In this document: positions 1-64,000 of the stretch, one piece after another
How the letters are laid out: each line of letters begins with the position of its first letter
Position numbering within the stretch: the first letter of the stretch is position 1
Source of the DNA: a virus
DNA: 64,000 nucleotides
IMG/VR virus record: IMGVR_UViG_3300050139_000358
Coordinates: 1-64,000 of that record
Direction: 5' to 3' (one strand)
The notes under the pieces: generated by a model
Database searches by the model: none
What the model was told of the DNA's origin: nothing
Seen by the model: the letters and a program-made list of their open reading frames with translations, nothing else
Program-made: the position numbers and the translations under genes

Positions 1-1185
1 GTGCTATCTGATACAAAACTAAAAAACTTAAAGCCACAAGATAAGCCTTTCAAGGTGGCAGACCGTGATGGTTTGTATGTCATGGTCTTGCCTTCAGGGT
101 CTATCTCCTTCCGGTACAACTATAAAATAAACGGGCGATATGAAACGCTGACCATTGGTAAGTACGGGAATATCTCGCTTGCCGAAGCGCGAGAGCTTCT
201 TGTGGAGGCGAAAAAATCAATTTCTACCGGAAGTTCGCCTGCGCGAGCGAAGGCCCGGGAAAAGAAAAAGCTAGTTAAGGCTGATACTTTTGGCGAATGG
301 GCTGAAACGTGGCTGACCAAGTACGTGATGGCAGAATCAACGCGCGATATGAAGCGGTCTGGGTATGAGCGTGATCTAAAGCCATTCGCGAAGTTGAAGA
401 TGTCTGAATTTACGGATACGGATTTGCGAGCGCTATGCGAAAAGATTGTGGAGCGGGGCGCGCCTGCGACGGCAATTCATGTGCGAGAGATTGTGCAGGC
501 GGTATATCGCTATGCCGCCGATAAGGGGCATAAGTACCAAAACCCAGCCGACACCATAAAACCAACCTCGATTGCTATTTTCAAGCCTCGCGAGCGAGCG
601 CTTTCACCTGAAGAGGTGGGTATTCTTTTTGAGTATCTGGATAAGGAACCGTGCTTCCCCAGTATCAAGATGGCGGTCAAACTGCTGCTTCTAACCATGC
701 TTCGAAAATCAGAGTTGATTGAGGCAACGTGGGACGAGATCAATTTTACGAATGCGCTGTGGACGATACCGGCAAGCAGAATGAAGATGTCGAAGGCGCA
801 CAATATCTATCTGTCTAGTCAGGCGATAGACATTCTCACGGCGCTGAAAATGTGTGCCGGTGGGTCAAAGTATGTCTTGCCGGGGCGATACGACGCTGAC
901 CTTACGATGAGCAAAGCGACTCTAAATAGAACAATGACGCTTGCATGTGATGCAGCCCAAAATGCAGGGCGGGCACTAGAGCATTGTGGCCCGCATGATC
1001 TGCGTAGAACGGCATCAACGATGCTGCATGAGTCCGGCTACAATTCAGACTGGATAGAGAAGTGCTTGGCGCATGAGCAGAAGGGCGTGCGTGCCGTGTA
1101 TAACAAAGCCGAATATGCAGAACAACGCCGCGCCATGCTTCAGGATTGGGCGAATATGGTTGACCAATTCACTAAGCGGCCCTGA
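1..1185 (+). CDS. int: Tyrosine recombinase integrase (P4-type, DUF4102 N-terminus)
   Basis: Site-specific integrase that would insert and excise the phage at the host attachment site. The 394 residues have the expected order: an N-terminal DUF4102 arm-binding domain (about 1-85), a core-binding domain (about 95-180) and a C-terminal catalytic domain. The catalytic set is visible: Arg235 (LTMLRKSEL), His332/Arg335 (HDLRR), His358 (LAHE) and the nucleophile Tyr367. The protein starts with GTG at base 1; the N-terminus MLSDTKLKNLKP is typical for the family, so it is probably complete, although the ribosome site lies outside the window. Its 3' end overlaps the convergent AlpA-like gene by 14 bp. 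Such integrases usually lie next to their attachment site, so att is probably just left of the window. Confidence 0.95.
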   Translation: MLSDTKLKNLKPQDKPFKVADRDGLYVMVLPSGSISFRYNYKINGRYETLTIGKYGNISLAEARELLVEAKKSISTGSSPARAKAREKKKLVKADTFGEWAETWLTKYVMAESTRDMKRSGYERDLKPFAKLKMSEFTDTDLRALCEKIVERGAPATAIHVREIVQAVYRYAADKGHKYQNPADTIKPTSIAIFKPRERALSPEEVGILFEYLDKEPCFPSIKMAVKLLLLTMLRKSELIEATWDEINFTNALWTIPASRMKMSKAHNIYLSSQAIDILTALKMCAGGSKYVLPGRYDADLTMSKATLNRTMTLACDAAQNAGRALEHCGPHDLRRTASTMLHESGYNSDWIEKCLAHEQKGVRAVYNKAEYAEQRRAMLQDWANMVDQFTKRP

Positions 1186-1426
1186 GCTGGGGAACTAAGC
1201 ACTGGCGGCCCGCGCTTTTTTGTTGCTCCATCCACGCCTCGACTTCTTGTAAATCCCAAGCGACTGCTCGAGGGGTTATCGCAAATCGACGTGGAAATTC
1301 ACCTCGCTTTTCCATATTTAGAATTGTTCTATCTGAAAGCGGGACTATGGTGAGCAGCTTTTTACGGTTAATGAGCATTTTCCCTGGTGTTTGCATTTCG
1401 TGCATTGTGATTTTCCGAGCATTCAT
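1172..1426 (-). CDS. AlpA-family DNA-binding regulator / putative excisionase
   Basis: An 84-residue protein with a MerR/AlpA-like winged-helix domain: LINRKKLLTIVPLSDRTILN followed by a wing and AWDLQEVEAWMEQQ. Family members (P4 Vis, AlpA) activate integrase genes or act as excision factors. The ATG at 1426 is chosen because GAGG lies seven bases upstream. The gene lies convergent to int with overlapping 3' ends and 120 bp downstream of the reverse transcriptase on the same strand, so it could be read from the early-left transcript or from its own promoter. Confidence 0.85.
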   Translation of the reverse strand: MNARKITMHEMQTPGKMLINRKKLLTIVPLSDRTILNMEKRGEFPRRFAITPRAVAWDLQEVEAWMEQQKSAGRQCLVPQLRAA

Positions 1427-1546
1427 TTTGTTACCTCATTAAGTCTTATTTGATTGTTGAATTTTCAATTCACGCCACACTAATATGTGTGAAAAATACG
1501 CAAATTTGATACGCGATGACAAATACGGTGATGATGTGTAGCAGCC
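1427..1546. promoter_or_regulatory. Intergenic spacer with two inverted repeats upstream of the AlpA-like gene
   Basis: This 120-bp AT-rich spacer contains a palindrome CACAC-TAATAT-GTGTG at 1476-1491 and a second inverted repeat TTGAA-TT-TTCAA at 1457-1468. Both lie directly upstream of the AlpA-like start, a plausible place for an operator or an AlpA/IHF binding site. No convincing sigma70 promoter was recognised. Confidence 0.3.
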
Positions 1547-2590
1547 TCAAAATTCATTCCTTTCAGTAAAAATCCTCGATCTTGTTGTTCCTGTGTGGTT
1601 GAGCATCGCTCGGTACGAGCGTAGTGCGTCGGTTCGGTCGCGTCCGCCTGATTCATGCTGACGTAGCCGCTGGTGGTATCGGCTGCGTATGTAGTGGCCG
1701 GCTGATATGTGCTCGGGCCAGACGACATAACCAAGAAACGGGATCCCCGCGCTGGCGGGCGCAAGCCGTATTTTGTGCGGATGGATGGTTAATCCGTAGC
1801 TGGCCAGCTTGACGGTGATCTGCTCGCAAATTGTTTGCAGCTCTTCGCGTGACTCACCCATGATCGCCATGTCATCCACGTAGCGGATGTACCTTTTCAC
1901 TCGCAGCGTTTCTTTAACCCAGTGGTCAAAGTCATTCAAGAATATGTTGGCGAATAGCTGCGAAGAAAGGTTGCCGATGGGCATTCCTTTGGCGGACACC
2001 TGCCGGTACAGGGTATTTTCACCAAACAAGTGATCGTAGCTATCGTCTGTTTTGAATGAGTCGATCAGATTGACCAGAAGCACGCGCAGATCATGATCTC
2101 CGATGTAGCGCAATACCCGCTCTTTGAGCATGGCATGATTGACAGAGTAGAAATACTTGCTGATGTCGAGTTGCAATACCCAAGTTGCTTTGCTGCTACG
2201 TGCGAATTGCGCCAGTCTTCGGATTGCGGCATGGGTTCCGCGACCGGGAAGATTGCCGAAAGTATCGTGAATGAAGCGTGGTTGCCAGATCGGCAGCATG
2301 TACCGGTACAGCATCCAGTGAATGATGCGGTCTTTCATCGGAGCATCAACAACATCGCGCCACTTCTTTTCGCGGACGACGAAAGTTTTGTATGGCCCGA
2401 AGGTGTAGTTACGCTCACGCAGTCGTTTCTGGATGGTAATTAGGTGACGCAGCGGGTCGGTAGAAAAGCGCTGAATGCGCAGATTGTGCGATTTATCCTT
2501 GCGAGTGTTCAGCCAGCAGGTGAATAGATTTGGTAGGCTGGTTAGGTGAAAAAATTCACTGCCGCATTCCACTGCGCCGCCCGTAGGCAT
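1547..2590 (-). CDS. DGR reverse transcriptase
   Basis: Group-II-intron-like reverse transcriptase of a diversity-generating retroelement. It copies the template-repeat RNA with errors at adenines, and the cDNA replaces the variable repeat of the target gene. Visible motifs: DAPMKDRIIHW and IHDTFGNLPGRGTH (early fingers), LDISKYF (motif A, 2150-2170), a DGR-type motif B GMPIGNLSSQLFANIFLN, and the catalytic YVDD (1871-1882). The commoner DGR motif is IGNLTSQ; here it is IGNLSSQ. The frame stays open upstream to 2851, right through the TR, but recognisable RT sequence begins only near LTSLPNLFTCWLN. I place the start at ATG 2590 (347 aa), with GTG 2572 as an alternative; neither has a strong ribosome site. 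Confidence 0.93.
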   Translation of the reverse strand: MPTGGAVECGSEFFHLTSLPNLFTCWLNTRKDKSHNLRIQRFSTDPLRHLITIQKRLRERNYTFGPYKTFVVREKKWRDVVDAPMKDRIIHWMLYRYMLPIWQPRFIHDTFGNLPGRGTHAAIRRLAQFARSSKATWVLQLDISKYFYSVNHAMLKERVLRYIGDHDLRVLLVNLIDSFKTDDSYDHLFGENTLYRQVSAKGMPIGNLSSQLFANIFLNDFDHWVKETLRVKRYIRYVDDMAIMGESREELQTICEQITVKLASYGLTIHPHKIRLAPASAGIPFLGYVVWPEHISAGHYIRSRYHQRLRQHESGGRDRTDALRSYRAMLNHTGTTRSRIFTERNEF

Positions 2591-2710
2591 CGCAGCGGTT
2601 TTCGGTTGGGCATGTTGCCGAGCTTTTGGAACTTGCGCTCCGGGAGATTTTCGACCAAGAGTTGACCTTCCGTGGGTATCCCCAGCGTCTAGGCCGTTTA
2701 TCCTTGGGTC

Positions 2711-2824
2711 AGCGGAAGCCGACGTTGTCGTTGCGATTCTCGGGGTTGTCGTTGTTGAGATTGAACACACCGGCATTCGAGTTGGAGTTCCAGTAGCCGC
2801 CCCGTATGAGCGCATTGCCAGACC
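2711..2824 (-). repeat. DGR template repeat (TR)
   Basis: This 114-bp segment aligns without gaps to 3771-3884 in the target gene. There are 20 mismatches, and every one falls on an adenine of the TR sense (minus) strand; 20 of its 28 adenines are altered in the VR. TR codons at variable positions are AAC/AAT (Asn), the usual DGR design because AAY can mutate to many residues. It lies between the accessory gene and the RT, the standard TR position. It still reads as a copy of the lectin-type C-terminus (ALIRGGYW to VGFR) and ends in TGA. Confidence 0.95.
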
Positions 2825-2847
2825 TTTCAGAAAATCCCCCCCATTGT

Positions 2848-3696
2848 TCATGGCTGCACTCCTTGTGAGCGAATGAGCCCGCCAACGAGACGACCAAGTT
2901 CAACGGCTAGACCCGCTCTGTGCTCAAAGTTGAGCGCAAGTATTCCTAGCCTTTGAGCCTGTGCGAGATAGTGCTTGAGCAGGTCAATATCGGCGGAGAG
3001 AGACTTGAGTAGCTTCTGTTTATTGTCCTCAAGGCCGTATGCCATAACCCCGCGCATGATTCGACCGATGCAGATGCGTAGATTTTCGCCATAGGTGGTG
3101 CGCAAGTCGCGCGGCATCTTGATAATGTCTTGCAGGAGCTGCGTGTCCAGGTCTTGCGCCTTGGCCTTGAGCTGGAAACATGCGGCATCTGGGCTGGATA
3201 ATAGTTGGGTGGCAGCAGCCTTGTTCACTTCGCCGCGTTGCTTGAGGTCATCGATCACATCTTGGATGACTTTCGTGGAAACGGATTCCAGTACCGAATT
3301 GTTACCTGTCGGCTGGCTGGATACATAAACTGTGTGGCCGGTTGCCTGGTTGCCCAGCGCAACGACGTATGGAATGCCGAACTCTTCGACTACCGCCCAC
3401 AATCTGCGCTTGAAATTTCCGACCGGAAAGCCGATTCGAATATGCGGCTCGGTGGCGGCCCCGATGAGTTTGAGTTTGTACTTTTTCAGCGTTGCCAGCG
3501 CGTATGCCGTGCGGTCATAGCCATGGAGGAAATTACCGGATTGCACCAATATCAAGTGGCCGGCGTGTTTCTCTTCCAGCTTCTGCGCGATGGTCGCTAC
3601 CGGATCAGCCTGCCCGAGTCCAGCCTCAATTCCCTTGAAGGCGCTGATGCTGAACCTGGTCAGTTCGTCGTTTGTTGGTGTCGGTATTTCTTGCAT
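2848..3696 (-). CDS. DGR accessory protein: MutS-like N-terminal region fused to Avd-like four-helix domain
   Basis: The gene lies between the variable gene and the TR, where DGRs encode their accessory protein. Residues about 30-125 (ILVQSGNFLHGYDRTAYA, then a beta-rich stretch ending TGHTVYVS) resemble the MutS domain I-like module known as an alternative DGR accessory domain. Residues about 185-280 are helical and basic (LLQDIIKMPRDLRTTYGE, ICIGRIMRGVMAYG), fitting the Avd four-helix bundle that binds RT and template RNA. The open frame begins with GTG at 3726, but ATG 3696 is preceded by TAGGAAC and is preferred (282 aa). Domain assignments come from recognition only. Confidence 0.75.
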   Translation of the reverse strand: MQEIPTPTNDELTRFSISAFKGIEAGLGQADPVATIAQKLEEKHAGHLILVQSGNFLHGYDRTAYALATLKKYKLKLIGAATEPHIRIGFPVGNFKRRLWAVVEEFGIPYVVALGNQATGHTVYVSSQPTGNNSVLESVSTKVIQDVIDDLKQRGEVNKAAATQLLSSPDAACFQLKAKAQDLDTQLLQDIIKMPRDLRTTYGENLRICIGRIMRGVMAYGLEDNKQKLLKSLSADIDLLKHYLAQAQRLGILALNFEHRAGLAVELGRLVGGLIRSQGVQP

Positions 3697-3720
3697 GATG
3701 TTCCTAGTTAATTTAGCGAA

Positions 3721-3748
3721 GGCCACGGCTACGCCGCGACCCGTGACC
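3721..3748 (-). other. Hairpin just downstream of the DGR variable repeat
   Basis: An inverted repeat of 8 bp (GGTCACGG with CCGTGGCC, one G-T wobble) encloses a 12-nt GC-rich loop. It lies 22 bp past the 3' end of the VR, between the target stop codon and the accessory gene. DGRs of the Bordetella phage type carry a DNA hairpin shortly after the VR that promotes target recognition, so this is the candidate here. The loop is longer than the tetraloop of that model. Confidence 0.4.
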
Positions 3749-3753
3749 AGCGA

Positions 3754-4446
3754 TCAGAGACTCTTGGTGCAGCGGAAGCCGACGTAGTCGAGGCGATACT
3801 CGGGGACGTCGTAGCCGAGACGGAACACACCGGCATCCGAGCCGGAGCCCCAGCAGCCGCCCCGAATGAGCGCACCGCCAGACCAGTTCCGCTCTCCGTC
3901 AGGACGGTATCCCATGCCTTTTTCTTGCGACGGATATGGGGCGGTGGTAAGGCTTGGCGAGTCTGCCTTGATGATGGTGGTCAATCCAACGTCATTGCCC
4001 TGCACGTCGTCAAAAATCCACGAAAATACGTTGCCATTTAGGTCGCAAACCTTCTCGCCGTTCGATAGCGTCAACCAGCGGCGCTCCTTTGCATCGAGTG
4101 ATTGGAACGTGCCAGGCTGCGCGCTCGAAACATTCCCCTTGCGTATGCCACGGAACAGCTTTCCTTCGCCAGCTTTGCCCTTCGTCCAGTTGCAATCTTG
4201 CTGGGCGGCATTGAGCCTGATCGCCAGTTCCTGTTTTTCAGTGACGAGTTGGCCGCCAATGTCTGCGCACGCCGCTTTGGCCTCTTCAAAGCTAATTCGC
4301 ACCCACGGTGTACCATCCTCGGTGATAACGGCCTTCCCATCTCCCCCCTTGCTGCAGGCGAATTGCCCATACTGGAACGACGGAACCACGATGCCACTTG
4401 GCAGTGTCATTTCTGGGACGGTGATGAATTTATTCTCGGCTTGCAT
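3754..4446 (-). CDS. DGR target (variable) protein, FGE-sulfatase / C-type-lectin fold
   Basis: The 230-residue target protein of the DGR. The C-terminal half has formylglycine-generating-enzyme/CLec-type signatures: VCDLNGNVFSWIFDD, then ALIRGGCWGSGSDAGVF and a final YVGFRCTKSL. The variable repeat encodes the last 40 or so residues. Relative to the TR-encoded version, 12 residues differ, nearly all Asn to Gly, Asp, Arg, Tyr, Val or Leu. Upstream residues have two Cys and the pattern typical of phage DGR targets. ATG 4446 has GAGAGG six bases upstream; a further in-frame ATG at 4476 has a weaker site. It follows a 59-aa gene by two bases, so translation may be coupled. In other phages such proteins bind host-surface ligands; the ligand here is unknown. 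Confidence 0.92.
   Translation of the reverse strand: MQAENKFITVPEMTLPSGIVVPSFQYGQFACSKGGDGKAVITEDGTPWVRISFEEAKAACADIGGQLVTEKQELAIRLNAAQQDCNWTKGKAGEGKLFRGIRKGNVSSAQPGTFQSLDAKERRWLTLSNGEKVCDLNGNVFSWIFDDVQGNDVGLTTIIKADSPSLTTAPYPSQEKGMGYRPDGERNWSGGALIRGGCWGSGSDAGVFRLGYDVPEYRLDYVGFRCTKSL
3771..3884 (-). repeat. DGR variable repeat (VR)
   Basis: Partner of the TR at 2711-2824, forming the 3' end of the target gene. The last 15 bp (GCTTCCGCT region, 3771-3785) are identical to the TR and GC-rich, as expected for the initiation-of-mutagenic-homology end. Homology breaks off just beyond 3884, where the first non-adenine differences appear. Confidence 0.95.
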
Positions 4447-4448
4447 GG

Positions 4449-4628
4449 TTATCCTCTCGGTGATGTTGTTGGGCATTTCTCATTCGGTATGAAACTCTCG
4501 CAGCAATCTCCAAATCCAAAGTCAAATAGTCCGTAGGACTGGAAATCGCTAGGTTGTGCCGTGAATCGCTTGCACTCTTCCTTGCTCGGGCATTCTTTAT
4601 TCAGGCAAAGCGTTATATCGGCGCACAT
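4449..4628 (-). CDS. Small cysteine-rich protein, unknown, coupled to the DGR target gene
   Basis: A 59-residue frame starting MCADITLCLNKECPSKEE, with six Cys, an acidic and aromatic middle (YGLFDFGFGDCCESF) and no membrane segment. The Cys spacing (CLNKECPSKEEC) suggests metal binding or disulfides. ATG 4628 is preceded by GAGAAAGG and overlaps the end of the upstream gene by 16 bp; its TAA ends two bases before the DGR target ATG. This tight packing supports real coding and translational coupling. No function recognised. Confidence 0.7.
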   Translation of the reverse strand: MCADITLCLNKECPSKEECKRFTAQPSDFQSYGLFDFGFGDCCESFIPNEKCPTTSPRG

Positions 4629-4909
4629 TTGGAACCTTTCTCAATAGCCGCGTTGAGCCTTTCCTCAATATGCCCAGTTGGCACACCAAGATCGCTGCAT
4701 AAGCAGTGAGCCAGCGACAGCCAGCGTGCATTGTTAGGATTCTCAGACCAAAGAAACATCGGCTCATATTCCTGCTCAAGTTGCTCTTTGGTGTATTCAT
4801 CGCCATCATCCATGCGGTAGCGCCGATCTTCTGTACTGTAAGTTCCGACAGAAATTTCACCAGTGAAATTCATGTCTCTTATAACCACAATGTCTGGTTG
4901 CTCACTCAT
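4613..4909 (-). CDS. Conserved-type phage protein, unknown
   Basis: A 98-residue acidic protein starting MSEQPDIVVIRDMNF, with the segment PMFLWSENPNNARWLSLAHC near its centre. ATG 4909 is preceded by GGGGTGATC; the open frame extends upstream to 5002 but that part overlaps the neighbour. It lies in the early-left operon, four bases after the 58-aa gene. No domain recognised. Confidence 0.7.
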   Translation of the reverse strand: MSEQPDIVVIRDMNFTGEISVGTYSTEDRRYRMDDGDEYTKEQLEQEYEPMFLWSENPNNARWLSLAHCLCSDLGVPTGHIEERLNAAIEKGSKCAPI

Positions 4910-4913
4910 TCGA

Positions 4914-5090
4914 TCACCCCGCGAAATGTTTTTTCCAAATACGCTCAAGAACCTCAGTTTGCTTATCGGTGAGCGCTGGCCGGTGCTCAATGCTTTCTGC
5001 AAACTCTGTTTCCCACTCGGTCAGATCGGAAGTGCCGATCATTCCGCATACCTGCGCCTTCATCGTTGCCACTGAAATCATCTTGCTCAT
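4914..5090 (-). CDS. Small phage protein, unknown
   Basis: A 58-residue frame with a C-terminal amphipathic helix pattern (LTDKQTEVLERIWKKHF) similar to that of many small early phage proteins. The start ATG 5090 has GGAAGGA upstream, and the stop lies four bases before the next gene. It could be a helical adaptor, but nothing shows its role. Confidence 0.7.
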   Translation of the reverse strand: MSKMISVATMKAQVCGMIGTSDLTEWETEFAESIEHRPALTDKQTEVLERIWKKHFAG

Positions 5091-5093
5091 GGC

Positions 5094-5279
5094 TTAATCC
5101 TTCCAGCATGAAAGCGCTGCGCCATCGGAAGTAACCATGCTCGCGCATGTGATTCCCGGCTTTGGCGATTGGAGCATCAGCGGTGTTGTGGCGTTACTGA
5201 ACCAACGCATTCCGTACATCACGGCAAATAAAAATGCGATGGCGGCGGCGAAGCCTGCGATCAATTTAAGCAAGTTCAT
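5094..5279 (-). CDS. Small single-pass membrane protein, unknown
   Basis: 61 residues with one clear transmembrane helix (about 5-24, LIAGFAAAIAFLFAVMYG), then a short soluble tail ending AALSCWKD. ATG 5279 overlaps the SSB stop (TAATG) and has GGAGGG upstream, so translation is coupled to ssb. The tail probably lies in the periplasm. No function recognised. Confidence 0.75.
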   Translation of the reverse strand: MNLLKLIAGFAAAIAFLFAVMYGMRWFSNATTPLMLQSPKPGITCASMVTSDGAALSCWKD

Positions 5280-5788
5280 TACATCGCCCTCCAAGACACG
5301 CCAGCGCCTGGTGCGCCATGCCACATGAAGGGAATATCGTCGTCAAAATTATCGAAAGCGCCTTTTGCTGGTGCGCTTCCTTGTGGCTGTTGCTGACGTT
5401 CTGGCTTGGGTGCTGGCGCGGCGCGCGATGGCTCGGCTTGTTCGTGATCGCCGCCTTGCTGCCTGCTACCGAGCATCTGCATTTCATTCACGATAATCTC
5501 GGTGGTGTAGCGGTCTTTGCCTTCTTTGTCCTGCCATTTGCGGGTTTGAATCTTCCCCTCGATATAAACCTGTGAACCTTTTTTCAGGTATTCACCAGCA
5601 ACTTCGGCTAGGCGGCGGTAGAACACCAAGCTATGCCACTCGGTCTTTTCTTGTTTCTCTCCGGCCTTGTCTTTCCAGTTTTCGGACGTTGCCAATGTGG
5701 CATTGGTTACAGCCTCGCCATTGGTCATGTAGCGAGTTTCTGGGTCTTTCCCAAGTCTTCCGACCAAGATCACTTTATTCACTGACAT
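5279..5788 (-). CDS. ssb: Single-stranded DNA-binding protein
   Basis: SSB that coats single-stranded DNA during phage replication and recombination. The OB-fold covers residues 1-110 ([53 protein letters not shown]), followed by a Gln/Pro-rich linker. The acidic tip DDDIPF is present but is not terminal: 15 further residues ([15 protein letters not shown]) follow, which would mask the free Phe carboxylate that partner proteins normally bind. ATG 5788 has GAAGGAG upstream. Its place with recT and the exonuclease fits a recombination operon. Confidence 0.95.
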
Positions 5789-6035
5789 TTGTTTCTCCTT
5801 CTGTTGATTTTTCTCGTTGAATTCTCCAGCACTCGCCAGCGCGTGGTTCGTCATGTCCACATTCGCATTGCGCGCTGTTTTTGCATGACACCTTGTATCC
5901 GGGCTCGCAGGTTATAAAGCTGCTTGAATCGCATGGGGCTAGGTCGTCTATCTGGCACGCGCATTCACCAGGACAGAACAGGCCGTCGTAGCCGTATCGC
6001 TTTAGGTGAGCTGCAACCACCTCTTTGACGTTCAT
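5775..6035 (-). CDS. Cys-rich phage protein (CPGECAC motif), unknown
   Basis: 86 residues starting [20 protein letters not shown], then [15 protein letters not shown] and further Cys-X-Cys pairs, suggesting metal binding. This arrangement recurs in small proteins of temperate phages near recombination genes. ATG 6035 overlaps the upstream stop and has GGGGTAG nearby; the 3' end overlaps ssb by 14 bp. Confidence 0.75.
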
Positions 6036-6601
6036 GCGGCTACCCCAATAGTGGTTATCAAGATTGAAGCGTCCGTTGCAGCGAACTTGCCCGGCTGCCA
6101 CGACAGGACTGATTTGTTTGCGCGTATCACCTCATTCAGCTTTGCGAATGCTTCTTCAATCTCGGGTGGAAGATCGCCGTCCTCGGGAAGATCATCTGAA
6201 TAATGTTCGAGCGCATCAATCTCGCTTGCGTAAACTGGTACGGCGATAATCAGGCACAGTTCTTTCGGGGTGCATTCGTGTTCATCGCAATATTCAGCCA
6301 AGCGATCACAATCTTGAAACCACTCATCGTGCGCTTCGGAATAGAGCATGTCGGTACCGTTCCAATCGGCGCGCGGCATTGCTTCATACTTTTCTTGCCT
6401 TGCTTTTGCGTGGCAGTCACGGCAGTAACTGTGAGTAGGGATAAGTTCTCCACATTTTCCGCATGGGCGATGTGTACAGCCGTCGTAGCGCGCCATGTGT
6501 TCATCGTTGCCAAAGAATCTGCCTGCTCTCGAAACCCAGCCTGTCACTGTCTGAATGCTGGCGGCTTCTTGTGAGTCGTAAGCTACGATCTGTTCGCTCA
6601 T
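6032..6601 (-). CDS. Putative zinc-binding phage protein, unknown
   Basis: 189 residues. An N-terminal four-Cys zinc ribbon is visible (RPCGKCGELIPTHSYCRDCH), followed by an acidic helical region rich in Glu/Asp (about 95-160). ATG 6601 overlaps the stop of the preceding gene and has GAGGTGAC upstream. Probably an early regulatory or nucleic-acid-associated factor, but nothing is specific enough to name it. Confidence 0.7.
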   Translation of the reverse strand: MSEQIVAYDSQEAASIQTVTGWVSRAGRFFGNDEHMARYDGCTHRPCGKCGELIPTHSYCRDCHAKARQEKYEAMPRADWNGTDMLYSEAHDEWFQDCDRLAEYCDEHECTPKELCLIIAVPVYASEIDALEHYSDDLPEDGDLPPEIEEAFAKLNEVIRANKSVLSWQPGKFAATDASILITTIGVAA

Positions 6602-7086
6602 GCCGTCACCTCTGCAACTTTCACGAATTCATAAACACTCTTTACTTCGGCATGAATGAATTTCCCCGCAGATTCGGCGGCAAGCAGTTCTTCATACAGC
6701 TTTGCCGGAACGTCTTTGTAGTGATACGTCCCGCCGTTTTTGTATTGGACAGCGAGGATGCTAGTGGCGGCGTCATAGCCATGCGCGATCACTTGGCTTG
6801 AGTTGGTGCATGGCGTCATCGTAATTTTTATGTTTTCCATCAAAATCTCCTTTTTCATTTCAATAATTACTGGGCCGTCTCTCATATCGCCAGTCATGCG
6901 GCCATCAAGTGCCGCTATTTCTGATGCATTCATATTTCTCCATTTTGAGATCGCGAAGTCACCGCGAAGAAGGCCGCGCGGCTTGCCTCTCTCTCCGCAT
7001 CCAAATGAAATTCCATTTGATCTGCACCATTCTTCGGCTGCGTACATGGCGGCGAATGTGCCTTGTTGTTCAAATACAAGCCTCAT
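6598..7086 (-). CDS. Phage protein with C-terminal KTSC domain; apparent gene fusion
   Basis: 162 residues. The C-terminal 80 match the KTSC family ([53 protein letters not shown]), seen in phages and next to nucleic-acid enzymes, role unclear. The N-terminal 80 residues look like a separate small protein. ATG 7086 has AGGAGG upstream, but an internal in-frame ATG at 6840 (residue 83) has an equally strong AAGGAG. The simplest reading is two once-separate genes joined by loss of a stop, with the KTSC part still able to be made alone. Confidence 0.75.
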
Positions 7087-7763
7087 CGCGTAGCCTCCTG
7101 ATAAGCGAGATTTATTTCGGTCATGGCCGCTTCGCTGCCGCCCTTGTCTGGATGGTGATCGGCAGATTTTTTGCGGTATGCCGCCTTGATCTGCTCAGGC
7201 GATGCGTCTCTGCTTACTCCGAGCACTACCCACCAATCGCGAGTGATCGATGCGGGCAGGGCAAGGAATCCCTGGAACGTAGCGCGCACCAGCGCCAGAG
7301 TGCCGTGGCGCAACTCCACGCGGCGCGCCTCGATGATGTGGTGAATGGCCTGCAGATTACCTTCCACGCTGCTGTAACGATCTACGGCGATGCAGACTTG
7401 TAGGCCGTCCCAAGTAAACCAGACGGACACGCCTGCATCTTGCGGCTTGTTCACGCCAAGCGTTACGTTGCTGCTGATCGTCAGGCCGTCCAGCTTCTTG
7501 CCACTGTCCGCAGCAAACAATCTCAGACTTTCCTGCACGTTTTTCAGCGCACCGGCTACCAGCTTGATCGTGCCGTTCCACTTTGACTGTCCGTGCGAGT
7601 CCTTTGTGATCGTTCCTTCGTATGGCTGTCCAACACCTGAAAATCTTCCGGCCATCGCTTCTGCATAGCAATTTCTGCATCCGTCGGATACGCGCGAACA
7701 TCCGCGCAACGGATTCCATGTTTCGGTACACCAAGCGATACCCCCGTTGCGTTGGTCAGCCAT
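7083..7763 (-). CDS. Chimeric protein: truncated DUF5131 (Gp37/Gp68) head fused to phage J-domain protein
   Basis: 226 residues. Residues 1-68 begin like DUF5131/Gp37-Gp68 proteins ([20 protein letters not shown], then [15 protein letters not shown] and WNGTIKLV) with the Cys cluster intact, but the remaining two thirds of that family is missing. From about residue 90 the protein switches to the phage J-domain family: a [20 protein letters not shown] module, then [20 protein letters not shown] and the HPD tripeptide (ADHHPDKGG). HPD lets J-domains stimulate host DnaK. ATG 7763 is preceded by GGAG. The junction looks like an in-frame deletion between two neighbouring genes. Confidence 0.85.
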
Positions 7764-8145
7764 TTGTATCTCCATTTAGGTACTCGAACTCAATTCGAGT
7801 AATGATCGTTTCAGGCGTGCAGCCCTTATGGCTTGCGCAGAACATCGAAACGAATTCTGACGGCCAACAATAGGACGGATGATCTGCAAATCCTTCGAGC
7901 GCACATTCGGCGAATCCGTAATCTGTATCGTCTGTCATCTTGCATAGCGGTTCTCGCCGAATTCCGATCACGCGAATTGGCCCGCGTAGTGGCTCAATCT
8001 TTTCACCTGGCTTGAGCCCCATGCACTTGCGCACGGGACGCAACATGTCGCCAGGTTTAAGATTCAGCCAGCCGAGGCGGCGAGTGACCGTTTTTGATTC
8101 ATCCATGATCTGGGTTGTTGTCATGGAAAAACTCATGTTTCTCAT
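7756..8145 (-). CDS. ASCH-like phage protein
   Basis: 129 residues matching a common phage family with an ASCH/PUA-like beta fold: [40 protein letters not shown], then [11 protein letters not shown] and [13 protein letters not shown] folds often bind RNA or modified nucleotides; the role in phage is unknown. The start has GAGGG upstream and overlaps the previous stop. The 3' end overlaps the next gene by 8 bp. Confidence 0.8.
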
Positions 8146-8732
8146 GCTGTACCCTCAATGCATTCGCGCATCATCGCGTAGGTCTGTTTTGCGCTTCCAT
8201 TGCCATCGCGCCAGTCAGGACATTCAGAATCCATCGTTCCGCATATCTCATCCCATCGGCTTACCAGCCTTGTCCATTCAGGGCTAACAGCAGCCATTTC
8301 CAAGATACGCGGAGAGAATTCTGGAACTTGCTCAAGCAATAACCGGCAGCGCTTCAGATCATCTGGATCATGCGGATAGGATAGACGGCCGTTTTTCATT
8401 TTCTGCCCAGACAGCGTAAAGAAAATTGTTTCGCTAGATGATCCTCTCTCGCCATCCAGCAGCCAGCGCGCGGCATGTGCAGATAACCCAATACTGGATG
8501 CTTCGCGTGCCTGCTCTTTCAGCTCATCGCATGCAGGCAGGTTAAGCAGCTTCTTCGTATCCTCTGGCATCCCGGCTACTATCGCTGCGCCAAGGTGTTT
8601 CGCCGCACGTACATCTATCACCGCGCCATCCGGCAGCATTTTTAAGAGCGCGCCCATATCACTAAGAGGAACGGGGCCGGTAATGACTTTGCAACCGCCT
8701 ATTGTTTTTACTGTGTATCCAGGGGAGTTCAT
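8142..8732 (-). CDS. Phage protein, unknown
   Basis: 196 residues with an alpha/beta N-terminal half and a helical C-terminus (PHDPDDLKRCRLLLEQVPEF, VSPEWTRLVSRWDEI). The latter pattern recurs in proteins of temperate phages near recombination genes and may be a small protein-interaction domain. Start ATG 8732 overlaps the upstream stop. No catalytic motif seen. Confidence 0.7.
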   Translation of the reverse strand: MNSPGYTVKTIGGCKVITGPVPLSDMGALLKMLPDGAVIDVRAAKHLGAAIVAGMPEDTKKLLNLPACDELKEQAREASSIGLSAHAARWLLDGERGSSSETIFFTLSGQKMKNGRLSYPHDPDDLKRCRLLLEQVPEFSPRILEMAAVSPEWTRLVSRWDEICGTMDSECPDWRDGNGSAKQTYAMMRECIEGTA

Positions 8733-9199
8733 ACCGCCAACTCCATCTGTCGAGCGCGGATGCTGATTTTTGTATCTTCGCCAAGCATTTCAGCAATCGT
8801 TGCAATCTCTGACCCGTGCGGCTTGAACGATGCGCTCAAGGTGACACGCACGCGCTGGAAGTCGGTAAATTCTTCGTTGTCTGAGCCGCGCGGGTCGATG
8901 TACGGCTCAATCTCAAACTTGGAAAGTCGCGCGTCAATGAACGTAAACCCGCAAAGCTCGATCTCCATGTTGACGTGCTCTCCGCTCCACTTGACCGCTC
9001 CCATTGCTGGAAAGCGAACCGAATCCTTGTCGAACAGGAAGCTGCGTAGTGTTGGGTCGAATTGCGGTAGGACTGCAACGGCAACCTCGTCGATTTCCAG
9101 CTTAATATCGACGGCCAGTTCCTTATCGTCTTGAGCGCCTTCTTTGCGTGCATTGATGTGCTTGACCGATGCAACGCTGTTTTCTAATTCAAGTGCCAT
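8729..9199 (-). CDS. Phage protein, unknown (beta-rich)
   Basis: 156 residues, acidic and beta-rich, beginning MALELENSVASVKHINARKE. No Cys cluster, membrane segment or catalytic motif. Start ATG 9199 has GAGGAAA upstream. It lies between the methyltransferase and the small early proteins, separated from the former by only 25 bp. Confidence 0.7.
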   Translation of the reverse strand: MALELENSVASVKHINARKEGAQDDKELAVDIKLEIDEVAVAVLPQFDPTLRSFLFDKDSVRFPAMGAVKWSGEHVNMEIELCGFTFIDARLSKFEIEPYIDPRGSDNEEFTDFQRVRVTLSASFKPHGSEIATIAEMLGEDTKISIRARQMELAV

Positions 9200-9224
9200 G
9201 ATTGATTTCCTCGTTGGTTAAAGT

Positions 9225-12200
9225 TCAAGCCTGCTTGCGTTTGGTTTCTTTGATGGCTGCCATGTTTGCAAGGTTCGCGCGCACCAGCGCGGTCGCAAGC
9301 GGCGGGCATACCGAGTTGCCGCACATGCGCACCTGTGCGCTCTTGGTCAGCTTCAATCCTTGCTCTGGCTTGTCGCCGATGATGTAATTCTCTGGGAAGC
9401 CTTGAGCACGGAATAATTCGCGAGGTGCCAACATGCGCAGGCCGATGTCGGTGATCGCATATTCTTCACCGTGAACTGTGACGAGCCCGAATCGATCTTT
9501 AGCGGTGACGGTGTGATTTGGTTCGTGGAGAGATACGCCGTCTTGCTCATTGCCGTAATACTTGACTAGGAAAGCGCGCACCTCGGCGAAATGCGTCCCT
9601 TGAGCGCTGAGCGTATGTAATGGTTCATCGTCAGGTTGCCCGATGTTGTCGCCACGCATCTTGACCAAGTTGCTGGTAACGATGCCGTGGATATTGCCTG
9701 TGCTATCTCTGGCAGGGTTGCCGCCGGCGGTAATCGTGTGGATAGGGTCGCTTAGTTCGCTACCAACCGAACCAGACCTGAACTTTGTTAGATGCGCAGA
9801 TACCAGCGAATTGTGATCGGTGCTGGTGACGGTATGTAATGGCTCGTCATGCAGATCGTGACCAACTACGCCGCCATAGTGCTTTGCCATGAAGGCAGAT
9901 ACCAATGCGTGCCGATTCTCTGTGGTTTGTGTCTGCAACGGCTCATCCATGCGGATACCGCGCACGTCTCCTGGGTATTTATCCCCGTAATAGGTGGAGA
10001 TTATGGGAGCAACAAGGGCATGTTTTGCGCCGCCGGCAACTACAGTCCCGAGTGGTTTATCCAAGCCTGGTGCGCGCGGAGATTGCCCGGCACGTTCTCC
10101 GTACCCAGTCTGAATCAGGGTTGGTGCAATCAATGCGAAGTGACCACCTTTGACCTGTGCGCATTGAGTACGAAGCGGCTCATCTGCGGCCATATTTCGC
10201 TGGTTGGAACCATTAGCATGTTCGGTGATGAATGGAGTTACCAATCCATATCCGCCGCTTGCCGTGATCGTTGGCAAAGGTTCCGCCATGCTCCGGTGTC
10301 CTTTACCCCAGCGTTGCGCGGCTCCCGGCTTGCCTTCTCCATGCGCGGCGGTAACGATAAATGGTTCCGCTGCGTTCACTACATAGCGCATGATTCCCTT
10401 TGCTACGCGGCGCAATGTGTTATCTGCGAGAGGGCGAATAACGCCGAGTGCGCGAGCCTCTTCCTTGCTCAGAAAGATAGATGGACATGGAATTGACCAG
10501 TCAATGCACTCTGCGGCAGTACGCCAAGGCTTGAGCTTCCCATTCTTTACGTTATCCTTCTTTGGGTCGCCATGTGTCGGCGTCGGCCAGACGATTGGCT
10601 GTCCGTCGCGACGTGCGATCAGGAATAAGCGCTTTCTGATGGTTGGAGCACCAAAGTCGCAGGCGCGTAGTTCTTTATGCTCAACTGTGTAGCCTTGGCG
10701 TTGAAGCGCATTGCGGAACGCATTGAACTCGCGCCCCTTGTTCTTTGGGCAAGGGCGCATATTTCCATCAGCGTCTTCGACCAGCGGCCCACAGGTTACA
10801 AACTCTTCGACATTTTCAAGCATGATGACGCGAGGTTTGCGAACCGCTGCCCAGCGCAGCGCCACCCAAGCCAGCCCGCGAATCTTCTTTTCGACCGGCT
10901 TGCCGCCCTTGGCTTTTGAAAAATGCTTGCAGTTGTGAACAATGATGCCTTCAACCACGTAGCTTTCATCTTCTTCAACGCCGATATTGAATACCTCTGC
11001 CGATTCGCCAACGTCCGACTGTTCTCGCACCGGACACCATTCGATTCCATTCTCAATGTACGTTTGTGCGTGTTCAGCGTGCACGTTATGCCGCCAGCGA
11101 ACTTTGAACAGGTCGCGCGCATTGACCTCACGTCCCTCAATAACGCTAGAATTAGGGCGGCAATAAACTGCGACCGTCTTACCCAGGCTATTGGCAAGTG
11201 CCTTTAGGCCGAATGCCAGAGATTTAGATACCGTGTGCGCTTCGACGAAATCCTCGAACTTGTGTCCGTCTGCGCTGAGATAGCCTTCCAGCAGCGCCTC
11301 ACGGGCACTTACCGAAAGACCAAGCGCCCAAGCCGGGACACCCTTTGCCTCAGCGCGATGACCAAAATGCTCCCGAAGCCATTCAACCAGTCCGCGATGA
11401 CTTGTGGTGAACTGGTACGCGGTGCGAGTTTGACGCTCGTGCCATGCAAGTTCATTTCCAACCGATCTGTCGCCGACTCGCGGCCAACGATTCAGCAAGT
11501 CTCGCAGGCGATCAACTTCATGCATTCCGCAGGTGATTACCAACTCGGCGCGCGTATCGGTCAGGCGTGTCCATCCGTCCCCAAGGTAACGCCCAGCAAG
11601 CCAAAGAAATTCATCGGTCAAGTCAATACCGCGACCCGCGACACTTGGTGCGACCGATGCCGGAAACGAATGCGGTGCTGCCCAATATGTTCCCTTATCT
11701 ACTGCTGAGGCCGGAGTCCAAGTTTCAGGATGCAAGAAATGGTCGTAGGTTCGGCGATCATTGTTCCATACACGAAATTGTTCGCGCGTGTAGAACGGAT
11801 GTTCCTGACTGACTCGCAAGCCAGGGTGCCCATGACCGCGAATCTCGATCAGAGGCCGAACAGTCGAAGAGCATTCTGTAACTGCACGCCACCGGAGTTT
11901 GTGAGTCAATACCATGTCTCCGACGCGGATGCGCTCGATTGGCCTATAACCTTTGTCGGTCATAACCAGCGTGCCGGATGGAAAGCAATCTGGCGACAAC
12001 CATAGCAAGCCAATTTTACGGCCCGGCTCAACATCGCGCGGGTTGACCTCCCACACAGATTCGCAGTAATGGCGCGTCTGTGGGTGATTCGCTGAGTGCA
12101 TCGCGACCGCTTCCGGGTCGTGGTTGATCGCCACGTCAACATGACGCCCAAGTGCAATTTCAATCCCGGTTGACGCTCCGCCACCGCCGGCGAAGTTGTC

Positions 12201-12248
12201 GATGATGATTTCTTCGTTGATGTCGAGGATGAGTTGTGGCGTTATCAT
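9225..12248 (-). CDS. C5-cytosine DNA methyltransferase interrupted by an intein
   Basis: A 1007-residue precursor; after removal of the 352-aa intein (residues 88-439) a 655-aa DNA cytosine methyltransferase remains. Motif I is IIDNFAGGGGASTG, motif VI ENVEEF, motif VIII RKRLFLIARRDG and motif X MCGNSVCPPLATALV. Motif IV is SPD|CKHFSKAKGG, with the intein at the bar, so the catalytic Cys (440 in the precursor) is also the splicing +1 residue. Residues about 650-900 carry roughly seven imperfect repeats of a DEPLHTVT...ALV unit, seen in related phage methyltransferases. It probably protects phage DNA from host restriction. The start overlaps the exonuclease stop. Confidence 0.95.
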   Translation of the reverse strand: MITPQLILDINEEIIIDNFAGGGGASTGIEIALGRHVDVAINHDPEAVAMHSANHPQTRHYCESVWEVNPRDVEPGRKIGLLWLSPDCFPSGTLVMTDKGYRPIERIRVGDMVLTHKLRWRAVTECSSTVRPLIEIRGHGHPGLRVSQEHPFYTREQFRVWNNDRRTYDHFLHPETWTPASAVDKGTYWAAPHSFPASVAPSVAGRGIDLTDEFLWLAGRYLGDGWTRLTDTRAELVITCGMHEVDRLRDLLNRWPRVGDRSVGNELAWHERQTRTAYQFTTSHRGLVEWLREHFGHRAEAKGVPAWALGLSVSAREALLEGYLSADGHKFEDFVEAHTVSKSLAFGLKALANSLGKTVAVYCRPNSSVIEGREVNARDLFKVRWRHNVHAEHAQTYIENGIEWCPVREQSDVGESAEVFNIGVEEDESYVVEGIIVHNCKHFSKAKGGKPVEKKIRGLAWVALRWAAVRKPRVIMLENVEEFVTCGPLVEDADGNMRPCPKNKGREFNAFRNALQRQGYTVEHKELRACDFGAPTIRKRLFLIARRDGQPIVWPTPTHGDPKKDNVKNGKLKPWRTAAECIDWSIPCPSIFLSKEEARALGVIRPLADNTLRRVAKGIMRYVVNAAEPFIVTAAHGEGKPGAAQRWGKGHRSMAEPLPTITASGGYGLVTPFITEHANGSNQRNMAADEPLRTQCAQVKGGHFALIAPTLIQTGYGERAGQSPRAPGLDKPLGTVVAGGAKHALVAPIISTYYGDKYPGDVRGIRMDEPLQTQTTENRHALVSAFMAKHYGGVVGHDLHDEPLHTVTSTDHNSLVSAHLTKFRSGSVGSELSDPIHTITAGGNPARDSTGNIHGIVTSNLVKMRGDNIGQPDDEPLHTLSAQGTHFAEVRAFLVKYYGNEQDGVSLHEPNHTVTAKDRFGLVTVHGEEYAITDIGLRMLAPRELFRAQGFPENYIIGDKPEQGLKLTKSAQVRMCGNSVCPPLATALVRANLANMAAIKETKRKQA
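10932..11987 (-). mobile_element. Intein with LAGLIDADG homing endonuclease
   Basis: 352 residues in frame within the methyltransferase. Splicing block A is CFPSGTLVMTDKGYRPIERI with nucleophile Cys1; block B is RVSQEHPFYTRE (His present); block F is VFNIGVEEDESYVVEG; block G is IIVHN followed by Cys+1. Both dodecapeptide motifs of a LAGLIDADG endonuclease are visible: WLAGRYLGDGW and LLEGYLSADGH, each with its acidic residue. Both splicing and homing therefore look intact. Insertion at the catalytic Cys is typical of inteins, which favour the most conserved site of the host protein. Confidence 0.95.
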
Positions 12249-14188
12249 GCTGCCACCAGCTCTGCTTCTGTTTTGGATGTTGAAGCCAAGAACTGCCCCA
12301 TTTCATCCATCACTAAAGCAAGTTCATTTATGCCCTTGTACTTCAGCATGAAGTGGACGCATTCTTCCTGCGCCTGCGCTAGCAGCATTTGATTTTGATT
12401 TTTAGCATGAACAGGGAAGGGCCACGTTGTTGATGGTCGAATAGTTGTCGGCTTATCCTCTTCGGACTCTGTTTCAATGTGCGCGGCCTGAATAACAGCA
12501 GCATCACCCTGCAAAGATTTTTCATGCTCACGTTGAAGAGCCTCGGATTCAGCCTTTTGTTCAAGCCCCTGATGAAATAATTTCCCTACGGGACTCTTTC
12601 CTTCGTCGGTTTTAGCTTTTGTTTGAGCTGCTTCCACTTCAGCCTTTGCAGCCTCTTCAAACATCTTTTTAGTGGCAGCTTCTTCCTGCGCTTTTTGCTT
12701 GGCTTGTTCTTCCATCTGGGCTTTCACGCCTGCGGCAACCTTGTCGCGCTCTTCCGCTTCCATTTTGGCGCGCTCGGCCACAAGGATTGCCTCCGCTTCA
12801 GCTTCGGCCTTTGCTTTAGCTTTGGAATCGGCTTCGGCCTGCATAGCGACACGTAGCGCTTCAACCTTGGCGGCCTCTGCTTCTTTGTAATCCTTGACGC
12901 GGGAAGTAACGGTGAGCTGGAAGTCTTCCATCGGCTTGACGATGATTGCCTGCATGTCTTTAAACAAAAATCCGAACTCGGAGAATTTGTCCTTGCACCA
13001 CGCGAGCTTGTCGCTCACGTCTTTGCAAAGCTCAGTCGATTCCATTTCGGCGCGCGCCATCATGTCGTCAATGGCGCCCTGCATGGATGCGTATTTGCTC
13101 TTTCCTTTGATCGCAATGGCGAAGTCTGGCTTGGTCACATTGAGCCTAGTTGGCTTGACCGTTTCTTCGAGTGCGGCGAAAAATTCGTTGAACTTGTTTT
13201 TCGCCTCATTAACCATGGCGGCCTTCTTGGCCAAGTCTTCGCGCTTCACGTCCGTTTCGAGTTGCAGGGCGGTGACGCGCAAGTCTTCGTGCCATGCGTC
13301 GATCATCAATGCCGCTTCGCCGATAGTGGTGGTCTGAGCAAGCATGGCTTCTTTTGTTGCCATGAGTTTGACGCATTGCTCGCGGAATTTCTTGGCCGCT
13401 TCTTTGGCATTCGAGAAGTCTTGATCGCTGACCAGCGCGATGCTCCGCACCTCGGCCAAGCGTGTTGCCAGCGCGGCGCCATAGGCAATCATGTTGCTCT
13501 CGGTAATCTCGCCTTGCGCATGAATAAACAGGGCAGGGAGGTCAATTACAACTTCTGCCTGTGGCCGCTCAACGATATGGCGCGGCTCATAATCTTCACG
13601 GTCTTTATGGAATTGAACCCAGCCGTTGATGATTCTGTTAAACCATACGGCATCAGGGAAGACTTCCATGCTGTGCGTGTTTTCTTCGGTACCGTCTGAT
13701 ACCGAGAAAATTAGTTTCTCCGCCCCGGATACCAGCAATAACTGGTAGCACTGAGGGGCATGCTCTTCAGGCAAGATGTTGTTCTTTACTTGCTCGACAA
13801 TGGCTGCGTTTGGCTGCTTGTTTTCCCATACGATAGCGCCAGACATCACGGCACCATCGCATGATGCCGACATACGACCGCGAGACAGCACTATAGGGTA
13901 GAGCTTGCTTCCGATAAGCTTCTCGATGATCGGGCGAGCCAGCGCTTCAACCTTGTGCCCATAGTCGAGTACGTTTTTCTGTACCCATGCGCTGAATTCC
14001 TTCTTCATGCCGAAGCACTTCATATTCAACATTTCTGTGCGCGATGTATTCTTCGACAAGGCGAGCATTGCTGCCGCCTCGCTTGATCCATCGTGCTCGT
14101 CGCGGAACGCATGCCATTCAGGTGACCCTTGTGGAAGATCGTGCTCTACGAGCGGGTTTTCTTGTAGCCATTTCTGTACGTTTTGCAT
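12245..14188 (-). CDS. YqaJ-type viral exonuclease with long coiled-coil C-terminus
   Basis: 647 residues. Residues about 15-200 form a YqaJ/lambda-exonuclease fold: GSPEWHAFRDEHDGSSEAAA, GHKVEALARPIIEKLIG, the metal-binding CDGAVMSGAIVWENK (D...ExK) and APQCYQLLL. It would resect double-stranded DNA 5' to 3' to give the RecT substrate. Residues about 330-420 form a second, helical region, and 440-560 are an Ala/Glu/Lys-rich coiled coil, far longer than a plain lambda exonuclease (about 226 aa). ATG 14188 has GGAAGGGAG upstream, directly after the recT stop. Confidence 0.9.
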   Translation of the reverse strand: MQNVQKWLQENPLVEHDLPQGSPEWHAFRDEHDGSSEAAAMLALSKNTSRTEMLNMKCFGMKKEFSAWVQKNVLDYGHKVEALARPIIEKLIGSKLYPIVLSRGRMSASCDGAVMSGAIVWENKQPNAAIVEQVKNNILPEEHAPQCYQLLLVSGAEKLIFSVSDGTEENTHSMEVFPDAVWFNRIINGWVQFHKDREDYEPRHIVERPQAEVVIDLPALFIHAQGEITESNMIAYGAALATRLAEVRSIALVSDQDFSNAKEAAKKFREQCVKLMATKEAMLAQTTTIGEAALMIDAWHEDLRVTALQLETDVKREDLAKKAAMVNEAKNKFNEFFAALEETVKPTRLNVTKPDFAIAIKGKSKYASMQGAIDDMMARAEMESTELCKDVSDKLAWCKDKFSEFGFLFKDMQAIIVKPMEDFQLTVTSRVKDYKEAEAAKVEALRVAMQAEADSKAKAKAEAEAEAILVAERAKMEAEERDKVAAGVKAQMEEQAKQKAQEEAATKKMFEEAAKAEVEAAQTKAKTDEGKSPVGKLFHQGLEQKAESEALQREHEKSLQGDAAVIQAAHIETESEEDKPTTIRPSTTWPFPVHAKNQNQMLLAQAQEECVHFMLKYKGINELALVMDEMGQFLASTSKTEAELVAA

Positions 14189-14190
14189 GA

Positions 14191-15177
14191 TTAGCTCCCT
14201 TCCTTTTCCCAAGCGTCGATCTGGAATTGCTGCTCATCCGTCAGTGTCATGGTCGTTTTTGCAGTGTTGATGATTGACTTGGCTTTCTTCTTCCCCGCGC
14301 GCACCAGCGGCTCCCATTCTTTGCTCAGTGCCAAGAATTCTTCTGCGGTGCATACCGGAAGGCCTTCACCAGCTCCGCCGGTTTGTGCGGATTGCTCTTC
14401 CTGATCGACTGCGCCGTCTTTTGTGGTAAAGATGATTTCGCCTTCAATAGTTCTTTCCAGTTCCACGTTCTTGCCGGTATCGGCGGCGTTGTCGATGATC
14501 TGCGCAGCCTGCATTTCAATACTCATAGGCAGGTACTTCCAGCCGCGACGAATAACGGTCTTGCGGATCATTTCGTCGCGGTCGGTGTCCCATGGCGTTT
14601 GCTTGTTGTATTTCTTTGCCGATTGAACCGCCGAGCTGCGCTCCTTGATTTTCATTACCTCGTCGATGCTCATCCACTCGAAGTGGTGTCCGCCGTCCTT
14701 GAAGTGCGCGACCATATAGGCAATCATTGGATCTCCGCGCTCCCCCTTCAGGGCTGGCTTATGCGTTACTTTTACGTCAAGGCCTAGGCTTAGGTCGAAC
14801 ACATCATTTGAATAAACGATATGGGCGTTGATACTGGTGATTTCGCCTGACCGTCTGGCCAGCGAAAGCAGGCCACGATAGCCCGGCATCATCTTGATCT
14901 CGCCCTTGAAGGGAACTAGGTAGGCTTGACCAAGTGGGCCGCCGATTTCAAGCCCCAAATGGCTTGCCTGAATAATGGCATTCAGGAAACTTTCAGGACT
15001 TTCAATCGCGCACTTTGCAAGCGTCGTGTTACCGCGTAATTCATTGAGGGCGATGCGCGCCATTTTTTCCGGCGTCACGTTGCTGGCGATGACGGACTTG
15101 ATCTGCTTCATTCGCGATGCCACGAATACTTGTAGATCGCTTATGCTTTTTGGTTGGGTGGCAACTTGAGTGTTCAT
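14191..15177 (-). CDS. recT: RecT-family single-strand annealing protein
   Basis: 328-residue annealing recombinase, partner of the exonuclease below. RecT signatures: TPEKMARIALNELRGN, AIIQASHLGLEIGGPLGQAY, LVPFKGEIKMMPGYRGLLSL, and VIRRGWKYLP. The C-terminal third is variable, as usual. Start ATG 15177 has GGAG nine bases upstream and overlaps the previous stop. Together with SSB this forms a Red-like recombination set for phage replication and strand exchange. Confidence 0.95.
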   Translation of the reverse strand: MNTQVATQPKSISDLQVFVASRMKQIKSVIASNVTPEKMARIALNELRGNTTLAKCAIESPESFLNAIIQASHLGLEIGGPLGQAYLVPFKGEIKMMPGYRGLLSLARRSGEITSINAHIVYSNDVFDLSLGLDVKVTHKPALKGERGDPMIAYMVAHFKDGGHHFEWMSIDEVMKIKERSSAVQSAKKYNKQTPWDTDRDEMIRKTVIRRGWKYLPMSIEMQAAQIIDNAADTGKNVELERTIEGEIIFTTKDGAVDQEEQSAQTGGAGEGLPVCTAEEFLALSKEWEPLVRAGKKKAKSIINTAKTTMTLTDEQQFQIDAWEKEGS

Positions 15178-15422
15178 TTTGTGTACTCCGTTTTATATTT
15201 CGCGAAGGCCACGGCTACCTTCACCCACCCGTCAATCAGAGCCGGCATGATGCAAAACACCGATCCACGAACTGCCACGATGCTGCCGTGCTCATTAGCT
15301 TCAATCGCTACATCCTCAAGGCGCTCATCCAGCTGGCAAGGGCGGAAATATCCGATTGCTTCTCGATATGCCGTAACTCCCATTTCAGAACGCTTGACGC
15401 TCATGTTGTTGACTGCTTGCAT
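15174..15422 (-). CDS. Small early phage protein, unknown
   Basis: 82 residues (MQAVNNMSVKRSEMGVTAYR ... VAVAFAKYKTEYTK), first-wave gene of the leftward operon. ATG 15422 is preceded by GAGGGGAG. Its 3' end shares an exact 17-bp string with 3716-3732 in front of the DGR accessory gene. No domain recognised. Confidence 0.65.
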   Translation of the reverse strand: MQAVNNMSVKRSEMGVTAYREAIGYFRPCQLDERLEDVAIEANEHGSIVAVRGSVFCIMPALIDGWVKVAVAFAKYKTEYTK

Positions 15423-15579
15423 GACTATCTCCCCTCTCCGCTTTAGTTGAGCACCGATGACATTGGCAGCTTCTAACCCCAACCCATATCAATCCGCACT
15501 GATCGCATTTGTTCTGCACGTCTCGCAAATGCCATGGCGGATTTGGCGCACTGCCGTCGTATCCGTACTGGTTCTGCAT
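15385..15579 (-). CDS. Small zinc-ribbon-like phage protein
   Basis: 64 residues starting MQNQYGYDG, with a zinc-ribbon pattern CDQCGLIWVGVRSCQCHRC. ATG 15579 has GGGAGG upstream. The frame stays open to a GTG at 15720 with GGAAG upstream (111 aa), so a longer product is possible. It is the first gene after pL and overlaps the next gene by 38 bp. Confidence 0.6.
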   Translation of the reverse strand: MQNQYGYDGSAPNPPWHLRDVQNKCDQCGLIWVGVRSCQCHRCSTKAERGDSHASSQQHERQAF

Positions 15580-15790
15580 AGCCGCCTCCCAAAAGTTAAT
15601 TGGTGGCCGTCCAAGGCCTGGGCTGGTTTCTTTCGCACTTCCAGCGGTCGCACATCTTTCCGTGTAGTCAGGCTCCCTTGTCGCATGAGGTTTAATCGCC
15701 AGTACCTCGTTCCACTTCACTGCGCTTTACTTCCGTACCTGTTCACCGCGTTGCTTGGTGTTGCTGGGTGCTGCTCGTTTCGATGGGTGA

Positions 15791-15832
15791 ATATTAGTCC
15801 GACTGTTTGAGCGTGTCAATAGTCCGACTGAT
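15791..15832 (-). promoter_or_regulatory. Early leftward promoter pL with two operators
   Basis: On the minus strand, TTGACA (15814-15819) and TAATAT (15791-15796) are 17 bp apart, a near-consensus sigma70 promoter. Operator cores AGTCGGACT overlap the spacer/-10 (15797-15805) and the region upstream of -35 (15821-15829). The arrangement is almost base-for-base that of pR at 18632-18673. Transcription leftward would enter the RecT/exonuclease/SSB/DGR operon. Repressor binding would occlude RNA polymerase. Confidence 0.85.
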
Positions 15833-15873
15833 ATTTATTTTTATGAGTTATCGTCGCGCCATAATTTCAGGCA

Positions 15874-15900
15874 ACAAAAAACCCGCACTAGGCGGGTTTA
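15874..15900 (-). terminator. Rho-independent terminator of the lysogenic leftward transcript
   Basis: On the minus strand, AACCCGC and GCGGGTT pair around a 5-nt loop and are followed by a run of T. It lies just before pL and would stop transcripts from the repressor/J-domain/secreted-protein genes entering the lytic operon. Confidence 0.85.
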
Positions 15901-15919
15901 TGTAGGAACTACTGACTGA

Positions 15920-16006
15920 TTAGATGGCGTTACGCGGACTTCCCTTCTCGGGAGTCTGTCCTGAAACGCAGGCAGAAATACCGAGATAAAAAACGACGGT
16001 TATCAT
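15920..16006 (-). CDS. Possible 28-aa lipoprotein-like peptide
   Basis: A frame starting MITVVFYLGISACVSGQ, five bases after the secreted-protein stop, with GAGG seven bases before ATG 16006. A short hydrophobic stretch ends in a lipobox-like ISAC, but no basic residue precedes it. It could be a small entericidin-like lipoprotein or chance. Reported because of the ribosome site and coupling. Confidence 0.3.
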   Translation of the reverse strand: MITVVFYLGISACVSGQTPEKGSPRNAI

Positions 16007-16011
16007 TGTTG

Positions 16012-16839
16012 TTACCTCATTCCGGCATTCATAAGGCCAAGTAGAACCGATCCTTGGTGCGCGCCGCTCAACTCAAGTACGCGCTGCGCACGATCTTCCT
16101 TGATTCCGGCTTTTGCCATGTTCCCGATGAGGCGTTGCCTGAGCATATCTCCGTTGTAGGCGGGCGCCGGTACGCGCCTTTGTTGGCGCGCATACGCTGC
16201 TTCGACGAAGGCTCCGGCCAGCGCGGAAACGGAGCAAGAGGTGGCGCCCGTCTCATTGATCTTCTTTTGCTTTGCCAATGCACGCCAGCAAGAGTTTTCC
16301 ATCGAAAGCATTTCGCCGATCCCGCCAGAGCGATAGGCTTGATACATTTCACCTGCCATTTCGGCGGATTTTTCGACGCTCACGCCAGATGCCGCGATTT
16401 CTGCCATTTGCTTCTTTTCCTCTGTGGCGGACTTTCGCTCTTCTTCAAGACGTTTTTCGTCAGCTTCCTTTTTGGCCTTTTCCTGTTGTTCTTCGGCTGC
16501 TTTCATTTGCTTGCTGAATTCCACAAACAGTTCACCGGTAATGCGTTCGCACTCCGATGCCGGGTATGCGTCCGAAAAATCCTTATGCCTGTAGTTGATA
16601 GGAGCTACCGGGCCAAAGTAGCAGGTCTCTTTAACCAGCAGAGAGAGTCCGTCACTTTTGCCTGCAACAAATCTGAACTCTCTTGCGGCTCTTGCTGCCG
16701 TGTCTTCCTCGGCCTTTTCTATGATGCACGCTCTATCGCCCCCGCATTGGCTATCGATACTCTGCTGCATTCCGGCCATGGATAATTGAGTGGTAGATGC
16801 AAATGCCACGATAAACGCCAAAAAACGGGTAATTTTCAT
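16012..16839 (-). CDS. Secreted protein of the lysogeny module, unknown
   Basis: 275 residues with a classical signal peptide (MKITRFLAFIVAFASTTQLS, cleavage near SMA|GM), so the mature protein is periplasmic or exported. Four or more Cys in the mature part suggest disulfides; a Lys/Glu-rich coiled coil covers about 110-150. ATG 16839 has AAAGGAAG upstream. It follows the J-domain gene by 15 bp in the repressor transcript and ends before a terminator, so it should be expressed in lysogens. Lysogenic conversion or superinfection exclusion are possibilities from context only. Confidence 0.75.
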   Translation of the reverse strand: MKITRFLAFIVAFASTTQLSMAGMQQSIDSQCGGDRACIIEKAEEDTAARAAREFRFVAGKSDGLSLLVKETCYFGPVAPINYRHKDFSDAYPASECERITGELFVEFSKQMKAAEEQQEKAKKEADEKRLEEERKSATEEKKQMAEIAASGVSVEKSAEMAGEMYQAYRSGGIGEMLSMENSCWRALAKQKKINETGATSCSVSALAGAFVEAAYARQQRRVPAPAYNGDMLRQRLIGNMAKAGIKEDRAQRVLELSGAHQGSVLLGLMNAGMR

Positions 16840-16854
16840 GTAACTTCCTTTCCG

Positions 16855-17952
16855 TTAGACTACAATCATATCCATCAAAAAATCCCTGGCGTCCGTACAA
16901 TCAATGAACCCTTGATGGGTTCCTCCGGCACGATCCGGGTGATGCTTCATTACCGCGCGTGCATAGGCCTTTTTTATAGCTTCCGACATTGCCGGCCATG
17001 GTGCCACGCCCAGCAGCTTCAATGCCCAGGAAAGATCGTCTCTTGGCAGCTCAACCACTCTTTCAGTAAAAGCCCCGCCTTTGATAAAAAACTTTCTGCA
17101 CCGCTTTTTCGCCTGCTTCTCGGTGTAAAAGGTACGGCGGTACGTTTTGTGATAAAAACACTGCTCATTTTCCATGCTTTCCCGGTCGAGAATGGTTGCA
17201 TAAACCACCATCGCCCGCCAGCCACTACGCAAATAGCCTTTTCCGCAAAACGGATAGCGATCGACAAATATATGCTGGTCGGTTGTCTTGATGATGCGGT
17301 GGCGCTTCCAGTCAGAACGATAGCTCCCCTCGTTGTAATTGACATAGACAAACTCGACATTCCCGGTAGTGGTGGAGCTGGAAGGGGTGGCGAATTTACG
17401 TTGCGCCTCTTTTCGGCGGATGTGGTTCGTTATTTCATGGCTGCCAAAACACATGGAGAGGGTTCCATCTGCCCAATAACCGATAAACGGGCTTTTGGCG
17501 CCGCCATAGGCAACAGCGGCTGTTTGCAGTGCATCCTCGGAATCATGATCTTCAAAGGCGAATGGCTCAGCCCCGATCATGCAGTCAATCAAGTTGTGCC
17601 AAGCTGCCAACGTGTATTTACCCGACTGGCGCTTGATGTATGAAACCACGGGCGCTTTGGAGTTGGGATTCCTGAAGAATCCAACAAAATCTTTGTTATT
17701 TTCGCAACCCAGACGAAAGTCGGCCTTCAGCCCGTATTGGTCAGCAATCCTTTCCACTTCGCGCTTGGTGTCGGCGAGGCCGGACAGAAGAAGGTCTGAC
17801 CCGCAAATTCCGCTATAAATTGCCCACAAATACGGCTTTCCGTTGCGAATTGCCGGGCAGTTTGATGTAAGCGAGCCATCAGTGCCGCCCAGAAGACGCA
17901 GCGTGCTTGCCGATTCCGGGTACTCATCAAGCTGGAAAACGGAAATTATCAA
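16855..17952 (-). CDS. J-domain protein of the lysogeny module
   Basis: About 365 residues with a C-terminal J-domain (ALKLLGVAPWPAMSEAIKKA, YARAVMKHHPDRAGG) including HPD, so it can probably stimulate host DnaK. The N-terminal 300 residues match nothing I recognise; they contain YYG/W-rich and Arg/Lys-rich segments. No ATG fits the start: TTG 17952 is the annotated choice, but the frame is open back to the repressor stop at 18025, and re-initiation there is possible. It sits between repressor and secreted protein, unlike the usual place of phage J-proteins in early-left operons. Confidence 0.75.
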   Translation of the reverse strand: MIISVFQLDEYPESASTLRLLGGTDGSLTSNCPAIRNGKPYLWAIYSGICGSDLLLSGLADTKREVERIADQYGLKADFRLGCENNKDFVGFFRNPNSKAPVVSYIKRQSGKYTLAAWHNLIDCMIGAEPFAFEDHDSEDALQTAAVAYGGAKSPFIGYWADGTLSMCFGSHEITNHIRRKEAQRKFATPSSSTTTGNVEFVYVNYNEGSYRSDWKRHRIIKTTDQHIFVDRYPFCGKGYLRSGWRAMVVYATILDRESMENEQCFYHKTYRRTFYTEKQAKKRCRKFFIKGGAFTERVVELPRDDLSWALKLLGVAPWPAMSEAIKKAYARAVMKHHPDRAGGTHQGFIDCTDARDFLMDMIVV

Positions 17953-18024
17953 GATTTTAGATTCGGCTGGATCATATTTATTGCCGCGCCGTTCGACCAG
18001 ACAAGTCGCAGACTCGCCTTGCTT

Positions 18025-18597
18025 TTAGCCTGTCTTTTTTTCTCCGCCCGATATCCACTTATGCGCTTTGTATTGCAGAGCTTCTGCATACGCGCGGGCA
18101 TCAGAGTCCGCCCAGACTGGCTTTTCTTTCCCATCTTCAAGTAGGAAGTAGTTGATAACTTCTTGTGTTTCTCGTGTAGCAACGAGAAATTTATTTGTCA
18201 CATCTACTCCTGCTTGAATTACCAGGTCGTTAGGGTCAACTTTATTTTGGTGCGCGTGACCTTTTTCTCTTCTCTCGGCAAGCTCTTCTTTACTTAGTAT
18301 CAACGGGTTCATTTTCTCATCTCTTATTTTGCTTGCAAAGGACGCAATTCGGTCGATCTCACGCTGGAGTGACGGGCTGAACCTGGATACATCGCAATCA
18401 AAGCGCTTGGCAAATTTCACTGACACCTCAACATTCAGCGGAATCTTTCCGTTCAGGTACTGGCTTACCGCGCTCTGATTGGCAAATCCTAAATCATCAG
18501 CAAGCTGTGCCTGTGTTAGCCCGGATTTGCTCTTGAATATCACCATTAGTTTGGCGGAATCCTCTTTTTGCTCTTCTGTAAGTGGTTTTGCTGGCAT
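18025..18597 (-). CDS. CI-like repressor, HTH-XRE, without peptidase domain
   Basis: 190 residues. A CI-type N-terminal helix-turn-helix (about 15-80: GLTQAQLADDLGFANQSAVS, then QYLNGKIPLNVEVSVKFAKR) is clear. The C-terminal half lacks the S24/LexA Ser-Lys dyad and the Ala-Gly cleavage site of lambda-type repressors, so RecA-driven self-cleavage is not expected; an antirepressor or another signal may induce. It is divergent from cro across the operators at 18632-18671. The ribosome site is weak, as in lambda cI. Confidence 0.88.
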   Translation of the reverse strand: MPAKPLTEEQKEDSAKLMVIFKSKSGLTQAQLADDLGFANQSAVSQYLNGKIPLNVEVSVKFAKRFDCDVSRFSPSLQREIDRIASFASKIRDEKMNPLILSKEELAERREKGHAHQNKVDPNDLVIQAGVDVTNKFLVATRETQEVINYFLLEDGKEKPVWADSDARAYAEALQYKAHKWISGGEKKTG

Positions 18598-18631
18598 TTT
18601 ATCAATTTATTACAAAAGCTAATAATCAAGA

Positions 18632-18673
18632 AACAGTCGGACTGTTGACATGCTTGAACAGTCGGACTAATAT
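18632..18673 (+). promoter_or_regulatory. Early rightward promoter pR with two operators
   Basis: TTGACA (18645-18650) and TAATAT (18668-18673), 17 bp apart. A perfect 15-bp palindrome AACAGTCGGACTGTT (18632-18646) overlaps the -35 box, and a second copy AACAGTCGGACTAAT (18657-18671) overlaps the -10. The cro ATG starts only six bases after the -10, so transcription should begin at or next to the ATG. The repressor promoter must lie on the other strand around 18600-18640; a weak TGTAAT at 18609-18614 is the only -10 candidate I saw. Confidence 0.88.
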
Positions 18674-18679
18674 TCACCC

Positions 18680-18901
18680 ATGAAAACTAACAACCTAAAA
18701 TTAATTCGCGAACAGCTCGGCTTATCTCAGGCTGAATTTGCTGCTGCAATTGGGGTATCCCAAGGAAATATCAGCCACTACGACTGTCAGCGACAGGAAG
18801 TTCCTCCGGATGTCGCTAGGCGAGTGATTTGCGTTGCTCAAGAGCGTGGGATCGAAGTTTCCTTCGACGATATTTATGGCGCGCAAAGGGCCTCTGCCTG
18901 A
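18680..18901 (+). CDS. Cro-like HTH regulator
   Basis: 73 residues, essentially one helix-turn-helix (LIREQLGLSQAEFAAAIGVS, QGNISHYDCQRQEVPPDVA). It is divergent from the repressor and first gene from pR, the place of Cro, so it is expected to bind the AGTCGGACT operators and shut down the repressor. There is no ribosome site because the ATG is at the expected transcript start; the message is probably leaderless. Confidence 0.88.
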   Translation: MKTNNLKLIREQLGLSQAEFAAAIGVSQGNISHYDCQRQEVPPDVARRVICVAQERGIEVSFDDIYGAQRASA

Positions 18902-18957
18902 TGCGATCACGCAAACAAGAATGCTTCCTCCCTGAAGCTGGCTCTCCCCGAGCCTTT

Positions 18958-18985
18958 TCCGCGCCGGTATGGGCGGATTTTTTAT
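18958..18985 (+). terminator. Putative terminator downstream of cro
   Basis: TCCGC (18958-18962) pairs with GCGGA (18973-18977), with two further inner C-G pairs, followed by TTTTTT. It lies between cro and the CII-like gene, where lambdoid phages carry tR1. Readthrough would need antitermination. The rest of 18902-19105 holds no convincing gene. Confidence 0.5.
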
Positions 18986-19105
18986 TCCCGAAAGGCGCGA
19001 CATGATCCTCGCGCCTAAATTATTCACTGCGTTTCTTTTTTCCATGCTGCGCAGTTTCTCACCAGCTATTCGATAGCGTAAGACGAAAAAAATAGGGAGT
19101 TCGCC

Positions 19106-19567
19106 ATGAGAATTACAAGACCAACAAAACACACGCACCGCGCGCTATTTCTGGCGTTGCAGGCAGACGCAAAAGAGTTCCCTGGCGGAATCCGCGCCAT
19201 CGCCGAAGCGATGTGCATGAACGGAAATACCCTGTCGAACGGAATCAACCCGGATCACGAAGCGCCACCTCCATCATTCGCAGTCATCCTTGAGATCGTT
19301 GTGCTGGCGCAGTCCAAGCGCACTGTGTTTGCGCTGGCTCAGCTCGTCGGACAGGTTCCAATGGATTTTGAGCTTGAGCAAAGGGCACCCGCTGAATCAG
19401 TTCGGATGTTCCTGTCGCTTATTGGAACGGCATCAGACTTGTTGGGCAAGGGATCTGAAGCGGCCAAGGATGGAAAGTTTGACCCAGATGAACGCCGGAT
19501 GCTTGAACCGCTGTTGCTGTCTCTGATGAAGGCTACCGGCGAGCTATTGCAGGCAGTCAGAGGGTGA
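19106..19567 (+). CDS. CII-like phage regulator (CP76 family)
   Basis: 153 residues. The N-terminal region (HRALFLALQADAKEFPGGIR, AIAEAMCMNGNTLSNGINPD) matches the Phage_CP76/CII-like family of lysogeny regulators: a GG-x-AxAx-Lgm-x-TLxNklNP helix-turn-helix. The C-terminus is helical (LLSLMKATGELLQAV). Start ATG has AGGGAG upstream. Position after cro fits a lysis/lysogeny switch protein. Confidence 0.8.
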   Translation: MRITRPTKHTHRALFLALQADAKEFPGGIRAIAEAMCMNGNTLSNGINPDHEAPPPSFAVILEIVVLAQSKRTVFALAQLVGQVPMDFELEQRAPAESVRMFLSLIGTASDLLGKGSEAAKDGKFDPDERRMLEPLLLSLMKATGELLQAVRG

Positions 19568-19733
19568 TTTGCGGGTTCTTTGAATTGGTTTTGAACAACA
19601 TTCTCCCCGCCTAATTGTGAGCTAAGCGGATGGGAGCAGAAATAAGAGAAACGCTGTATTTCGGGTAGGAGAAATACTGTTGGTGGAAGTGGGTAAGTAG
19701 GTAGGTGGCAGCAAAATCAGGGGGGTAGTGCAA

Positions 19734-19931
19734 ATGAATAGAAACTCAAAAACAGTCGATCAGTCAGGCGGATTACGCGCCGACTTGATCTACTGCGCTC
19801 GCGTGTATTTAAGCGAGGCAAAGAGGCGCAGGAACCAGCCAGCATTCCATGCAACGCTGTTGCGCTGGGCGGCCAATACAAGACAGAAGGCGGCTGCTTG
19901 CGTGGCGGCTCAGAGAGAGTTATTCGCATGA
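19734..19931 (+). CDS. Small basic phage protein, unknown
   Basis: 65 residues, rich in Arg/Ala (VYLSEAKRRRNQPAFHATLL), probably helical. ATG 19734 has GGGGGG upstream. It overlaps the HNH gene by 4 bp (ATGA). The 166 bp upstream (19568-19733) is purine-rich with no gene seen. Confidence 0.65.
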   Translation: MNRNSKTVDQSGGLRADLIYCARVYLSEAKRRRNQPAFHATLLRWAANTRQKAAACVAAQRELFA

Positions 19932-20320
19932 CCAAACCATCAACCCTGCGCGATTTCTCTTTTGGCGTTGTAATGCAGATGAATTTTCGCGCTATCAATA
20001 AAATCCCAAAAGTTATTCATCACCGCAGCAATAGAGTTCCTTTTTCTGATTCTTTCAAGCGCGCAGTAGCTGAAAAATATGGATGCAAAAAAGGACAGTC
20101 ATTACCAGTCAAATGCCATTACTGCGATGCGGTTGGTCTTATTCGTTGGATTGCAAAATCATCTAATCATGTTGGATATGTAACTTTCCCATTGCTTCAT
20201 CTTGACCACTATATTCCGGCGTCAAAAGGCGGTGAAACTTCCGTGGAAAACATTGTGCTTGCTTGTCCTGATTGCAACTTAGATAAGTCAGATTCTCTCG
20301 CAGAGGACTGGAAGCAATGA
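19928..20320 (+). CDS. HNH endonuclease
   Basis: 130 residues with a complete HNH fold: zinc Cys pair CHYC, then LHLDHYIPASKGGETS, VENIVLACPDCNLDKSD. The His-His and second CxxC are present, so nuclease activity is likely. It lies between a small protein and the replication initiator, with 4-bp overlaps on both sides. It could be a free-standing homing nuclease or a packaging/recombination nuclease; the tight operon fit favours a resident role. Confidence 0.88.
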   Translation: MTKPSTLRDFSFGVVMQMNFRAINKIPKVIHHRSNRVPFSDSFKRAVAEKYGCKKGQSLPVKCHYCDAVGLIRWIAKSSNHVGYVTFPLLHLDHYIPASKGGETSVENIVLACPDCNLDKSDSLAEDWKQ

Positions 20321-21087
20321 ACTACTACGAACGCCACCTCGGCGACTTTGTGCGCGATACGGCGCACCTATCAATGATCGAGGAAGGTGCTTATAACCGT
20401 CTGCTAGATCGCTACTACGCAACTGAAACAGGAATACCTGCTGATCAGGCGCACCGGGTTGCAAGGGCGCGAAGCAAAGAAGAGAAGTTGGCCGTCGATG
20501 TTGTACTGGGCGAGTTCTTTACGCTAAAGGATGGCGCTTGGGTAAAGGGCCGTGTCGAAGAAGAGATAGCCAAGGCACAAGTAAAAATAAAAGCTGCTCA
20601 AGATAATGGTAAGCGAGGCGGAAGGCCAAAAAAAGAACCCGTTGGTTCTGAAAACGAAACCCAGAAGAAACCCACTGGGTTACCACTGGGTTCTGAAAAC
20701 GAAACCCAGAAGAAAGCTCACCAGACACCAGACACCAATATATCAACCAGTCAACCAAGCGCGGTGGAGAAGTTTTTGATGCGTACCGACTGGCAACCCT
20801 CCGATCACGTTGCCGAACTCGCCAGGCAATCCGGCGCACCGTTGTTGGACAGCGATATACCCGAGTTCATGGCGCACTGGCTTACCAAGCCTGACACAAA
20901 GCGCACTCAGGCCGAGTGGGACAAGGCTCTGCTGCAATGCGCCAAGCACCGGAAGCTGCGCGCCGAATCTGAGCCAGTACGCAGCAAGCAATCCTCATCC
21001 GGGAAGCCGACTAAATTCGATCCAGTGGCATTCGTAAATCAAAATTCAACAGGGGGCGGAAATGAGCGCGTTATCGACATCAACTAA
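20317..21087 (+). CDS. DUF1376 replication-initiation-type protein
   Basis: 256 residues. N-terminal DUF1376/YdaU domain (MNYYERHLGDFVRDTAHLSM, EEGAYNRLLDRYYATE), an unusual hydrophilic linker with two copies of GSENETQKK, and a C-terminal helical segment like DnaT (DIPEFMAHWL, W-D-KALLQ). Proteins of this layout occupy the lambda O position and probably recruit the replisome to the origin. Start overlaps the HNH stop; 3' end overlaps the P-like gene by 26 bp. Confidence 0.8.
   Translation: MNYYERHLGDFVRDTAHLSMIEEGAYNRLLDRYYATETGIPADQAHRVARARSKEEKLAVDVVLGEFFTLKDGAWVKGRVEEEIAKAQVKIKAAQDNGKRGGRPKKEPVGSENETQKKPTGLPLGSENETQKKAHQTPDTNISTSQPSAVEKFLMRTDWQPSDHVAELARQSGAPLLDSDIPEFMAHWLTKPDTKRTQAEWDKALLQCAKHRKLRAESEPVRSKQSSSGKPTKFDPVAFVNQNSTGGGNERVIDIN
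20644..20715 (+). repeat. Direct repeats inside the replication gene (candidate origin iterons)
   Basis: Two identical 27-bp copies (20644-20670 and 20689-20715) with a 45-bp period, encoding GSENETQKK twice, and a shorter ACTGGGTT repeat between them. Lambda-type phages carry iterons for the initiator inside its own gene, which is the reason to flag this. Confidence 0.45.
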
Positions 21088-21700
21088 CCGGAATGGCTGG
21101 CTGACACCGCATCCTGCGCTTGGGATTTCGCTGATGGATCACCTGTTCAATCGCATGGACGGAAGCTACCCGCACAAGTGGCGCAGTGCATTCGCCAATG
21201 CGCAGGCGATCCAGAACTGGCGCGAATCATGGGCGGAAGGTTTTACCGAAGAGGGTATGACGATGGACGAGATCAAGGCCGGGATTGTGACTTGCCGAAA
21301 GCTGTATGACTGGCCGCCGTCGCTCCCTGAGTTTCTGAAAGCCTGTCGTCCCGCCATTGATTCTGAGCGCGCATTCATTGAGGCCGTAGAGCAGATGCGG
21401 TTACGCGACGACGGGAAAGACTGCTGGAGCAGCCCGGTGGTGTATTGGGCGGCAGTATCGCTGGGGAATGATCTGCGTAACAACCACTACGGCGCGATCA
21501 CGAAGCGCTGGGCTGCGGCTCTGGATTTTGCTGGGAAGCGTATCAAGTCTGGCGAACTCCCTAATGAGGTTCCGCCACGCAGAGAAGCATTACCGGCACC
21601 TGGCCGTCAAAGCGTCAGCGCAGAGCAGGCGGCGGACAACATCGCAAAGCTGCATGAAATTATAGGGAAGTCGCGCATTGTTGTTGGGGCAGAAGCATGA
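21062..21700 (+). CDS. Replication protein P-like (helicase loader)
   Basis: 212 residues resembling lambda P-family proteins: LFNRMDGSYPHKWRSAFAN, WRESWAEGFTEEGMTMDEI and LYDWPPSLPEFLKACRP. Such proteins load the host DnaB helicase at the origin. It overlaps the initiator and the next gene (ATGA), consistent with an O-P pair. Confidence 0.85.
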   Translation: MSALSTSTNRNGWLTPHPALGISLMDHLFNRMDGSYPHKWRSAFANAQAIQNWRESWAEGFTEEGMTMDEIKAGIVTCRKLYDWPPSLPEFLKACRPAIDSERAFIEAVEQMRLRDDGKDCWSSPVVYWAAVSLGNDLRNNHYGAITKRWAAALDFAGKRIKSGELPNEVPPRREALPAPGRQSVSAEQAADNIAKLHEIIGKSRIVVGAEA

Positions 21701-22017
21701 ACCGGATAGACCGTCATCTTGAGCTGGTTGCGCAGCACCAGCATCAGTTTCGTGGCGACTTCACGGAATGGCTGGAAAGCAATGCCCATGTGTTCGCATA
21801 CTTTGAGGAATGCGCTGTCAAGGTGTGGGAGGCCGGGTTTAAGCACTACAGTGCCCGCACCATCGTTGAGGTGATGCGTCACCGTTCAAATGTGCGAGAG
21901 ATTATTGGTGAATACAAGCTAAACGATCACCGCACGCCGGATATGGCACGGCTACACATGCTGCTGCACCCTGAGCATCGCGGGATGTTTGAGTTCCGCG
22001 AGAGGAAAGCGGCATGA
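21697..22017 (+). CDS. Phage protein, unknown (nin-like region)
   Basis: 106 residues with a pattern common in phage replication regions: WLESNAHVFAYFEECAVKVW then HYSARTIVEVMRHRSNVRE. It looks like a small helical DNA-binding protein. Overlaps by 4 bp on both sides. Confidence 0.7.
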   Translation: MNRIDRHLELVAQHQHQFRGDFTEWLESNAHVFAYFEECAVKVWEAGFKHYSARTIVEVMRHRSNVREIIGEYKLNDHRTPDMARLHMLLHPEHRGMFEFRERKAA

Positions 22018-22553
22018 GCAAATTGGTCATTACCCGAACCGATGCGCCGATGCCGACTGAGCAGGAGCTTGTCGGGATCCGCAAATTTCTGTTTGAGTGC
22101 ATCCGTGGCACGAACGAAGATGAAGATCGCGCCTGGAAGCGGATATGGAAACGGCTCATCAGTCTGGAGGCCGGCGAGATTTCATTCCTCGACTTCATCA
22201 TCCCGCGCAATCCCAAGTTCCACCGCAAGTTTTTCGCGTTGCTCGACATTGGATACGACGCCTGGGAGCCGAACCGCGTGCGCAAGAGCTACAAGGGGCG
22301 AGTGATGGAGAAGAATCGCGAGCAATTCCGCGAAGACATCCTGATTCTTGCCGGGTTCTACGAGCAGACATTCGACCTGAAAGGCCGGATGTGCCTGCGC
22401 GCCAAGTCGATCAGCTTTTCCAAGATGGATGATGCAGAGTTCGAGCGCGTGTATCAGTCCGTGGTGACTGTACTGTTGCGCGAGGTGCTGACGACGTACA
22501 AGGATCGCGATGAGCTGGATGCAGTCGTGGAAAGGGTATTGGGTTTCGCATGA
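22014..22553 (+). CDS. DUF1367 protein
   Basis: 179 residues of the DUF1367 family: IIPRNPKFHRKFFALLDIGY and FREDILILAGFYEQTFDLKG. The family sits in nin-type regions of lambdoid phages, often by recombination genes; function unknown. It overlaps its neighbours by 4 bp. Confidence 0.82.
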   Translation: MSKLVITRTDAPMPTEQELVGIRKFLFECIRGTNEDEDRAWKRIWKRLISLEAGEISFLDFIIPRNPKFHRKFFALLDIGYDAWEPNRVRKSYKGRVMEKNREQFREDILILAGFYEQTFDLKGRMCLRAKSISFSKMDDAEFERVYQSVVTVLLREVLTTYKDRDELDAVVERVLGFA

Positions 22554-22864
22554 GCCTACTCAAGAAACGCCGCCACGAATCTAAGAAATTGCGCGAATCC
22601 GCGCGTGGCCGGGACTGTATGGTGAGGCTACCCGGAATTTGCAACCGCAACCCTGAAACAGTGGTGCTCGCCCATCTTAACGGCGGTGGGGCCGGGACGA
22701 AGCACAGCGACTTAATGGGGGCATTCACCTGTTCGGCATGCCATGACGAGATCGACCGCCGCACGATGAAGTGCAAAGCCGATTACGTCAAGCTGGCGCA
22801 CCTGGAAGGGATTATGCGTACCCAACAGATTTTCTTGGACGAAGGAATGGTGACATTAGCATGA
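22550..22864 (+). CDS. DUF1364 putative nuclease
   Basis: 104 residues of DUF1364: RDCMVRLPGICNRNPETVVL, AHLNGGGAGTKHSDLMGAFT, CSACHDEIDRRT. The conserved Cys, His and Asp residues resemble an HNH/treble-clef nuclease. It usually stands beside DUF1367 in nin regions, as here. Confidence 0.85.
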   Translation: MSLLKKRRHESKKLRESARGRDCMVRLPGICNRNPETVVLAHLNGGGAGTKHSDLMGAFTCSACHDEIDRRTMKCKADYVKLAHLEGIMRTQQIFLDEGMVTLA

Positions 22865-23232
22865 GAGCAGAAAATATCCAGATGACCAATGTGGCAGAGC
22901 GCAAGTTGCGCGAGCTTGAAGAGAGTGGTTGCGAGCGAATCGGCGTGATCTTGGTCAAGCCGAAGAGCCCCTGCGGACGCCATGACCGCGTAACGGTGGA
23001 CAACTTCGGAAGAGTGCAGAGCTGGCATGTCAATGGCAGTGGGGTAATGCATAGCAAGGAAGAGACCAAATTTCCGGTGCTGGACGGACTGCTGACTCAA
23101 TATCTGGCGCAGGGCGCGATGATAAAGAAGCAGCACGATGAATGGTGCCTGGTTGCGGTTGACGGTGAATGCCTGGCGCACGGCGAAACGATCAGCATGA
23201 TGCTGTGCTACTTGATTCTGAGGGATGCATGA
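22861..23232 (+). CDS. Phage protein, unknown
   Basis: 123 residues beginning MRAENIQMTNVAERKLRELE, alpha/beta with a single Cys-rich C-terminal stretch. ATG 22861 overlaps the previous stop (ATGA). No family recognised. Confidence 0.65.
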   Translation: MRAENIQMTNVAERKLRELEESGCERIGVILVKPKSPCGRHDRVTVDNFGRVQSWHVNGSGVMHSKEETKFPVLDGLLTQYLAQGAMIKKQHDEWCLVAVDGECLAHGETISMMLCYLILRDA

Positions 23233-23465
23233 TCCAGTGCGATCTTTGCGGGGTGGACAACGGGAATTATGACTTCGGTCGTGATTGTTGCCTTGTTCGA
23301 TTTGTGCTGCACGTACCGACCAAGACGATGCGCGCCGGATATTTGGCGTGGTGGATGCGGAAATATGGAGCTGATCGCACTGAGAGGGTGAAAGCGCTGG
23401 TTGAGAAAGCCTGGGCGGACAAAATAGCCAGTGCGAAGCAACAGGTGATTGGGGGCGGAAAGTGA
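23229..23465 (+). CDS. Small zinc-binding-type phage protein
   Basis: 78 residues with an N-terminal CDLCG and a later DCC, so perhaps one metal site, then a helical basic region (WWMRKYGADRTERVKALVEK). ATG 23229 overlaps the preceding stop, and the stop overlaps the next GTG. Confidence 0.65.
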   Translation: MIQCDLCGVDNGNYDFGRDCCLVRFVLHVPTKTMRAGYLAWWMRKYGADRTERVKALVEKAWADKIASAKQQVIGGGK

Positions 23466-23776
23466 AGCAGAGCGCACCAGAAGCCATGTTTGCCCTGCAT
23501 TGCCGGGCGCACAAACTGACCCCGCTGGCTGAGTTCAAGTTTCACCCGGTCAGAAAGTGGCGTGCTGACTTTGCATTCCCTGCGCACATGATCCTGGTTG
23601 AGATCGAAGGGGGGGTCTGGATACAGGGTAGGCATCAGACCGGAAAGGGGTTCAGCGCGGACTGCGAGAAGTATTCGCATGCTGCATTGTTGGGGTACCG
23701 GGTATTCCGCTTCACGCCGGATATGGTGGCAAGTGGCGAAGCAGTTCAAATGATCAGGGAGGCGGTTAATGGATGA
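23462..23776 (+). CDS. PD-(D/E)XK endonuclease (VSR/DUF559-like)
   Basis: 104 residues of the small phage endonuclease fold: KWRADFAFPAHMILVEIEGG gives the D...ExE catalytic set, followed by GRHQTGKGFSADCEKY and GYRVFRFTPDMV. In this place of a phage genome such enzymes may resolve branched DNA, as RusA does in lambdoids. Start is GTG overlapping the previous TGA (GTGA). Confidence 0.85.
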   Translation: MKQSAPEAMFALHCRAHKLTPLAEFKFHPVRKWRADFAFPAHMILVEIEGGVWIQGRHQTGKGFSADCEKYSHAALLGYRVFRFTPDMVASGEAVQMIREAVNG

Positions 23777-23960
23777 GGCTGAATGCGCAGAGAAGTACGA
23801 GCAAGATGAACGCGATCGGATGTTAGAGAAGGCGCATGCGGCAGCAGTAGTAGAAATTCCACTTGAGTACGTTTTCCGGGAGTGCGGTGAGCCAACAACA
23901 GGTGGTAGGTGGTGCGGAGCTGGGTGTCGAGATATTTACGTTCGGAGATTCGGGATATGA
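23769..23960 (+). CDS. Small zinc-finger protein
   Basis: 63 residues: a charged helical N-terminus (KYEQDERDRMLEKAHAAAVV) and a C-terminal Cys cluster (ECGEPTTGGRWCGAGC), resembling DksA/TraR-like or phage zinc ribbons. Overlaps the previous gene by 8 bp. Confidence 0.6.
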   Translation: MDEAECAEKYEQDERDRMLEKAHAAAVVEIPLEYVFRECGEPTTGGRWCGAGCRDIYVRRFGI

Positions 23961-23985
23961 AAACGTCAACAATTGGAGGTGTCAA

Positions 23986-24522
23986 ATGAATGCAGTCGCT
24001 GAACAATTAAAATTCACCAGCCTTGATAGCGCGGTCATTTCGGCTTGTGAAATGAATCCGGCGGATAGCGATGCGGCGGCGGAGTGCCTGTTAGGAATTC
24101 TTGCCCAGGATAAGCGGCTATATGACCAGTCCCACAACTACCTGATCGAAATAGCGGTCAAGGATCTGGTGAGCAGCAAAATAACAGTGCAGCGGCGCGG
24201 GCTGTTCCGTGAAGCGCCGGTAAAAAATCAAAGTAATGCCTGCCTGCGCAAACTGTCGTCAGTCATAGCCGCTCGCGTCGGCCTGCTGAATTACCCGCTC
24301 AAGCGCGCTGGCAAGGTGCTGGCTGACGCGACCATTCAAGACCTGAAAGCAGAAGCCGCCATGCACCGGGCAAAAGCCAAGGGGAATACCAGCAAGGCTG
24401 CGTGGCTGGAGTCGATTGTCGAACACATGCAGCGCAAAAATTCCGCAACGGTGGCGGATGCGCTTGACCATCAAGACTTGTACGGCCTCGCCATGAAGGC
24501 GGGCGTGAGCGACCTGGCTTGA
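23986..24522 (+). CDS. Phage protein, unknown
   Basis: 178 residues, mainly helical (MNPADSDAAAECLLGILAQD, LRKLSSVIAARVGLLNYPLK). ATG 23986 has GGAGGTG upstream. The C-terminal Lys/Ala-rich part may bind nucleic acid. Last gene before the structured gap and IS110-like gene. Confidence 0.65.
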   Translation: MNAVAEQLKFTSLDSAVISACEMNPADSDAAAECLLGILAQDKRLYDQSHNYLIEIAVKDLVSSKITVQRRGLFREAPVKNQSNACLRKLSSVIAARVGLLNYPLKRAGKVLADATIQDLKAEAAMHRAKAKGNTSKAAWLESIVEHMQRKNSATVADALDHQDLYGLAMKAGVSDLA

Positions 24523-24736
24523 TGATTTACGAGCGGTGCGGCCGTCCCAGTCATGATGCCCAGTGTCTGATTGCCGAACTGCTCACCTTTTTGCTTGTTT
24601 CGGCCAAACTGCTTATGACGCCCAAAGGCCCGGTGTTGAGACAAGCAACCTTTTTACGGATGGCGGCCATTGGTTGTCTGATGCCCAAGAGAAGCATGCC
24701 GTCATCCACCCGTTTTTACCATAAGGAGATTTCCAT
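24523..24736 (+). ncRNA. Structured non-coding stretch upstream of an IS110-like gene
   Basis: 214 bp without a convincing gene; the one open frame (73 aa from 24519) has no recognisable protein. An 11-bp stem pairs TTGCTTGTTTC (24591-24601) with GAGACAAGCAA (24638-24648), one G-T wobble, and GGCC pairs inside it. CCTTTTT flanks both arms. IS110 elements encode their bridge RNA in the non-coding end upstream of the transposase, so a relic or derivative is possible but unproven. Confidence 0.35.
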
Positions 24737-25822
24737 ATGAGCGCAGTACAAACAGTTTCGAGAGGGAAGGCCAGTTTGGCACTGATGCCCATTGAATATG
24801 TGCCCACCCCCTCTCACCCTATTGGAGTCGTCGGCCATATCGCCATTGATGCCCACGTTGCAGATGCCGATGACTCCAACCATTTTGACGCGGACGGCCA
24901 CAACCGTAGTGATGCCCTGGAATCCGCTGCCGCCCGCGTCACCCTGATCGATGCCATCCGTGAGCACTACCACCAGTTCAAAGACCTGCAAAGCGCGGAG
25001 ACGCGCCTGACGTTGCAGATCAAGGCGCTGTGCCGCCGCGCGTGCGGCGAACAGGTGAAAGAAAATACGGAAGACGAGGAAGACAAGGCCGCCAAGACAA
25101 AGGCGGACAATGTGTATGCCGAGGTGGTCAAGTCCATCAAAGACGGGACGGAAGACGCTTTGAGCGCAGAGGCGCAAGTCGTGTCGCAAGTGGCGATCCC
25201 GCTGATGGCGGCGCGGGCCAGCATTCACCGCGCCAGCCTTGGCCCTAAGGGAGAGGGTGAAAAGCTGTGCAAGCAGTTGACGCACATTGTTCCGTTTGTC
25301 GAGTCCATTAAGGGGTTCTCCTATGGCGGGCTGTCGATGATTATCGGAGAGGCGGGCGACTTATCCAACTACGCGAATCCGGCAAAGCTGTGGAAGCGCA
25401 TGGGGCTTGCGCCATTCACCAAGGGCGATAGGGTTCAATGCGGAAAAACATGGCGCACCGGGGGCGGGCTGAATGCGGAAGACTGGACAGCCTTCGGATA
25501 TTCGCCGCGCCGCCGCTCCGTCATGTTTCAGATCGCCGACAGCATGATGAAGCACCAGATCAGAACCGATAAGGACGAGGACGGCAAAAAGCTGGAAACA
25601 TCGATCGCAACTGGGTATTACGGCGAGGTGTATTTGGCTCGCAAGCAGTATTTGATTGAGCGCAATAAGGGAGAAGGCTTAACTGTGCGACCTGCCGCAA
25701 AGATCAACAAAAAGAACGAAGCGACCTCGGTCAGTCTTGGGAAAATTCACCATCAGGCGAAGCAATTTACTGAAAAGCGTTTGCTGCTTGACCTATGGAA
25801 GGCATGGAACCAGCGCCCATAA
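24737..25822 (+). CDS. Phage protein with IS110-family Transposase_20-like domain
   Basis: 361 residues. The C-terminal half resembles Transposase_20 of IS110 recombinases: IIGEAGDLSNYANPAKLWKR, MGLAPF and a following G-R-motif region with YSPRRRSVMFQIADSMM. The N-terminal RuvC-like DEDD domain of IS110 is missing; residues 60-170 are instead helical. The place of the catalytic Ser (typically QSG) reads VQCG, so Ser may be replaced by Cys. Such proteins recur inside phage genomes as fixed genes rather than as insertion sequences; no terminal repeats were seen. ATG has AAGGAG upstream. Role unknown. Confidence 0.7.
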   Translation: MSAVQTVSRGKASLALMPIEYVPTPSHPIGVVGHIAIDAHVADADDSNHFDADGHNRSDALESAAARVTLIDAIREHYHQFKDLQSAETRLTLQIKALCRRACGEQVKENTEDEEDKAAKTKADNVYAEVVKSIKDGTEDALSAEAQVVSQVAIPLMAARASIHRASLGPKGEGEKLCKQLTHIVPFVESIKGFSYGGLSMIIGEAGDLSNYANPAKLWKRMGLAPFTKGDRVQCGKTWRTGGGLNAEDWTAFGYSPRRRSVMFQIADSMMKHQIRTDKDEDGKKLETSIATGYYGEVYLARKQYLIERNKGEGLTVRPAAKINKKNEATSVSLGKIHHQAKQFTEKRLLLDLWKAWNQRP

Positions 25823-25900
25823 ATTAAAACGCCCCCATAAAATAATTATGAGAGCGCCCCCGACAAGGTGAATCTTAGCATAATTTTGAATGGAGGCAGA

Positions 25901-26527
25901 ATGTCGTTAACTTCAAATAGGGTAGATCAGGCCAATGTAGTCAAGAACATTGGTAAAAGGATGAGGGAGGCGCGCGACCTTTGCAATTTGTCGCAGAGCG
26001 TGGCCGCCAAGCGGTTCGGGTACTCAAACCCTTCGAAGCTGTCGAAGGTTGAGGGGGCGACCGATACCAACTCTGTCCCGTTGTGGCTGATTGTTGAGGC
26101 ATCACGAATTTATGAAGTCTCGATAGACTACCTGTTTGGAGTTTCGGACGATTGGGAAACAGGCGCCCGGATGACGCAAGAGCGCGATGTGTCCCAATGG
26201 CTGTTCAATACCTGGGAGAAGATGCGCACGCGCGATATGTCTGTGTTGAAGGAGCTACATAGCGACGTAGAGCTGATGGATAGGGTGACTACCCTGACGC
26301 TGGAGCACTTGGAAAACATTGACGCGGCGATGCGGCGTTACATCGAACTGAATCCGCAGTTTGAGGATATGCGGGGCGGTGTCAGGCTGGAGGCGACTAT
26401 TGTTGAGGCTCTGGGTTATGCGCGCGAGTCCAGAAAGAAAATGGATCGGTTTCGCGGGAAGTGCAAAAACAGGGCGGCGGAAAGCAATCAACTGACGCTG
26501 TGCCTGGAATCAGAGAAGGAAGCTTGA
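25901..26527 (+). CDS. XRE-family HTH regulator
   Basis: 208 residues. N-terminal XRE helix-turn-helix (IGKRMREARDLCNLSQSVAA, KRFGYSNPSKLSKVEG), then a helical C-terminal half. ATG 25901 has TGGAGG upstream. Its place directly before terminase suggests a regulator of late genes, but this is positional inference. Confidence 0.75.
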   Translation: MSLTSNRVDQANVVKNIGKRMREARDLCNLSQSVAAKRFGYSNPSKLSKVEGATDTNSVPLWLIVEASRIYEVSIDYLFGVSDDWETGARMTQERDVSQWLFNTWEKMRTRDMSVLKELHSDVELMDRVTTLTLEHLENIDAAMRRYIELNPQFEDMRGGVRLEATIVEALGYARESRKKMDRFRGKCKNRAAESNQLTLCLESEKEA

Positions 26528-26528
26528 C

Positions 26529-27356
26529 ATGGCTGCAAAACCGAAACTTACCGCCGAGCAGTGGGCGGAAGTCAGAACTCGGTGGGAGACTGATGCGCGC
26601 AAAGGGTTTCCGTGGCTTATTGATGAGCTATCACTCCCAGTCAGTGCAGAGGCGATACGCCTACGCTCAAAAAGTGAATCATGGGAGAAAGGAAAAGGCT
26701 CCAATGGCGCCGGGAAGAAGGCTGCTGCTGGGAAAAAAGCAAAGCCAGTAGCCAAGCTTGCGGGTAAATCCAAGCTTGGAGGATTGAAAGAATCCAAGCT
26801 TGGAGATTCTGAATCGGAAAAGAATGCCGTAGGAAGGCCGACCCTGTATCGCGATGAGTATGCCGAGCAGGCTAAAGGCGCATGCTTAATGGGGGCGGAT
26901 GATGCAAAGCTGGCTGAGTTATTCGATGTTACCGAGCAGACCATTAATAACTGGAAGCATGACCACCCTGTTTTTTTTGAGTCCTTAAAGGAAGGGAAGG
27001 AAGTAGCAGATGCTAATGTTGCATCAGCGCTTTATATGCGTGCGGTTGGCTGTTCTCATCCTGATGTCCATGTCAGCAATTTCCAAGGTTCAATAACCGT
27101 CACGCCGATCACCAAGCATTACCCGCCTGAGACAGCAGCTGGTATTTTCTGGTTGAAGAATCGCCAGCCCAAGCTCTGGAAGGATAGGGTCGAGATCAAG
27201 GAAGAGATCAATCTGAATGTGTTTCCGCCAAGGGAAGTGCTGCAAGAGCTATATGACGCATCGCTCAAACGCTCAACCGAGAAGGCGGCAATCCTTGCCG
27301 GCCGCCGAGAGCGCCTTGGAATCGTAATTGACCAACAGGATCAAGATGGCGACTAA
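26529..27356 (+). CDS. terS: Terminase small subunit
   Basis: 275 residues. Residues 1-60 form a first helical domain, followed by a Lys/Ala-rich linker and a second helix-turn-helix (KLAELFDVTEQTINNWKHDH), then a C-terminal region (AAGIFWLKNRQPKLWKDRVE) typical for small terminases. It would recognise phage DNA and recruit the large subunit. ATG has GAAGGAAG upstream; the 3' end overlaps terL by 11 bp. The linker DNA carries three CAAGCTTG palindromes. Confidence 0.88.
   Translation: MAAKPKLTAEQWAEVRTRWETDARKGFPWLIDELSLPVSAEAIRLRSKSESWEKGKGSNGAGKKAAAGKKAKPVAKLAGKSKLGGLKESKLGDSESEKNAVGRPTLYRDEYAEQAKGACLMGADDAKLAELFDVTEQTINNWKHDHPVFFESLKEGKEVADANVASALYMRAVGCSHPDVHVSNFQGSITVTPITKHYPPETAAGIFWLKNRQPKLWKDRVEIKEEINLNVFPPREVLQELYDASLKRSTEKAAILAGRRERLGIVIDQQDQDGD
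26752..26803. repeat. Three CCAAGCTTG palindromes in terS (candidate pac site)
   Basis: CCAAGCTTG(G) occurs at 26752-26760, 26770-26779 and 26794-26803 within the linker of terS; the last two are perfect 10-bp palindromes inside a larger ATCCAAGCTTGGAG direct repeat. Headful phages often place pac inside terS. Confidence 0.4.
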
Positions 27357-28866
27357 GCCTTTATTGTTGCCGGAAGACCCGCGCTGGATTGAGTTCTGCA
27401 AGGAATACGCCGAGAGCGCCGAGCGGTTCGCCAGAGAAGTGCAGGGGGTTGACCCGTCTGAGCAGCAAGTTCACCTGTTCACCCAGGTGTCGGCATCCCG
27501 GTCTAGGGTTTCTGTGTCGTCTGGCCATGGCACGGGTAAAACCTTCTCGCTATCCAATATCGTCCTGTGGCATCTGCTGTGCTACCCGATGTCGGTCACG
27601 CTATTGACGGCGAACGACATGGATCAGCTCAAGGCTACGCTGTGGAAGGAAATCGGCGTCGCCCTGGAGCGTATCCGGCGCGGCCCGCATGGCTGGATTG
27701 CCGATCACGTTGAGATTCTGGCAAATGCGACATGCCGGATCGTCGGGTTTGAGCAGGTCTGGTTTGTAGAAAGCAAGACTGCGAACGAGAAAACGGCAAA
27801 CAAGATGGCCGGCCGCCACGGTGAATGGCTGCTGGTTATCGGCGATGAGGCGTCAACCCTTCCGGATAACGTGCTTACCACACTGACCGGTGCGCTGACT
27901 GAGCAGCACAACCGGATGCTGTTGACCAGCCAGCCCACGCGCAACGCCGGGTTCTTTTATCGCACGCACAACGACCTTGCTATTCAAAACGGCGGGGAGT
28001 GGATTCCTATGGTGTTCGACTCGTTCGATTCGCCATTTGTGAGCGACGATTCGCTGATGGAGCTGTGGAACTCCTACGACGACGACGAGCGAAACGTGCG
28101 CCTGCTGGGGAGATTCCCGCAGGACTCGTCAAAGCACATGATGAGCCTGAAGGTTGCTGAATCACTGTACCAGCGTGGCCGGATTATCAAGGATGGCGAG
28201 AATTTCGGCTGGTTTGTCCTGGGCGACATCGCTTCAGGTGAGGGATTACGGGATAAATCGTCATGCGTGGTCGCTCGTGTCACCGGCTACGGAGACATGG
28301 GGCCGGATGCGCGCCGCGTCGAGGTTGTCGAAGTTCCGATCCTGACCAACAAGATTCGCTCGAACCTGTTTGCCGGGTCGCTGGCGGATGAAGGCGCAAA
28401 CCTTGAGAGCGTCACCTACGTGATCGACTCGGGCGGACTGGGCATCAACGTCTGCCAAGACCTTGAGGATATGGGCAAGGTTGTCCACCGAGTGAATTGG
28501 GGGAGTCCTTGCTTCAAGAAGAAGAACAAAGACCGATACCTGAACCTTCGGGCGCAGGCCATGCACCAGGCGGCGCGCGCGGCGAAGGAGGGGCGGCTGT
28601 CTGTGCTGACCCAGAACTACCGGAATGTGCTGCTGAACCAGTCTTCGCGGATCCCCAAGAACTTCACTGACAAGGGGCGGATTCGTGTTCCTCCGAAAGG
28701 GTCGGTCGAGTGGGATGGACTGAGCAGCCCAGACTTATGGGACAGCATCTGTTTTGCTTTCCTTGAGGACGCAAACTACATGGTGTGCGAGGGCGGCGTG
28801 AAGGCGGCGGATGGACTGGTTGAGTCAGCTATGGCGCGGGCAGAGAGTCTGTTTGCGGATGTTTAA
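27346..28866 (+). CDS. terL: Terminase large subunit
   Basis: 506-residue packaging motor ATPase/nuclease. Walker A is SGHGTGKTFSLS, Walker B LLVIGDEAS, followed by the coupling motif LLTSQPTRN. The C-terminal nuclease region contains GDIASGEG and VTYVIDSGGLG with the expected acidic residues, and DLWDSICFAF near the end. ATG 27346 has AGGA upstream; TTG 27328 is an unneeded alternative. Confidence 0.95.
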   Translation: MATKPLLLPEDPRWIEFCKEYAESAERFAREVQGVDPSEQQVHLFTQVSASRSRVSVSSGHGTGKTFSLSNIVLWHLLCYPMSVTLLTANDMDQLKATLWKEIGVALERIRRGPHGWIADHVEILANATCRIVGFEQVWFVESKTANEKTANKMAGRHGEWLLVIGDEASTLPDNVLTTLTGALTEQHNRMLLTSQPTRNAGFFYRTHNDLAIQNGGEWIPMVFDSFDSPFVSDDSLMELWNSYDDDERNVRLLGRFPQDSSKHMMSLKVAESLYQRGRIIKDGENFGWFVLGDIASGEGLRDKSSCVVARVTGYGDMGPDARRVEVVEVPILTNKIRSNLFAGSLADEGANLESVTYVIDSGGLGINVCQDLEDMGKVVHRVNWGSPCFKKKNKDRYLNLRAQAMHQAARAAKEGRLSVLTQNYRNVLLNQSSRIPKNFTDKGRIRVPPKGSVEWDGLSSPDLWDSICFAFLEDANYMVCEGGVKAADGLVESAMARAESLFADV

Positions 28867-28938
28867 GGGAAAACCGCACCAGAAACGCTAATCAGTAGTG
28901 CGAACATTGCGTGAGTATATTCATAAGGAGTCCGCGCT

Positions 28939-29757
28939 ATGGAAACCCCAGTTATTCGCTACAACCTCAAAGACCGTGGCCGCAAGCATGTCGGTCAAGA
29001 GCGCAATTTCAACATCAGGGCGATTTGCGACGCCATCAACAGCCCGGCGTGCCAGGAGCGCGTATCGACGCGAGGAATGGCCGGGTACTACGGCCACATG
29101 CCGCGCATCCGCTATGGCATGAATCCAGTTGAAGGGGTAATCGACGGCGGCAAGTACGTTCCGGTCGAGCCAGCCTTTGTGACCACCTACCTGAAGGCGG
29201 ATTACGACGGCAATGTGGAGCACCGGGCAGAGTTCCTTGATACCACCGCAGGTAGGCTGGCGGCGAAGCTGTTTGACGGGAAGATGGGCGGGTTTTCAAC
29301 CGCAATCGACACGTCAAAGCCTGAGTTTTTCGGGCTTGACTACGTTCTGGAGCCCAATTTCGTCAAAAACTCCTATCGCGGCATCGCGCTGGATGACATC
29401 GGCGGCATGACTTACGATGATGTGTTCTCAGCTGAACAGAATGAGCAGGCGCAAAGCATGATTGTGCTGCTGGATAGCGTCAACGCAGAGCGCGAAGCCA
29501 CCGGAGCCGTCATTGAGCGCCTGCAAGCCGAAAACGAGCAGCTTATTTCGATGCTTGCCAGCAAGGGGGTCGATGCGGTATCCGTGCTGGATTCCGTTTC
29601 TATTATGCCGGTCGCCGTCTCTGTTGATGCAGCTGAGCGCATGAATCGCGATGCCAAGCTCTTCATGGGAGCCGATTTGCCCGCGTTTATTGAGCCGGTG
29701 GAGCCAAAACAGTCCGATCCGCTCTATGACCGGCTGCTTGGCAAGTTCACCCGGTAA
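28939..29757 (+). CDS. Probable head maturation protease/scaffold
   Basis: 272 residues. The N-terminal two thirds (GMNPVEGVIDGGKYVPVEPA, AAKLFDGKMGGFSTAI, GLDYVLEPNFV) resemble prohead-protease-type proteins; the C-terminal part has a short coiled coil (NAEREATGAVIERLQAENEQ) as in a fused scaffold. Position after terL and before the capsid gene supports this. AAGGAG precedes the ATG. Catalytic residues were not assigned. Confidence 0.5.
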   Translation: METPVIRYNLKDRGRKHVGQERNFNIRAICDAINSPACQERVSTRGMAGYYGHMPRIRYGMNPVEGVIDGGKYVPVEPAFVTTYLKADYDGNVEHRAEFLDTTAGRLAAKLFDGKMGGFSTAIDTSKPEFFGLDYVLEPNFVKNSYRGIALDDIGGMTYDDVFSAEQNEQAQSMIVLLDSVNAEREATGAVIERLQAENEQLISMLASKGVDAVSVLDSVSIMPVAVSVDAAERMNRDAKLFMGADLPAFIEPVEPKQSDPLYDRLLGKFTR

Positions 29758-29763
29758 TCGTCC

Positions 29764-30489
29764 ATGCTTGAACCCGTCAAATCCGCGTTAGGTGACTACA
29801 TGGGCGGCTTCTACGCTGCCATTGTGCCAACTACCAAGCCGCTTGAGAGCTACGTCACGCGCGGCTTGGCAAAAAGCATCGTGTGGGCTCCAGCGCGCAT
29901 GGTTGATTCAGCTGAGGAAATGCTGGCTTCCTGGCAGCGGAACGATACCGACGGTGCCGCGACTAAGCCTGCGCACCTCCCAGTCATCATCGTTTCAATG
30001 TCCAAGGACTATGTGCCAACTGGGCGGGATTACACGCACCAGGTCGCCGAGTCGGTAATGATGATCCTGCCGGGTGACGTGAAAGAGCGCGTGTTCGGTG
30101 TGCGTGCCATGGCGGGCGACATCCGGGCGCAGATTGCGATATTTTCCCAGGACGAACCAACCGCGCGATCGCTGGCGGCTCAATTCATCCTGTTTCTGGA
30201 TGCAGTCCCAAACCGACGATTCAATGCGCTCTATGCTTTCGCCGGGCAAACTCTTTACTGGCCCGTGCAGGTCGAGTCGCCAGATTCTCCGGCCATGTCT
30301 ATCCAGACAGATGCGAAGAACCTCACTATTCTCGCCATCGACATCACACTGAAGGCTGAAATACCGCTCTTCGATGCTCCGGCCGTCGGCCAGCCGAATG
30401 ATGGGAAGGGAACGCCGGGTACCGCCGATCCTGCCGGGTATCCATTGACTGATCAGGTGAATTACGCCAAGCAAGAGGCGCGCGGATGA
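29764..30489 (+). CDS. Structural protein, head-tail region, unknown
   Basis: 241 residues, acidic with an ordered core (MSKDYVPTGRDYTHQVAESV, AIFSQDEPTARSLAAQFILF). The position, between protease and capsid genes, suggests a connector, tail terminator or tail completion protein. Overlaps the next gene by 4 bp. Confidence 0.6.
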   Translation: MLEPVKSALGDYMGGFYAAIVPTTKPLESYVTRGLAKSIVWAPARMVDSAEEMLASWQRNDTDGAATKPAHLPVIIVSMSKDYVPTGRDYTHQVAESVMMILPGDVKERVFGVRAMAGDIRAQIAIFSQDEPTARSLAAQFILFLDAVPNRRFNALYAFAGQTLYWPVQVESPDSPAMSIQTDAKNLTILAIDITLKAEIPLFDAPAVGQPNDGKGTPGTADPAGYPLTDQVNYAKQEARG

Positions 30490-30974
30490 TCCAGATTCAA
30501 GCCACCATCACCGGGTACGGCGGGCGAGCATGCAGCCTGTTTTCAGCCTTTGATACCGACGCAAAGGTGCTGATCGTTGGTGCCGAGGCAGAATATCGCG
30601 CCCAGCGCCGAGAGAATTGCATCGTGCTGACCAATGATCCAGAAATTCAGCGCGATAGCCTGTTCTCCGATGCAGACCTGCGCAACGCCATTTCCGCATT
30701 CTTTTCCCTGAAGTCCGGCGTCGCGGCGGATGGCAAGAGCTCGCGCATTGCATTCTCCGAGCGCGCCGCGCGCGCCAATCCTGAGCAGTCCATCGAGAAG
30801 GACGGTATTGATGCGGGCGGGCCGCGCTTCCGTGTTGCCGAGGGCGTGACCTGTGGGCAGATTGCTGCGCTGGCGACGTGCTTGCATGCCCTGCGTGCCG
30901 ATACCGTAGAGCGCACCGTGAAGATGGCGGAGTCGTTCAAATTCCTTGCGCACGGCGGAATTTTGACGATATGA
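30486..30974 (+). CDS. Structural-region protein, unknown
   Basis: 162 residues starting MIQIQATITGYGGRACSLFS; alpha/beta, C-terminal helix rich in Ala. ATG overlaps the previous stop (ATGA). No domain recognised; virion assembly role inferred from place only. Confidence 0.6.
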   Translation: MIQIQATITGYGGRACSLFSAFDTDAKVLIVGAEAEYRAQRRENCIVLTNDPEIQRDSLFSDADLRNAISAFFSLKSGVAADGKSSRIAFSERAARANPEQSIEKDGIDAGGPRFRVAEGVTCGQIAALATCLHALRADTVERTVKMAESFKFLAHGGILTI

Positions 30975-30984
30975 AAGGCATGCC

Positions 30985-31317
30985 ATGATCGACAAAGACC
31001 CGCGCGCAGCAAAGTCGTTTTACCGGGAAGTGCTCAAGTTTTCCGAGACTACCAAGCCTTGGCAGCCGCATATCTCATACGAAACCAAGCCGGACGAAAT
31101 GTGGGACTTGTCGCTGGTGTCACAGCGCGTGTATGGAAGGCGCGATGAATTCCTTGCCATCATGGCGGCGGCAGAGCTGGACACGGTAGATCAGCCTTTG
31201 CCGCAAAAGCGCCTTACCCTTCCAACCGAAGGACAGCTCTATGCAATCAAGCGTCGCACCGGGTTTGAGTCCATCGCCGCATATCGCGAAGGATTCGCGC
31301 CCACATGGTCGGCGTAA
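30985..31317 (+). CDS. Small structural-region protein, unknown
   Basis: 110 residues with aromatic N-terminal half and RVYGRRDEFLAIMAAAELDT, then LPTEGQLYAIKRRTGFES. The second part resembles LysM-like or baseplate wedge modules that bind linear motifs, but this is tentative. Confidence 0.6.
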   Translation: MIDKDPRAAKSFYREVLKFSETTKPWQPHISYETKPDEMWDLSLVSQRVYGRRDEFLAIMAAAELDTVDQPLPQKRLTLPTEGQLYAIKRRTGFESIAAYREGFAPTWSA

Positions 31318-31326
31318 GGAGCGGAC

Positions 31327-32415
31327 ATGCTAGGAAAGATTAAAGGCCATGTTGGAGAAGCCAAGGGGCGCTCCGCAACGGATGCACAGCAGCGTATAGA
31401 TGCTGAGAAGTCGCCGCGCTCAATAATCCTCACTAAGAACGAGGTGCAAGGAGAGTGGGATGCAAGCCGAGTACTGCATACCACGCTGGGCGGTGGGGGA
31501 AACATTACTGCTGACCACTTAGCAGCTTTCCGCCAAAATATACGAATTGCGCAGAATAAATTCAAAGGTTCAGGCATCACTGCACGGCAGGTTATTGATG
31601 CATCCTCTTCACGCCAACTCAAGTATGTGCATGCAAAAGACAATGATGGCGCGCGCAGCGATTTGGACAAAGCGCGCAGCGAAATTACTATGGCCGTACC
31701 GGTGTCGGCCATGAATGGAGATGTCAGGTTCATCACCAATGCGGGCAAGGATTCTAAGGTTACTCGGCACCATGTGCTGGTGCGCTTCAATGCCTTTGCC
31801 GATGCGGTCAACAAGCTCATGGCATCTACTGTTAAAGACCGAAAAGACCCAAAGCAGGCCGCGAACTGGCTGCGCAAGCAAAAGCTGGCTTTCGATTGTG
31901 ACTGTGAGCGGCATCGCTACTTCCTGAGATATGTCTCCACCATCGGCGGGTTTAATGCCGGTAGGCCAGAGCATGGCTATCCGAAAATACGCAATCCAGG
32001 ATTGAAAGGCGTGGCGTGCAAGCATGTCCTGCGCGTCATGGCGGAGATCGACACGTCTGGTACGGTATGGAGTTTCCTGACAAAGCACATGGAAAGGCTG
32101 CAGGCGTCATCCGATAACACGGCACGGACACAGCTCAAGCAGAAAGAAGCCGAGGAAGCCGCAGCCAATCAAAAGGGAAGCAAGATTAAAACGGGCAGGC
32201 AGCGTGCCGCAGAACGCCGCAAGGCGCAGGAAAAGACCGCGATGCGCGAAGCTGTAAAAGCTGCCGAAAAAGCGCCTAGAAAGACATCTAGATCGCGTCA
32301 GAGTGATGCGGCAATTTCAACAGGAAGCGTGACTAAAATGCAAATCGCCATATGGAAGAAAGTCGGATTAAGTGATGCTGAAATTTCAGTCATCGTAGCG
32401 AGCCGTAAAGGATAA
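31327..32415 (+). CDS. Structural-region protein with SWIM-like zinc finger
   Basis: 362 residues. Residues 191-233 show CxC-x37-CxH (CDCERHRYF ... GVACKH), the spacing of a SWIM finger, which in other proteins binds DNA or protein. The C-terminal 110 residues are very basic (Lys/Arg/Ala) and end in a small helical domain (KMQIAIWKKVGLSDAEISVI). Possibly a DNA-associated head or packaging protein. Five bases separate it from the next gene. Confidence 0.65.
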   Translation: MLGKIKGHVGEAKGRSATDAQQRIDAEKSPRSIILTKNEVQGEWDASRVLHTTLGGGGNITADHLAAFRQNIRIAQNKFKGSGITARQVIDASSSRQLKYVHAKDNDGARSDLDKARSEITMAVPVSAMNGDVRFITNAGKDSKVTRHHVLVRFNAFADAVNKLMASTVKDRKDPKQAANWLRKQKLAFDCDCERHRYFLRYVSTIGGFNAGRPEHGYPKIRNPGLKGVACKHVLRVMAEIDTSGTVWSFLTKHMERLQASSDNTARTQLKQKEAEEAAANQKGSKIKTGRQRAAERRKAQEKTAMREAVKAAEKAPRKTSRSRQSDAAISTGSVTKMQIAIWKKVGLSDAEISVIVASRKG

Positions 32416-32420
32416 TCAAC

Positions 32421-32912
32421 ATGCTCACCAATGTACCGGCAGCAGTAAATCGTATGGCGCGCAACGTCATCATAAATCACCCGAATGCATGGTCTTGCCA
32501 AGTATTTAGGAGGTCTGTCACCCGTTCTGGTGCAGTGGTAAGCGGACTTCCGACACTTGGAGGTCTTGGCGTGATGGATGCTGAAGATGAAGATCAGATT
32601 ACCTTCGTGCACCTGGGAAACGGGTTTGCATTGGAGGCGGAAGCATTTTCACCATCGCTGATGATGGATCGGCAGGATGCCAACAACGGCGCAATGAGCG
32701 AGTTTAGATTCTTGATCGAGCCAGAGCACCCCACTGGGATGCCGGGAAACTTCGACGTGCGCAATCGCGACGTGATGATGTTGATATTCTCCGACAGCGT
32801 GAGGATTGCCTATGAAATTGTCGGCGTTGAAACCACGCTCAATATCCCGCCGTATGTCACGCGCTACATTGCCAACCGCAGCAGCTATCTGGACGTGCTG
32901 CCAGTAGTGTAA
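32421..32912 (+). CDS. Structural-region protein, unknown (head-tail)
   Basis: 163 residues, beta-rich (MDAEDEDQITFVHLGNGFAL, NRDVMMLIFSDSVRIAYEI). The layout suggests a head completion or neck protein. It closes the transcript, 24 bp before a strong terminator. Confidence 0.6.
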   Translation: MLTNVPAAVNRMARNVIINHPNAWSCQVFRRSVTRSGAVVSGLPTLGGLGVMDAEDEDQITFVHLGNGFALEAEAFSPSLMMDRQDANNGAMSEFRFLIEPEHPTGMPGNFDVRNRDVMMLIFSDSVRIAYEIVGVETTLNIPPYVTRYIANRSSYLDVLPVV

Positions 32913-32935
32913 AGCATATAAACAGCATGCCAGCG

Positions 32936-32956
32936 CCGCCTTCGGGCGGTTTTTTA
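32936..32956 (+). terminator. Rho-independent terminator before the capsid gene
   Basis: CCGCC-TTCG-GGCGG stem with a stable tetraloop followed by seven T. It separates packaging genes from the capsid/sheath unit, so the 130 bp after it should hold a capsid promoter, which I could not pinpoint. Confidence 0.92.
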
Positions 32957-33088
32957 TTGGGCGTGGGCATGCTTTGTAAACACGGAAAACCCCCCGTTTC
33001 GGATATTTCCTCACTTTCATAATGCCACCTGAGTCAGCTACATGGCTGGCGTTTCCAGTGTTTGAACTTTCCGAAAAGGACAATTGAT

Positions 33089-34753
33089 ATGACCAAGCGC
33101 ATCCATCAGGATTACTTCAAGCGCGAAACCGCCGAAGTAGCCACTTTCATCGACAACCTGAAGGACAATGCCGTTAAGGCTGGCACCTTCGATTCTGCCG
33201 CTGCCGCCGATTTCATGGCATCAGCAGGAAACCAAAGCACGGGCGTGAAGATTCCCGACAATCTTCAGGCTGTTCTGGATGAAGTGAAGGGCGACGGCGC
33301 TGCCATCGTTACCCGCGCCATCCTCGACGGCGTTAATGCCTATGAATCGCAACACGGCAGCGCTGCTCCGGCTGACGTGATCGAACAAGCGTTGCATCTG
33401 GCCTACGCGACCACTGACGGTGCGCGTCGCAAGTACAGTCTGGATTCTGCAAACAGCAACGCATCTGATGCGATGGGTTTGCAACCGAACCGCGCAGTTG
33501 TGGCGATTCTGTCCGCGATGGGTGATGCAATTCCGTTCGCGCACTATCTGCCAGCTGACATCGGTTCGAATGAAGCAGTTCTGGCAATCATGAGCCACAA
33601 CGCCGGTAGCACCTACGGTCGTTATGCTCAAGGCGGCCTGATGGATGGCTCGTTGTCCGGCGATTCGTATGTGTCGTCTTCGCGCATCAATAAATCGATG
33701 CCTGTTGTAACCACCGGCGCTGTTACCGGCGCGCTGACCTCGATTCAGGACACTGACGAAACCTGCGCAGGCGGTGTAACTGTCAAGCTGTTGCGTGGCC
33801 GTTCGCTGGTTTATGTGAATGGCGTAGTTGCAGCCAAGGAAGTTGACACAACCGGATCCGGCAACTCCACAGTGAGCGGCATGATTACCGTCGCTGGCAC
33901 CAGCTACAGCATCGGCGGAACGATCAACACCGACACCGGCGTTTACGCGCTGACTACCACCCCGGCATTGCCGATCACCGTTCCTGTCGTCGTGGAAGGC
34001 TTCATCGACTACGAGCGTTCGCCTGAATTGACCCCATCCATCATCACTGCGGTCAATACCTACAAGCTGCATGCGAAACCATGGCGCGTTACCACAAGCC
34101 AAACCATCGACAGCCGCACTCAGATGGCGAACGAACTGGGACTCGACCCCTACAGCGAAAGCGTCATCGCGATTCAGGCGCAGTTTGCCAACGAACGCCA
34201 TTACGAAGTGCTGGCCAAGGCCCGCCGTCTGGCTGCCAACAACCAGTCCGATTTCGACTTCCAGTGGGCAGCCCGTTCCGCACAGTTGAACCGCTCGCAA
34301 ATCTGGCTGGACTTCGCGTCCGTGCTGGGTGCTGCGTCTCAACAAATGGCGATCGATACCATGAACCACGGTATCACTCACCTGTATGTTGGCAAACGAC
34401 TGGCTGCTCAGCTGATGGGCCTGCCGCGTGAAGTGTTCGAACCGTCCGGTGTTGCAGAGCGTCCTTGCATCTTCCGTATCGGTCGTTTGTTTGGTCGTTA
34501 CGAGGTGTACTACACACCAAAGGGCGTTACCGAGACTTCGACTTCCGGCCAGGTGTTGTGTATCGGTCGTGCAACCGACGTAACACGCAACCCGTTCATC
34601 CTGGGCGATGCAGTTCCTCCAACAGTGGTTCCGTTGGCAGTCGGTGCAGACTTGCGTCAAGGTGCAGGCTTCTATGCCCGCAACTTCACGGCAGTCAACC
34701 CGAACGCTCAGTCGTCACTGGGTTGTGCGCTGATCAACGTCATCAACAACTAA
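33089..34753 (+). CDS. Major capsid protein
   Basis: 554 residues, probably HK97-like: a helical N-terminal extension (KRIHQDYFKRETAEVATFID), central beta-rich insertion (VTGALTSIQDTDETCAGGVT, Gly/Thr-rich 220-320), then the P-domain spine-helix region (GLDPYSESVIAIQAQFANER) and late strands (RLFGRYEVYYTPKG). It is long for the fold, because of the insertion. AAAGGAC precedes ATG 33089. Its own transcription unit and strong codon bias (CGT, CTG) fit a highly expressed virion protein. Confidence 0.85.
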   Translation: MTKRIHQDYFKRETAEVATFIDNLKDNAVKAGTFDSAAAADFMASAGNQSTGVKIPDNLQAVLDEVKGDGAAIVTRAILDGVNAYESQHGSAAPADVIEQALHLAYATTDGARRKYSLDSANSNASDAMGLQPNRAVVAILSAMGDAIPFAHYLPADIGSNEAVLAIMSHNAGSTYGRYAQGGLMDGSLSGDSYVSSSRINKSMPVVTTGAVTGALTSIQDTDETCAGGVTVKLLRGRSLVYVNGVVAAKEVDTTGSGNSTVSGMITVAGTSYSIGGTINTDTGVYALTTTPALPITVPVVVEGFIDYERSPELTPSIITAVNTYKLHAKPWRVTTSQTIDSRTQMANELGLDPYSESVIAIQAQFANERHYEVLAKARRLAANNQSDFDFQWAARSAQLNRSQIWLDFASVLGAASQQMAIDTMNHGITHLYVGKRLAAQLMGLPREVFEPSGVAERPCIFRIGRLFGRYEVYYTPKGVTETSTSGQVLCIGRATDVTRNPFILGDAVPPTVVPLAVGADLRQGAGFYARNFTAVNPNAQSSLGCALINVINN

Positions 34754-34778
34754 TCGCTAACCAATAAGGAGCACCAAT

Positions 34779-35135
34779 ATGACTCGTAAAGTCGAATTGG
34801 GCGCTCCTTCCCTGACCGGGAAGGACGCCAACGATCTGGTAGCGAAGGAATTCGCCAAGGTCAAGTATCCGCTGAGTGTTGTGGTTACAAACCACATGCC
34901 GCGCGATGTTGTTTTCCCTGAAGTTGAAGGTCTGCATTTGCGTCATACCGCAAGCGCAGAAGGCAGTCAGGTAACGGTGGAAATCGCCAGCGAAGAGTTG
35001 TTCCAGCGCCTGGCATCGAGTGTTGAGCAGATCGCCGAAATGAACGGTTACCTGCTGGCGCTGACCATTGAAGAAGTTGTTGTAGCGCCTGTTAAGGGCA
35101 GTACCACAACTACCGATCCTGTCGCTAAAAAATAA
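34779..35135 (+). CDS. Small virion-type protein after the capsid gene
   Basis: 118 residues (MTRKVELGAPSLTGKDANDL, VVTNHMPRDVVFPEVEGLHL), beta-rich with a helical end and a Thr/Lys tail. AAGGAG upstream. Might be a capsid decoration protein or a short tail factor; placed between capsid and sheath. Confidence 0.65.
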   Translation: MTRKVELGAPSLTGKDANDLVAKEFAKVKYPLSVVVTNHMPRDVVFPEVEGLHLRHTASAEGSQVTVEIASEELFQRLASSVEQIAEMNGYLLALTIEEVVVAPVKGSTTTTDPVAKK

Positions 35136-35146
35136 GGAGGTAGGCC

Positions 35147-37000
35147 ATGAGTACCGCATTTGTGAGACAGCTCGGAGCCGAATCCGGGGTGCAGCTGAAC
35201 CCGCTGCGCGATAACTCCGAGATCCCGACATCCGGCAATTCGGATCAGGTGTTCGGCATCATGATGCGCGCCACTCGTGGCCGCATCGACAAGCCGTTCA
35301 AGTGTGATCGCGGCAACGTGTTCAAGAAAATCGGCAAGGGTGAGCAGATTCGTGTTTCCGCCTTGAACGAGGCTTGGGTTCATGTTGTGGAAGCACTGAA
35401 CAACGGTGCCTATGAGGCTGTCGTACAGCGCCTGACAACGGTGAGTGCCGCTATCAAGCATGCCGTGGTTAAGGTCGGCTCGGGCGCCGTGTTGACGCCC
35501 GTCGTCGCTGCTGGTGTTGTTACCGGCGTCACCGTCACCAATGGCGGCACTGGATACGGCGTTGCTCCGGCAATTACGTTCACCGGCGTTGGAGCTGGTG
35601 CAGTAGCAACCGCGACAGTGGTGAATGGAGTTATCACGGCAATTGTTGTCAGCAATGGCGGTACCGGTTACACCGTGGCCCCGATTGCAACAGCTGCTCA
35701 GACCGTCACGCAAGAAGTGTCCGCCATCGCGCCCGTCGCACCGTACCTGTTCTCGGTCAAGCATCTTGAATGCTACAACGACGGCATCACGCTCGAATAT
35801 CGCGCTGATGAAAGCAAGTCCGGCGGCGTAGCGGTATCGAACAACAAGATCACCCTGCGCATCCGCGACAAGGACGGCGTGCTGCTGTATGAGTTCTACG
35901 GATCGCTTGACCCGGTTGCCAAGGACGATTACGGCAATTCTGCTTATTTGCCCGACGTGGCTATGGCGCTGACTGACGCAGTTGAGATCAGCATCGGTAC
36001 CGTGGGGGCTGGCGCAACGATTGCCCCTGATTCTCCTGCCTATGGATACGATGCAAACGGTCAGGAGAAGTGGGTTAAGTCCGGCGTGCTGGTGTGCTTT
36101 GATGAAGGCGATACGGCCTACACCACAGCAGACTACATGGGCGCGCGTCAGAAGCTGCAATACACCCCGTTCGACTACGCCTACATTTCGTCCGGCGGTA
36201 CTCAGTCACCGGCGCTGCTCGCACAACTGGCGCAACTGGCCTTCGATACCAACCGGCAATTGCGGTTCGACATCCCTGGCAACTTGAGCCCAGACGCAGC
36301 GATCACGTTCGTTGAGCAGCTGAACATGGGCGCCAGCCCGACGGCTCACCTGATGCACGCTTTCTGGTCGCCGCTCAAGTCCGACGATCCGACCGGAATC
36401 AATCCAAAGGGTCATCTGGGCACGGCCACGCTGAATATCGCCTACGCCTGCTTGCGCAACGCTCAGACCAATGCCAAGGGATTCGCACCGAAGAACTACG
36501 TTATCGCCGGTCGTGAATGGCCGATCCGCCGCACCCGCATGACTCAGGTGTATATGCCGCGCGATCAGGAGCTGAATGCCCTGGCGCGCGCCAAGATCAA
36601 TCCGGTGATGTACGAAGTCTATACCGGTGGCGGGCGCTACGTTTTCCGCGACTCTCTGACCTGTGCATTGGTCGAGTCGAGCCTGAAGAAGCTGATTTCG
36701 GTTGCCGATATGTCAACCAGCATCGACGACGCGGTAACCCGCTTCGGCAAGGACGTGCTGCAACTGCCGATGCAGATTTCATTGAAGCGGATGCAGGACT
36801 TTCTGGCTGAGCTGTTCAGCGGTGCCGAGGCTTCCGGGTGGTTGGTTCCTTCCAGCGCGCCAGAAATGAACGGCAAGGCATGGAAGTTTGATGTTGCTCC
36901 CAATGCGGTACGGCCTTATGACCGCATGGATTGTTCGTACTGGCTGCGTTATGACGGCACCGTTCGCCAAATTTTCGTTACCCAGACGCTGACCCGCTAA
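35147..37000 (+). CDS. Tail sheath protein
   Basis: 617 residues resembling contractile-tail sheaths: an N-terminal arm, a variable middle and a conserved C-terminal domain (NYVIAGREWPIRRTRMTQVY, DFLAELFSGAEASGWLVPSS). Residues about 105-190 are an insertion with two NGGTGY repeats (TGVTVTNGGTGYGVAPAITF and IVVSNGGTGYTVAP), likely an exposed beta domain on the tail surface. AGGAGG precedes ATG. The sheath assignment is by overall pattern plus the presence of tube, spike and hub genes. Confidence 0.75.
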   Translation: MSTAFVRQLGAESGVQLNPLRDNSEIPTSGNSDQVFGIMMRATRGRIDKPFKCDRGNVFKKIGKGEQIRVSALNEAWVHVVEALNNGAYEAVVQRLTTVSAAIKHAVVKVGSGAVLTPVVAAGVVTGVTVTNGGTGYGVAPAITFTGVGAGAVATATVVNGVITAIVVSNGGTGYTVAPIATAAQTVTQEVSAIAPVAPYLFSVKHLECYNDGITLEYRADESKSGGVAVSNNKITLRIRDKDGVLLYEFYGSLDPVAKDDYGNSAYLPDVAMALTDAVEISIGTVGAGATIAPDSPAYGYDANGQEKWVKSGVLVCFDEGDTAYTTADYMGARQKLQYTPFDYAYISSGGTQSPALLAQLAQLAFDTNRQLRFDIPGNLSPDAAITFVEQLNMGASPTAHLMHAFWSPLKSDDPTGINPKGHLGTATLNIAYACLRNAQTNAKGFAPKNYVIAGREWPIRRTRMTQVYMPRDQELNALARAKINPVMYEVYTGGGRYVFRDSLTCALVESSLKKLISVADMSTSIDDAVTRFGKDVLQLPMQISLKRMQDFLAELFSGAEASGWLVPSSAPEMNGKAWKFDVAPNAVRPYDRMDCSYWLRYDGTVRQIFVTQTLTR

Positions 37001-37024
37001 CCCACAAGAGAAGAGGACTGAAAA

Positions 37025-37702
37025 ATGAGCATGACTGAACTGTTGCGCGGGGCGATGAAGCGCCGCGAACCTAAAAAAACGCTGGATGCAGCCGCTGCTG
37101 AAGCTCCCGCCTTGTCCGGCGCCGACGACTACACCATTGCCGACATTTCGCTATCTGCTGTAGCGGCTGTTCAGCAATGGGCAGAAACCGACGACCTTGA
37201 CGACGGTGAGAGCTATGCAGACCGCCTCATGGCGCTGATGGTTGGTATTGCCGACGCCAACAAGGACGGCGAGATCACCGAGGACGAGCAGGGCGTGCTG
37301 GATGTGGCGCTCAACGTGGCATGGGACTACCTGGTAAAGCTCGGCGTATCTGAAGAGGACGCTGGCAGCTTGCTCAATGACTGGGATGCGGACACTGCTG
37401 ACCGTGTGCGCGATCTGGTAAGTGCCGCGTTGCCGGAAGGCGAAGAAGAGTCCGCTGCCGACTTGGATGACTTCGTGTTCGGCAACAACGATCAGGAGCC
37501 AGCACTTGATGCTACCTACAAGAAGCGGATTGTTATTCGCGGCGGCAAGAAGGTGCGTATCAACAAGCGCGTTTCCGGCACGGTGCGTTTGTCAGCCAAG
37601 CAGAAAATCGGCATTCGAAAAATGCGGATGAAGAGCCATTCGGCAGCGGCCATGATGCACCGCGCGAAGTCCATGCGCATGCATCGGAGAATGGGGCTGT
37701 AA
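37025..37702 (+). CDS. Tail-region protein with EF-hand-like loop
   Basis: 225 residues. The acidic middle contains DANKDGEITEDE (residues 77-88), a canonical EF-hand calcium loop. The C-terminal 70 residues are strongly basic (RIVIRGGKKVRINKRVSGTV, then Met/His/Arg-rich). An acidic/basic split like this can guide assembly. AGGACTG precedes ATG. Ends before a strong terminator. Confidence 0.65.
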   Translation: MSMTELLRGAMKRREPKKTLDAAAAEAPALSGADDYTIADISLSAVAAVQQWAETDDLDDGESYADRLMALMVGIADANKDGEITEDEQGVLDVALNVAWDYLVKLGVSEEDAGSLLNDWDADTADRVRDLVSAALPEGEEESAADLDDFVFGNNDQEPALDATYKKRIVIRGGKKVRINKRVSGTVRLSAKQKIGIRKMRMKSHSAAAMMHRAKSMRMHRRMGL

Positions 37703-37731
37703 CAAGTTGTTTCTCAATCATCCATAGGGAT

Positions 37732-37763
37732 ATGGCGCTGCTTCACGGTAGCGCCATTTTTTT
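37732..37763 (+). terminator. Rho-independent terminator/attenuator touching the next start codon
   Basis: ATGGCGCT and AGCGCCAT pair around a 10-nt loop and are followed by TTTTTTT. The next ATG (37767) begins three bases after the T run, so the hairpin occupies the place of its ribosome site. Confidence 0.85.
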
Positions 37764-37766
37764 ACC

Positions 37767-38555
37767 ATGAAAACTATTGCTCCAAGCCTTGATGCAAACA
37801 CGCTGTCGTCGCTCTGGGACGGGCTTTCTCCGCACCTGATCGCCAGCTTTTATGAGGTTGCCAAGGATAAGGATGGAAACTGGGCGCGGACAGAAAAGAC
37901 CGATCCCAAAACTGTGCTTGCGCCGCTTACTGAGGCAAGCATGGAGATTGCGCTGAACTGGCAAAGTCCGTTCGAACAAGCCGGCCCAGAATCCAAAGCG
38001 CCGGCGCTGATGGCTATGCTGCAATCCGGAGCCCTGCAGCCGATTGTTGATGCGCTTACTGGTAAGTCGAAGGAAGGTGGGGTGCAACAGAAATCGAACG
38101 AGTTCTTGAGCCAGTTCGAGGGGCGCACCGGAATCACGAAGCTCAACTCAACCCAGGTGTTCACCGGGATGCCGCCAGTCAAGATTCAGGTGACTGCGCT
38201 GTTCCGTGCCTGGCGCGATCCGGCCAAAGAAGTAGAGGCCCCATTCAACAAGCTGATGGAGTGGGCGCTCCCGATTGAGCTGTCGAAAGACGGTTCCGTT
38301 CTGGCGCGCGCAGCGGAAACGGCAAAAGGAGAAATGGGTTACATCGAGGCGCTGATGCCGTCCAGATCCCCAACCAGAATCGCCATGAAATACAAAGGCA
38401 GGCTGTATTCGCCGTTGGTCATTGAATCCATCGGGCAGCCGATGAATTCTCCCATTGACTCAAACGGCCGGTACGTTGAGCTGGCAATACCCATGACACT
38501 TTGCACCCTCACGGCGCTCGATCGAACCGACTGGTCGAAGTCAAGCACCCTGTAA
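37767..38555 (+). CDS. Tail/baseplate-region protein, unknown
   Basis: 262 residues: helical start (APSLDANTLSSLWDGLSPHL), then a beta domain (MPPVKIQVTALFRAWRDPAK, RIAMKYKGRLYSPLVIESIG). It resembles baseplate-tube junction or tail-completion proteins. There is no ribosome site, because a terminator hairpin precedes the ATG directly; expression may depend on readthrough or another start. Confidence 0.6.
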   Translation: MKTIAPSLDANTLSSLWDGLSPHLIASFYEVAKDKDGNWARTEKTDPKTVLAPLTEASMEIALNWQSPFEQAGPESKAPALMAMLQSGALQPIVDALTGKSKEGGVQQKSNEFLSQFEGRTGITKLNSTQVFTGMPPVKIQVTALFRAWRDPAKEVEAPFNKLMEWALPIELSKDGSVLARAAETAKGEMGYIEALMPSRSPTRIAMKYKGRLYSPLVIESIGQPMNSPIDSNGRYVELAIPMTLCTLTALDRTDWSKSSTL

Positions 38556-38568
38556 TAGGAGAACCAAC

Positions 38569-39339
38569 ATGATTAACTTTCCTACCCTCCGCACTCGCCG
38601 CCTGACGGTGCAACTGCGCGAGCTTTCAATTGGCGAGTCTATCGCTATTGCCGCCATGCCAACGCACTTGGAAGAGGCGTCATGCACGGCATTCCTACGC
38701 CGTGCCGTAGCGACTGCAAAGGGTATTGAAGACCCTGCACACTGGACAATTCAAGAACGCATGCTGGCGGTATGCCACTACCTGGCTTCCGTCTCGGAGG
38801 ATGGCCCGGACTTCGCGCTGGGTGATGGGCGATATTCGGATTACCTGGACGGCGCTGCGGATATTTCAACGGCAGTGATTTCCGTTGATGTCGGGGATGT
38901 GGGCGACGATGCATGGAAAGTCCGTCACTTGACTGGAGCGATGGCCGAGTCCATAGAACGTATGGCCGGTGAGGTTGAGGGAGTTTCGGGCCGCCTGCAC
39001 TGGCTGCTTGGCGGGATGGCCGCGCAAATGGTCAGGGCTGGCGAGAGCGTACCGGATGCAACTGATGGAGAAGGCGCTTTTGATGAGTTTCTGATTGGCA
39101 GGATGCGCGTCATGGCAGGGTTTCCGGAAAGCGACTTTGCAGACCTCATGAGCCGGTATATGGATGGGCGCGAAAAATTGCATCACCTGTTCAAGATCGA
39201 ATTCGCCCAGGACGGGCTGGTAGCCATGCCGAAAGGGGGCGCAGCAAGTGACTTGCCGCCCGCACGATTTCCGGTTCGTACCTGTCTCTCAGGAGTGGCG
39301 CGCGAACTGGTCGGAAAACCTGATGAATCTGGCATCTAG
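38569..39339 (+). CDS. Probable tail assembly chaperone (upstream frame)
   Basis: 256 residues (LTVQLRELSIGESIAIAAMP, HLEEASCTAFLRRAVATA, HHLFKIEFAQDGLVAMPKGG). TAGGAG precedes ATG. The short length, helical make-up, and an overlapping second frame that starts inside its 3' end match the G/GT organisation of tail chaperones. A GGGGGC run at 39235-39240 is the likely slip site; see the separate entry. Confidence 0.6.
   Translation: MINFPTLRTRRLTVQLRELSIGESIAIAAMPTHLEEASCTAFLRRAVATAKGIEDPAHWTIQERMLAVCHYLASVSEDGPDFALGDGRYSDYLDGAADISTAVISVDVGDVGDDAWKVRHLTGAMAESIERMAGEVEGVSGRLHWLLGGMAAQMVRAGESVPDATDGEGAFDEFLIGRMRVMAGFPESDFADLMSRYMDGREKLHHLFKIEFAQDGLVAMPKGGAASDLPPARFPVRTCLSGVARELVGKPDESGI
39233..39241 (+). 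promoter_or_regulatory. Candidate -2 ribosomal frameshift site (AAGGGGGCG)
   Basis: The upstream frame reads AAA GGG GGC GCA here. A -2 (or +1) shift enters the frame that is open from 39224 to 39547. Phage Mu uses a -2 shift at a GGGGGCG-type run in its tail assembly gene, which is the basis for the call. Confidence 0.5.
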
Positions 39340-39547
39340 CCTGAGTCTATATTCTCACACATCATTAAATGACGCGCTGGATTTGCCAGCCAGCGTCGCC
39401 AAGAAGTTCTTTGACGGAAAGCCGTTTGAGGAATGGAAAAAGGGAAGGGAATCGGAATTGAAAACACAGATTGCTATCGTGAATCGACTCAATGATGTGA
39501 TCCGCGCGTGCGGGATTGTCGCAAAGACAGTGGCGAAGTCGCGATGA
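39323..39547 (+). CDS. Downstream tail-chaperone frame (frameshift extension or separate small protein)
   Basis: 74 residues from ATG 39323 (MNLASSLSLYSHTSLNDALD, DGKPFEEWKKGRESELKTQI). If translated alone, GGAAAA is its weak ribosome site. If reached by the slip at 39235-39240, it adds about 100 residues to the upstream protein to give a product of about 325 aa, like lambda gpGT. Its end overlaps the HExxH gene by 4 bp. Confidence 0.6.
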   Translation: MNLASSLSLYSHTSLNDALDLPASVAKKFFDGKPFEEWKKGRESELKTQIAIVNRLNDVIRACGIVAKTVAKSR

Positions 39548-39972
39548 AATTCCCATCCCTCACGCTGTATACAGACAATCTTCCGCCCTATGTCGGAGGA
39601 TGTGCCAATTCCTTTGTGGTACGCATTCACCCAAAGTACCGGAATGACTCCGGGATCCATGCTCACGAATATGAGCATGTGCGGCAGTGGTATGTAGGCG
39701 TGCTGTTCGGAATTCTGGTAGCGCTGACCATATCGAGCACTACCTCTGCATGGTCGGTTCTATGGCCGCATGCGCTGATTGCCGGATGTTCTATGCACCC
39801 GGTTGCCTATTTGCTGTTTCCACGCTACAGACTGTGGGCCGAAGCGCGCGCATACCGTATCCAGGCACGTTGTTACCCCGATGATCGAACCCGCATGTTT
39901 TCCAGATTCATCGCAGCAAATTACGAGCTGTCCGTGAGCGTGGACGATGCCGAGGCAGCAATCCGTGGTTGA
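39544..39972 (+). CDS. HExxH membrane protein of the lysis cassette
   Basis: 142 residues. A zincin-type HEYEH motif (His41, Glu42, His45) sits in AHEYEHVRQWY, followed by two hydrophobic segments (VGVLFGILVALTISS; ALIAGCSMHPVAYLLF) and an AEARAYRIQAR stretch with a possible third metal ligand. This resembles membrane metallopeptidase-like proteins in phage lysis regions. ATG 39544 overlaps the previous TGA. Proteolytic activity is inferred only from the motif. Confidence 0.7.
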   Translation: MKFPSLTLYTDNLPPYVGGCANSFVVRIHPKYRNDSGIHAHEYEHVRQWYVGVLFGILVALTISSTTSAWSVLWPHALIAGCSMHPVAYLLFPRYRLWAEARAYRIQARCYPDDRTRMFSRFIAANYELSVSVDDAEAAIRG

Positions 39973-40048
39973 ACTATTTTCAGTGCTGATATTTTCGGCG
40001 CCATTTTTAACTGTGGCCTGGGTGCTGCGCAACAACAAGCGAGGATGA
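39965..40048 (+). CDS. Possible 27-aa membrane peptide
   Basis: GTG-started frame (VVELFSVLIFSAPFLTVAWV, then LRNNKRG): one hydrophobic helix with a basic tail, GAGG upstream of the start, overlapping the preceding gene by 8 bp and ending five bases before the next ATG. A size and charge pattern seen in small holin-like or accessory lysis peptides, but it may be chance. Confidence 0.4.
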   Translation: MVELFSVLIFSAPFLTVAWVLRNNKRG

Positions 40049-40052
40049 TGTA

Positions 40053-40424
40053 ATGCACGTTGAACTAACTTTTATTGATGCCGTCGGGCTCGTTGTCATG
40101 CTGATCGGTGGGGCATGGGCGCTGCTCAAGTCGAATGCTTCCCAGTTCAACAAGGGGCTTGACCTTAGATTTTCGTCACAAGATGAAAAGCTCAAGCACA
40201 TCGACATTCTGATGCTCGACATCAAGCGAGTCGAGCTGGAAACGGCGCGTCGGGACAGCGAATATATAGGGAAATTCTGTACTAAAGATGAGCTACGCGC
40301 GATAAATGACCGGTCAGAGCGTGTGTCAAGTCAGATATTCGAGCTGCTGCGCCACATCGATGACAAGCTGGACACCAAGGTCAACCGGGACGAACTCAAC
40401 GGATGCAAGGCTGGGCAGCAATGA
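40053..40424 (+). CDS. Single-pass membrane coiled-coil protein (holin-associated)
   Basis: 123 residues: an N-terminal transmembrane helix (FIDAVGLVVMLIGGAWALL) and a long charged coiled coil (QDEKLKHIDILMLDIKRVEL). Located directly before the endolysin. It may be a holin, pinholin or antiholin; the single membrane segment and coiled coil fit class III-like or accessory proteins. Confidence 0.65.
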   Translation: MHVELTFIDAVGLVVMLIGGAWALLKSNASQFNKGLDLRFSSQDEKLKHIDILMLDIKRVELETARRDSEYIGKFCTKDELRAINDRSERVSSQIFELLRHIDDKLDTKVNRDELNGCKAGQQ

Positions 40425-41032
40425 ACCTGACCGCCAAACAACTCGCCGATGCTGTCGGATGCCCGCTGGAACGCGCACAGCGCTGGGCTGATCCGCTTAA
40501 TGCGGCGATGGAGCGCTACCAGATCAACACGCCAGATCGGAAGGCGCAATTCCTGGCTCAGATTGGGCATGAATCTGGCGCACTGGCGCGCATGTCTGAG
40601 AATCTGAATTATTCCTCAGCTGGATTGCTGGCTAACTTTCGCACGCACTTTACCAAGGAAGAGGCTGATAAATATCAGCGTCGCCCTATGGCTATTGCCA
40701 ACCGTGCTTACGCCAGTCGTTATGGCAATGGAGACGAAGCGAGTGGCGACGGGTGGACTTATCGCGGCAGAGGGTTGATACAACTGACGTTCAAGGATAA
40801 CTACCGCGCATGCGGAACGGCGCTGGGTAAAGACCTAGTGGCCAACCCCGACCTATTGCTGAGTCCTGAGCTCGCTGCGCTGGCGGCGGCATGGTACTGG
40901 CAGTCGCACGGTTGTAACGCCATGGCCGATGCAGGCGAGATTCGCGGTATCACCAAGGCAGTGAACGGCGGGTACAACGGGCTGCCTGAACGTATTGCGC
41001 TGCTAAGTCAGGCAAGTTCTGCATTGGCATAG
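40421..41032 (+). CDS. Endolysin, glycoside hydrolase 19 (chitinase-like)
   Basis: 203-residue muralytic enzyme that hydrolyses peptidoglycan at lysis. GH19 signatures: FLAQIGHESGALARMSENLN (with the catalytic Glu), WTYRGRGLIQLTFKDNY and GITKAVNGGYNGLPER. No signal peptide, so release through the holin is expected. ATG 40421 overlaps the previous gene (ATGA). Confidence 0.92.
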   Translation: MNLTAKQLADAVGCPLERAQRWADPLNAAMERYQINTPDRKAQFLAQIGHESGALARMSENLNYSSAGLLANFRTHFTKEEADKYQRRPMAIANRAYASRYGNGDEASGDGWTYRGRGLIQLTFKDNYRACGTALGKDLVANPDLLLSPELAALAAAWYWQSHGCNAMADAGEIRGITKAVNGGYNGLPERIALLSQASSALA

Positions 41033-41071
41033 CGGGCGATTTTGATTCTGTAAATAAAAAGGAAGGTAGTC

Positions 41072-41416
41072 ATGACTGACATTCGCATTGATTCGTTTTT
41101 GATGGTACTGGCAATGGCTTACCTTGGCGCATTTGCTCACTGGTTCAAAATGAAGCGCGCCAAGCGTGTGATGGGGACGTTCTTTGATTACCTGATCGCG
41201 GATTATCCTGGGCGCTCGGTGGCTACCGGATTCGCCATTGTCGCAGCGGCCTGGCTGTCTGCCACGTCCGGCACGGCTGACTTGATTAACCCGCAATTGC
41301 TATGGGCATCGCTGGTCGCTGGCGTGCTCAATATTCAGAGCGTAAACGGCGTGATGGTGGCAATTGCGGTTGGGTATGCGCTGGACAGCGGAATCAACAA
41401 AGGAGGTGACCAATGA
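41072..41416 (+). CDS. Holin-like membrane protein
   Basis: 114 residues with about three hydrophobic segments (FLMVLAMAYLGAFAHWF, TGFAIVAAAWLSATSG, LLWASLVAGVLN...VMVAIAVGYAL). The size, place after the endolysin, and GGAAGG ribosome site suggest a holin. It overlaps the nuclease gene by 4 bp. Confidence 0.7.
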   Translation: MTDIRIDSFLMVLAMAYLGAFAHWFKMKRAKRVMGTFFDYLIADYPGRSVATGFAIVAAAWLSATSGTADLINPQLLWASLVAGVLNIQSVNGVMVAIAVGYALDSGINKGGDQ

Positions 41417-42066
41417 AAATTGCCATCGCCCTTATTTTTGCGCTGTTCGCACAGTTTTCTTATGCCGACTGCCCGCAATTCTATCCGCTGGGCCGGGTTG
41501 TCGCTGTTCCTGATTCGGTTGAGCTCTGCAACAGCTTCTACGCAGTCAAATACGACGCCGCACGCCATGAGCCGATTATCTCGGTCGAGAAATTCCGCTC
41601 CGGTGCTCACCCAGAGCGCCTGAATGACTTTCACCCTGATTTACGACTCGACACAGCGACGCGCGCCGAAAAGGCAGACTACTTGCACTCTGGATTTGAC
41701 CAGGGCCACATGACGCCAGCGGCAGACTCTACCAGCGCAGAAGAAATGCACGACACCTTCCTATTGTCGAATATGACCCCGCAAGAGCCAACGCTGAACC
41801 GCCGGTCATGGCGAATGCTTGAGATCCATGTGCGCCAGATTTCCCCGGACTATGTGGTGACGGGAGCAATTTATCAGGAATATCCAGCATTCATAGGCGC
41901 TCATCATGTTCCGGTTCCGCTCGGGTATTACAAGATGATCTGGAAGGACGGGGTAACGACAGCGTGGTATGCGGACAACATACCGAATGCCGATGTTAGG
42001 CCGTCAACTGTTGATACGATCGAGCAGCTGTCCGGCCTTAAATTTCCACGATACGAGGTGAATTGA
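41413..42066 (+). CDS. Secreted DNA/RNA non-specific endonuclease
   Basis: 217 residues. A signal peptide (MKIAIALIFALFAQFSYA) precedes an EndA/NUC1-type nuclease with the motif DQGHMTPAAD (family DRGH) and later NMTPQEPTLNRRSW carrying the metal-binding Asn. The enzyme should act in the periplasm. In a lysis cassette this is unusual: it may degrade DNA released at lysis or outside, or exclude competing phage DNA. Overlaps the spanin gene at TGATG. Confidence 0.88.
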   Translation: MKIAIALIFALFAQFSYADCPQFYPLGRVVAVPDSVELCNSFYAVKYDAARHEPIISVEKFRSGAHPERLNDFHPDLRLDTATRAEKADYLHSGFDQGHMTPAADSTSAEEMHDTFLLSNMTPQEPTLNRRSWRMLEIHVRQISPDYVVTGAIYQEYPAFIGAHHVPVPLGYYKMIWKDGVTTAWYADNIPNADVRPSTVDTIEQLSGLKFPRYEVN

Positions 42067-42596
42067 TGGGCATCATGGACACGATTAAAGCCTACGCCGC
42101 TGCAATTAAGCTGGCGCTCGGCCTGTTGCTCATCGCGGGTGCGGCGTTCGCATGGTGGCATCACGGCAACCTGCGATATTCCGAAGGGCAGGCAGAAGTG
42201 CAGGCGCTTTGGGATGCTGACAAAAAAGCATCAGCCGACACCATCATCGCATCGCTGACTGAGAACGAAACCCTTAAATCTAAATTGGAGATAAACAAAA
42301 ATGAATCTCAGAAACATATTGATGCTCTTGCTGCTGACAATAAGCGCCTCCGGGTGCTGCTTCCTCAGTTCCAAGTATTGTCCACCGCCGGAGCATCAGG
42401 TGGTAAAACTACCGCCCCCGGCGGAGGCGTATCAGGAATTGCCGGTGGATGGGCACTACCAAGCCAGGCTGAAAGCCCGCAAGGAGCGCTTGATGAATTC
42501 ATGGCAGAAAACGACACAGACGCCCTCGGATCAGACACGGTAATCAACTCTTGCCGAGTTGTATTCGAATGGGCACGAGCACAAGCCCCCAAGTAG
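42066..42596 (+). CDS. Rz: Inner-membrane spanin Rz
   Basis: 176 residues: an N-terminal signal anchor (IKLALGLLLIAGAAFAWW), then a charged periplasmic helix (EVQALWDADKKASADTIIAS). It fuses inner and outer membranes at lysis with Rz1. ATG 42066 overlaps the nuclease stop, with GAGGTG upstream. The whole Rz1 frame lies inside it. Confidence 0.85.
   Translation: MGIMDTIKAYAAAIKLALGLLLIAGAAFAWWHHGNLRYSEGQAEVQALWDADKKASADTIIASLTENETLKSKLEINKNESQKHIDALAADNKRLRVLLPQFQVLSTAGASGGKTTAPGGGVSGIAGGWALPSQAESPQGALDEFMAENDTDALGSDTVINSCRVVFEWARAQAPK
42301..42543 (+). CDS. Rz1: Outer-membrane lipoprotein spanin Rz1, embedded in Rz
   Basis: 80 residues in the +1 frame of Rz. A lipoprotein signal (ILMLLLLTISASGCC; lipobox SASGC) is followed by a proline-rich segment (CPPPEHQVVKLPPPAEAYQE), as in lambda Rz1. 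GGAG precedes the ATG. Full embedding matches lambda-type spanins. Confidence 0.9.
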   Translation: MNLRNILMLLLLTISASGCCFLSSKYCPPPEHQVVKLPPPAEAYQELPVDGHYQARLKARKERLMNSWQKTTQTPSDQTR

Positions 42597-42682
42597 GCGG
42601 GTACGTGCAGTGTCCGAACCCTGATTGCAGGGTCTGGCAACTATCACACCGCCGCTGTTTTTGCTGCGGGAAGCCGTTATAG
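42569..42682 (+). CDS. Small zinc-ribbon protein (Com-like)
   Basis: 37 residues (QCPNPDCRVWQLSHRRCFCC, then GKPL): two Cys pairs form a zinc ribbon resembling Com or small DksA-like phage proteins. Overlaps the end of Rz by 28 bp; the ribosome site (GAGTT) is weak. Confidence 0.5.
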   Translation: MGTSTSPQVGGYVQCPNPDCRVWQLSHRRCFCCGKPL

Positions 42683-42760
42683 GTTCGGAAAACAAACCAT
42701 TTGTGCCAGCGTCGTTGAAATACAGTTCACAGAAGCACACTACTACCGAAAGGGCATGCC

Positions 42761-43261
42761 ATGACCGTATCAAATGCAGCATACTTGAAAGGCTTTTACG
42801 ACACGACCAAGGCGCTCGGCGCCAAGGTTATTTCCAGTGATTTCACGATGGAAATCGAGGGATTCGAGCAGAATTACTTGCTGTGCAAGCAAGCGCCATG
42901 GCCTGAGCTGTCCCCGGCTGGTGAAATTGAAGTGACTACGCCGCTCGGCGCGACCATGTGGCAGGCGCAGCAAGTCAAGGTTGCCCAACAAGGCCAGATT
43001 TCACTGATGGAAACCGTTGCTGGAACCATCGACAATATGCTGGTCAGCCTGATCTCCAAGGGCGGCACTTTCAATGCCAAGATTTACGAAGGTACGCCAC
43101 AGAAGTTCCTGAGAGCCAAGCGCATTGTCGATTGCTTCATTCAGCTCGACAACCCGGATCGCGACTGGGAAAACCGTTCGCAAATCCTGCTGTTCTCCGG
43201 CACGATGTTCTTCCATTACTTTGGCGAAATCACACCAGGCAATTCTGGCGATTACCGATAA
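42761..43261 (+). CDS. Tail tube-like protein
   Basis: 166 residues, beta-rich with the layout of contractile-tail tube proteins (SSDFTMEIEGFEQNYLLCKQ, LFSGTMFFHYFGEITPG). AAGGGC upstream. It opens the tail-tube/hub/spike block. It could instead be a baseplate tube initiator. Confidence 0.65.
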   Translation: MTVSNAAYLKGFYDTTKALGAKVISSDFTMEIEGFEQNYLLCKQAPWPELSPAGEIEVTTPLGATMWQAQQVKVAQQGQISLMETVAGTIDNMLVSLISKGGTFNAKIYEGTPQKFLRAKRIVDCFIQLDNPDRDWENRSQILLFSGTMFFHYFGEITPGNSGDYR

Positions 43262-43264
43262 GCC

Positions 43265-43654
43265 ATGGCAACACTGGAAGCGCTTTCTATTCGCTTCGCC
43301 ACACAGGAGCGCCCGGCAGGTAATCTGCTGGCGGCTCCTGACGTGCTTGCTCAGGCAATGGCAGCGGCCAGTTTCTACGCTGGATTCGCTGAGATACGGT
43401 CGCGGGTAGTTATTCCGCCAGCTGCCGTACCTGCCTTATCAGGAGCGACCGAAATAAACGAATCGGAGTGGGCATTGATGCGCCCTCTGTTCATGCTCTA
43501 TATTGAGCGCGAGACCGCCTTGCAGCTTGAGGCGTCGCGCGGCCTTGGCATGGATGTTTTTGGCCGGTCATCAAGTGAGGTTGCCGGGGACATCGTGCAA
43601 ATTGAAATGGAGCTTCCTCACCGCGCGTTCTGCCGTGAAATTGTGACGGTGTAG
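43265..43654 (+). CDS. Tail-region protein, unknown
   Basis: 129 residues (LSIRFATQERPAGNLLAAPD, LMRPLFMLYIERETALQLEA). Three bases after the tube-like gene. In phages with this layout a small chaperone or tube accessory occupies the place; nothing further is visible. Confidence 0.6.
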   Translation: MATLEALSIRFATQERPAGNLLAAPDVLAQAMAAASFYAGFAEIRSRVVIPPAAVPALSGATEINESEWALMRPLFMLYIERETALQLEASRGLGMDVFGRSSSEVAGDIVQIEMELPHRAFCREIVTV

Positions 43655-43658
43655 CGCT

Positions 43659-44552
43659 GTGATTCTCTACCTCGCCAATGGCAAGCAGATTCGCGGCGAC
43701 CTGATTGTTTCTGCCATCCTTCGCTCTGATTTATCCCCGGTTCCGGTAACGCTTGAGGCTGAAATCCGCGTCGATGACGACTTGGCGAAACAGCTTGCCG
43801 AGGGTGGAATTATCACTTCTGGATCCGGCGACGCGCTGCGCATTGTGAAATCTGTTCTGGCGGTTGATCGTGTAGCGCAGGGCGAGCGCGAAATGGCCGC
43901 CGTGCGCATCACTGCCATGCTGGATTCCTGCCATAGCATCGCGTTCGTGCGTAGTCGGGCCGTCATCAAGGAAAGCGCGGCACTGTCGGCTATCTACCGT
44001 GCCGCTGGAGCAACGATCAAGTCGGTCGATGCTGACTTCCCAGTGCCGCGCTTCTGCTGCCCGGTTGGAGATACGCCGAGCTTTCACATAGCCCGAGTAT
44101 TGCAGGAAGAAGGCGGCGCGGTACGCTGGAAATCAGGAAGCCTAAAGTTCTTCAGGCTCGCAGACCTGTTCAAGCAAAAGGCCGTCATGGATCTGCCGAA
44201 CAATGCGTCGGACGATATCAGCAGCGGGTTTATGGAGCGCCATGAAATACCGTGGTTCTTTTCGCTGAACGATTCTGGTGGCTTTGTTTTTGGCAACCAG
44301 AGCAAGCCGCGCAGCGTGCGCTACTCGCCATTCAAGAACGTCCAGCACCTGCGCAGCATGTCGCGTTGCTTGGTGCAGCGCAAAATCTCGAAAATCAACT
44401 TTTCAGGCCAGCTTGTGGCTGGCGATCTGATCAATTTCATTGGTAGAAAGCCGCTGTGCATCATCACGGCAGTTCATGTCTATGAGAGCGGAACAGACGG
44501 AAGCGGAAGCAACCAATATACCCGCCTTTGGCTGGGCAGTCTGGAGGAATAA
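43659..44552 (+). CDS. Baseplate hub protein (gp27/GpD-like)
   Basis: 297 residues, GTG start. Beta-rich hub pattern: LVVSAI-like N-terminal beta domain, PVTLEAEIRVDDDLAKQLAE, DTPSFHIARVLQEEGGAVRW and a C-terminal INFSGQLVAGDLINF. It should form the trimeric hub on which the spike sits. Position directly before the spike supports this; the stop overlaps the spike ATG. Confidence 0.72.
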   Translation: MILYLANGKQIRGDLIVSAILRSDLSPVPVTLEAEIRVDDDLAKQLAEGGIITSGSGDALRIVKSVLAVDRVAQGEREMAAVRITAMLDSCHSIAFVRSRAVIKESAALSAIYRAAGATIKSVDADFPVPRFCCPVGDTPSFHIARVLQEEGGAVRWKSGSLKFFRLADLFKQKAVMDLPNNASDDISSGFMERHEIPWFFSLNDSGGFVFGNQSKPRSVRYSPFKNVQHLRSMSRCLVQRKISKINFSGQLVAGDLINFIGRKPLCIITAVHVYESGTDGSGSNQYTRLWLGSLEE

Positions 44553-45160
44553 TGGAATACGGAATCATGCCGGGCCGATACCCTGCAATCGTCAAGTCAT
44601 ACAGCCAGGCCAAGCGTACCTGCAGGGTTGAGATTCCCGGCCTGACGGACGGCGGCGATGTGATGCCGGAGGCAGAGATTGAGTACCCGATAGGCGATAA
44701 GTCAAAGGCTGGAGCGCATTCGACCGAGATTGAAATTGTTCCAGGCGACACAGTTTGGGTGGCCTTCATTGGCGGTGACCCGCGCTACCCGATCATCACT
44801 GGTTGGAGAAACCCGCAAACTGGAAACTCTACCGACTGGCGGCGCTGGCACCATGCGAATATGGAACTGCTGGCTGACACGCTGATGAAGCTGATTGCAG
44901 GCGGGAATTTTCTCATCAAGTCCGGTGCAACGATTACGGTTGAAGCTGGCGGAGAACTTAATGTAACGGCAGTTGGAGCAGTTACGGTCAACACAGATGC
45001 AGATGCAACCGTGACAGCCAAAGGAAAGGCAACCATTAAGGCTGCTTCAATAGACCTGAATGCCGGAGCAATGAAAGGACTTGTACAAGGTGATTGCGCC
45101 TGTGCCTTTACCGGATTACCTCATGGGCAGGTATCGGCAACGGTTAAGGGGAGCGTGTAA
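44552..45160 (+). CDS. Baseplate spike (gp5/gpV-like) with PAAR-like tip
   Basis: 202 residues. An N-terminal OB-fold (RYPAIVKSYSQAKRTCRVEI, VPGDTVWVAFIGGDPRYPII) is followed by a beta-helix needle of repeats (ITVEAGGELNVTAVGAVTVN, TDADATVTAKGKATIKA) and a C-terminal Cys/His/Gly-rich tip (GLVQGDCACAFTGLPHG). This punctures the outer membrane. TAATG overlap with the hub. Confidence 0.85.
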   Translation: MEYGIMPGRYPAIVKSYSQAKRTCRVEIPGLTDGGDVMPEAEIEYPIGDKSKAGAHSTEIEIVPGDTVWVAFIGGDPRYPIITGWRNPQTGNSTDWRRWHHANMELLADTLMKLIAGGNFLIKSGATITVEAGGELNVTAVGAVTVNTDADATVTAKGKATIKAASIDLNAGAMKGLVQGDCACAFTGLPHGQVSATVKGSV

Positions 45161-45385
45161 ATGGCAATGACAGCAGCTGGGATGGTGGCGAAGATCAAGG
45201 CTGCAAGGGTAAGCCTTCCTGCCTCAGATGGTTCTGCTGCGCAGGCAGCGGCGCAGGCGGATGCGATGCTGCTGGCGCTATGCACCGGCATCATCAACGA
45301 AATAAAAGCCAATTCAGAGCTTGTTCCGGTCAGTACTGATAGCGGGGCGGCAGGATCTGGAATTGTTGCCGGGAAGGTGATGTAA
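45161..45385 (+). CDS. Small tail-region protein, unknown
   Basis: 74 residues, Ala-rich and helical (GSAAQAAAQADAMLLALCTG), immediately after the spike (no gap). Similar short genes follow gpV-type spikes in other phages; role unknown. Confidence 0.65.
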   Translation: MAMTAAGMVAKIKAARVSLPASDGSAAQAAAQADAMLLALCTGIINEIKANSELVPVSTDSGAAGSGIVAGKVM

Positions 45386-45401
45386 TTTTAGGGGATATGG
45401 C

Positions 45402-45896
45402 ATGAGCAAAAATCTGTTATTCAGTTTTGAAGAAATGGGCAGCAAAAGCGATGGAGCGACAAAGAAGCTGGTGAGCTACTTCTCGCGCGCCGGGAATAAT
45501 GTGGTACAGGGCGATGTTTCGCCCAGCGTAAAGCGGTCTTCCGGGATCAGCTACCGGGAAATGACGCTGACCTTCGCCGACTCGCAGAATGTCATCATGC
45601 GCATCAAGCAAAGTGGCGATATCTTCCAGGTGCTGCTGAACGGCAAGACGTTACCGATCAAGAACCAGGACGATCACGTCAAGGCAATTGCCGAGGTTGC
45701 TCAGGCTATGGATGCCGGGCGCACCAAGTTCCAGAAACTGCTTGCCGCCATTAAGACCAAGCCGCCGGCAGGAATCCTCACGACTGCACCGAGAATGGAA
45801 CAGGTATTCACTGAAAAGCGTGATGCGCTGAAGTCCGCCATTGCCGCAGTGCGCGAAGAAATAGCCCGCCTGGCCGTGTCCACAGCGCCAGCGTAA
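45402..45896 (+). CDS. Small companion of the polyvalent giant proteins
   Basis: 164 residues (MSKNLLFSFEEMGSKSDGAT, REMTLTFADSQNVIMRIKQS), alpha/beta with a helical C-terminus. It sits 49 bp before the DarA-like gene, where small antirestriction-locus partners occur. The DdrA/DdrB/Hdf type of role is only a positional guess. Confidence 0.6.
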   Translation: MSKNLLFSFEEMGSKSDGATKKLVSYFSRAGNNVVQGDVSPSVKRSSGISYREMTLTFADSQNVIMRIKQSGDIFQVLLNGKTLPIKNQDDHVKAIAEVAQAMDAGRTKFQKLLAAIKTKPPAGILTTAPRMEQVFTEKRDALKSAIAAVREEIARLAVSTAPA

Positions 45897-45945
45897 GCGG
45901 AAAACCAAACTAAGCCGGAGGGCATGCGCGGCATACCATGCTGTC

Positions 45946-48900
45946 ATGACCTCCGACGCCACTTTCCTGCATATCGAAACCGCTGCACACGGCGGCGCAT
46001 TCGGGCATAACCCAATTCCAGAACCGACCGAGGCGCAATGTCAGGCCGGTAACTACAAGATGGGCCGTGTCAGTCTGTACGGACTGCCTATCGCTATCGA
46101 ACAGCCGCGCGGAACCTACCGTACCGGGGTTGATGCCAAGACCGGAAAGCGATGGTCAAGCCGCATGGCGGCGCACTACGGCTATATTTCCGGCACGAAA
46201 GGCAACGACGGTGACGGCGTTGACTGCTTCGTCGGCTTCTACCCACAGTCAGAGATTGCCTATGTAGTTAATCAGAACGTAGGTGGTCGCTTCGATGAAC
46301 ACAAAATCATCCTGGCCTATCCAGACGAAGAGTCTGCACGCCGAGCCTATCAAGATAGCTACGAACGCGGCTGGAATGGGCTGGAAAGCATCGTCTCCGC
46401 ATCAATTTCACAACTTAAATGGTGGCTCAAGCATGGCGACATGCGCCAGCCGCTGCGTGCTGAAAACCTCCCTCACGAAGGACTTGAAACCATGACCAGA
46501 AAAACGCAATGGAACAGCGACGCGCTGCCCTACGATCAAACAATTGACCAGGTGCTTTACGACATCCGTCGCGCCGATGCCGGAGAAAGCCTGCTGCTTG
46601 ATTCGGTGAGCATCAAAGACATCATCGAGGACTCTGAGGGTGCGCTGGCGTTCGATGCTCTGGTAACTCCCTATGCAAAGCTGGAACGCAAGATGGAAGT
46701 GCTCAATGGCGTCATGGAGCGCACCGGTCAGGAGGTCAAGCCTGTTGCCATGCAGATCACCGACCCGTTCAGGCAGCGCGGTGTAGCGAACGTGGCGGCG
46801 ATTTTCGAGCTTTCCGACGGTCAAACCGTTTCGATCTACTTCCACAACCCGGATGTGACGCCGAACAAGATGGCCGGCACAGATGAGGTCATTTCGTGGA
46901 AATGGCTGCTGAACAAGAAGGATATCACCATCGTTGTTGCTCCTGAGCGCGGCGAAGACTTGAACATCCGCGAAGTGGCCAGACGCATCATGAAGCTGGC
47001 CGAGAAGAACAGCGCGGCATTCCAGCGCGCGAATGGGAGACGCGCAGAGACCATGCAGCGCATTGAGAGCCTGAAGGAAGAAACGGCCAGCCTTGAAAAG
47101 GAACTGGAGAGCGCCCAGCGCGAGCTGGAGGTAGCGAAGCAACAGGCTGAGGACAGTGCCGTGGCAAACCACTACTCGCAGGTTATCTTGAACAACCTGG
47201 TTGAAAGTTTTGGGTGGGCAGTTGCGAGCCCTGGGCAGTCGGTAAAAAAGGACGTTGGCGGCGGAGAGACGGGCGGCGAGTTGAATCCAACCGGATCGCG
47301 TGAGGTTTATGGATCGTTTGATGCTCCCCGTAATCGCTACTTGGCGCTGCAAGTTGGCTTCGATGAGATTTTCAGCATTGATTGCCGCGACCGGGACACA
47401 AAAGAGGTATCTGAGGAATTTGATTCCCGTGTGCGTGATTGGTCGGTCAGTACGGCCAAGCCTGTTGCGGATGTTGTTGGAGAGACAGCGCAGCAAGTTC
47501 CCGCTGAAATTGACCCGACCGGCCCCGAAGGTTACGCCCAAGTGATGGCCGATGAAGCACTGCAATTGAAGTGGCAAGATCGCCTTGACGCATTCTTCCA
47601 GGGGCGCATCATCGATGTGCGCAACGCATTGCGTGAGCTTGGCTGGAATGATGACGGAAGTAAGCCGATGCAATCAGGCGCTCTCAAGAAAGGAGAGTAC
47701 GAGCTTGCCCCGCTGTTCAAACACGTCGGCGCGGGCCGGAATGTCGTCGGAATCAACTATGAGATCACGGGTGTTATCGGGTTCTTCATGAGCGATAGCC
47801 TCACGCTCACGGCCAATGAGTTAGCGGAGCGAATCAACATGGGGATCCCGGCTAGTCTTTCCATTCCCGTGGCCGACCTGACCTACCACGATGACGGAAT
47901 GTTTACCACCTTCCTACCAAACACCAAGGCGGGCGAAGACGCATGGCACGTCATGGCCGAGAACGATGGGACTGGCAAAGTGCTGACCATCCATGCCGCT
48001 GTCGTTATCAGCCAGTTACGCGACAAAGGCTACACCGTAGCTGATAGGCCGACAACCAGCATGAGCGACATAGCTGATGATGATTTGCTTGCCGAGTTGG
48101 CGCAGAAAACTGACGAGCAGGACAAGATTAGCGGGCCCGGCAGTTCAGGTGTCGTTAACTACTACGATGCGTCCGACTATGTTGTCGAGCACTTCCTTGG
48201 AAAAAAACAGTCCGATGTCATGATTTTCTCGATGATCGACGGTGGAAAGTTGCTCCAAGCAAAAGCGGCAAAGGACACGAAGTCTGGAATTCCGCGTATG
48301 ACCGAACAAATGTCAGCGGAGGCGGCTGCACAAAATCCAGACTCAGACGTGTCTGTTTCGGTATTCCGTTCCGGTGATAACGAAACAGCTTCAAAACTCC
48401 TGAAGGCGAAGGGTTTCACCATCGACTACACGCCGAAGCAGGAGCAGGAAGTGACGGCCCCGGTTGAAGACAAGTCCGCCATCGAGCAGCCCCTGATCGA
48501 CGCCTACATCAAAGCATGGGGAACTGAGGCAGAGAAGATTAACGCCGCTGTGGCCGCCGTGAATTGGGACGGTATCACTGACAACACAAGTGCCAGCGCA
48601 GAAGAAATGAAGTTGCGCAGCGCGGTGAGCGCGGCGAAGAACATCATTCCGGCGCGTGATGCGCTTGAGTCCGCCGGTATCAAAACATGGGACAGCCGCC
48701 TTGCCAATATTCCAGAGACGCCTGAGTTCAAGGCGCACAGCGCGGCGATTGGCGCATACCGCGCTGCCCAGGACAAGATGCTGGCAGTTGCCAAAGAAAA
48801 ACTAAGCGAGGCCGGAATTGCGGAACTCGCCGCGCTGCCGGCCGATGCTCCGCTGGAAGATGTTGCCAAAGCCATTTACAGGAAGCACGGCATAGACGTT

Positions 48901-50628
48901 GGAACTCGCAGTGACTTCGTTGCCAAAGTCGTGACAGCCATTCATGAAAAGCAAGCCGGAATGCTGCGCGACATCCTCGGGAACACAGGTAATGACGCAA
49001 GCCAAGAGATTTTCGAGCGCCACACCGGAATGAAGCTCGCAAAAACAAAGCGCGACCGGCTTGTGCAGATCGATGAATGGCTTGGCATCACACCCGAACA
49101 GCGCGCCGAAAAGGATGCTGCCAAAGATGCAGCATGGCAGGCCAGCAAGCTCGAAGAGGGCGTAAAGGACTCATGGGGCTGGCTGAAGAGCATGAATGTG
49201 CGCGATGGTGCTGGAACTATTGACGGGCAGCAATACCTGTTGCGCCAAGCTGCCGATGGATACAACGAGGTTGGAACAAGTAAGAAGGGCGCGGCCGTAA
49301 CTTACGGACTGAAGAAAGATAACGCCCTGCGTTACGTTAAAAACAAGAGCTTCAACGCCTTCCTGAAAGCCGCTCAGGCATTCGGCGGGCTGAAACAGGC
49401 GTTTGATTTGGTGGGTGCTGTTGTTCCTGTAGCCGAACCAAAAACGCCAGTGCAGATTGTGGATGCGGCCTATCAATTCTCCAGCGCGACAGACGAATTC
49501 AAGGAATGGCTGGCCGACTCTGTTGCCAAGGAATCGTATTCGCCATTCGTTTCCGCGAAGGCAATGGATGAGGCATCCCGGCGCAACGGCGCATCAATCG
49601 AATGGGGTCTATTCGGCGGGGCGGCCTTGGATGGCGTGAATGAAGATCAGGAAGACACGGATGATGAAGTTGATGAAAGCGAAATCGGCGTAACTTTTGA
49701 GGCGGAGGATATTGCGCTGGATTCTGTCACCCTGGATGGGATCGACCAAGACGGCTATGTCGGCAAGGTAAGCAAGGGTGGCGATACCGTGGGTCGTGTG
49801 GATATTGGCGACGACGGCAAGGTAATGGTGTTTGTTGGCGCAACTGGTGATAAGCGCGTTGTGTTCGCATCCGGTGTTGAAGCGATGTATTCAGATGGGG
49901 ACGCAGAAATGATGATCGATGCACTTTTCACGGTTGATGCGAATGCGGCTGAAGCTGCCCAGGTACAGGATAAAAACGACGCCAAGGATGATGTAGCAAA
50001 GGCTATGGAAACGCTTCGCCCGTTCATGTCCGTATCGCAGATGAAGGCCGTTTCGGACGCAATGCGCGGAGAGGAAAAACAGTTCTTCATCGACAAGATG
50101 GTGGAAATGGCCGGGATCATCAGCGCCATGCCAGAGACCTACGGACAGGATGGCAAGGGCGATGCTGCCATTGCGTATCTGCACTACTTCATGGGCGGCA
50201 TGGACTGGTATATCACCGAGAAGGATATGGAAGCCGAGCAGTTGCAGGCATTCGGTCTGGCTGACCTAGGCCATGGTGGCGAGCTTGGTTATATCAGCAT
50301 CGTTGAGCTGGTGGGCAGTGGCGCAGAGCTGGATTTCCATTTCCAGCAAAAGACTATCGGCCAGATTACCGGCAAGGGTAGCGATGATGGCGGACAACAG
50401 GAAAAGCAGGAAGCAGCGCCCGCAGAAGATCCGCAAATGACTGTCGACCGCGCGCTGTTCCAGTCAATCATCGACAACACAGTGCCGGATATCCTGGATG
50501 CGTCGTACATCGACCAGCTGGAAGCGGCCTACATGCGCCACATCGGAAATGCCGAAATGGAGGCGCTGTTTGTGTCCGCCGTGAATGCCTATACCGCAGC
50601 AGAGCTTGCCGCGTCAGCCACTCTTTAA
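45946..50628 (+). CDS. DarA-like polyvalent giant protein (InPase, DarA_N-like, DUF2958 regions)
   Basis: 1560 residues. Residues about 10-185 match the inorganic-pyrophosphatase-like domain of phage polyvalent proteins (QCQAGNYKMGRVSLYGLPIA, AAHYGYISGTKGNDGDGVDC). Residues about 265-370 resemble DarA N-terminal (ELSDGQTVSIYFHNPDVTPN, SWKWLLNKKDITIVVAPERG). Then a coiled coil (about 365-410), an acidic Asp/Glu tract (about 1225-1245) and a C-terminal DUF2958-like region (MDWYITEKDMEAEQLQAFGL, HGGELGYISIVELVGSGAEL). P1 DarA is packaged and shields DNA from type I restriction; the same is inferred here. No clear ribosome site precedes ATG 45946. Confidence 0.82.
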   Translation: MTSDATFLHIETAAHGGAFGHNPIPEPTEAQCQAGNYKMGRVSLYGLPIAIEQPRGTYRTGVDAKTGKRWSSRMAAHYGYISGTKGNDGDGVDCFVGFYPQSEIAYVVNQNVGGRFDEHKIILAYPDEESARRAYQDSYERGWNGLESIVSASISQLKWWLKHGDMRQPLRAENLPHEGLETMTRKTQWNSDALPYDQTIDQVLYDIRRADAGESLLLDSVSIKDIIEDSEGALAFDALVTPYAKLERKMEVLNGVMERTGQEVKPVAMQITDPFRQRGVANVAAIFELSDGQTVSIYFHNPDVTPNKMAGTDEVISWKWLLNKKDITIVVAPERGEDLNIREVARRIMKLAEKNSAAFQRANGRRAETMQRIESLKEETASLEKELESAQRELEVAKQQAEDSAVANHYSQVILNNLVESFGWAVASPGQSVKKDVGGGETGGELNPTGSREVYGSFDAPRNRYLALQVGFDEIFSIDCRDRDTKEVSEEFDSRVRDWSVSTAKPVADVVGETAQQVPAEIDPTGPEGYAQVMADEALQLKWQDRLDAFFQGRIIDVRNALRELGWNDDGSKPMQSGALKKGEYELAPLFKHVGAGRNVVGINYEITGVIGFFMSDSLTLTANELAERINMGIPASLSIPVADLTYHDDGMFTTFLPNTKAGEDAWHVMAENDGTGKVLTIHAAVVISQLRDKGYTVADRPTTSMSDIADDDLLAELAQKTDEQDKISGPGSSGVVNYYDASDYVVEHFLGKKQSDVMIFSMIDGGKLLQAKAAKDTKSGIPRMTEQMSAEAAAQNPDSDVSVSVFRSGDNETASKLLKAKGFTIDYTPKQEQEVTAPVEDKSAIEQPLIDAYIKAWGTEAEKINAAVAAVNWDGITDNTSASAEEMKLRSAVSAAKNIIPARDALESAGIKTWDSRLANIPETPEFKAHSAAIGAYRAAQDKMLAVAKEKLSEAGIAELAALPADAPLEDVAKAIYRKHGIDVGTRSDFVAKVVTAIHEKQAGMLRDILGNTGNDASQEIFERHTGMKLAKTKRDRLVQIDEWLGITPEQRAEKDAAKDAAWQASKLEEGVKDSWGWLKSMNVRDGAGTIDGQQYLLRQAADGYNEVGTSKKGAAVTYGLKKDNALRYVKNKSFNAFLKAAQAFGGLKQAFDLVGAVVPVAEPKTPVQIVDAAYQFSSATDEFKEWLADSVAKESYSPFVSAKAMDEASRRNGASIEWGLFGGAALDGVNEDQEDTDDEVDESEIGVTFEAEDIALDSVTLDGIDQDGYVGKVSKGGDTVGRVDIGDDGKVMVFVGATGDKRVVFASGVEAMYSDGDAEMMIDALFTVDANAAEAAQVQDKNDAKDDVAKAMETLRPFMSVSQMKAVSDAMRGEEKQFFIDKMVEMAGIISAMPETYGQDGKGDAAIAYLHYFMGGMDWYITEKDMEAEQLQAFGLADLGHGGELGYISIVELVGSGAELDFHFQQKTIGQITGKGSDDGGQQEKQEAAPAEDPQMTVDRALFQSIIDNTVPDILDASYIDQLEAAYMRHIGNAEMEALFVSAVNAYTAAELAASATL

Positions 50629-50640
50629 GGGAATTTGAAC

Positions 50641-53600
50641 ATGAATGCACGAGTGATTTTTGACGATGCCAGCGCAATGAACGCCCTGGCAAATATGAAG
50701 CTGTTGCGCGAGCTGAAGACGGTTAATTCTGACATCGGAAGCTTGGGCGATGGTGCGCTGGCCGCAATGAAGCGGCTGAAGTTGGCTGCGCGCGCAAAGC
50801 AGATCCGCATTGAGCTGGGAGGCAAGGATAAAGCGCAAACGGAGAGTGAACAGGCTGTGGAAGAAAGCGCTGATTCTGTCAAAAAATCGGCATCAAAGCG
50901 CCAGAAGGACAATGACGCCGCAATCGAAGCGCTGCGTAAAGTCAAATCTGGCGAGGCAGACAGCAAAGACCCTGCCATTCGTGAAGCGCTGAAGGGATAC
51001 AGCGGCAGCGGTGGAGGCCTGAAAACGGCACAGGGCACATCGGGTAGCCCGCATGAATACTACACGCCTGAACCAGTCGCCAAGGCGATGTGGGACTTGC
51101 TGGATGGCCTAGGCTTCACAGGCGGAAAGGTGCTAGACCCAAGCTCTGGCATGGGCGTGTTCGCGCGCACCAAGCCTGAGAGCGTGGCGATCGAACAGAT
51201 TGAACTGGATTCCGTCTCGGGTGAAATAAACGGCCTGCTGAACGACAGCGCTACGGTATCGACCCGAGTGGCATCCTTTGAGGAAGTCGCCGCCGGGTCT
51301 GATGATGAAACCTTTGATGCGGTTGTCACCAATGTCCCGTTTGGCGACAAAGCCATGCGCGGCGCCCACTGGCGTAAAGACAAAAAGTACCAGAACGCCA
51401 ATTTGCAGGAATATTTCATCCTGCGCGGCCTGGAGAAGATTCGACCCGGCGGCTTTGCGGCTTTCATCGTGCCGCCGTCCGTGGTGGCCGGTAAAGGAGG
51501 TAAAGGCATCAAGTTGCGCAACTCGGTATCGATGGCAGCAGAGTTCATTGGCGCGTACCGCCTTCCCAATATGGTGTTTGACGAAGCCGGTGCGGATACC
51601 ATCACCGATATCATCATCCTGCGCAAGCACGGTAAGGACAACAAGCTCAAAATTGACGAGCTGGCGCAGCAAAACGCCGCCATGCTGACCGAGGCGAACG
51701 TGATCTGGCCTGACTTTGTGGACGGGAACTACTTCAAGCTCGAAGGAAAGCGCTTTCAAATCGGAGAAACTACGACTGGGAAAGGCCGCTTTGGCGAGGT
51801 CGAAAAGGTCGCGTTCACCGGCACCATTGGTTCTATTGCCGCGTTACTCAAGCCATTCCCCAAGTCCAGCAGAATCAATTGGGAGCTGCTGGGAGCCGTG
51901 GAAACCGCCCCGATCATCTACTCCGAAGGCGATACCCTGTTTTCAGGCGATGCGATGCTGCAAATGGTGGACGGCAAGCTGGTTCCGGTGGAAGGCAACC
52001 TGCAAAACGACGATGTGGAGGCGATCAATCTGATGGCCCAGTTCACGTCACCACTTGATGCTATCAACCAGGGATTGACGCTTGAAAACGCCAACCGTGC
52101 GCTGGAAAATGAAGAAACATGCGGTCGTTTGGGAAGTGTGCCGCGCTGGATTGTTTCGGCCCAGCGCGCCGCGAATGCTGCAGTCAAGAATCAGGGTGAA
52201 TGGTTTGATGCCATCATGGCAGGAATGGCAGTGCAGGAATTCGCCCAGGCAGGCGACAAGGAGTCGCGCAACTACGCCGAAGCCTACCCGGAACTGAGCA
52301 AGGCATTGGCGCGAGTGCAGGGGTATTCCAATAAGCAGGCCGGTATTGGCGGAGAGCTGGTAGCTGAGGCGCTGCAAAATATCGCCGTGGCACGCAAAAA
52401 AGGCGCATTCACTGCCTGGTGGACTGGAAATATTGCCAAGGACGAGGCCGTGGTGCTGACTGTCAGCCAGTCCTATGCAAAGATCAAACTGGATAGTGAA
52501 GACGATACCGGTTTTGTGCCGGCAGAAGAAATGCGCAAGGCGTTTGCCGACTTCGACCCGCTCAACGATGACCAGTGGTGCGTATCGCCGGACGGAACCG
52601 GGGTAATGAGCGCCGAAGATTACTATTTCGGCAACTATGCCGAGTTCTTGGCCCGCGCCGAGCAGGACATGGATGATGCGACCGACCCGGAGATCAAGGA
52701 GAAGTTGCTGCGCCAGCACGCCAAGGCCAAAGAGCGCATCACGCTGGTTGACCCGTCGCGTATGCGGTTTTCACTTGAAACTGCGTTTGTGTCACAGGAA
52801 GACAAGGCGGAATTCGTCAAGCAGTATGTGTCGGCAGATATTGTTCTGGCTGACGGGAATGACGGTAAAAAGACGTTCAAGTACAACGGATCAAACCCCG
52901 GCAGCCGAGATTCTGCCGATGCCGTGCGCAACATCAAGACGCTGCGCCGCTTCGCCATTTACCTGAACAACAAAACGATCACTACGGGCACTGGCGATAA
53001 GGCCACCGATAACCTTCAGGAAGAGCAAGCCCTGCTAGACTCAATCAAGGGAATGGTGCAATCATCATCCGCGCAGTTTGATGCATGGTGCAAGTCCAAT
53101 GATGACGTAGTGGGCAGCATCCGCAACAAGCTCAATGCTCCTGAAAACCTGCGCTTTGTTGAAACCCCAAACTTCGCCCCGGTGGACATCCCAAACTGGA
53201 ATCCGGCCTGGGTACCGCATGGCTACCAATTCGCCGCCGTGCGCCGGTTCTCCAAGCGTTTCTCGGGTATTTTGGGGTTTGATGTTGGCCTGGGTAAAAC
53301 CTTGTCGGCGCTTGCCACCGTCCAATACGCCCAAAGCATCGGGGCCAAAAAGAAAACCATCTTCGTTGTCCCCAGCTCGGTACTGACCAACTGGAAAAAG
53401 GAAACCGGCAAAGCCTATAAGGACACCGGAGATTGCTTATTTGTTGGCCTGACGGTGGATGAGAGCGGCGATGCCAAGTACAGCTCTGGCTCAGTTGATG
53501 CCGATCTGAACGTGATCCGCGAAAACCGCCATTCCAAGATTTTCATGACTTACGAGACCCTGATCCGCATTCCGTTGCGCGAAGACACCTTGCAGGGCTA

Positions 53601-56600
53601 CAAAGACTACCTGCTTTCCAATGATGACTCATTCACCAAGGCGGTTGAAGAGGGAGCCAACGAGAAGACGCGCGACGTAATTTCAGCAGAGCAGGCAGTT
53701 GCGGCCGCTCTGGAGTCCGGCAAGAAGTCTGGCAGCGTGCCGTTCTTTGAAGATATGGGGGTTGATTCGCTGGTAGTGGACGAATGCCACAGCTTCAAGA
53801 ACTCAAAATCTTTCAGCAGCGAGTTTAAGTCAACCAAGTTCGTCGCAAACCCGAACAGCTCGCAGCGCGGCATGGATATGCAGGCCAAGTGCTGGTACAT
53901 CCGTGGCATTACCGGCAGCAATGACGGCATCATGGCGCTGACGGCCACGCCTGTGACCAATTCGCCAGTAGAGATTTATTCCATGTTGTCGCTGGCCATC
54001 GGCGAGAAAGAGCTGAATTCAATGTGCGGCTGCACTGGCGCCGACTCATTCATGATGAACACCTGCGACGTAGAGAACCGGGACGAGGATGATCTGACTG
54101 GCGCGCCAAAGAATCAGCGCGTGCTCAAGGGTGTTGCCAATCTGGATATTCTGCGCCGGGTGCTGGACTCGGCGGCCATGATTGAAACACCGGCCACGGT
54201 GGCGGCCAAAGGGATCATCATTGAAGTCCCGGAAGCCGAAGAGGTCATGAGCAAAATCGAGATGTCGCCTGAAGACACGGCCATCCTGAAGGACATCAAG
54301 AACGACTATATGGACGCCGCAGCCAAGAAGAAGGCGAAGGCTGCGCTGTCTCAGCGCGAGGCCATCATGGCATCTCCGTTCAACGCGATCCGCAACATGA
54401 CCAAGCTGATCACGGACAAAGAACTGTACCAGGGCAGGTTTGCGTTTGGGTTTGACCCAAAAGAACGGGCCAAGGCTGAATCTGCCGTTGTTACATTCAA
54501 CAAGCTCAAAATCACGGAAGAGTGCAAGGAATACGAACTCCCGTTCGGGATAGACACCACCAGTATGAAGTCGAAGATGGTGATCGACAAGGAATCCGGC
54601 AACGAGGCGATGGTATTTTACGTCCCGGTGATGGCTACCATCGAAGGTGGCAAGATCATCCTGCCGGCCGTTGACTACAAGACGCATGATCGGTTCATTG
54701 CCATTATCGACAAGGCTGGTATCGGGTTAACTGCGCAGGCCAGCCCAAAGACACAGGCGTTACTGGTAAACCTGAAAAACGAGAATGCTCACCCGCGCTG
54801 GAAGCCAGCTAAGCAGATTGTGTTCTGCGACGAACTGGCGCTGCATCACAAACTGAAGCTGCTGATTGCACATGAAACCGGCATCGCGTCGTCCAAAATC
54901 AGCATCGTGAATGCAAAATCGGTATCCCCCGATGAAATTCAGGGTGTGCAGGATGGGTTCAACGCGAATGAAGACGAAAACCTGTATCAGATCATTATTG
55001 CCAACAAAAAGGCCGAGGTCGGTATCAACTTGCAGCAGGGTACGCAAGCCATCCACCACCTGACTATCGGCTGGACACCGGATAGCATTCACCAGCGCAA
55101 CGGGCGCGGCGTGCGCCAGGGCAATAAGGTAGAAACACCGGTGATGATCTACCACTATGAGGCCAACGGCACATTTGACGCCTACAAGCGCCGCCTGGTA
55201 AGCGTCAAGGGTGACTGGATCAACAGCTTGATGGACAAGGATTCTGAGCACGTTACTATCGAAGGCGACTTATCGGCGGAAGATTACGCCCGCATGACCT
55301 CTTTAGTTGGTGACTCAAATGCTATGGCCCAGTTCAACGAAGACATGGCGAAAAAGGCCAAGGCGCAAGTAGCCGACTCGGCCAAGATCATGCAGGTCAA
55401 TGCAATCTCTGTGGCTCAGGGCCGGAAGAAGTGGCTGGACAAGTACGATGGCGATCAGGTCGGGTTCACAAACTGGCTGAGAACAAAAAAATCTGCCATG
55501 GCCGCGCTCGATTCGGATGCAGCCAAATTGCAGGAGCGTCTGGATAAAACAGAGTCCGCCGACATGGCAAAACGCTGCGCGACAAAAATTGCTGAATTGC
55601 AGAGAAAGCGCCAGGCGATCGCGGATACCATTGTGGGCATCACTATGCCAAGCTATGGAACCGTCAGCGCAGATAGCGCGCCAGATTCAGTCGCGGCAAT
55701 CAACTGGAAGAAGGATGTGTCCATCAACCGCAAGATGCTGGAAGAGGCTCAGGCGGCCTGCGCCATGCGCGCGACGCAAGGATACAATCAGGAAACCATT
55801 GCCAAGCTGGATAGCGGAGACGCCATGATCGTAAACGGCAAGATCCTTGCTGAAGGCGATTTTGTCATTGCCGATGGCGTGCCGGGATTGATCAATATCA
55901 AGCAGGGCAACTACCGCGAAAGCGCCTCACTTCAATTTATCTACTCCGGCAATGGCGAAATACAGGCGAAACCGATTGCCGGAATGACAATCAACCTGCA
56001 CGGAACTATCGGCAGCGATGATCGCAGCGAGATACTAAAAATGCTCGTTGAGTTGGATGAAACTAGCATTGCGGCCGGCAAAGAAAATCTGTTTGCAAGG
56101 TACTCCGGGGATGTGCGCAAGGCATTGCGCACAGCAATTCCTTCGTTGTGGATTCAGACAAGGAAGCAGTTCGGTGCGGATGATGACGGCTGGATTGTCG
56201 CGCCAAACTTCCCGCTGGTGATGCCGGATGATGCGGAGGGAGAGTTCGCGGCAGCGATTCTCAAGGCGCAGCAAGGTATTATTGAGTTCAAATCGATAAA
56301 CGGCTGGAACCACTCGTTCCGATTCACAGACTCGCGCTTGCAAGGCGAAAGTGCCGGGCGCACGCCATGGGGCGCAGTTGCAACATGGATGATCGCCAAC
56401 GGCAAGACGATGACGGTCACGGAGCTTGATCACCTTTCAGGAGACGGCGAGTTTGTGCGCGAGTTCTCCGAAGCCTTTGTGGCTGGGATGCCGGGCATGA
56501 TCGAAAAATCTTCCAACATCACAGAGTTTGATGTGGCGATGACTGGCTGGGCAAAATCAACTTATCCGTGGCTGACAGAGCTGGATGACGCAAGCAAAAT

Positions 56601-57414
56601 GGAAGAGTCATTCGGCCTTTCGCAGTATGTCGAAAAGGCCAAGAAAAAACTGGATGACGGATCGGTGAAATATGATTTTGTCGTGCCAAGTAAAGAGTTG
56701 CTGAGATCGGCTGTTTCCTCCGATATTGGTGCCACCATTGTCAAGGCATTTGCCGACGGAGCAATGAATGATGAGCTGATAAAATTCGAGGAATCCGGTT
56801 ACAAGATACGCATTGAAGAAATCGAAAGATACGGCAGAAAGGAACTGGCGGACGCATTCAAGCAAGTCATTGTCGATGCAGTTGGCGGAAGGCTTGATGG
56901 CGAATATGTCGATCTGACCGGCTCTTCATTCGAAGAGGCTGTCCGCAGCGCGGTTGGCGCCGGGAAGGGGGCCGTCCTGAAAATCAAGCCAGACGACACC
57001 ATCTACCCAGCGACTGGAATTCATCAAGCCGTGCTGGCCTTCCGCGCGAAGAGGCAGCAAGAAAGCCTTGGGATTGATGTTGATGGCCTGCTTGCTGCAA
57101 TTCAGGCGCACGCTGATGTGAATACTGCTGCCGTCTCGATGAAGGACTATGCAAAGCTGGCAGACCGCTTCACCGGATCGTTCATGTACCACGCCGGGAA
57201 ATATATTCAGGTGAGCATGCGCTATGGAAGCGACCTGCAGAAGAATATCAGCGATAAGGTTGTCGGGCTCGATGGCCGCGTCTTCGACAAGACTACAAAA
57301 GATTGGCTTGTTAGTCTTGTCCCTGATAAATTCAGCGACGGGAAGCCGGTAGCCGACATCGCTGCATTTGCCAAGTTCGTCGGAATCGACGCAAACCAAT
57401 TCAAGAAGGGGTAG
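50641..57414 (+). CDS. DarB-like giant N6-adenine methyltransferase / SNF2 helicase
   Basis: 2257 residues, close to the length of P1 DarB. An N6-adenine methyltransferase lies at about 135-355: motif I VLDPSSGMGVFA and motif IV TNVPFGD (NPPF-type, here NVPF). SNF2-type helicase lobes follow: Walker A DVGLGKTLSA (from residue 881), DECH in VVDECHSFKN (near 1046), and motif VI QRNGRGVRQGN (near 1485). The last 700 residues are helical and unassigned. DarB is injected with the DNA and protects it in cis from type I restriction. AAGGGAA precedes ATG 50641; the upstream DarA-like gene is 12 bp away. Confidence 0.92.
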   Translation: MNARVIFDDASAMNALANMKLLRELKTVNSDIGSLGDGALAAMKRLKLAARAKQIRIELGGKDKAQTESEQAVEESADSVKKSASKRQKDNDAAIEALRKVKSGEADSKDPAIREALKGYSGSGGGLKTAQGTSGSPHEYYTPEPVAKAMWDLLDGLGFTGGKVLDPSSGMGVFARTKPESVAIEQIELDSVSGEINGLLNDSATVSTRVASFEEVAAGSDDETFDAVVTNVPFGDKAMRGAHWRKDKKYQNANLQEYFILRGLEKIRPGGFAAFIVPPSVVAGKGGKGIKLRNSVSMAAEFIGAYRLPNMVFDEAGADTITDIIILRKHGKDNKLKIDELAQQNAAMLTEANVIWPDFVDGNYFKLEGKRFQIGETTTGKGRFGEVEKVAFTGTIGSIAALLKPFPKSSRINWELLGAVETAPIIYSEGDTLFSGDAMLQMVDGKLVPVEGNLQNDDVEAINLMAQFTSPLDAINQGLTLENANRALENEETCGRLGSVPRWIVSAQRAANAAVKNQGEWFDAIMAGMAVQEFAQAGDKESRNYAEAYPELSKALARVQGYSNKQAGIGGELVAEALQNIAVARKKGAFTAWWTGNIAKDEAVVLTVSQSYAKIKLDSEDDTGFVPAEEMRKAFADFDPLNDDQWCVSPDGTGVMSAEDYYFGNYAEFLARAEQDMDDATDPEIKEKLLRQHAKAKERITLVDPSRMRFSLETAFVSQEDKAEFVKQYVSADIVLADGNDGKKTFKYNGSNPGSRDSADAVRNIKTLRRFAIYLNNKTITTGTGDKATDNLQEEQALLDSIKGMVQSSSAQFDAWCKSNDDVVGSIRNKLNAPENLRFVETPNFAPVDIPNWNPAWVPHGYQFAAVRRFSKRFSGILGFDVGLGKTLSALATVQYAQSIGAKKKTIFVVPSSVLTNWKKETGKAYKDTGDCLFVGLTVDESGDAKYSSGSVDADLNVIRENRHSKIFMTYETLIRIPLREDTLQGYKDYLLSNDDSFTKAVEEGANEKTRDVISAEQAVAAALESGKKSGSVPFFEDMGVDSLVVDECHSFKNSKSFSSEFKSTKFVANPNSSQRGMDMQAKCWYIRGITGSNDGIMALTATPVTNSPVEIYSMLSLAIGEKELNSMCGCTGADSFMMNTCDVENRDEDDLTGAPKNQRVLKGVANLDILRRVLDSAAMIETPATVAAKGIIIEVPEAEEVMSKIEMSPEDTAILKDIKNDYMDAAAKKKAKAALSQREAIMASPFNAIRNMTKLITDKELYQGRFAFGFDPKERAKAESAVVTFNKLKITEECKEYELPFGIDTTSMKSKMVIDKESGNEAMVFYVPVMATIEGGKIILPAVDYKTHDRFIAIIDKAGIGLTAQASPKTQALLVNLKNENAHPRWKPAKQIVFCDELALHHKLKLLIAHETGIASSKISIVNAKSVSPDEIQGVQDGFNANEDENLYQIIIANKKAEVGINLQQGTQAIHHLTIGWTPDSIHQRNGRGVRQGNKVETPVMIYHYEANGTFDAYKRRLVSVKGDWINSLMDKDSEHVTIEGDLSAEDYARMTSLVGDSNAMAQFNEDMAKKAKAQVADSAKIMQVNAISVAQGRKKWLDKYDGDQVGFTNWLRTKKSAMAALDSDAAKLQERLDKTESADMAKRCATKIAELQRKRQAIADTIVGITMPSYGTVSADSAPDSVAAINWKKDVSINRKMLEEAQAACAMRATQGYNQETIAKLDSGDAMIVNGKILAEGDFVIADGVPGLINIKQGNYRESASLQFIYSGNGEIQAKPIAGMTINLHGTIGSDDRSEILKMLVELDETSIAAGKENLFARYSGDVRKALRTAIPSLWIQTRKQFGADDDGWIVAPNFPLVMPDDAEGEFAAAILKAQQGIIEFKSINGWNHSFRFTDSRLQGESAGRTPWGAVATWMIANGKTMTVTELDHLSGDGEFVREFSEAFVAGMPGMIEKSSNITEFDVAMTGWAKSTYPWLTELDDASKMEESFGLSQYVEKAKKKLDDGSVKYDFVVPSKELLRSAVSSDIGATIVKAFADGAMNDELIKFEESGYKIRIEEIERYGRKELADAFKQVIVDAVGGRLDGEYVDLTGSSFEEAVRSAVGAGKGAVLKIKPDDTIYPATGIHQAVLAFRAKRQQESLGIDVDGLLAAIQAHADVNTAAVSMKDYAKLADRFTGSFMYHAGKYIQVSMRYGSDLQKNISDKVVGLDGRVFDKTTKDWLVSLVPDKFSDGKPVADIAAFAKFVGIDANQFKKG

Positions 57415-57417
57415 GCC

Positions 57418-57801
57418 ATGACAGACGTATTCAAAATACAGCCCGCTTACATGCGGCAACGATTTGACGAGGCAGCTGCGCAGCTGGGCGATAAGCCCAT
57501 GCTGGGAACCTTTGTCGAGTCAATCCGTAAGATCGTGGCGATTCCGGGAAATTACAAACGCTTCGGCGTGTACTGGTGGGCAGTCAAGCGCATCCTAAAA
57601 TCCAACAGGGTTGACCTTGGCAGCGAAGACTGCGACTGGTTGCGTGACGAATACACCATCACCACTCAGAAGGGCGCAATCGATCAGGAAAGCACTTTGC
57701 TGGCTGCGTGGATATTCGCCGAGGACAATACCGTTGCGCCAGAAACCGAGTTTGAGATTGATGGTCAGGTTTGGATAATCGACGATCCAGATATGGCGTA
57801 G
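57418..57801 (+). CDS. Small protein after the DarB-like gene, unknown
   Basis: 127 residues (FVESIRKIVAIPGNYKRFGV, YWWAVKRILKSNRVDLGSED), acidic C-terminus. Three bases after the giant gene, so co-translated. Probably an antirestriction-locus or virion accessory protein. The 47 bp beyond contain GCGGAAA-A-TTTCCGC, without a T run. Confidence 0.65.
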   Translation: MTDVFKIQPAYMRQRFDEAAAQLGDKPMLGTFVESIRKIVAIPGNYKRFGVYWWAVKRILKSNRVDLGSEDCDWLRDEYTITTQKGAIDQESTLLAAWIFAEDNTVAPETEFEIDGQVWIIDDPDMA

Positions 57802-57848
57802 CCAGCGCCAGGACTATAGCGGGAGTGAGTTGGGCGGAAAATTTCCGC

Positions 57849-58445
57849 TCAATTACCCTGCTTGGAATCCACTTTGCACGTCTCAAAAATCAAATATTCC
57901 AGATCGCAAGTCACGATCGCGTTAACGTTGCTGCTTCCTCCCGCGCCTGACGACGATAAAACGGACACATAGAGGGGTTTGAGACCTTGCTTATTGTATT
58001 CATACATGGCGAAGCTGTTTTGCATTGAATCTTCATCGCACGATGAGGTGATTTTCTTTAACCTTGCTTTCCCAAATAGGCTGAATACGCCGCTTTCTGA
58101 TGCGTCGGGGCCTTCATTGGAAATGTCTACGTGAACGGAATTCATGCCATTCCGACTGCCTTCGATGCTGACTTCGGTTGCGCCGATATTCGGATTCTTG
58201 TCTTTGCCAACTTTGGTCGATCCTACCATTGTTGAATCATGTGATCCCGATTCGTAGTACGGCCAGTTCCATTTAACGCCTTTGATTTTTGTTGCCGCCT
58301 CCCAGCCGTTAAAGGTCTGGGCTTTCGATTCGCTTATTCCAAGCGCCGAGATAACTGATTCAAATTGAGCAGCAATCGCTGTATTTGCGATGCCAAAGAG
58401 CATTAAAAACAATACTGCGCATAGATTTACCTGCCTGCTTTTCAT
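57849..58445 (-). CDS. Secreted protein on the opposite strand (probable moron)
   Basis: 198 residues with a signal peptide (LCAVLFLMLFGIANTAIAAQ) and a beta-rich mature part with Cys pairs. GAGG precedes ATG 58445. It is the only minus-strand gene in the late region and is less GC-rich than its neighbours, with its own flanking spacers: the pattern of a moron expressed from the prophage. Function unknown; envelope modification or phage exclusion are typical for the class. Confidence 0.75.
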   Translation of the reverse strand: MKSRQVNLCAVLFLMLFGIANTAIAAQFESVISALGISESKAQTFNGWEAATKIKGVKWNWPYYESGSHDSTMVGSTKVGKDKNPNIGATEVSIEGSRNGMNSVHVDISNEGPDASESGVFSLFGKARLKKITSSCDEDSMQNSFAMYEYNKQGLKPLYVSVLSSSGAGGSSNVNAIVTCDLEYLIFETCKVDSKQGN

Positions 58446-58621
58446 TTTAGAGCCTCGATTTGTTAGAAATTGAACGCGGGCAAGAATATATCACTCAACT
58501 GCCCGAATGCCTCTGCTTCTGAATTATGAGCCTCTGGGTGATCGGATATTCAGGGAAAACAGCGCCAATTCAAATTCTGTGCCGCTTTACCATCGTGTCA
58601 TGTCTATGACCGTGGCGCGAT

Positions 58622-60178
58622 ATGCCTATCTACAACGCACCAATTAAGCAAACATCGGGCGTTTTTTCCAAGCTGGGCATATCTGCCAAGCGTTGGGTGT
58701 CCTCATTTATTACTCCATCCCATCAGATAAAGGAATCTGATGCCTTCACGTATGGGGCAGGCGGGACTACCATTGCGTCCTTGCTTGGAACGGGAAGACG
58801 TGCGGCACGGTCACGCCAGGCCATCTATGACAAGTGGTCAGAAATGGAATCTGACGCAGTGGTATCCACCGCGCTGCTGTTGCTTGTCACGTCTGCCCTT
58901 GGCGGCCACGAAACAAGCGGCGATCTTGTCTTCATCGAGAAGACCGCAAAAACCAAGGATGACAAACGGCTTTCTGCCATCACGGATGAGATCGCCGCAG
59001 ACCTGACTCAGCTTTTCAACCGGGTCGCATTCCAGATGGCCTATACCGGGTCTGTATTTGGCGATGCCTACGCGCGCATCTACGCTGACGCGCGAGGTGT
59101 GATTGACCTGTACGCAGATGAAATGGTTCGGCCTCCGCTGGTGCAGCCTTTCGAGCGCGGAAGCCGAACAGTTGGCTACGCAGTCTATACCGGGCCGCGC
59201 AATTTCGAGCGGCTTGACGTATCTCAGATGGCGCGGATGAAGATGCCACGCACACAATGGGTTCCGCAATATGGCGTGATCGAAAAAGCGATGCGCCTGG
59301 CAATTACCGAAAACGACATTGATAACCTGCCAATTATGCCCTCTATGGTCGGCGGCTCGCTTATTTACAATGCCGAGGAATCCTATGACAACTTGACGGC
59401 ATCGCTCATCGGTCTGGTCGGACAGCGCTGGCTGGATTCGATTGACGAGCAGATGGTTACGGTCAATCTCGAAAATATGACGCTTGAGCAGCAGGAGCGA
59501 TTCGTCGAATCGGTGAAGGGCATGCTCAGCGCGTCCAAGACCCGCGCCGACGCGGCGGTGAAGAGCGGTCGCCCAATGATGGAGCGCATTCGCCACATCA
59601 TCCCAATTTTCAACGAAAAGCAACTTGCTACAGTGGGCCCAGCCAATGGCGGTCAGCCCGGCCGCGCCGGAAGTATCACCATCGATGACATCATGCTGCA
59701 CGCCAGGATGCTGTCCGGTGCGATCGGCGTCGATCTTTCCATGCTCGGGTTTGCCGATCAGCTGTCCGGCGGGCTTGGAGACGGTGGGTTCTTCCGCGTT
59801 TCTGCCCAGGCCGCCGAGCGCGCGCGCATCATCCGTGTTGCCCTGTCAGATTTTTTCAACCAGGTGATCGACATTCACACCATGCGCCGCTATGGCGTCG
59901 TGTTTCATCCAAGCGAGCGTCCTTGGGTAATCAATTTCTACGGTTCAATCTCTGCCCTTGAGTCAGAGAAGCAGCGCACCCGCTCTGATTCCATGAACGC
60001 AGGAATGTTGATGGTGCAGTCCATGCAGATGATGAAGGACATGGGCGCCACCAAAGAGATCATGGAAGAGTTTCTGACCAAGACCATGATGCTCGACGAA
60101 GATCAGTCCAAATTATTCGCCACAATTGTCGATGCCAAGCCGCCTGAAGGGGCTGGTGGTGGCGGGTTCGGTGGGTAA
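58622..60178 (+). CDS. Portal protein
   Basis: 518 residues with portal features: an N-terminal clip region (WSEMESDAVVSTALLLLVTS), FMAYTGSVFGDAYARIYA-like core, LSGAIGVDLSMLGFADQLSG and a helical C-terminal crown ending in Gly-rich GGGGFGG. It would form the dodecameric head vertex for packaging. Unusually it is 30 kb from terminase and next to tail genes. The ribosome site is weak (GTGGCG). Confidence 0.82.
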   Translation: MPIYNAPIKQTSGVFSKLGISAKRWVSSFITPSHQIKESDAFTYGAGGTTIASLLGTGRRAARSRQAIYDKWSEMESDAVVSTALLLLVTSALGGHETSGDLVFIEKTAKTKDDKRLSAITDEIAADLTQLFNRVAFQMAYTGSVFGDAYARIYADARGVIDLYADEMVRPPLVQPFERGSRTVGYAVYTGPRNFERLDVSQMARMKMPRTQWVPQYGVIEKAMRLAITENDIDNLPIMPSMVGGSLIYNAEESYDNLTASLIGLVGQRWLDSIDEQMVTVNLENMTLEQQERFVESVKGMLSASKTRADAAVKSGRPMMERIRHIIPIFNEKQLATVGPANGGQPGRAGSITIDDIMLHARMLSGAIGVDLSMLGFADQLSGGLGDGGFFRVSAQAAERARIIRVALSDFFNQVIDIHTMRRYGVVFHPSERPWVINFYGSISALESEKQRTRSDSMNAGMLMVQSMQMMKDMGATKEIMEEFLTKTMMLDEDQSKLFATIVDAKPPEGAGGGGFGG

Positions 60179-60180
60179 GC

Positions 60181-61089
60181 TTGAGCCTCTACAATAACAT
60201 TGCAGAAAGCCTATCCGGTTCTGGATTAACTGGATCCATCAAGTCTGGCGTTGGATCAGTCACCGGCGGGATTTCATCTGGCGCATCAAAGGCGATGGGC
60301 GGCGGTATGCTGGCTACTGCGGTTGCCGGGATCGGCGGAAGCATGGCGACAAACGCAGCGATGAACCTGGTCAACAAGCACATTCCGATGCAGGCTCAGC
60401 GGGCTTTGAATGTTGGCGCTGGCGCGGTTGGCGACATCATGAGTGGTAACTTTGACGGGGCGGGTTTGCGCATTCTTGACTCTGGCTTGCTCAATGATTT
60501 ACTGCCCGGCATGAGCGGAGTGGCATCACAGATAAAGTATTGGGGGACACCAACGCCGCTATTTGGGGGAATCAGCCCAACAGAAGCCAGGCGCATCTAC
60601 GAAGACATGCGCAACAATCGCCTTTCCAAGAAAAACCTATTCCTGATCGAAATATCCAGCAAGCTCATGGGAGCCGGGATTTCTCAGCGGTTCAATATGT
60701 TCGTCACCGAGGTCGATTATGCACCATTAACCATTTCTGGCGAAAAGCGCAAAGTCGGTTCGGCGTCGGTGGATAGCGTGCAGTCATCCGAGCCGGTTGA
60801 AATGCGCATCACCACAATGGACGACCAGTCCGGATCAATCAAAAGATGGTACGCAGCCCACCACGGCGCCGCCGCGCAAGAGGGCGGAACGGTTGGAGTG
60901 CCCGGAAGTTATGCGATTAAAATCAAGGTAGTTCACTCATTCATTACCCGAGAGAGCATCCGTGGCGGATACGAAGACATTGGCTTGTTCAGGCCAGCAA
61001 ATCTTGAATTCAGTCTATCGCGACGCGAGGACGGATTGCAGGAAGTGCAAATTATGTTCTCCCAGCTCGACACATTCATGAAGGCATAA
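60181..61089 (+). CDS. Tail tube-type protein (gp19-like domain) with Gly-rich N-terminus
   Basis: 302 residues, TTG start two bases after the portal stop. Residues 1-100 are Gly/Ser/Ala-rich and hydrophobic; residues about 150-300 match the T4 gp19-like tube fold (FLIEISSKLMGAGISQRFNM, DYAPLTISGEKRKVGSASVD, SYAIKIKVVHSF). It may be a tube initiator at the baseplate instead of the main tube. Confidence 0.7.
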   Translation: MSLYNNIAESLSGSGLTGSIKSGVGSVTGGISSGASKAMGGGMLATAVAGIGGSMATNAAMNLVNKHIPMQAQRALNVGAGAVGDIMSGNFDGAGLRILDSGLLNDLLPGMSGVASQIKYWGTPTPLFGGISPTEARRIYEDMRNNRLSKKNLFLIEISSKLMGAGISQRFNMFVTEVDYAPLTISGEKRKVGSASVDSVQSSEPVEMRITTMDDQSGSIKRWYAAHHGAAAQEGGTVGVPGSYAIKIKVVHSFITRESIRGGYEDIGLFRPANLEFSLSRREDGLQEVQIMFSQLDTFMKA

Positions 61090-61092
61090 CGT

Positions 61093-63678
61093 ATGGCACT
61101 GAAACATGACGCGCAAGGATTTCTGGCCGGTGACCCTATCGACATAGGACGGGCACTTGCTGTCTGGGATGACATCAGGGGGGATGTTCGCGCCATACGG
61201 CAGGCAATTCTTGGAGTCGAACGAAACCCAGCGGTTAAAGCGTTCCAAGAGGTCGCCCAGCCGATGGCGCGCGATGCGCTGTCAAAATCACAGCAGAAAA
61301 ATACTGTTGCTGCATTGCTCCGTCCCAAATCAACGCCACCCGGTCGCGACAACACAAGCCCATCAGCGAAGGCCCCACAAAATACGGATGCGCACGCCAA
61401 ACCAATTTCAAAAAAGAAGAGCTCCGATGCTGTTGCGAATCCAGCCGGGCGCGATGGCCGTGGGCGTTTCGTAAAGAGCAGCGCGCAGCCTGACGGGGGA
61501 AAGGGTGATGATCGCGGCGTAACCTCAGACGAGAGCGCTCTGAATGGAATGGCTGACCGCATTGTCAGCGCCGTTAGTGGTGCTGGAAGCGGGCTGGAAG
61601 AGGCCGACCCAGCGGTTAAAGCGTTCCAAGAGGTCGCCCAGCCGATGGCGCGCGGATTCGGCATGCTGTCCGGAGGAAGTGGCGATAAGCGAAAAGAGGG
61701 CTGGTTTCGGCGCATCTATGCCTCACTGACCGGATTCCGCAAGGACGAATCCATTTTTAACAAGGCTGCGAACAAGAGCCTGAAGGGGATCGAAGAAAAA
61801 CCAGAAGGCGGCGATGGCGGCAGCGGGATGCTGGGCGGGTTATTTGGTGGGCTTCTATCAATGCTCGGGCGCATTCCAGTAATCGGCCCGCTGTTGGTCG
61901 GATTGACCGGAGTGGTCGGAAAGCTGCTGTCAAAAATACCTGTTGTCGGATCGTTGTTCAAGAAGACTCCTGCAGCTGGTGGATCTATTGGAATGGGCGG
62001 CGCGTCAGCTGGCGCTGCTGCCGGTGGCGCAGCTGGAGAAGTCGGGGCGGCAGCGAAGGGTGGGCTGCTCAAACGGGCCGGTGGTTTCGCTGGTAAGTTT
62101 GCGAAGAAAATACCGCTTATTGGATCGCTGATCGCCCTTGGCCTTGGTGCAAGCGAATCGATTGGGATTGAATCAGACACGACGACGACACGCGACGATA
62201 AAAACGCCAAGGAGGGGAAAAACTGGGGCGGGGTTGGCGGTGGGCTGGGCGGGATGGCGGCAGGAGCTGCCATTGGAACAGTAATTTTCCCAGGCGTCGG
62301 AACGGTCATCGGCGGCGTAGTCGGTGCCGTCGTTGGAGATTGGCTTGGAGCGAATGCCGGTGAGCTCATCGGAAAAAACTTCTCTGGAATTACGCAGTCA
62401 ATGTCCGATGCGTGGAATGAAATCAAGGTTGACGCGCTTGGTACATGGGATTGGATAAAAGAGGGATGGGATGCGGTATCTGCCGTTGCTAAGGAGGTGT
62501 GGGACGGAATATCCAAACGGTTCGATCCTGTTCTTGAGGGAATAAGCAAGGGATGGGAGTCCGTAAAGGGCGGGTTTGAGTCTCTCGCTGCCGGAATGGG
62601 AGCCGCATGGGACGCTTTTACCGGGTTCCTGAAGGACAAGTTCGGAATTGACATCCCGGCGTCGGTGAAAAAGGTCGTCAAGGTTGCGGGCGATGTTGCG
62701 GATTCTGTCGGAGCTGGGGCGAAAACTGCATGGGAAGGCGCAAAGAATGTTGCCGGAAGCCTTGTTCCAGAAGGGCTTAAAAACAAGATTGCGGTTCGTC
62801 GCGCCATAGAGACCGGTGCCGATTACAAGCGGGGAAATATTGCGGGGCTTGATGACACGCATACGCGCGCGCTGGTTGCATCAACGGCGGCAACCGAAAG
62901 CGCGGGCGGGAAACTCGGCGTGGTGAATGAGGCTGGTTATATGGGCCGGTATCAGGCGGGCGCCGGTTGGCTGGCAGACGCCGGGCAGATCAAGGGCGGC
63001 GGCGATGCCGTCAAGTCAGCCATGAAGGCGGATGGATTCACCAGCGAGTACAAGTGGGGGCAGTCCGGAGGAATGACCAAGTTCTTGAAGAACGACAAGA
63101 ACTGGTCAGGGGATATGAACTACGACAAGTATCTCGCGAGTGCCGACGCTCAGGATGGCGCTTTCAAGACGAATTCGGACAAGTCATACCAGTCGCTTGT
63201 GAAGAAGGGTGTCATCACCAAGGATATGAGCCAGGATGATATTGCTGGCATCCTGAAGGCGCGCCATATCGGCGGAGAGGGTGGCGCGGCGCAGGCGGCA
63301 AACGGCGTTGCTGGAGCGGCTGATGCCAACGGAACGACGGCGCTGAAATACAAAACTGATCTTGCCGCTGGAAATGTTTACGCGAATGCTTTTTCATCGC
63401 CTGCCACAATTCCCGCTACGCCAGTGGCTATTGCCGCAGCACCAACAGTCGCCCCGGTAGCTCCGATGACGCCAGTAATCGCAAGCGCGTCAGCGCCGAC
63501 AATTCCTTCATTTTCATCGCCGCCAGCGATTGCAGAGGCACCGCCAGTAATTAATCCGCTGGCATCCGGCGGAGAAGGGCGCAAAGCGATTTCAGTCACA
63601 ATGCCTACGCCCGATGCGGGGCAAGACCTGAAGGATCGACGCATTGCCCATATTGTAACGGGTGGATTCAGTGCTTGA
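61093..63678 (+). CDS. Tape measure / tail protein with putative muralytic domain
   Basis: 861 residues. After a disordered Lys/Ser/Pro region there are several hydrophobic Gly-rich segments (about 245-460: LGGLFGGLLSMLGRIPVIGP, AAIGTVIFPGVGTVIGG), then amphipathic repeats (WDWIKEGWDAVSAVAKEVWD) and a lytic-transglycosylase-like part (ASTAATESAGGKLG, GYMGRYQAGAGW). The tail ends in Ala/Pro-rich repeats. A tape measure with an enzyme to open peptidoglycan is the best reading; it is short for a contractile tail. Confidence 0.72.
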   Translation: MALKHDAQGFLAGDPIDIGRALAVWDDIRGDVRAIRQAILGVERNPAVKAFQEVAQPMARDALSKSQQKNTVAALLRPKSTPPGRDNTSPSAKAPQNTDAHAKPISKKKSSDAVANPAGRDGRGRFVKSSAQPDGGKGDDRGVTSDESALNGMADRIVSAVSGAGSGLEEADPAVKAFQEVAQPMARGFGMLSGGSGDKRKEGWFRRIYASLTGFRKDESIFNKAANKSLKGIEEKPEGGDGGSGMLGGLFGGLLSMLGRIPVIGPLLVGLTGVVGKLLSKIPVVGSLFKKTPAAGGSIGMGGASAGAAAGGAAGEVGAAAKGGLLKRAGGFAGKFAKKIPLIGSLIALGLGASESIGIESDTTTTRDDKNAKEGKNWGGVGGGLGGMAAGAAIGTVIFPGVGTVIGGVVGAVVGDWLGANAGELIGKNFSGITQSMSDAWNEIKVDALGTWDWIKEGWDAVSAVAKEVWDGISKRFDPVLEGISKGWESVKGGFESLAAGMGAAWDAFTGFLKDKFGIDIPASVKKVVKVAGDVADSVGAGAKTAWEGAKNVAGSLVPEGLKNKIAVRRAIETGADYKRGNIAGLDDTHTRALVASTAATESAGGKLGVVNEAGYMGRYQAGAGWLADAGQIKGGGDAVKSAMKADGFTSEYKWGQSGGMTKFLKNDKNWSGDMNYDKYLASADAQDGAFKTNSDKSYQSLVKKGVITKDMSQDDIAGILKARHIGGEGGAAQAANGVAGAADANGTTALKYKTDLAAGNVYANAFSSPATIPATPVAIAAAPTVAPVAPMTPVIASASAPTIPSFSSPPAIAEAPPVINPLASGGEGRKAISVTMPTPDAGQDLKDRRIAHIVTGGFSA
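61226..61273 (+). repeat. 48-bp exact direct repeat, copy 1 (tape measure gene)
   Basis: Identical to 61607-61654; both encode PAVKAFQEVAQPMAR. The copies are 381 bp apart in the same frame, so recombination would delete 127 codons without a frameshift. Confidence 0.95.
61607..61654 (+). repeat. 48-bp exact direct repeat, copy 2 (tape measure gene)
   Basis: Second copy of 61226-61273, in the same reading frame. Exact identity at the DNA level suggests a recent duplication. Confidence 0.95.
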
Positions 63679-63727
63679 TGGCGGAAAACGGCGCGCATAC
63701 GCCAGCTCGTGAACTCCACAATGTCGT

Positions 63728-64000
63728 ATGGCTACGATAACGGGCAACGATATTCAAGGAATGGTTGGGCACTGGTTAAAGTGTCCGGTCGGTGCTTATC
63801 TGGGATCCGACTACGGGCAGGATGCAAAGGCGCTTTTGCAGCGCCCGCAGGACGATGGCGCTGCTGAAGGATTTCTGCAAAAACTACGCTCAGATGTTCC
63901 CGTTATTCAAGCCCTACCAGATGGATCGGTAAACCTGTACGGCGTGCAGACTGCCCCTGATCGACTTGATCTGATGATTGAGGTTGCCGGCCAGACCATT
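63728..64000 (+). CDS. Baseplate-type protein, cut by the window edge
   Basis: 91 residues of an incomplete gene beginning MATITGNDIQGMVGHWL, open to the end of the window. The place after the tape measure suggests a baseplate wedge or hub protein. A 20-codon frame (63678-63740) overlaps its start and may couple translation. Confidence 0.65.
   Translation, partial: MATITGNDIQGMVGHWLKCPVGAYLGSDYGQDAKALLQRPQDDGAAEGFLQKLRSDVPVIQALPDGSVNLYGVQTAPDRLDLMIEVAGQTI

Follow-up and report, generated by a model that had tools for sequence, protein, structure and literature searches.

Few known natural systems diversify proteins as strongly as DGRs (diversity-generating retroelements), cassettes for targeted hypermutation that pair a template repeat (TR) with a variable repeat (VR). 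Near one end of the window (the whole stretch of viral DNA analysed here, 64,000 nt long, positions 1 to 64,000 of IMG/VR record IMGVR_UViG_3300050139_000358), a TR/VR repeat pair lies beside an RT gene, and the TR falls within the RT reading frame. This locus raises two questions: does the pair belong to a working DGR, and can one RNA be both the message for the RT and the template that the RT copies?

The repeat pair and the genes around it

The initial annotation had described an active-looking DGR on the grounds that TR and VR align over 114 bp without gaps and differ only at adenines, a pattern that it did not attribute to random divergence. Our realignment reproduces this description (Table 1): read on the sense (minus) strand, all 20 mismatches are at an A of the TR, with 20 of the 28 template A's altered (12 A>G, six A>T and two A>C), and the VR alters 12 residues of the target (201, 208, 210, 212, 214, 219, 221, 222, 224, 227, 229 and 231). 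The hypergeometric probability that all 20 mismatches fall on A is 3.2e-16, and random divergence is thus not the source of the pattern. The match can be extended to 122 bp if one 2-nt swap is allowed (TGACCC in the TR and TGCACC in the VR, at 2709–2708 and 3769–3768, respectively). Because the relatives that were read carry this swap too, at the 3′ ends of their TRs and in the sequence following their VRs, it looks like a fixed boundary of the IMH*/IMH type, at which the transferred segment would end, rather than noise. When the entire 71,458-bp record was scanned in a template-aware manner, no further VR of this TR appeared.

Judged from its sequence, the cassette is confirmed as a complete phage DGR, with an FGE/C-type-lectin-like target, an accessory protein combining MutS domain I and Avd, and a DGR-type RT, encoded in this order on the minus strand with the VR at the 3′ end of the target gene. 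Together with the hairpin located 3′ of the VR, these neighbours uphold the DGR identity of the pair. The VR encodes the C-terminus of the target, for which an FGE-sulfatase profile match suggests a C-type-lectin-like fold. The RT carries the motifs PIGNLSSQ (IGxxxSQ) and RYVDD (YxDD), and matches RVT_1 and the phage RT family phrog_1423 (7e-100). Finally, it should be noted that a 1007-aa DNA methyltransferase encoded elsewhere in the window (9225–12248, minus strand) shows an apparent intein-like insert (SPDCFPSGTLVMTDKG ... VVEGIIVHNC), with methyltransferase matches on both sides.

Table 1. Features of the cassette and its surroundings (positions in the window unless indicated otherwise).
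Feature	Position	Strand	Basis or remarks
Phage integrase beside the cassette (context)	1..1185	+	phrog_1, E 1e-81
RT reading frame, 434 aa; residues 1–97 from pre-TR, TR and spacer	1547..2851	-	ORF, motifs, profiles
Structured spacer, predicted to be translated	2569..2710	-	Covarying hairpins 2694-2665, 2641-2628, 2619-2609, 2598-2569
3′ strand of the putative TR-bracketing helix	2642..2652	-	Covariation; held-out loci; single-sequence fold
GGTC, can pair with GACC (2710-2707) directly 3′ of TR	2653..2656	-	Invariant, without covariation support
TR	2711..2824	-	Inside the RT frame
5′ strand of the putative TR-bracketing helix	2830..2840	-	Covariation; held-out loci
ATGA in which the TGA stop of the accessory overlaps the RT ATG	2848..2851	-	Invariant in 28 aligned relatives
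Accessory gene, 282 aa, probable MutS domain I fused to Avd	2848..3696	-	Start taken as ATG 3696; profile and fold matches
Shine-Dalgarno AAGGAG for RT	2859..2864	-	Sequence; motif of at least 4 nt in 40/43 loci
Hairpin 3′ of VR, 10-bp stem, GTA triloop	3720..3742	-	In 58/64 lineage VRs, 28–43 nt after VR
Target gene, 240 aa, FGE-sulfatase/C-type-lectin-like, VR at C-terminus	3754..4476	-	ORF; PF03781, E 7e-7; phrog_2889, phrog_9572
VR	3771..3884	-	Gap-free match to TR over 114 bp; differs at 20 template A's only
Second DGR of the record (G000), outside the window	68568-71458 of the record (L004 6569-9459)		Target phrog_2889, plain Avd, TR2 70101-70206, RT2 from 70370

The accessory protein of the window gives weak matches to Avd models, with a bAvd score under the Pfam cut-off, and no MutS_I Pfam match was found in it. 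Among its relatives, bAvd is matched in 28 of 28 and MutS_I (PF01624) in 11 of 28 (best MutS_I E-value of 4e-4). In the AlphaFold model, residues 27–130 adopt a MutS-domain-I fold (Z 12–13) and residues 165–281 an Avd fold (Z 14–15 to the Avd chains of the BPP-1 DGR ribonucleoprotein and to 4dwl); searches of PDB sequences with the accessory alignments returned marginal matches only, none of them to MutS or Avd. Profiles of the relatives and predicted folds together identify the accessory as a probable fusion of MutS domain I to Avd. The family also has a G-x-F-L-H at a spot that seems, by eye only, comparable to that of the Phe-x-Glu mismatch motif of MutS.

In the lineage, the stem downstream of the VR is 6–14 bp long and its loops are GTA (19), GTAA (11), GAA (six), GCA (six), GTGA (four), GTCA (four) and others. 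The commonest are GNA triloops, 31 in number and with few exceptions set in a GC-GNA-GC core; the tetraloops GTAA, GTGA and GTCA account for 19. The published consensus for phage DGR hairpins has a 4-nt GRNA loop (PMC3240598), as in BPP-1, and the GTA loop of the window departs from it.

Activity in the lineage

We compared the cassette with 40 viral loci with RT relatives and with 13 bacterial contigs sharing its layout, all labelled betaproteobacterial. The initial annotation had expected that relatives would vary at template A's and not elsewhere. Indeed, over 70 distinct TR/VR pairs of the lineage, 1055 of 1763 template A's are altered (601 to G, 303 to T and 151 to C), compared with 12 of 6217 other sites. 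The window and L009 have identical TRs, and their VRs differ at 19 sites, all of them A. Where VRs of the closest group differ at sites that are not A in both TRs, the TRs almost always carry the matching change, as expected if TR overwrites VR. Moreover, in the phages L011 and L012, which share one TR and an RT identical across 600 nt, one of the VRs shows 15 differing sites, each of them a template A. Because of this last pair the lineage appears to be, or to have been until recently, active, with strong but indirect support, and the description of the locus as active-looking is sustained. We consider the window cassette to be a real, probably active DGR.

Could the present copy nevertheless be dead, with its TR/VR differences a fossil of past activity? 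The second cassette of the same record does have a frameshifted VR, which lends this reading some weight. In the window cassette, however, the RT, accessory and target frames and the RT motifs are intact, its closest relatives share the same TR but carry different VRs, and the L011/L012 differences are confined to template A's; we therefore regard a dead copy as unlikely.

Members of the lineage come from betaproteobacterial genomes, with Thauera butanivorans NBRC 103042 (L063) as a cultured carrier, and from metagenomic viruses. A comparison with 50,697 phage records yielded no match to the cassette at the DNA level; the 141 RT relatives among them all have less than 60% identity. One locus from Aromatoleum toluclasticum (L067, 4028 onward) has the same layout with two VRs and an RT frame interrupted after about 170 codons.

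Template, spacer and RNA scaffold within the RT reading frame

Where the RT starts decides whether TR and spacer are translated. An in-frame ATG lies 27–33 nt upstream of the TR in the window and in 33 relatives, and a Shine-Dalgarno motif of at least 4 nt precedes it in the large majority of loci (Table 1), compared with 17% of control windows. The RT frame is free of stops across TR and spacer in 34 of 34 sequences, whereas the other two frames of the spacer contain 42 and 28 stops. The spacer occurs in six length classes, each divisible by 3, and the same holds for 138 of 140 gap runs. In the canonical lineage, to which the second cassette of the record belongs, only 32 of 232 spacer gaps are multiples of 3 and a conserved RT start lies 3′ of the spacer.

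The same DGR could in principle start its RT 3′ of the spacer, in line with the annotation of BPP-1 brt, the open frame then being a by-product of base composition and of the coding of TR in the VR frame. The brt frame is itself open for 699 nt upstream of its annotated start (an equally long opening is present in three of 35 distant RTs), and we accordingly dropped the open frame as sole proof of translation through the TR. The window moreover offers an in-frame ATG 234 nt and a GTG 252 nt after the TR start, amino-acid selection in the spacer is weak (pN/pS 0.76), and the relatives L068 and L069, which lack a TR, start at the core. Against this stand the in-frame spacer gaps, the invariant ATGA with its Shine-Dalgarno motif, and six loci with no ATG, GTG or TTG at all from the TR end to +330, which together make a late start improbable. 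We thus retain the early start: in this lineage, TR and its folding scaffold appear to lie inside the gene of the enzyme that copies them, and therefore one RNA would serve as both message and template. As for L068 and L069 (around position 4001), these betaproteobacterial RT relatives have neither an upstream TR nor the N-terminal tail, the match beginning near the RT core, and their RT possibly works without a nearby template.

What does the translated segment contribute to the protein? In the AlphaFold model, residues 1–97 of the RT have a pLDDT of about 20–45 and lack secondary structure, with the folded core beginning at residue 98; the tail encoded by TR and spacer is thus predicted to be disordered. 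Within the TR, selection is seen in the VR frame (pN/pS 0.46) and is absent from the RT frame (1.14), and in the spacer synonymous change is reduced (pS 0.37 compared with 0.64 in the core). Given these ratios, the lowered spacer pS and the predicted disorder, the tail seems to be kept translatable while its sequence is dictated by the RNA.

This RNA has a predicted conserved fold. RNAalifold on a sequence-only alignment proposed 58 pairs, 25 of them with changes on both sides, and 96.9% of cells are paired, compared with 88.1% in shuffles and 36–45% in slid controls, although the shuffle counts overstate the significance of the covariation because the relatives are not independent. The main helix of 11 bp joins 2840–2830, just 5′ of the TR, to 2652–2642 in the spacer, and so loops the TR out. 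It begins about 11 nt 3′ of the RT start codon, has a probability of 0.98–1.0 in the window sequence alone, and is kept in eight held-out loci (74–89% identical to the training set), with 95.5% paired and 19 both-side changes. The adjoining GACC/GGTC pairs are invariant and have a low probability when the window sequence is folded alone. Rfam at gathering thresholds gave no match in the window.

An equivalent covarying pre-TR × spacer helix of 13 bp is found in the canonical lineage (94.7% paired, 49 both-side changes; A5 alignment of L004 8030–8380 and relatives), which suggests that bracketing of the template by a helix is general. BPP-1 has an 8-bp pre-TR × spacer complementarity at a similar spacer offset. 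In BPP-1, the structured spacer recruits RT–Avd and an upstream motif ends reverse transcription (PMC12875486); by analogy, the bracketing helix is a natural candidate for joining these two functions.

Proposed mechanism and relation to known DGRs

We hold with high confidence that the locus is a phage DGR that functions and is nested, TR and structured spacer lying inside the RT gene. An ordinary duplication beside an RT from a retron or defence system is practically untenable: like RTs in general, this one does match profiles of group II and defence RTs, but it does not reach the curated cut-off of any other NCBI RT family and it has the phrog_1423 match; the TR/VR pair and the Avd partner settle its identity, while a chance repeat or biased duplication is ruled out by the confinement of all mismatches to A (P ~3e-16) and by the same pattern in 70 pairs.

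In BPP-1, RT–Avd copies the TR-RNA with errors at A, and the hairpin helps the cDNA to replace the VR (PMC12875486, PMC3240598). By analogy, we infer mutagenic retrohoming from TR to VR in the window cassette. Target, MutS_I–Avd accessory and RT would be expressed from one minus-strand operon, with the RT translated from the ATG of the ATGA overlap and with TR and structured spacer read as its first ~97 residues, a disordered tail. The same RNA would fold so that the 11-bp helix loops out the TR, which the RT with its accessory would copy from the 3′ end, with random insertion opposite A; the helix would determine where cDNA synthesis begins and ends. The cDNA would then replace the VR beside the downstream hairpin and diversify the lectin-like face of the target. 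Specific to this lineage, any RT message would carry the TR, so that the RT could use the mRNA that encodes it as template, in competition with translation, and the mismatched cDNA/VR duplex may be a substrate of the MutS_I domain. We may go further and propose, tentatively and at less than even odds, a self-templating messenger: the RT mRNA being the mutagenesis template, assembly of RT and MutS–Avd would block ribosome entry, because the bracketing helix starts so close to the RT start codon, and would form a negative-feedback switch between enzyme and template.

How does this cassette compare with known systems? With the BPP-1 DGR (mtd/avd/TR/brt; NC_005357) it shares the order target–Avd–TR–RT on one strand, A-specific TR/VR differences, a hairpin after the VR and a structured spacer after the TR (PMC12875486). 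In BPP-1 the Avd is plain and the RT is annotated to start 3′ of the spacer, whereas in the window Avd appears fused to MutS_I and the RT start precedes the TR. MSL (MutS-like, PF01624), with which the accessory shares MutS domain I, has been named as a DGR accessory (Wu et al., 2018, cited by PMC10053308). Overlap of TR and RT ORF has been described as a structural class, the arrangement being held irrelevant (PMC3521204). The window cassette shows the layout of DiGReF group 3, defined by a TR that overlaps either end of the RT ORF; here it is the 5′ part that is overlapped. Unlike that annotation class, the present lineage combines conserved nesting with start signals, in-frame gaps and a covarying fold, and this conservation argues against an irrelevant arrangement, for this lineage. 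MutS-like accessories and TR/RT overlap are thus already known, and the parts are known in kind. What we would report, with caution, as new is the lineage-wide nesting of the template and a covarying scaffold in the RT gene, and the template-bracketing helix.

The second DGR of the record likewise has Avd, TR2 and RT2, and its lineage the covarying pre-TR × spacer helix, but it is canonical, with a plain Avd, a non-coding spacer and an RT start after the spacer. Its VR2 (69567–69625) is 47 bp shorter than TR2; since this is not a multiple of 3, the end of its target is frameshifted. In all seven relatives checked VR2 is full-length and in frame, and the frameshifted VR2 is either a real aberrant product or an assembly artefact. 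Both DGR types also occur in contigs of the same genome or metagenome, paired by source name (L034/L148, L009/L137 and L008/L140), and their joint carriage may be common.

In this lineage one RNA would hold three layers of information: codons for the VR frame, an RNA scaffold and the N-terminus of the RT. Comparative sequence alone locates a template-bracketing helix in two DGR lineages, and this helix gives a testable rule for where the template RNA starts and ends. The MutS_I–Avd fusion poses the question of whether a mismatch-recognition fold aids the survival of mutated cDNA or the finding of the target. As to the nested layout, it offers a compact single-transcript arrangement and possibly autoregulation.

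Follow-up and report, generated by a model that had tools for sequence, protein, structure and literature searches.

A modular DarA-type polyvalent protein within a P1-like head gene set

The choice of proteins that P1-like phages pack and inject is the setting of a gene in a 64,000-nucleotide stretch of viral DNA (positions 1 to 64,000 of IMG/VR record IMGVR_UViG_3300050139_000358; hereafter referred to as the window). Its product had been predicted to join InPase-like, DarA_N-like and DUF2958-like regions in one 1560-aa chain. The open reading frame (ORF) lies exactly where it was predicted (45946–50628, plus strand) and encodes 1560 residues from an ATG start; the matching frame on the reverse strand is interrupted by several stops. 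Read on the minus strand, a 421-aa open frame (46408–47673) lies antisense to darA, and we took it for chance. The complete virus record comprises 71,458 bases and thus represents a phage genome or a prophage; a tyrosine integrase at the left edge of the window suggests, by sequence, an integrating phage.

The DarA-type protein and its neighbours

The InPase-like region was readily recovered by the Pfam InPase profile at residues 29–162 (46030–46431, plus strand; E 1.8e-50). Residues E52, R59, Y78, Y80, D88, D93, D117, E118 and K120 were identical in 56 of 56 aligned rows, and D90 was kept in 55. We take these residues to be the metal ligands and catalytic residues, by analogy with the roles assigned in type I pyrophosphatases. 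Because the acidic residues and the lysine are kept across the 56 rows, the domain is likely to be active.

The DarA_N-like region proved equally well defined (residues 235–356; 46648–47013, plus strand; Pfam E 3.8e-48). This predicted capsid-binding part has 41% identity to P1 DarA over 102 aa; the DarA_N profile matches residues 128–208 of P1 DarA, and the P1 DarA structure (PDB 9ukm, chain I) matches residues 278–390 with an E-value of 1.3e-19. It runs into a conserved helix with weak coiled-coil matches in Pfam (residues about 345–410; 46978–47175, plus strand), which is homologous to the start of the helix region of P1 DarA.

The DUF2958-like region held up in part. In this protein, the Pfam match at residues 1406–1456 (E 0.0015) fell short, its score of 19.3 bits lying below the cut-off of 21, whereas phrog_5203 spans residues 1354–1475 with an E-value of 1.6e-20. 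The same module exceeds the DUF2958 cut-off in two relatives, L012 (23.1 bits) and L037 (21.5 bits), a DUF2958 match at E ≤ 0.01 was obtained for 8 of 26 members, and one plasmid homologue carries a DUF2958 annotation. The original prediction had further held that all three families are known from virion-borne anti-defence proteins. For InPase such a role is proposed rather than demonstrated in the accessible text of PMC5512222, and the literature searched yielded no account of DUF2958 as a virion-borne anti-defence family. DUF2958 is mostly a free-standing small phage or plasmid protein.

The HExxH metallopeptidase motif is absent from both DarA and DarB of the window. A copy of P1 DdrB or of its peptidase inside the window DarA was considered and rejected, with no match and no HExxH; a single comparison of the middle module M5 (see below) with DdrB gave a probability of 4.8% and an E-value of 0.0084, a weak result that we did not use. 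The gene product is a DarA-type polyvalent protein, a kind already known, and it fits the phage type of such proteins: its gene lies among the late phage genes, and the single chain contains at least two conflict-type domains.

In the window, hdf, darA, darB and ulx lie side by side. The Hdf homologue, the predicted partner of DarA, is encoded at 45402–45896 (plus strand) and was recognised by phrog_1620 (E 1.3e-39), by chain H of PDB 9ukm (E 4.4e-9) and by P1 Hdf itself (E 1e-11). The predicted DarB-like giant is indeed directly downstream of darA (50635–57414, plus strand, with ATG 50641 as the likely start); it combines an N6 methylase and a SNF2 helicase, and is 27% identical to P1 DarB across about 1600 aa. 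The next gene encodes a Ulx-like protein (57418–57801, plus strand; phrog_1629, E 6.3e-14), for which comparison with P1 proteins gave no match to P1 Ulx itself. The P1 Dar set is present, except that DdrA and DdrB have no genes of their own. The plus strand of the window also encodes homologues of the P1 portal Prt (58622–60178; PDB 9ums, chain C, E 3e-36), the prohead protease Pro (28939–29757; phmmer E 1.9e-11) and the major capsid protein Gp23 (33062–34753; PDB 9ukm, chain A, E 2.8e-18). PADLOC has no models for DarA, Hdf or Ulx; for DarB it reported numerous matches to helicases and methylases, as expected from the domains of that protein.

The neighbourhood recurs among relatives. Of the 55 DarA ORFs for which 2 kb or more of upstream sequence is available, 48 are preceded by Hdf within 6.5 kb, and of the 44 with 4 kb or more of downstream sequence, 32 have DarB downstream. 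In nine of the 12 ORFs without a downstream DarB, a different ORF bearing the helical hairpin described below occupies the DarB place.

Several other features of the window deserve mention in their own right. A diversity-generating retroelement (1547–4476, minus strand) comprises a reverse transcriptase, a bAvd-like gene and a protein of the FGE-sulfatase fold; of the 22 sites at which its two copies, 2703–2824 and 3763–3884, differ, 21 have A in the first, and the FGE-fold gene has the second copy as its 3′ end. A C5 cytosine methylase with an intein-like insert (Hint_2, Intein_splicing) is encoded at 9225–12248 (minus strand), and the lysis cassette includes a DNA/RNA non-specific endonuclease (41413–42066, plus strand; PF01223, E 2.3e-29) flanked by an endolysin and an Rz-like spanin. 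Two phage proteins have C-terminal DnaJ-like domains (7083–7775 and 16855–17952, minus strand), one joined to a DUF5131 fragment and the second below its Pfam cut-off.

Swapped modules and a constant C-terminal tail

Relatives were collected by searching viral contigs with the DarA protein (30 loci) and genome contigs with residues 1–406 (24 loci), and searches with single modules added more. The genome-contig loci are labelled mostly as Beta- and Gammaproteobacteria, including Nitrosomonas, Pigmentiphaga, Burkholderia and Pusillimonas; one locus (L050) is labelled as an Alistipes senegalensis MAG amid these otherwise proteobacterial hosts, possibly by mis-binning. P1-like plasmids also bear InPase-DarA_N proteins, for instance pBVIE05 of Burkholderia vietnamiensis G4, in which a SNF2-related gene lies two genes after the InPase-DarA_N gene. 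The module counts cover 56 complete ORFs whose DarA_N sequences all differ; these ORFs are related and therefore not independent, and they were left from 65 distinct sequences after nine with incomplete ends or a short DarA_N had been set aside. Per-module profiles were run on all ORFs, and DarA_N is present throughout by selection.

The coverage of the window DarA by its relatives falls into blocks. The N-terminal part (residues 1–404) is conserved in most of them. The middle had been described as mostly unassigned, and residues about 410–1340 indeed gave no credible Pfam match; rather than one large region, however, it consists of at least six separable modules, all on the plus strand. M1 (residues 410–512; 47173–47481) is found in a minority of relatives. 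It is followed by M2 (513–610; 47482–47775), an alpha/beta module, and by M3 (640–728; 47863–48129), which has a beta-beta-alpha-beta-alpha order and also exists as a free-standing small phage gene. M4 (735–846; 48148–48483) occurs, besides the window, in L002 only. M5 (847–1165; 48484–49440) is mostly helical and the commonest of the unassigned modules, and M6 (1169–1340; 49450–49965) is split by insertions in several relatives. The DUF2958-like module, M7 (1345–1482; 49978–50391), is mobile and often a gene of its own. The chain ends in a constant C-terminal tail of three helices (CT; 1493–1560; 50422–50625).

Structure prediction, proposed as a check of the original claim, succeeded for M2, M3, M5, M7 and CT, which gave models of high confidence; the M1 model was poor and that of M4 weak. 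A PDB fold search with both models returned no match at E ≤ 0.001, and the best Z scores from VIA-align, 5.9 for residues 1163–1560 and 7.5 for residues 405–1168, are within the range that the tool calls common. No middle module thus obtained a confident match in the fold searches, a result that leaves room for families that did not appear. M3 aligned with the N-terminal domain of T4 UvsW (1rif, chain A; Z 6.4, rmsd 2.9, 58 residues, 14% identity), which we regard as a structural lead from the model and not as evidence of function. M7 aligned weakly (Z under 4) with the SH3-like barrels found in WYL, CarD and EF-P proteins, again without functional weight. A BFVD search matched one viral protein of 84 aa (E 8.9e-5, 44% identity); the listing gives no matched range, and from its length we took it to be a free-standing M3.

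The 56 complete ORFs display 25 module orders. InPase precedes DarA_N in 41 of them, follows it in eight and is absent from seven. The tail, CT (62 aa), is present in 41 of the 56 and ends within six residues of the C-terminus in 40 of these 41, the sole exception being L151. In a group that includes L053, L107 and L116, the domains are arranged as DarA_N-M7-(M2)-InPase-CT, which indicates that domains have moved along the chain and were not merely lost. Relatedness to the window also varies from module to module within a single relative. L001 has 89% identity in M2, 98.6% in CT, 62% in M3 and 64% in M5, and lacks M1 and M4; L002 has 90% identity in M4 but 51% in M3. (The L002 ORF, which is without CT, ends near the contig end and may be incomplete.) Such sharp differences are as expected of recombination. 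Other DarA relatives hold LPD3, LPD1, PBECR1 or PBECR3 predicted nucleases or MutS_I domains. The suggestion that the middle may hold effectors is supported as a possibility, for a region whose contents are swapped by relatives.

Two relatives are unusual in themselves. In the DarA relative encoded at L025:9896–16099, residues 371–451 match MutS domain I (E 1.5e-18), together with a weak PBECR3 match. At L042:5086–7494, InPase and DarA_N are in adjacent ORFs of the same frame with one stop codon position between them, a split that may be either natural or a sequencing error.

Some passengers also occur by themselves. In loci that have neither DarA_N nor Hdf we counted 30 distinct M7 domains, of which 25 are contained in stop-to-stop ORFs of 137–250 aa, and M7 is present in 137 plasmid records. 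M3 forms an 83-aa ORF alone in two contigs; in Pseudomonas phage Milchi it stands among the small genes, and Astolliot gave one more match. This lone occurrence suggests that M3 and M7 are self-contained domains. M5 gave no match in annotated phages at E 0.01. In one phage ORF of 3944 residues without DarA_N (L102:565–12396), M7 is embedded at residues 1812–1944.

The DdrA-like helical hairpin

Profile searches revealed that the first 60 residues of the window DarB, a predicted helical hairpin (50641–50820, plus strand), constitute a motif found on other proteins. After removal of identical copies, the hairpin was counted on 28 DarB ORFs, on 23 ORFs without a long DarB match or a DarA module (among which L034 and L041 are short fragments), and on 10 ORFs that hold a DarA module (M7 in nine, M2 in one). 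The DarB replacements that bear the hairpin are unrelated proteins; they carry LPD1 and in one case PBECR1. In Nitrosomonas-type prophages, a short DarA gene is followed by a gene with an N-terminal hairpin and a metallopeptidase region; in the four tested, phmmer relates this region to P1 DdrB with E-values of 1.9e-12 to 2.4e-14, and all four have the HExxH motif. The third gene of these prophages, whose cargo would be split off from DarA, combines an internal hairpin with M7 and sometimes CT. In such split-system M7 genes the hairpin lies inside the open frame, which runs on upstream, and not at the N-terminus.

The hairpin appears to resemble residues 4–54 of P1 DdrA, a protein of the P1 virion (PMC9024508), with single-comparison hhalign E-values of 3.4e-4 (11 rows) and 0.0019 (32 rows); the DdrA-like family phrog_1855 matched L037 with an E-value of 1.2e-6 but the window DarB with only 0.35. 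Homology to the targeting sequence of P1 DarB (residues 1–30) was also considered; the two align in register, and the hhalign E-value of 0.3 is not significant. A tblastn search with the hairpin of one relative gave no match at E 0.01 in annotated phages. As the Xanthomonas phage Rb1 has the hairpin by profile, tblastn is insensitive for so short a query.

Among 41 loci without DarA_N or Hdf, the hairpin was present in two, L182 and L185, both of which had been fetched by the hairpin search, so that this background is only partly independent. Tail and hairpin may co-occur: three DarA loci (L024, L026 and L094) have neither DarB nor the hairpin downstream and lack CT too; L024 and L026 look closely related, with the same architecture and near-identical gene sizes. 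In the split systems, the absence of CT from the DarA gene has another cause.

A proposed carrier role, its alternatives and known systems

The domain content, operon context, modularity, constant tail and recurrent hairpin described above are, in our judgement, best explained as a whole by a modular DarA carrier of a P1-like myophage, with passengers borne in the head and extras loaded through the hairpin, and we consider this explanation reasonably probable. By homology to P1, DarA_N and the following helix would attach to the capsid from inside as partners of Hdf, and the window DarA is probably virion-borne. The string of interchangeable passengers between this anchor and the constant tail would ride in the head and leave with the DNA. 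On the analogy with P1 alone, the DarA/Hdf coat and the co-packaged DarB may protect the incoming DNA from type I restriction. The passengers would then act on the new host: InPase may hydrolyse pyrophosphate or a related nucleotide, and M3 and M7 may be small counter-host domains that other phages and plasmids use alone. Loading could take place in cis, for passengers that are part of DarA, or in trans via the DdrA-like hairpin, which in the window phage is fused to DarB.

This proposal draws on the P1 head. According to the accessible text of PMC12810830, 55 pairs of DarA and Hdf line the inner capsid wall and touch the DNA, and they are gone from emptied heads; their capsid binding was shown by cryo-EM, and the pair is needed for loading other Dar proteins and also controls head size. 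CT and M1–M6 have no detected counterpart in P1 DarA, and P1 is accordingly no proof that such cargo is tolerated in the head, which counts against the carrier proposal. The same holds for the hairpin having no match in the P1 DarB N-terminus, for its internal place in split-system M7 genes and for the middle modules having no confident fold match. A cut by Pro near residue 70 of P1 DarA has been deduced (PMC12810830). By spacing, we would guess at an equivalent cut in the window DarA between InPase and DarA_N, the profile alignment to P1 DarA starting only at P1 residue 128; if so, InPase would be severed before ejection, a further point against the proposal.

A structural role of DarA is real, as in P1 the share of normal heads drops from about 80% to about 15% without DarA or Hdf (PMC12810830). 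DarA might be mainly a capsid scaffold and size factor, with the modules as filler, spacing or DNA-condensing elements that have no role in the new host. We regard this as unlikely, since M2, M3, M5, M7 and CT are conserved domains with high-confidence models, M3 and M7 occur alone outside DarA, the InPase active site is nearly invariant, and modules are swapped, even for predicted nucleases. The position of darA among late genes would also suit a protein that is made late in infection and whose site of action is the producing cell instead of the virion. This seems very unlikely in view of the presence of DarA, Hdf, DarB and Ulx in P1 virions (PMC9024508, as far as its accessible text goes) and of the label ‘internal head protein’ given to the Rb1 homologue by its depositors, which is an annotation and not a test.

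The passengers might, alternatively, serve superinfection exclusion or host take-over and not anti-restriction, DarA_N being a delivery vehicle only. The PBECR-type predicted nucleases and MutS_I-like domains of relatives fit such roles, as does the fact that phages and plasmids with no Dar genes have M3 and M7 among their small genes. The neighbours Hdf, DarB and Ulx, however, are the P1 anti-restriction set, and the two roles are compatible; we hold this alternative to be quite improbable.

Within the carrier explanation we tentatively consider a two-part loading code, possible though rather doubtful. The DarA anchor and the three-helix tail would accept almost any passenger, and the hairpin would bring passengers that are not fused to DarA, namely DarB, DdrB-like peptidases, LPD1 or nuclease proteins and DUF2958 proteins, possibly by docking on the DarA tail. 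If this were true, hairpin and tail would be sequence tags for finding virion effectors. The large set of natural swaps, in which anchor and tail stay fixed and the hairpin recurs, makes a P1-like loading rule testable and offers a way to list injected effectors. In P1, residues 1–30 of DarB were shown to target cargo to the head, and BLAST found no consensus targeting signal among the Dar proteins, according to the accessible part of PMC9024508.

Phage polyvalent proteins, with DarA_N and InPase among their domains, were described in 2017 (Iyer et al., PMC5512222). They resemble the window DarA in joining several conflict-type domains in one chain, with InPase and DarA-N in the phage-type set; the accessible text of that paper does not describe a fixed tail, module permutations or a shared DdrA-like hairpin. 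More widely, the fixed tail, the changes of InPase-DarA_N order and the hairpin shared with DarB are undescribed in the literature searched, which lay mostly outside subscription journals. The small DUF2958 or phrog_5203 proteins share module M7, which is free-standing there and a passenger here.

P1 DarA (639 aa; PDB 9ukm, chain I) has the same DarA_N and following helix, in the same setting of an adjacent hdf and of DarB, the Ulx family, Pro and Gp23 in one phage. It differs in being without InPase, the modules of the window and CT, which we sought in P1 DarA and did not find. P1 has DdrA and DdrB as separate genes, whereas the window has a DdrA-like hairpin as part of DarB and yielded no DdrB.

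The closest match in the annotated phage collection is the ‘internal head protein’ of Xanthomonas phage Rb1 (PQ569993), and Rb1 is the only annotated phage that matches over much of the DarA length. The Rb1 protein differs from the window DarA in lacking M1, M3, M4 and M5, and between its darA and darB Rb1 has a hairpin on an ORF of its own and a gene for a metallopeptidase, the latter gene sharing PHROG families with the DdrB-like genes. Like the window phage, Rb1 unites InPase, DarA_N, M2, M6, M7 and CT in one protein, with hdf upstream and DarB downstream.
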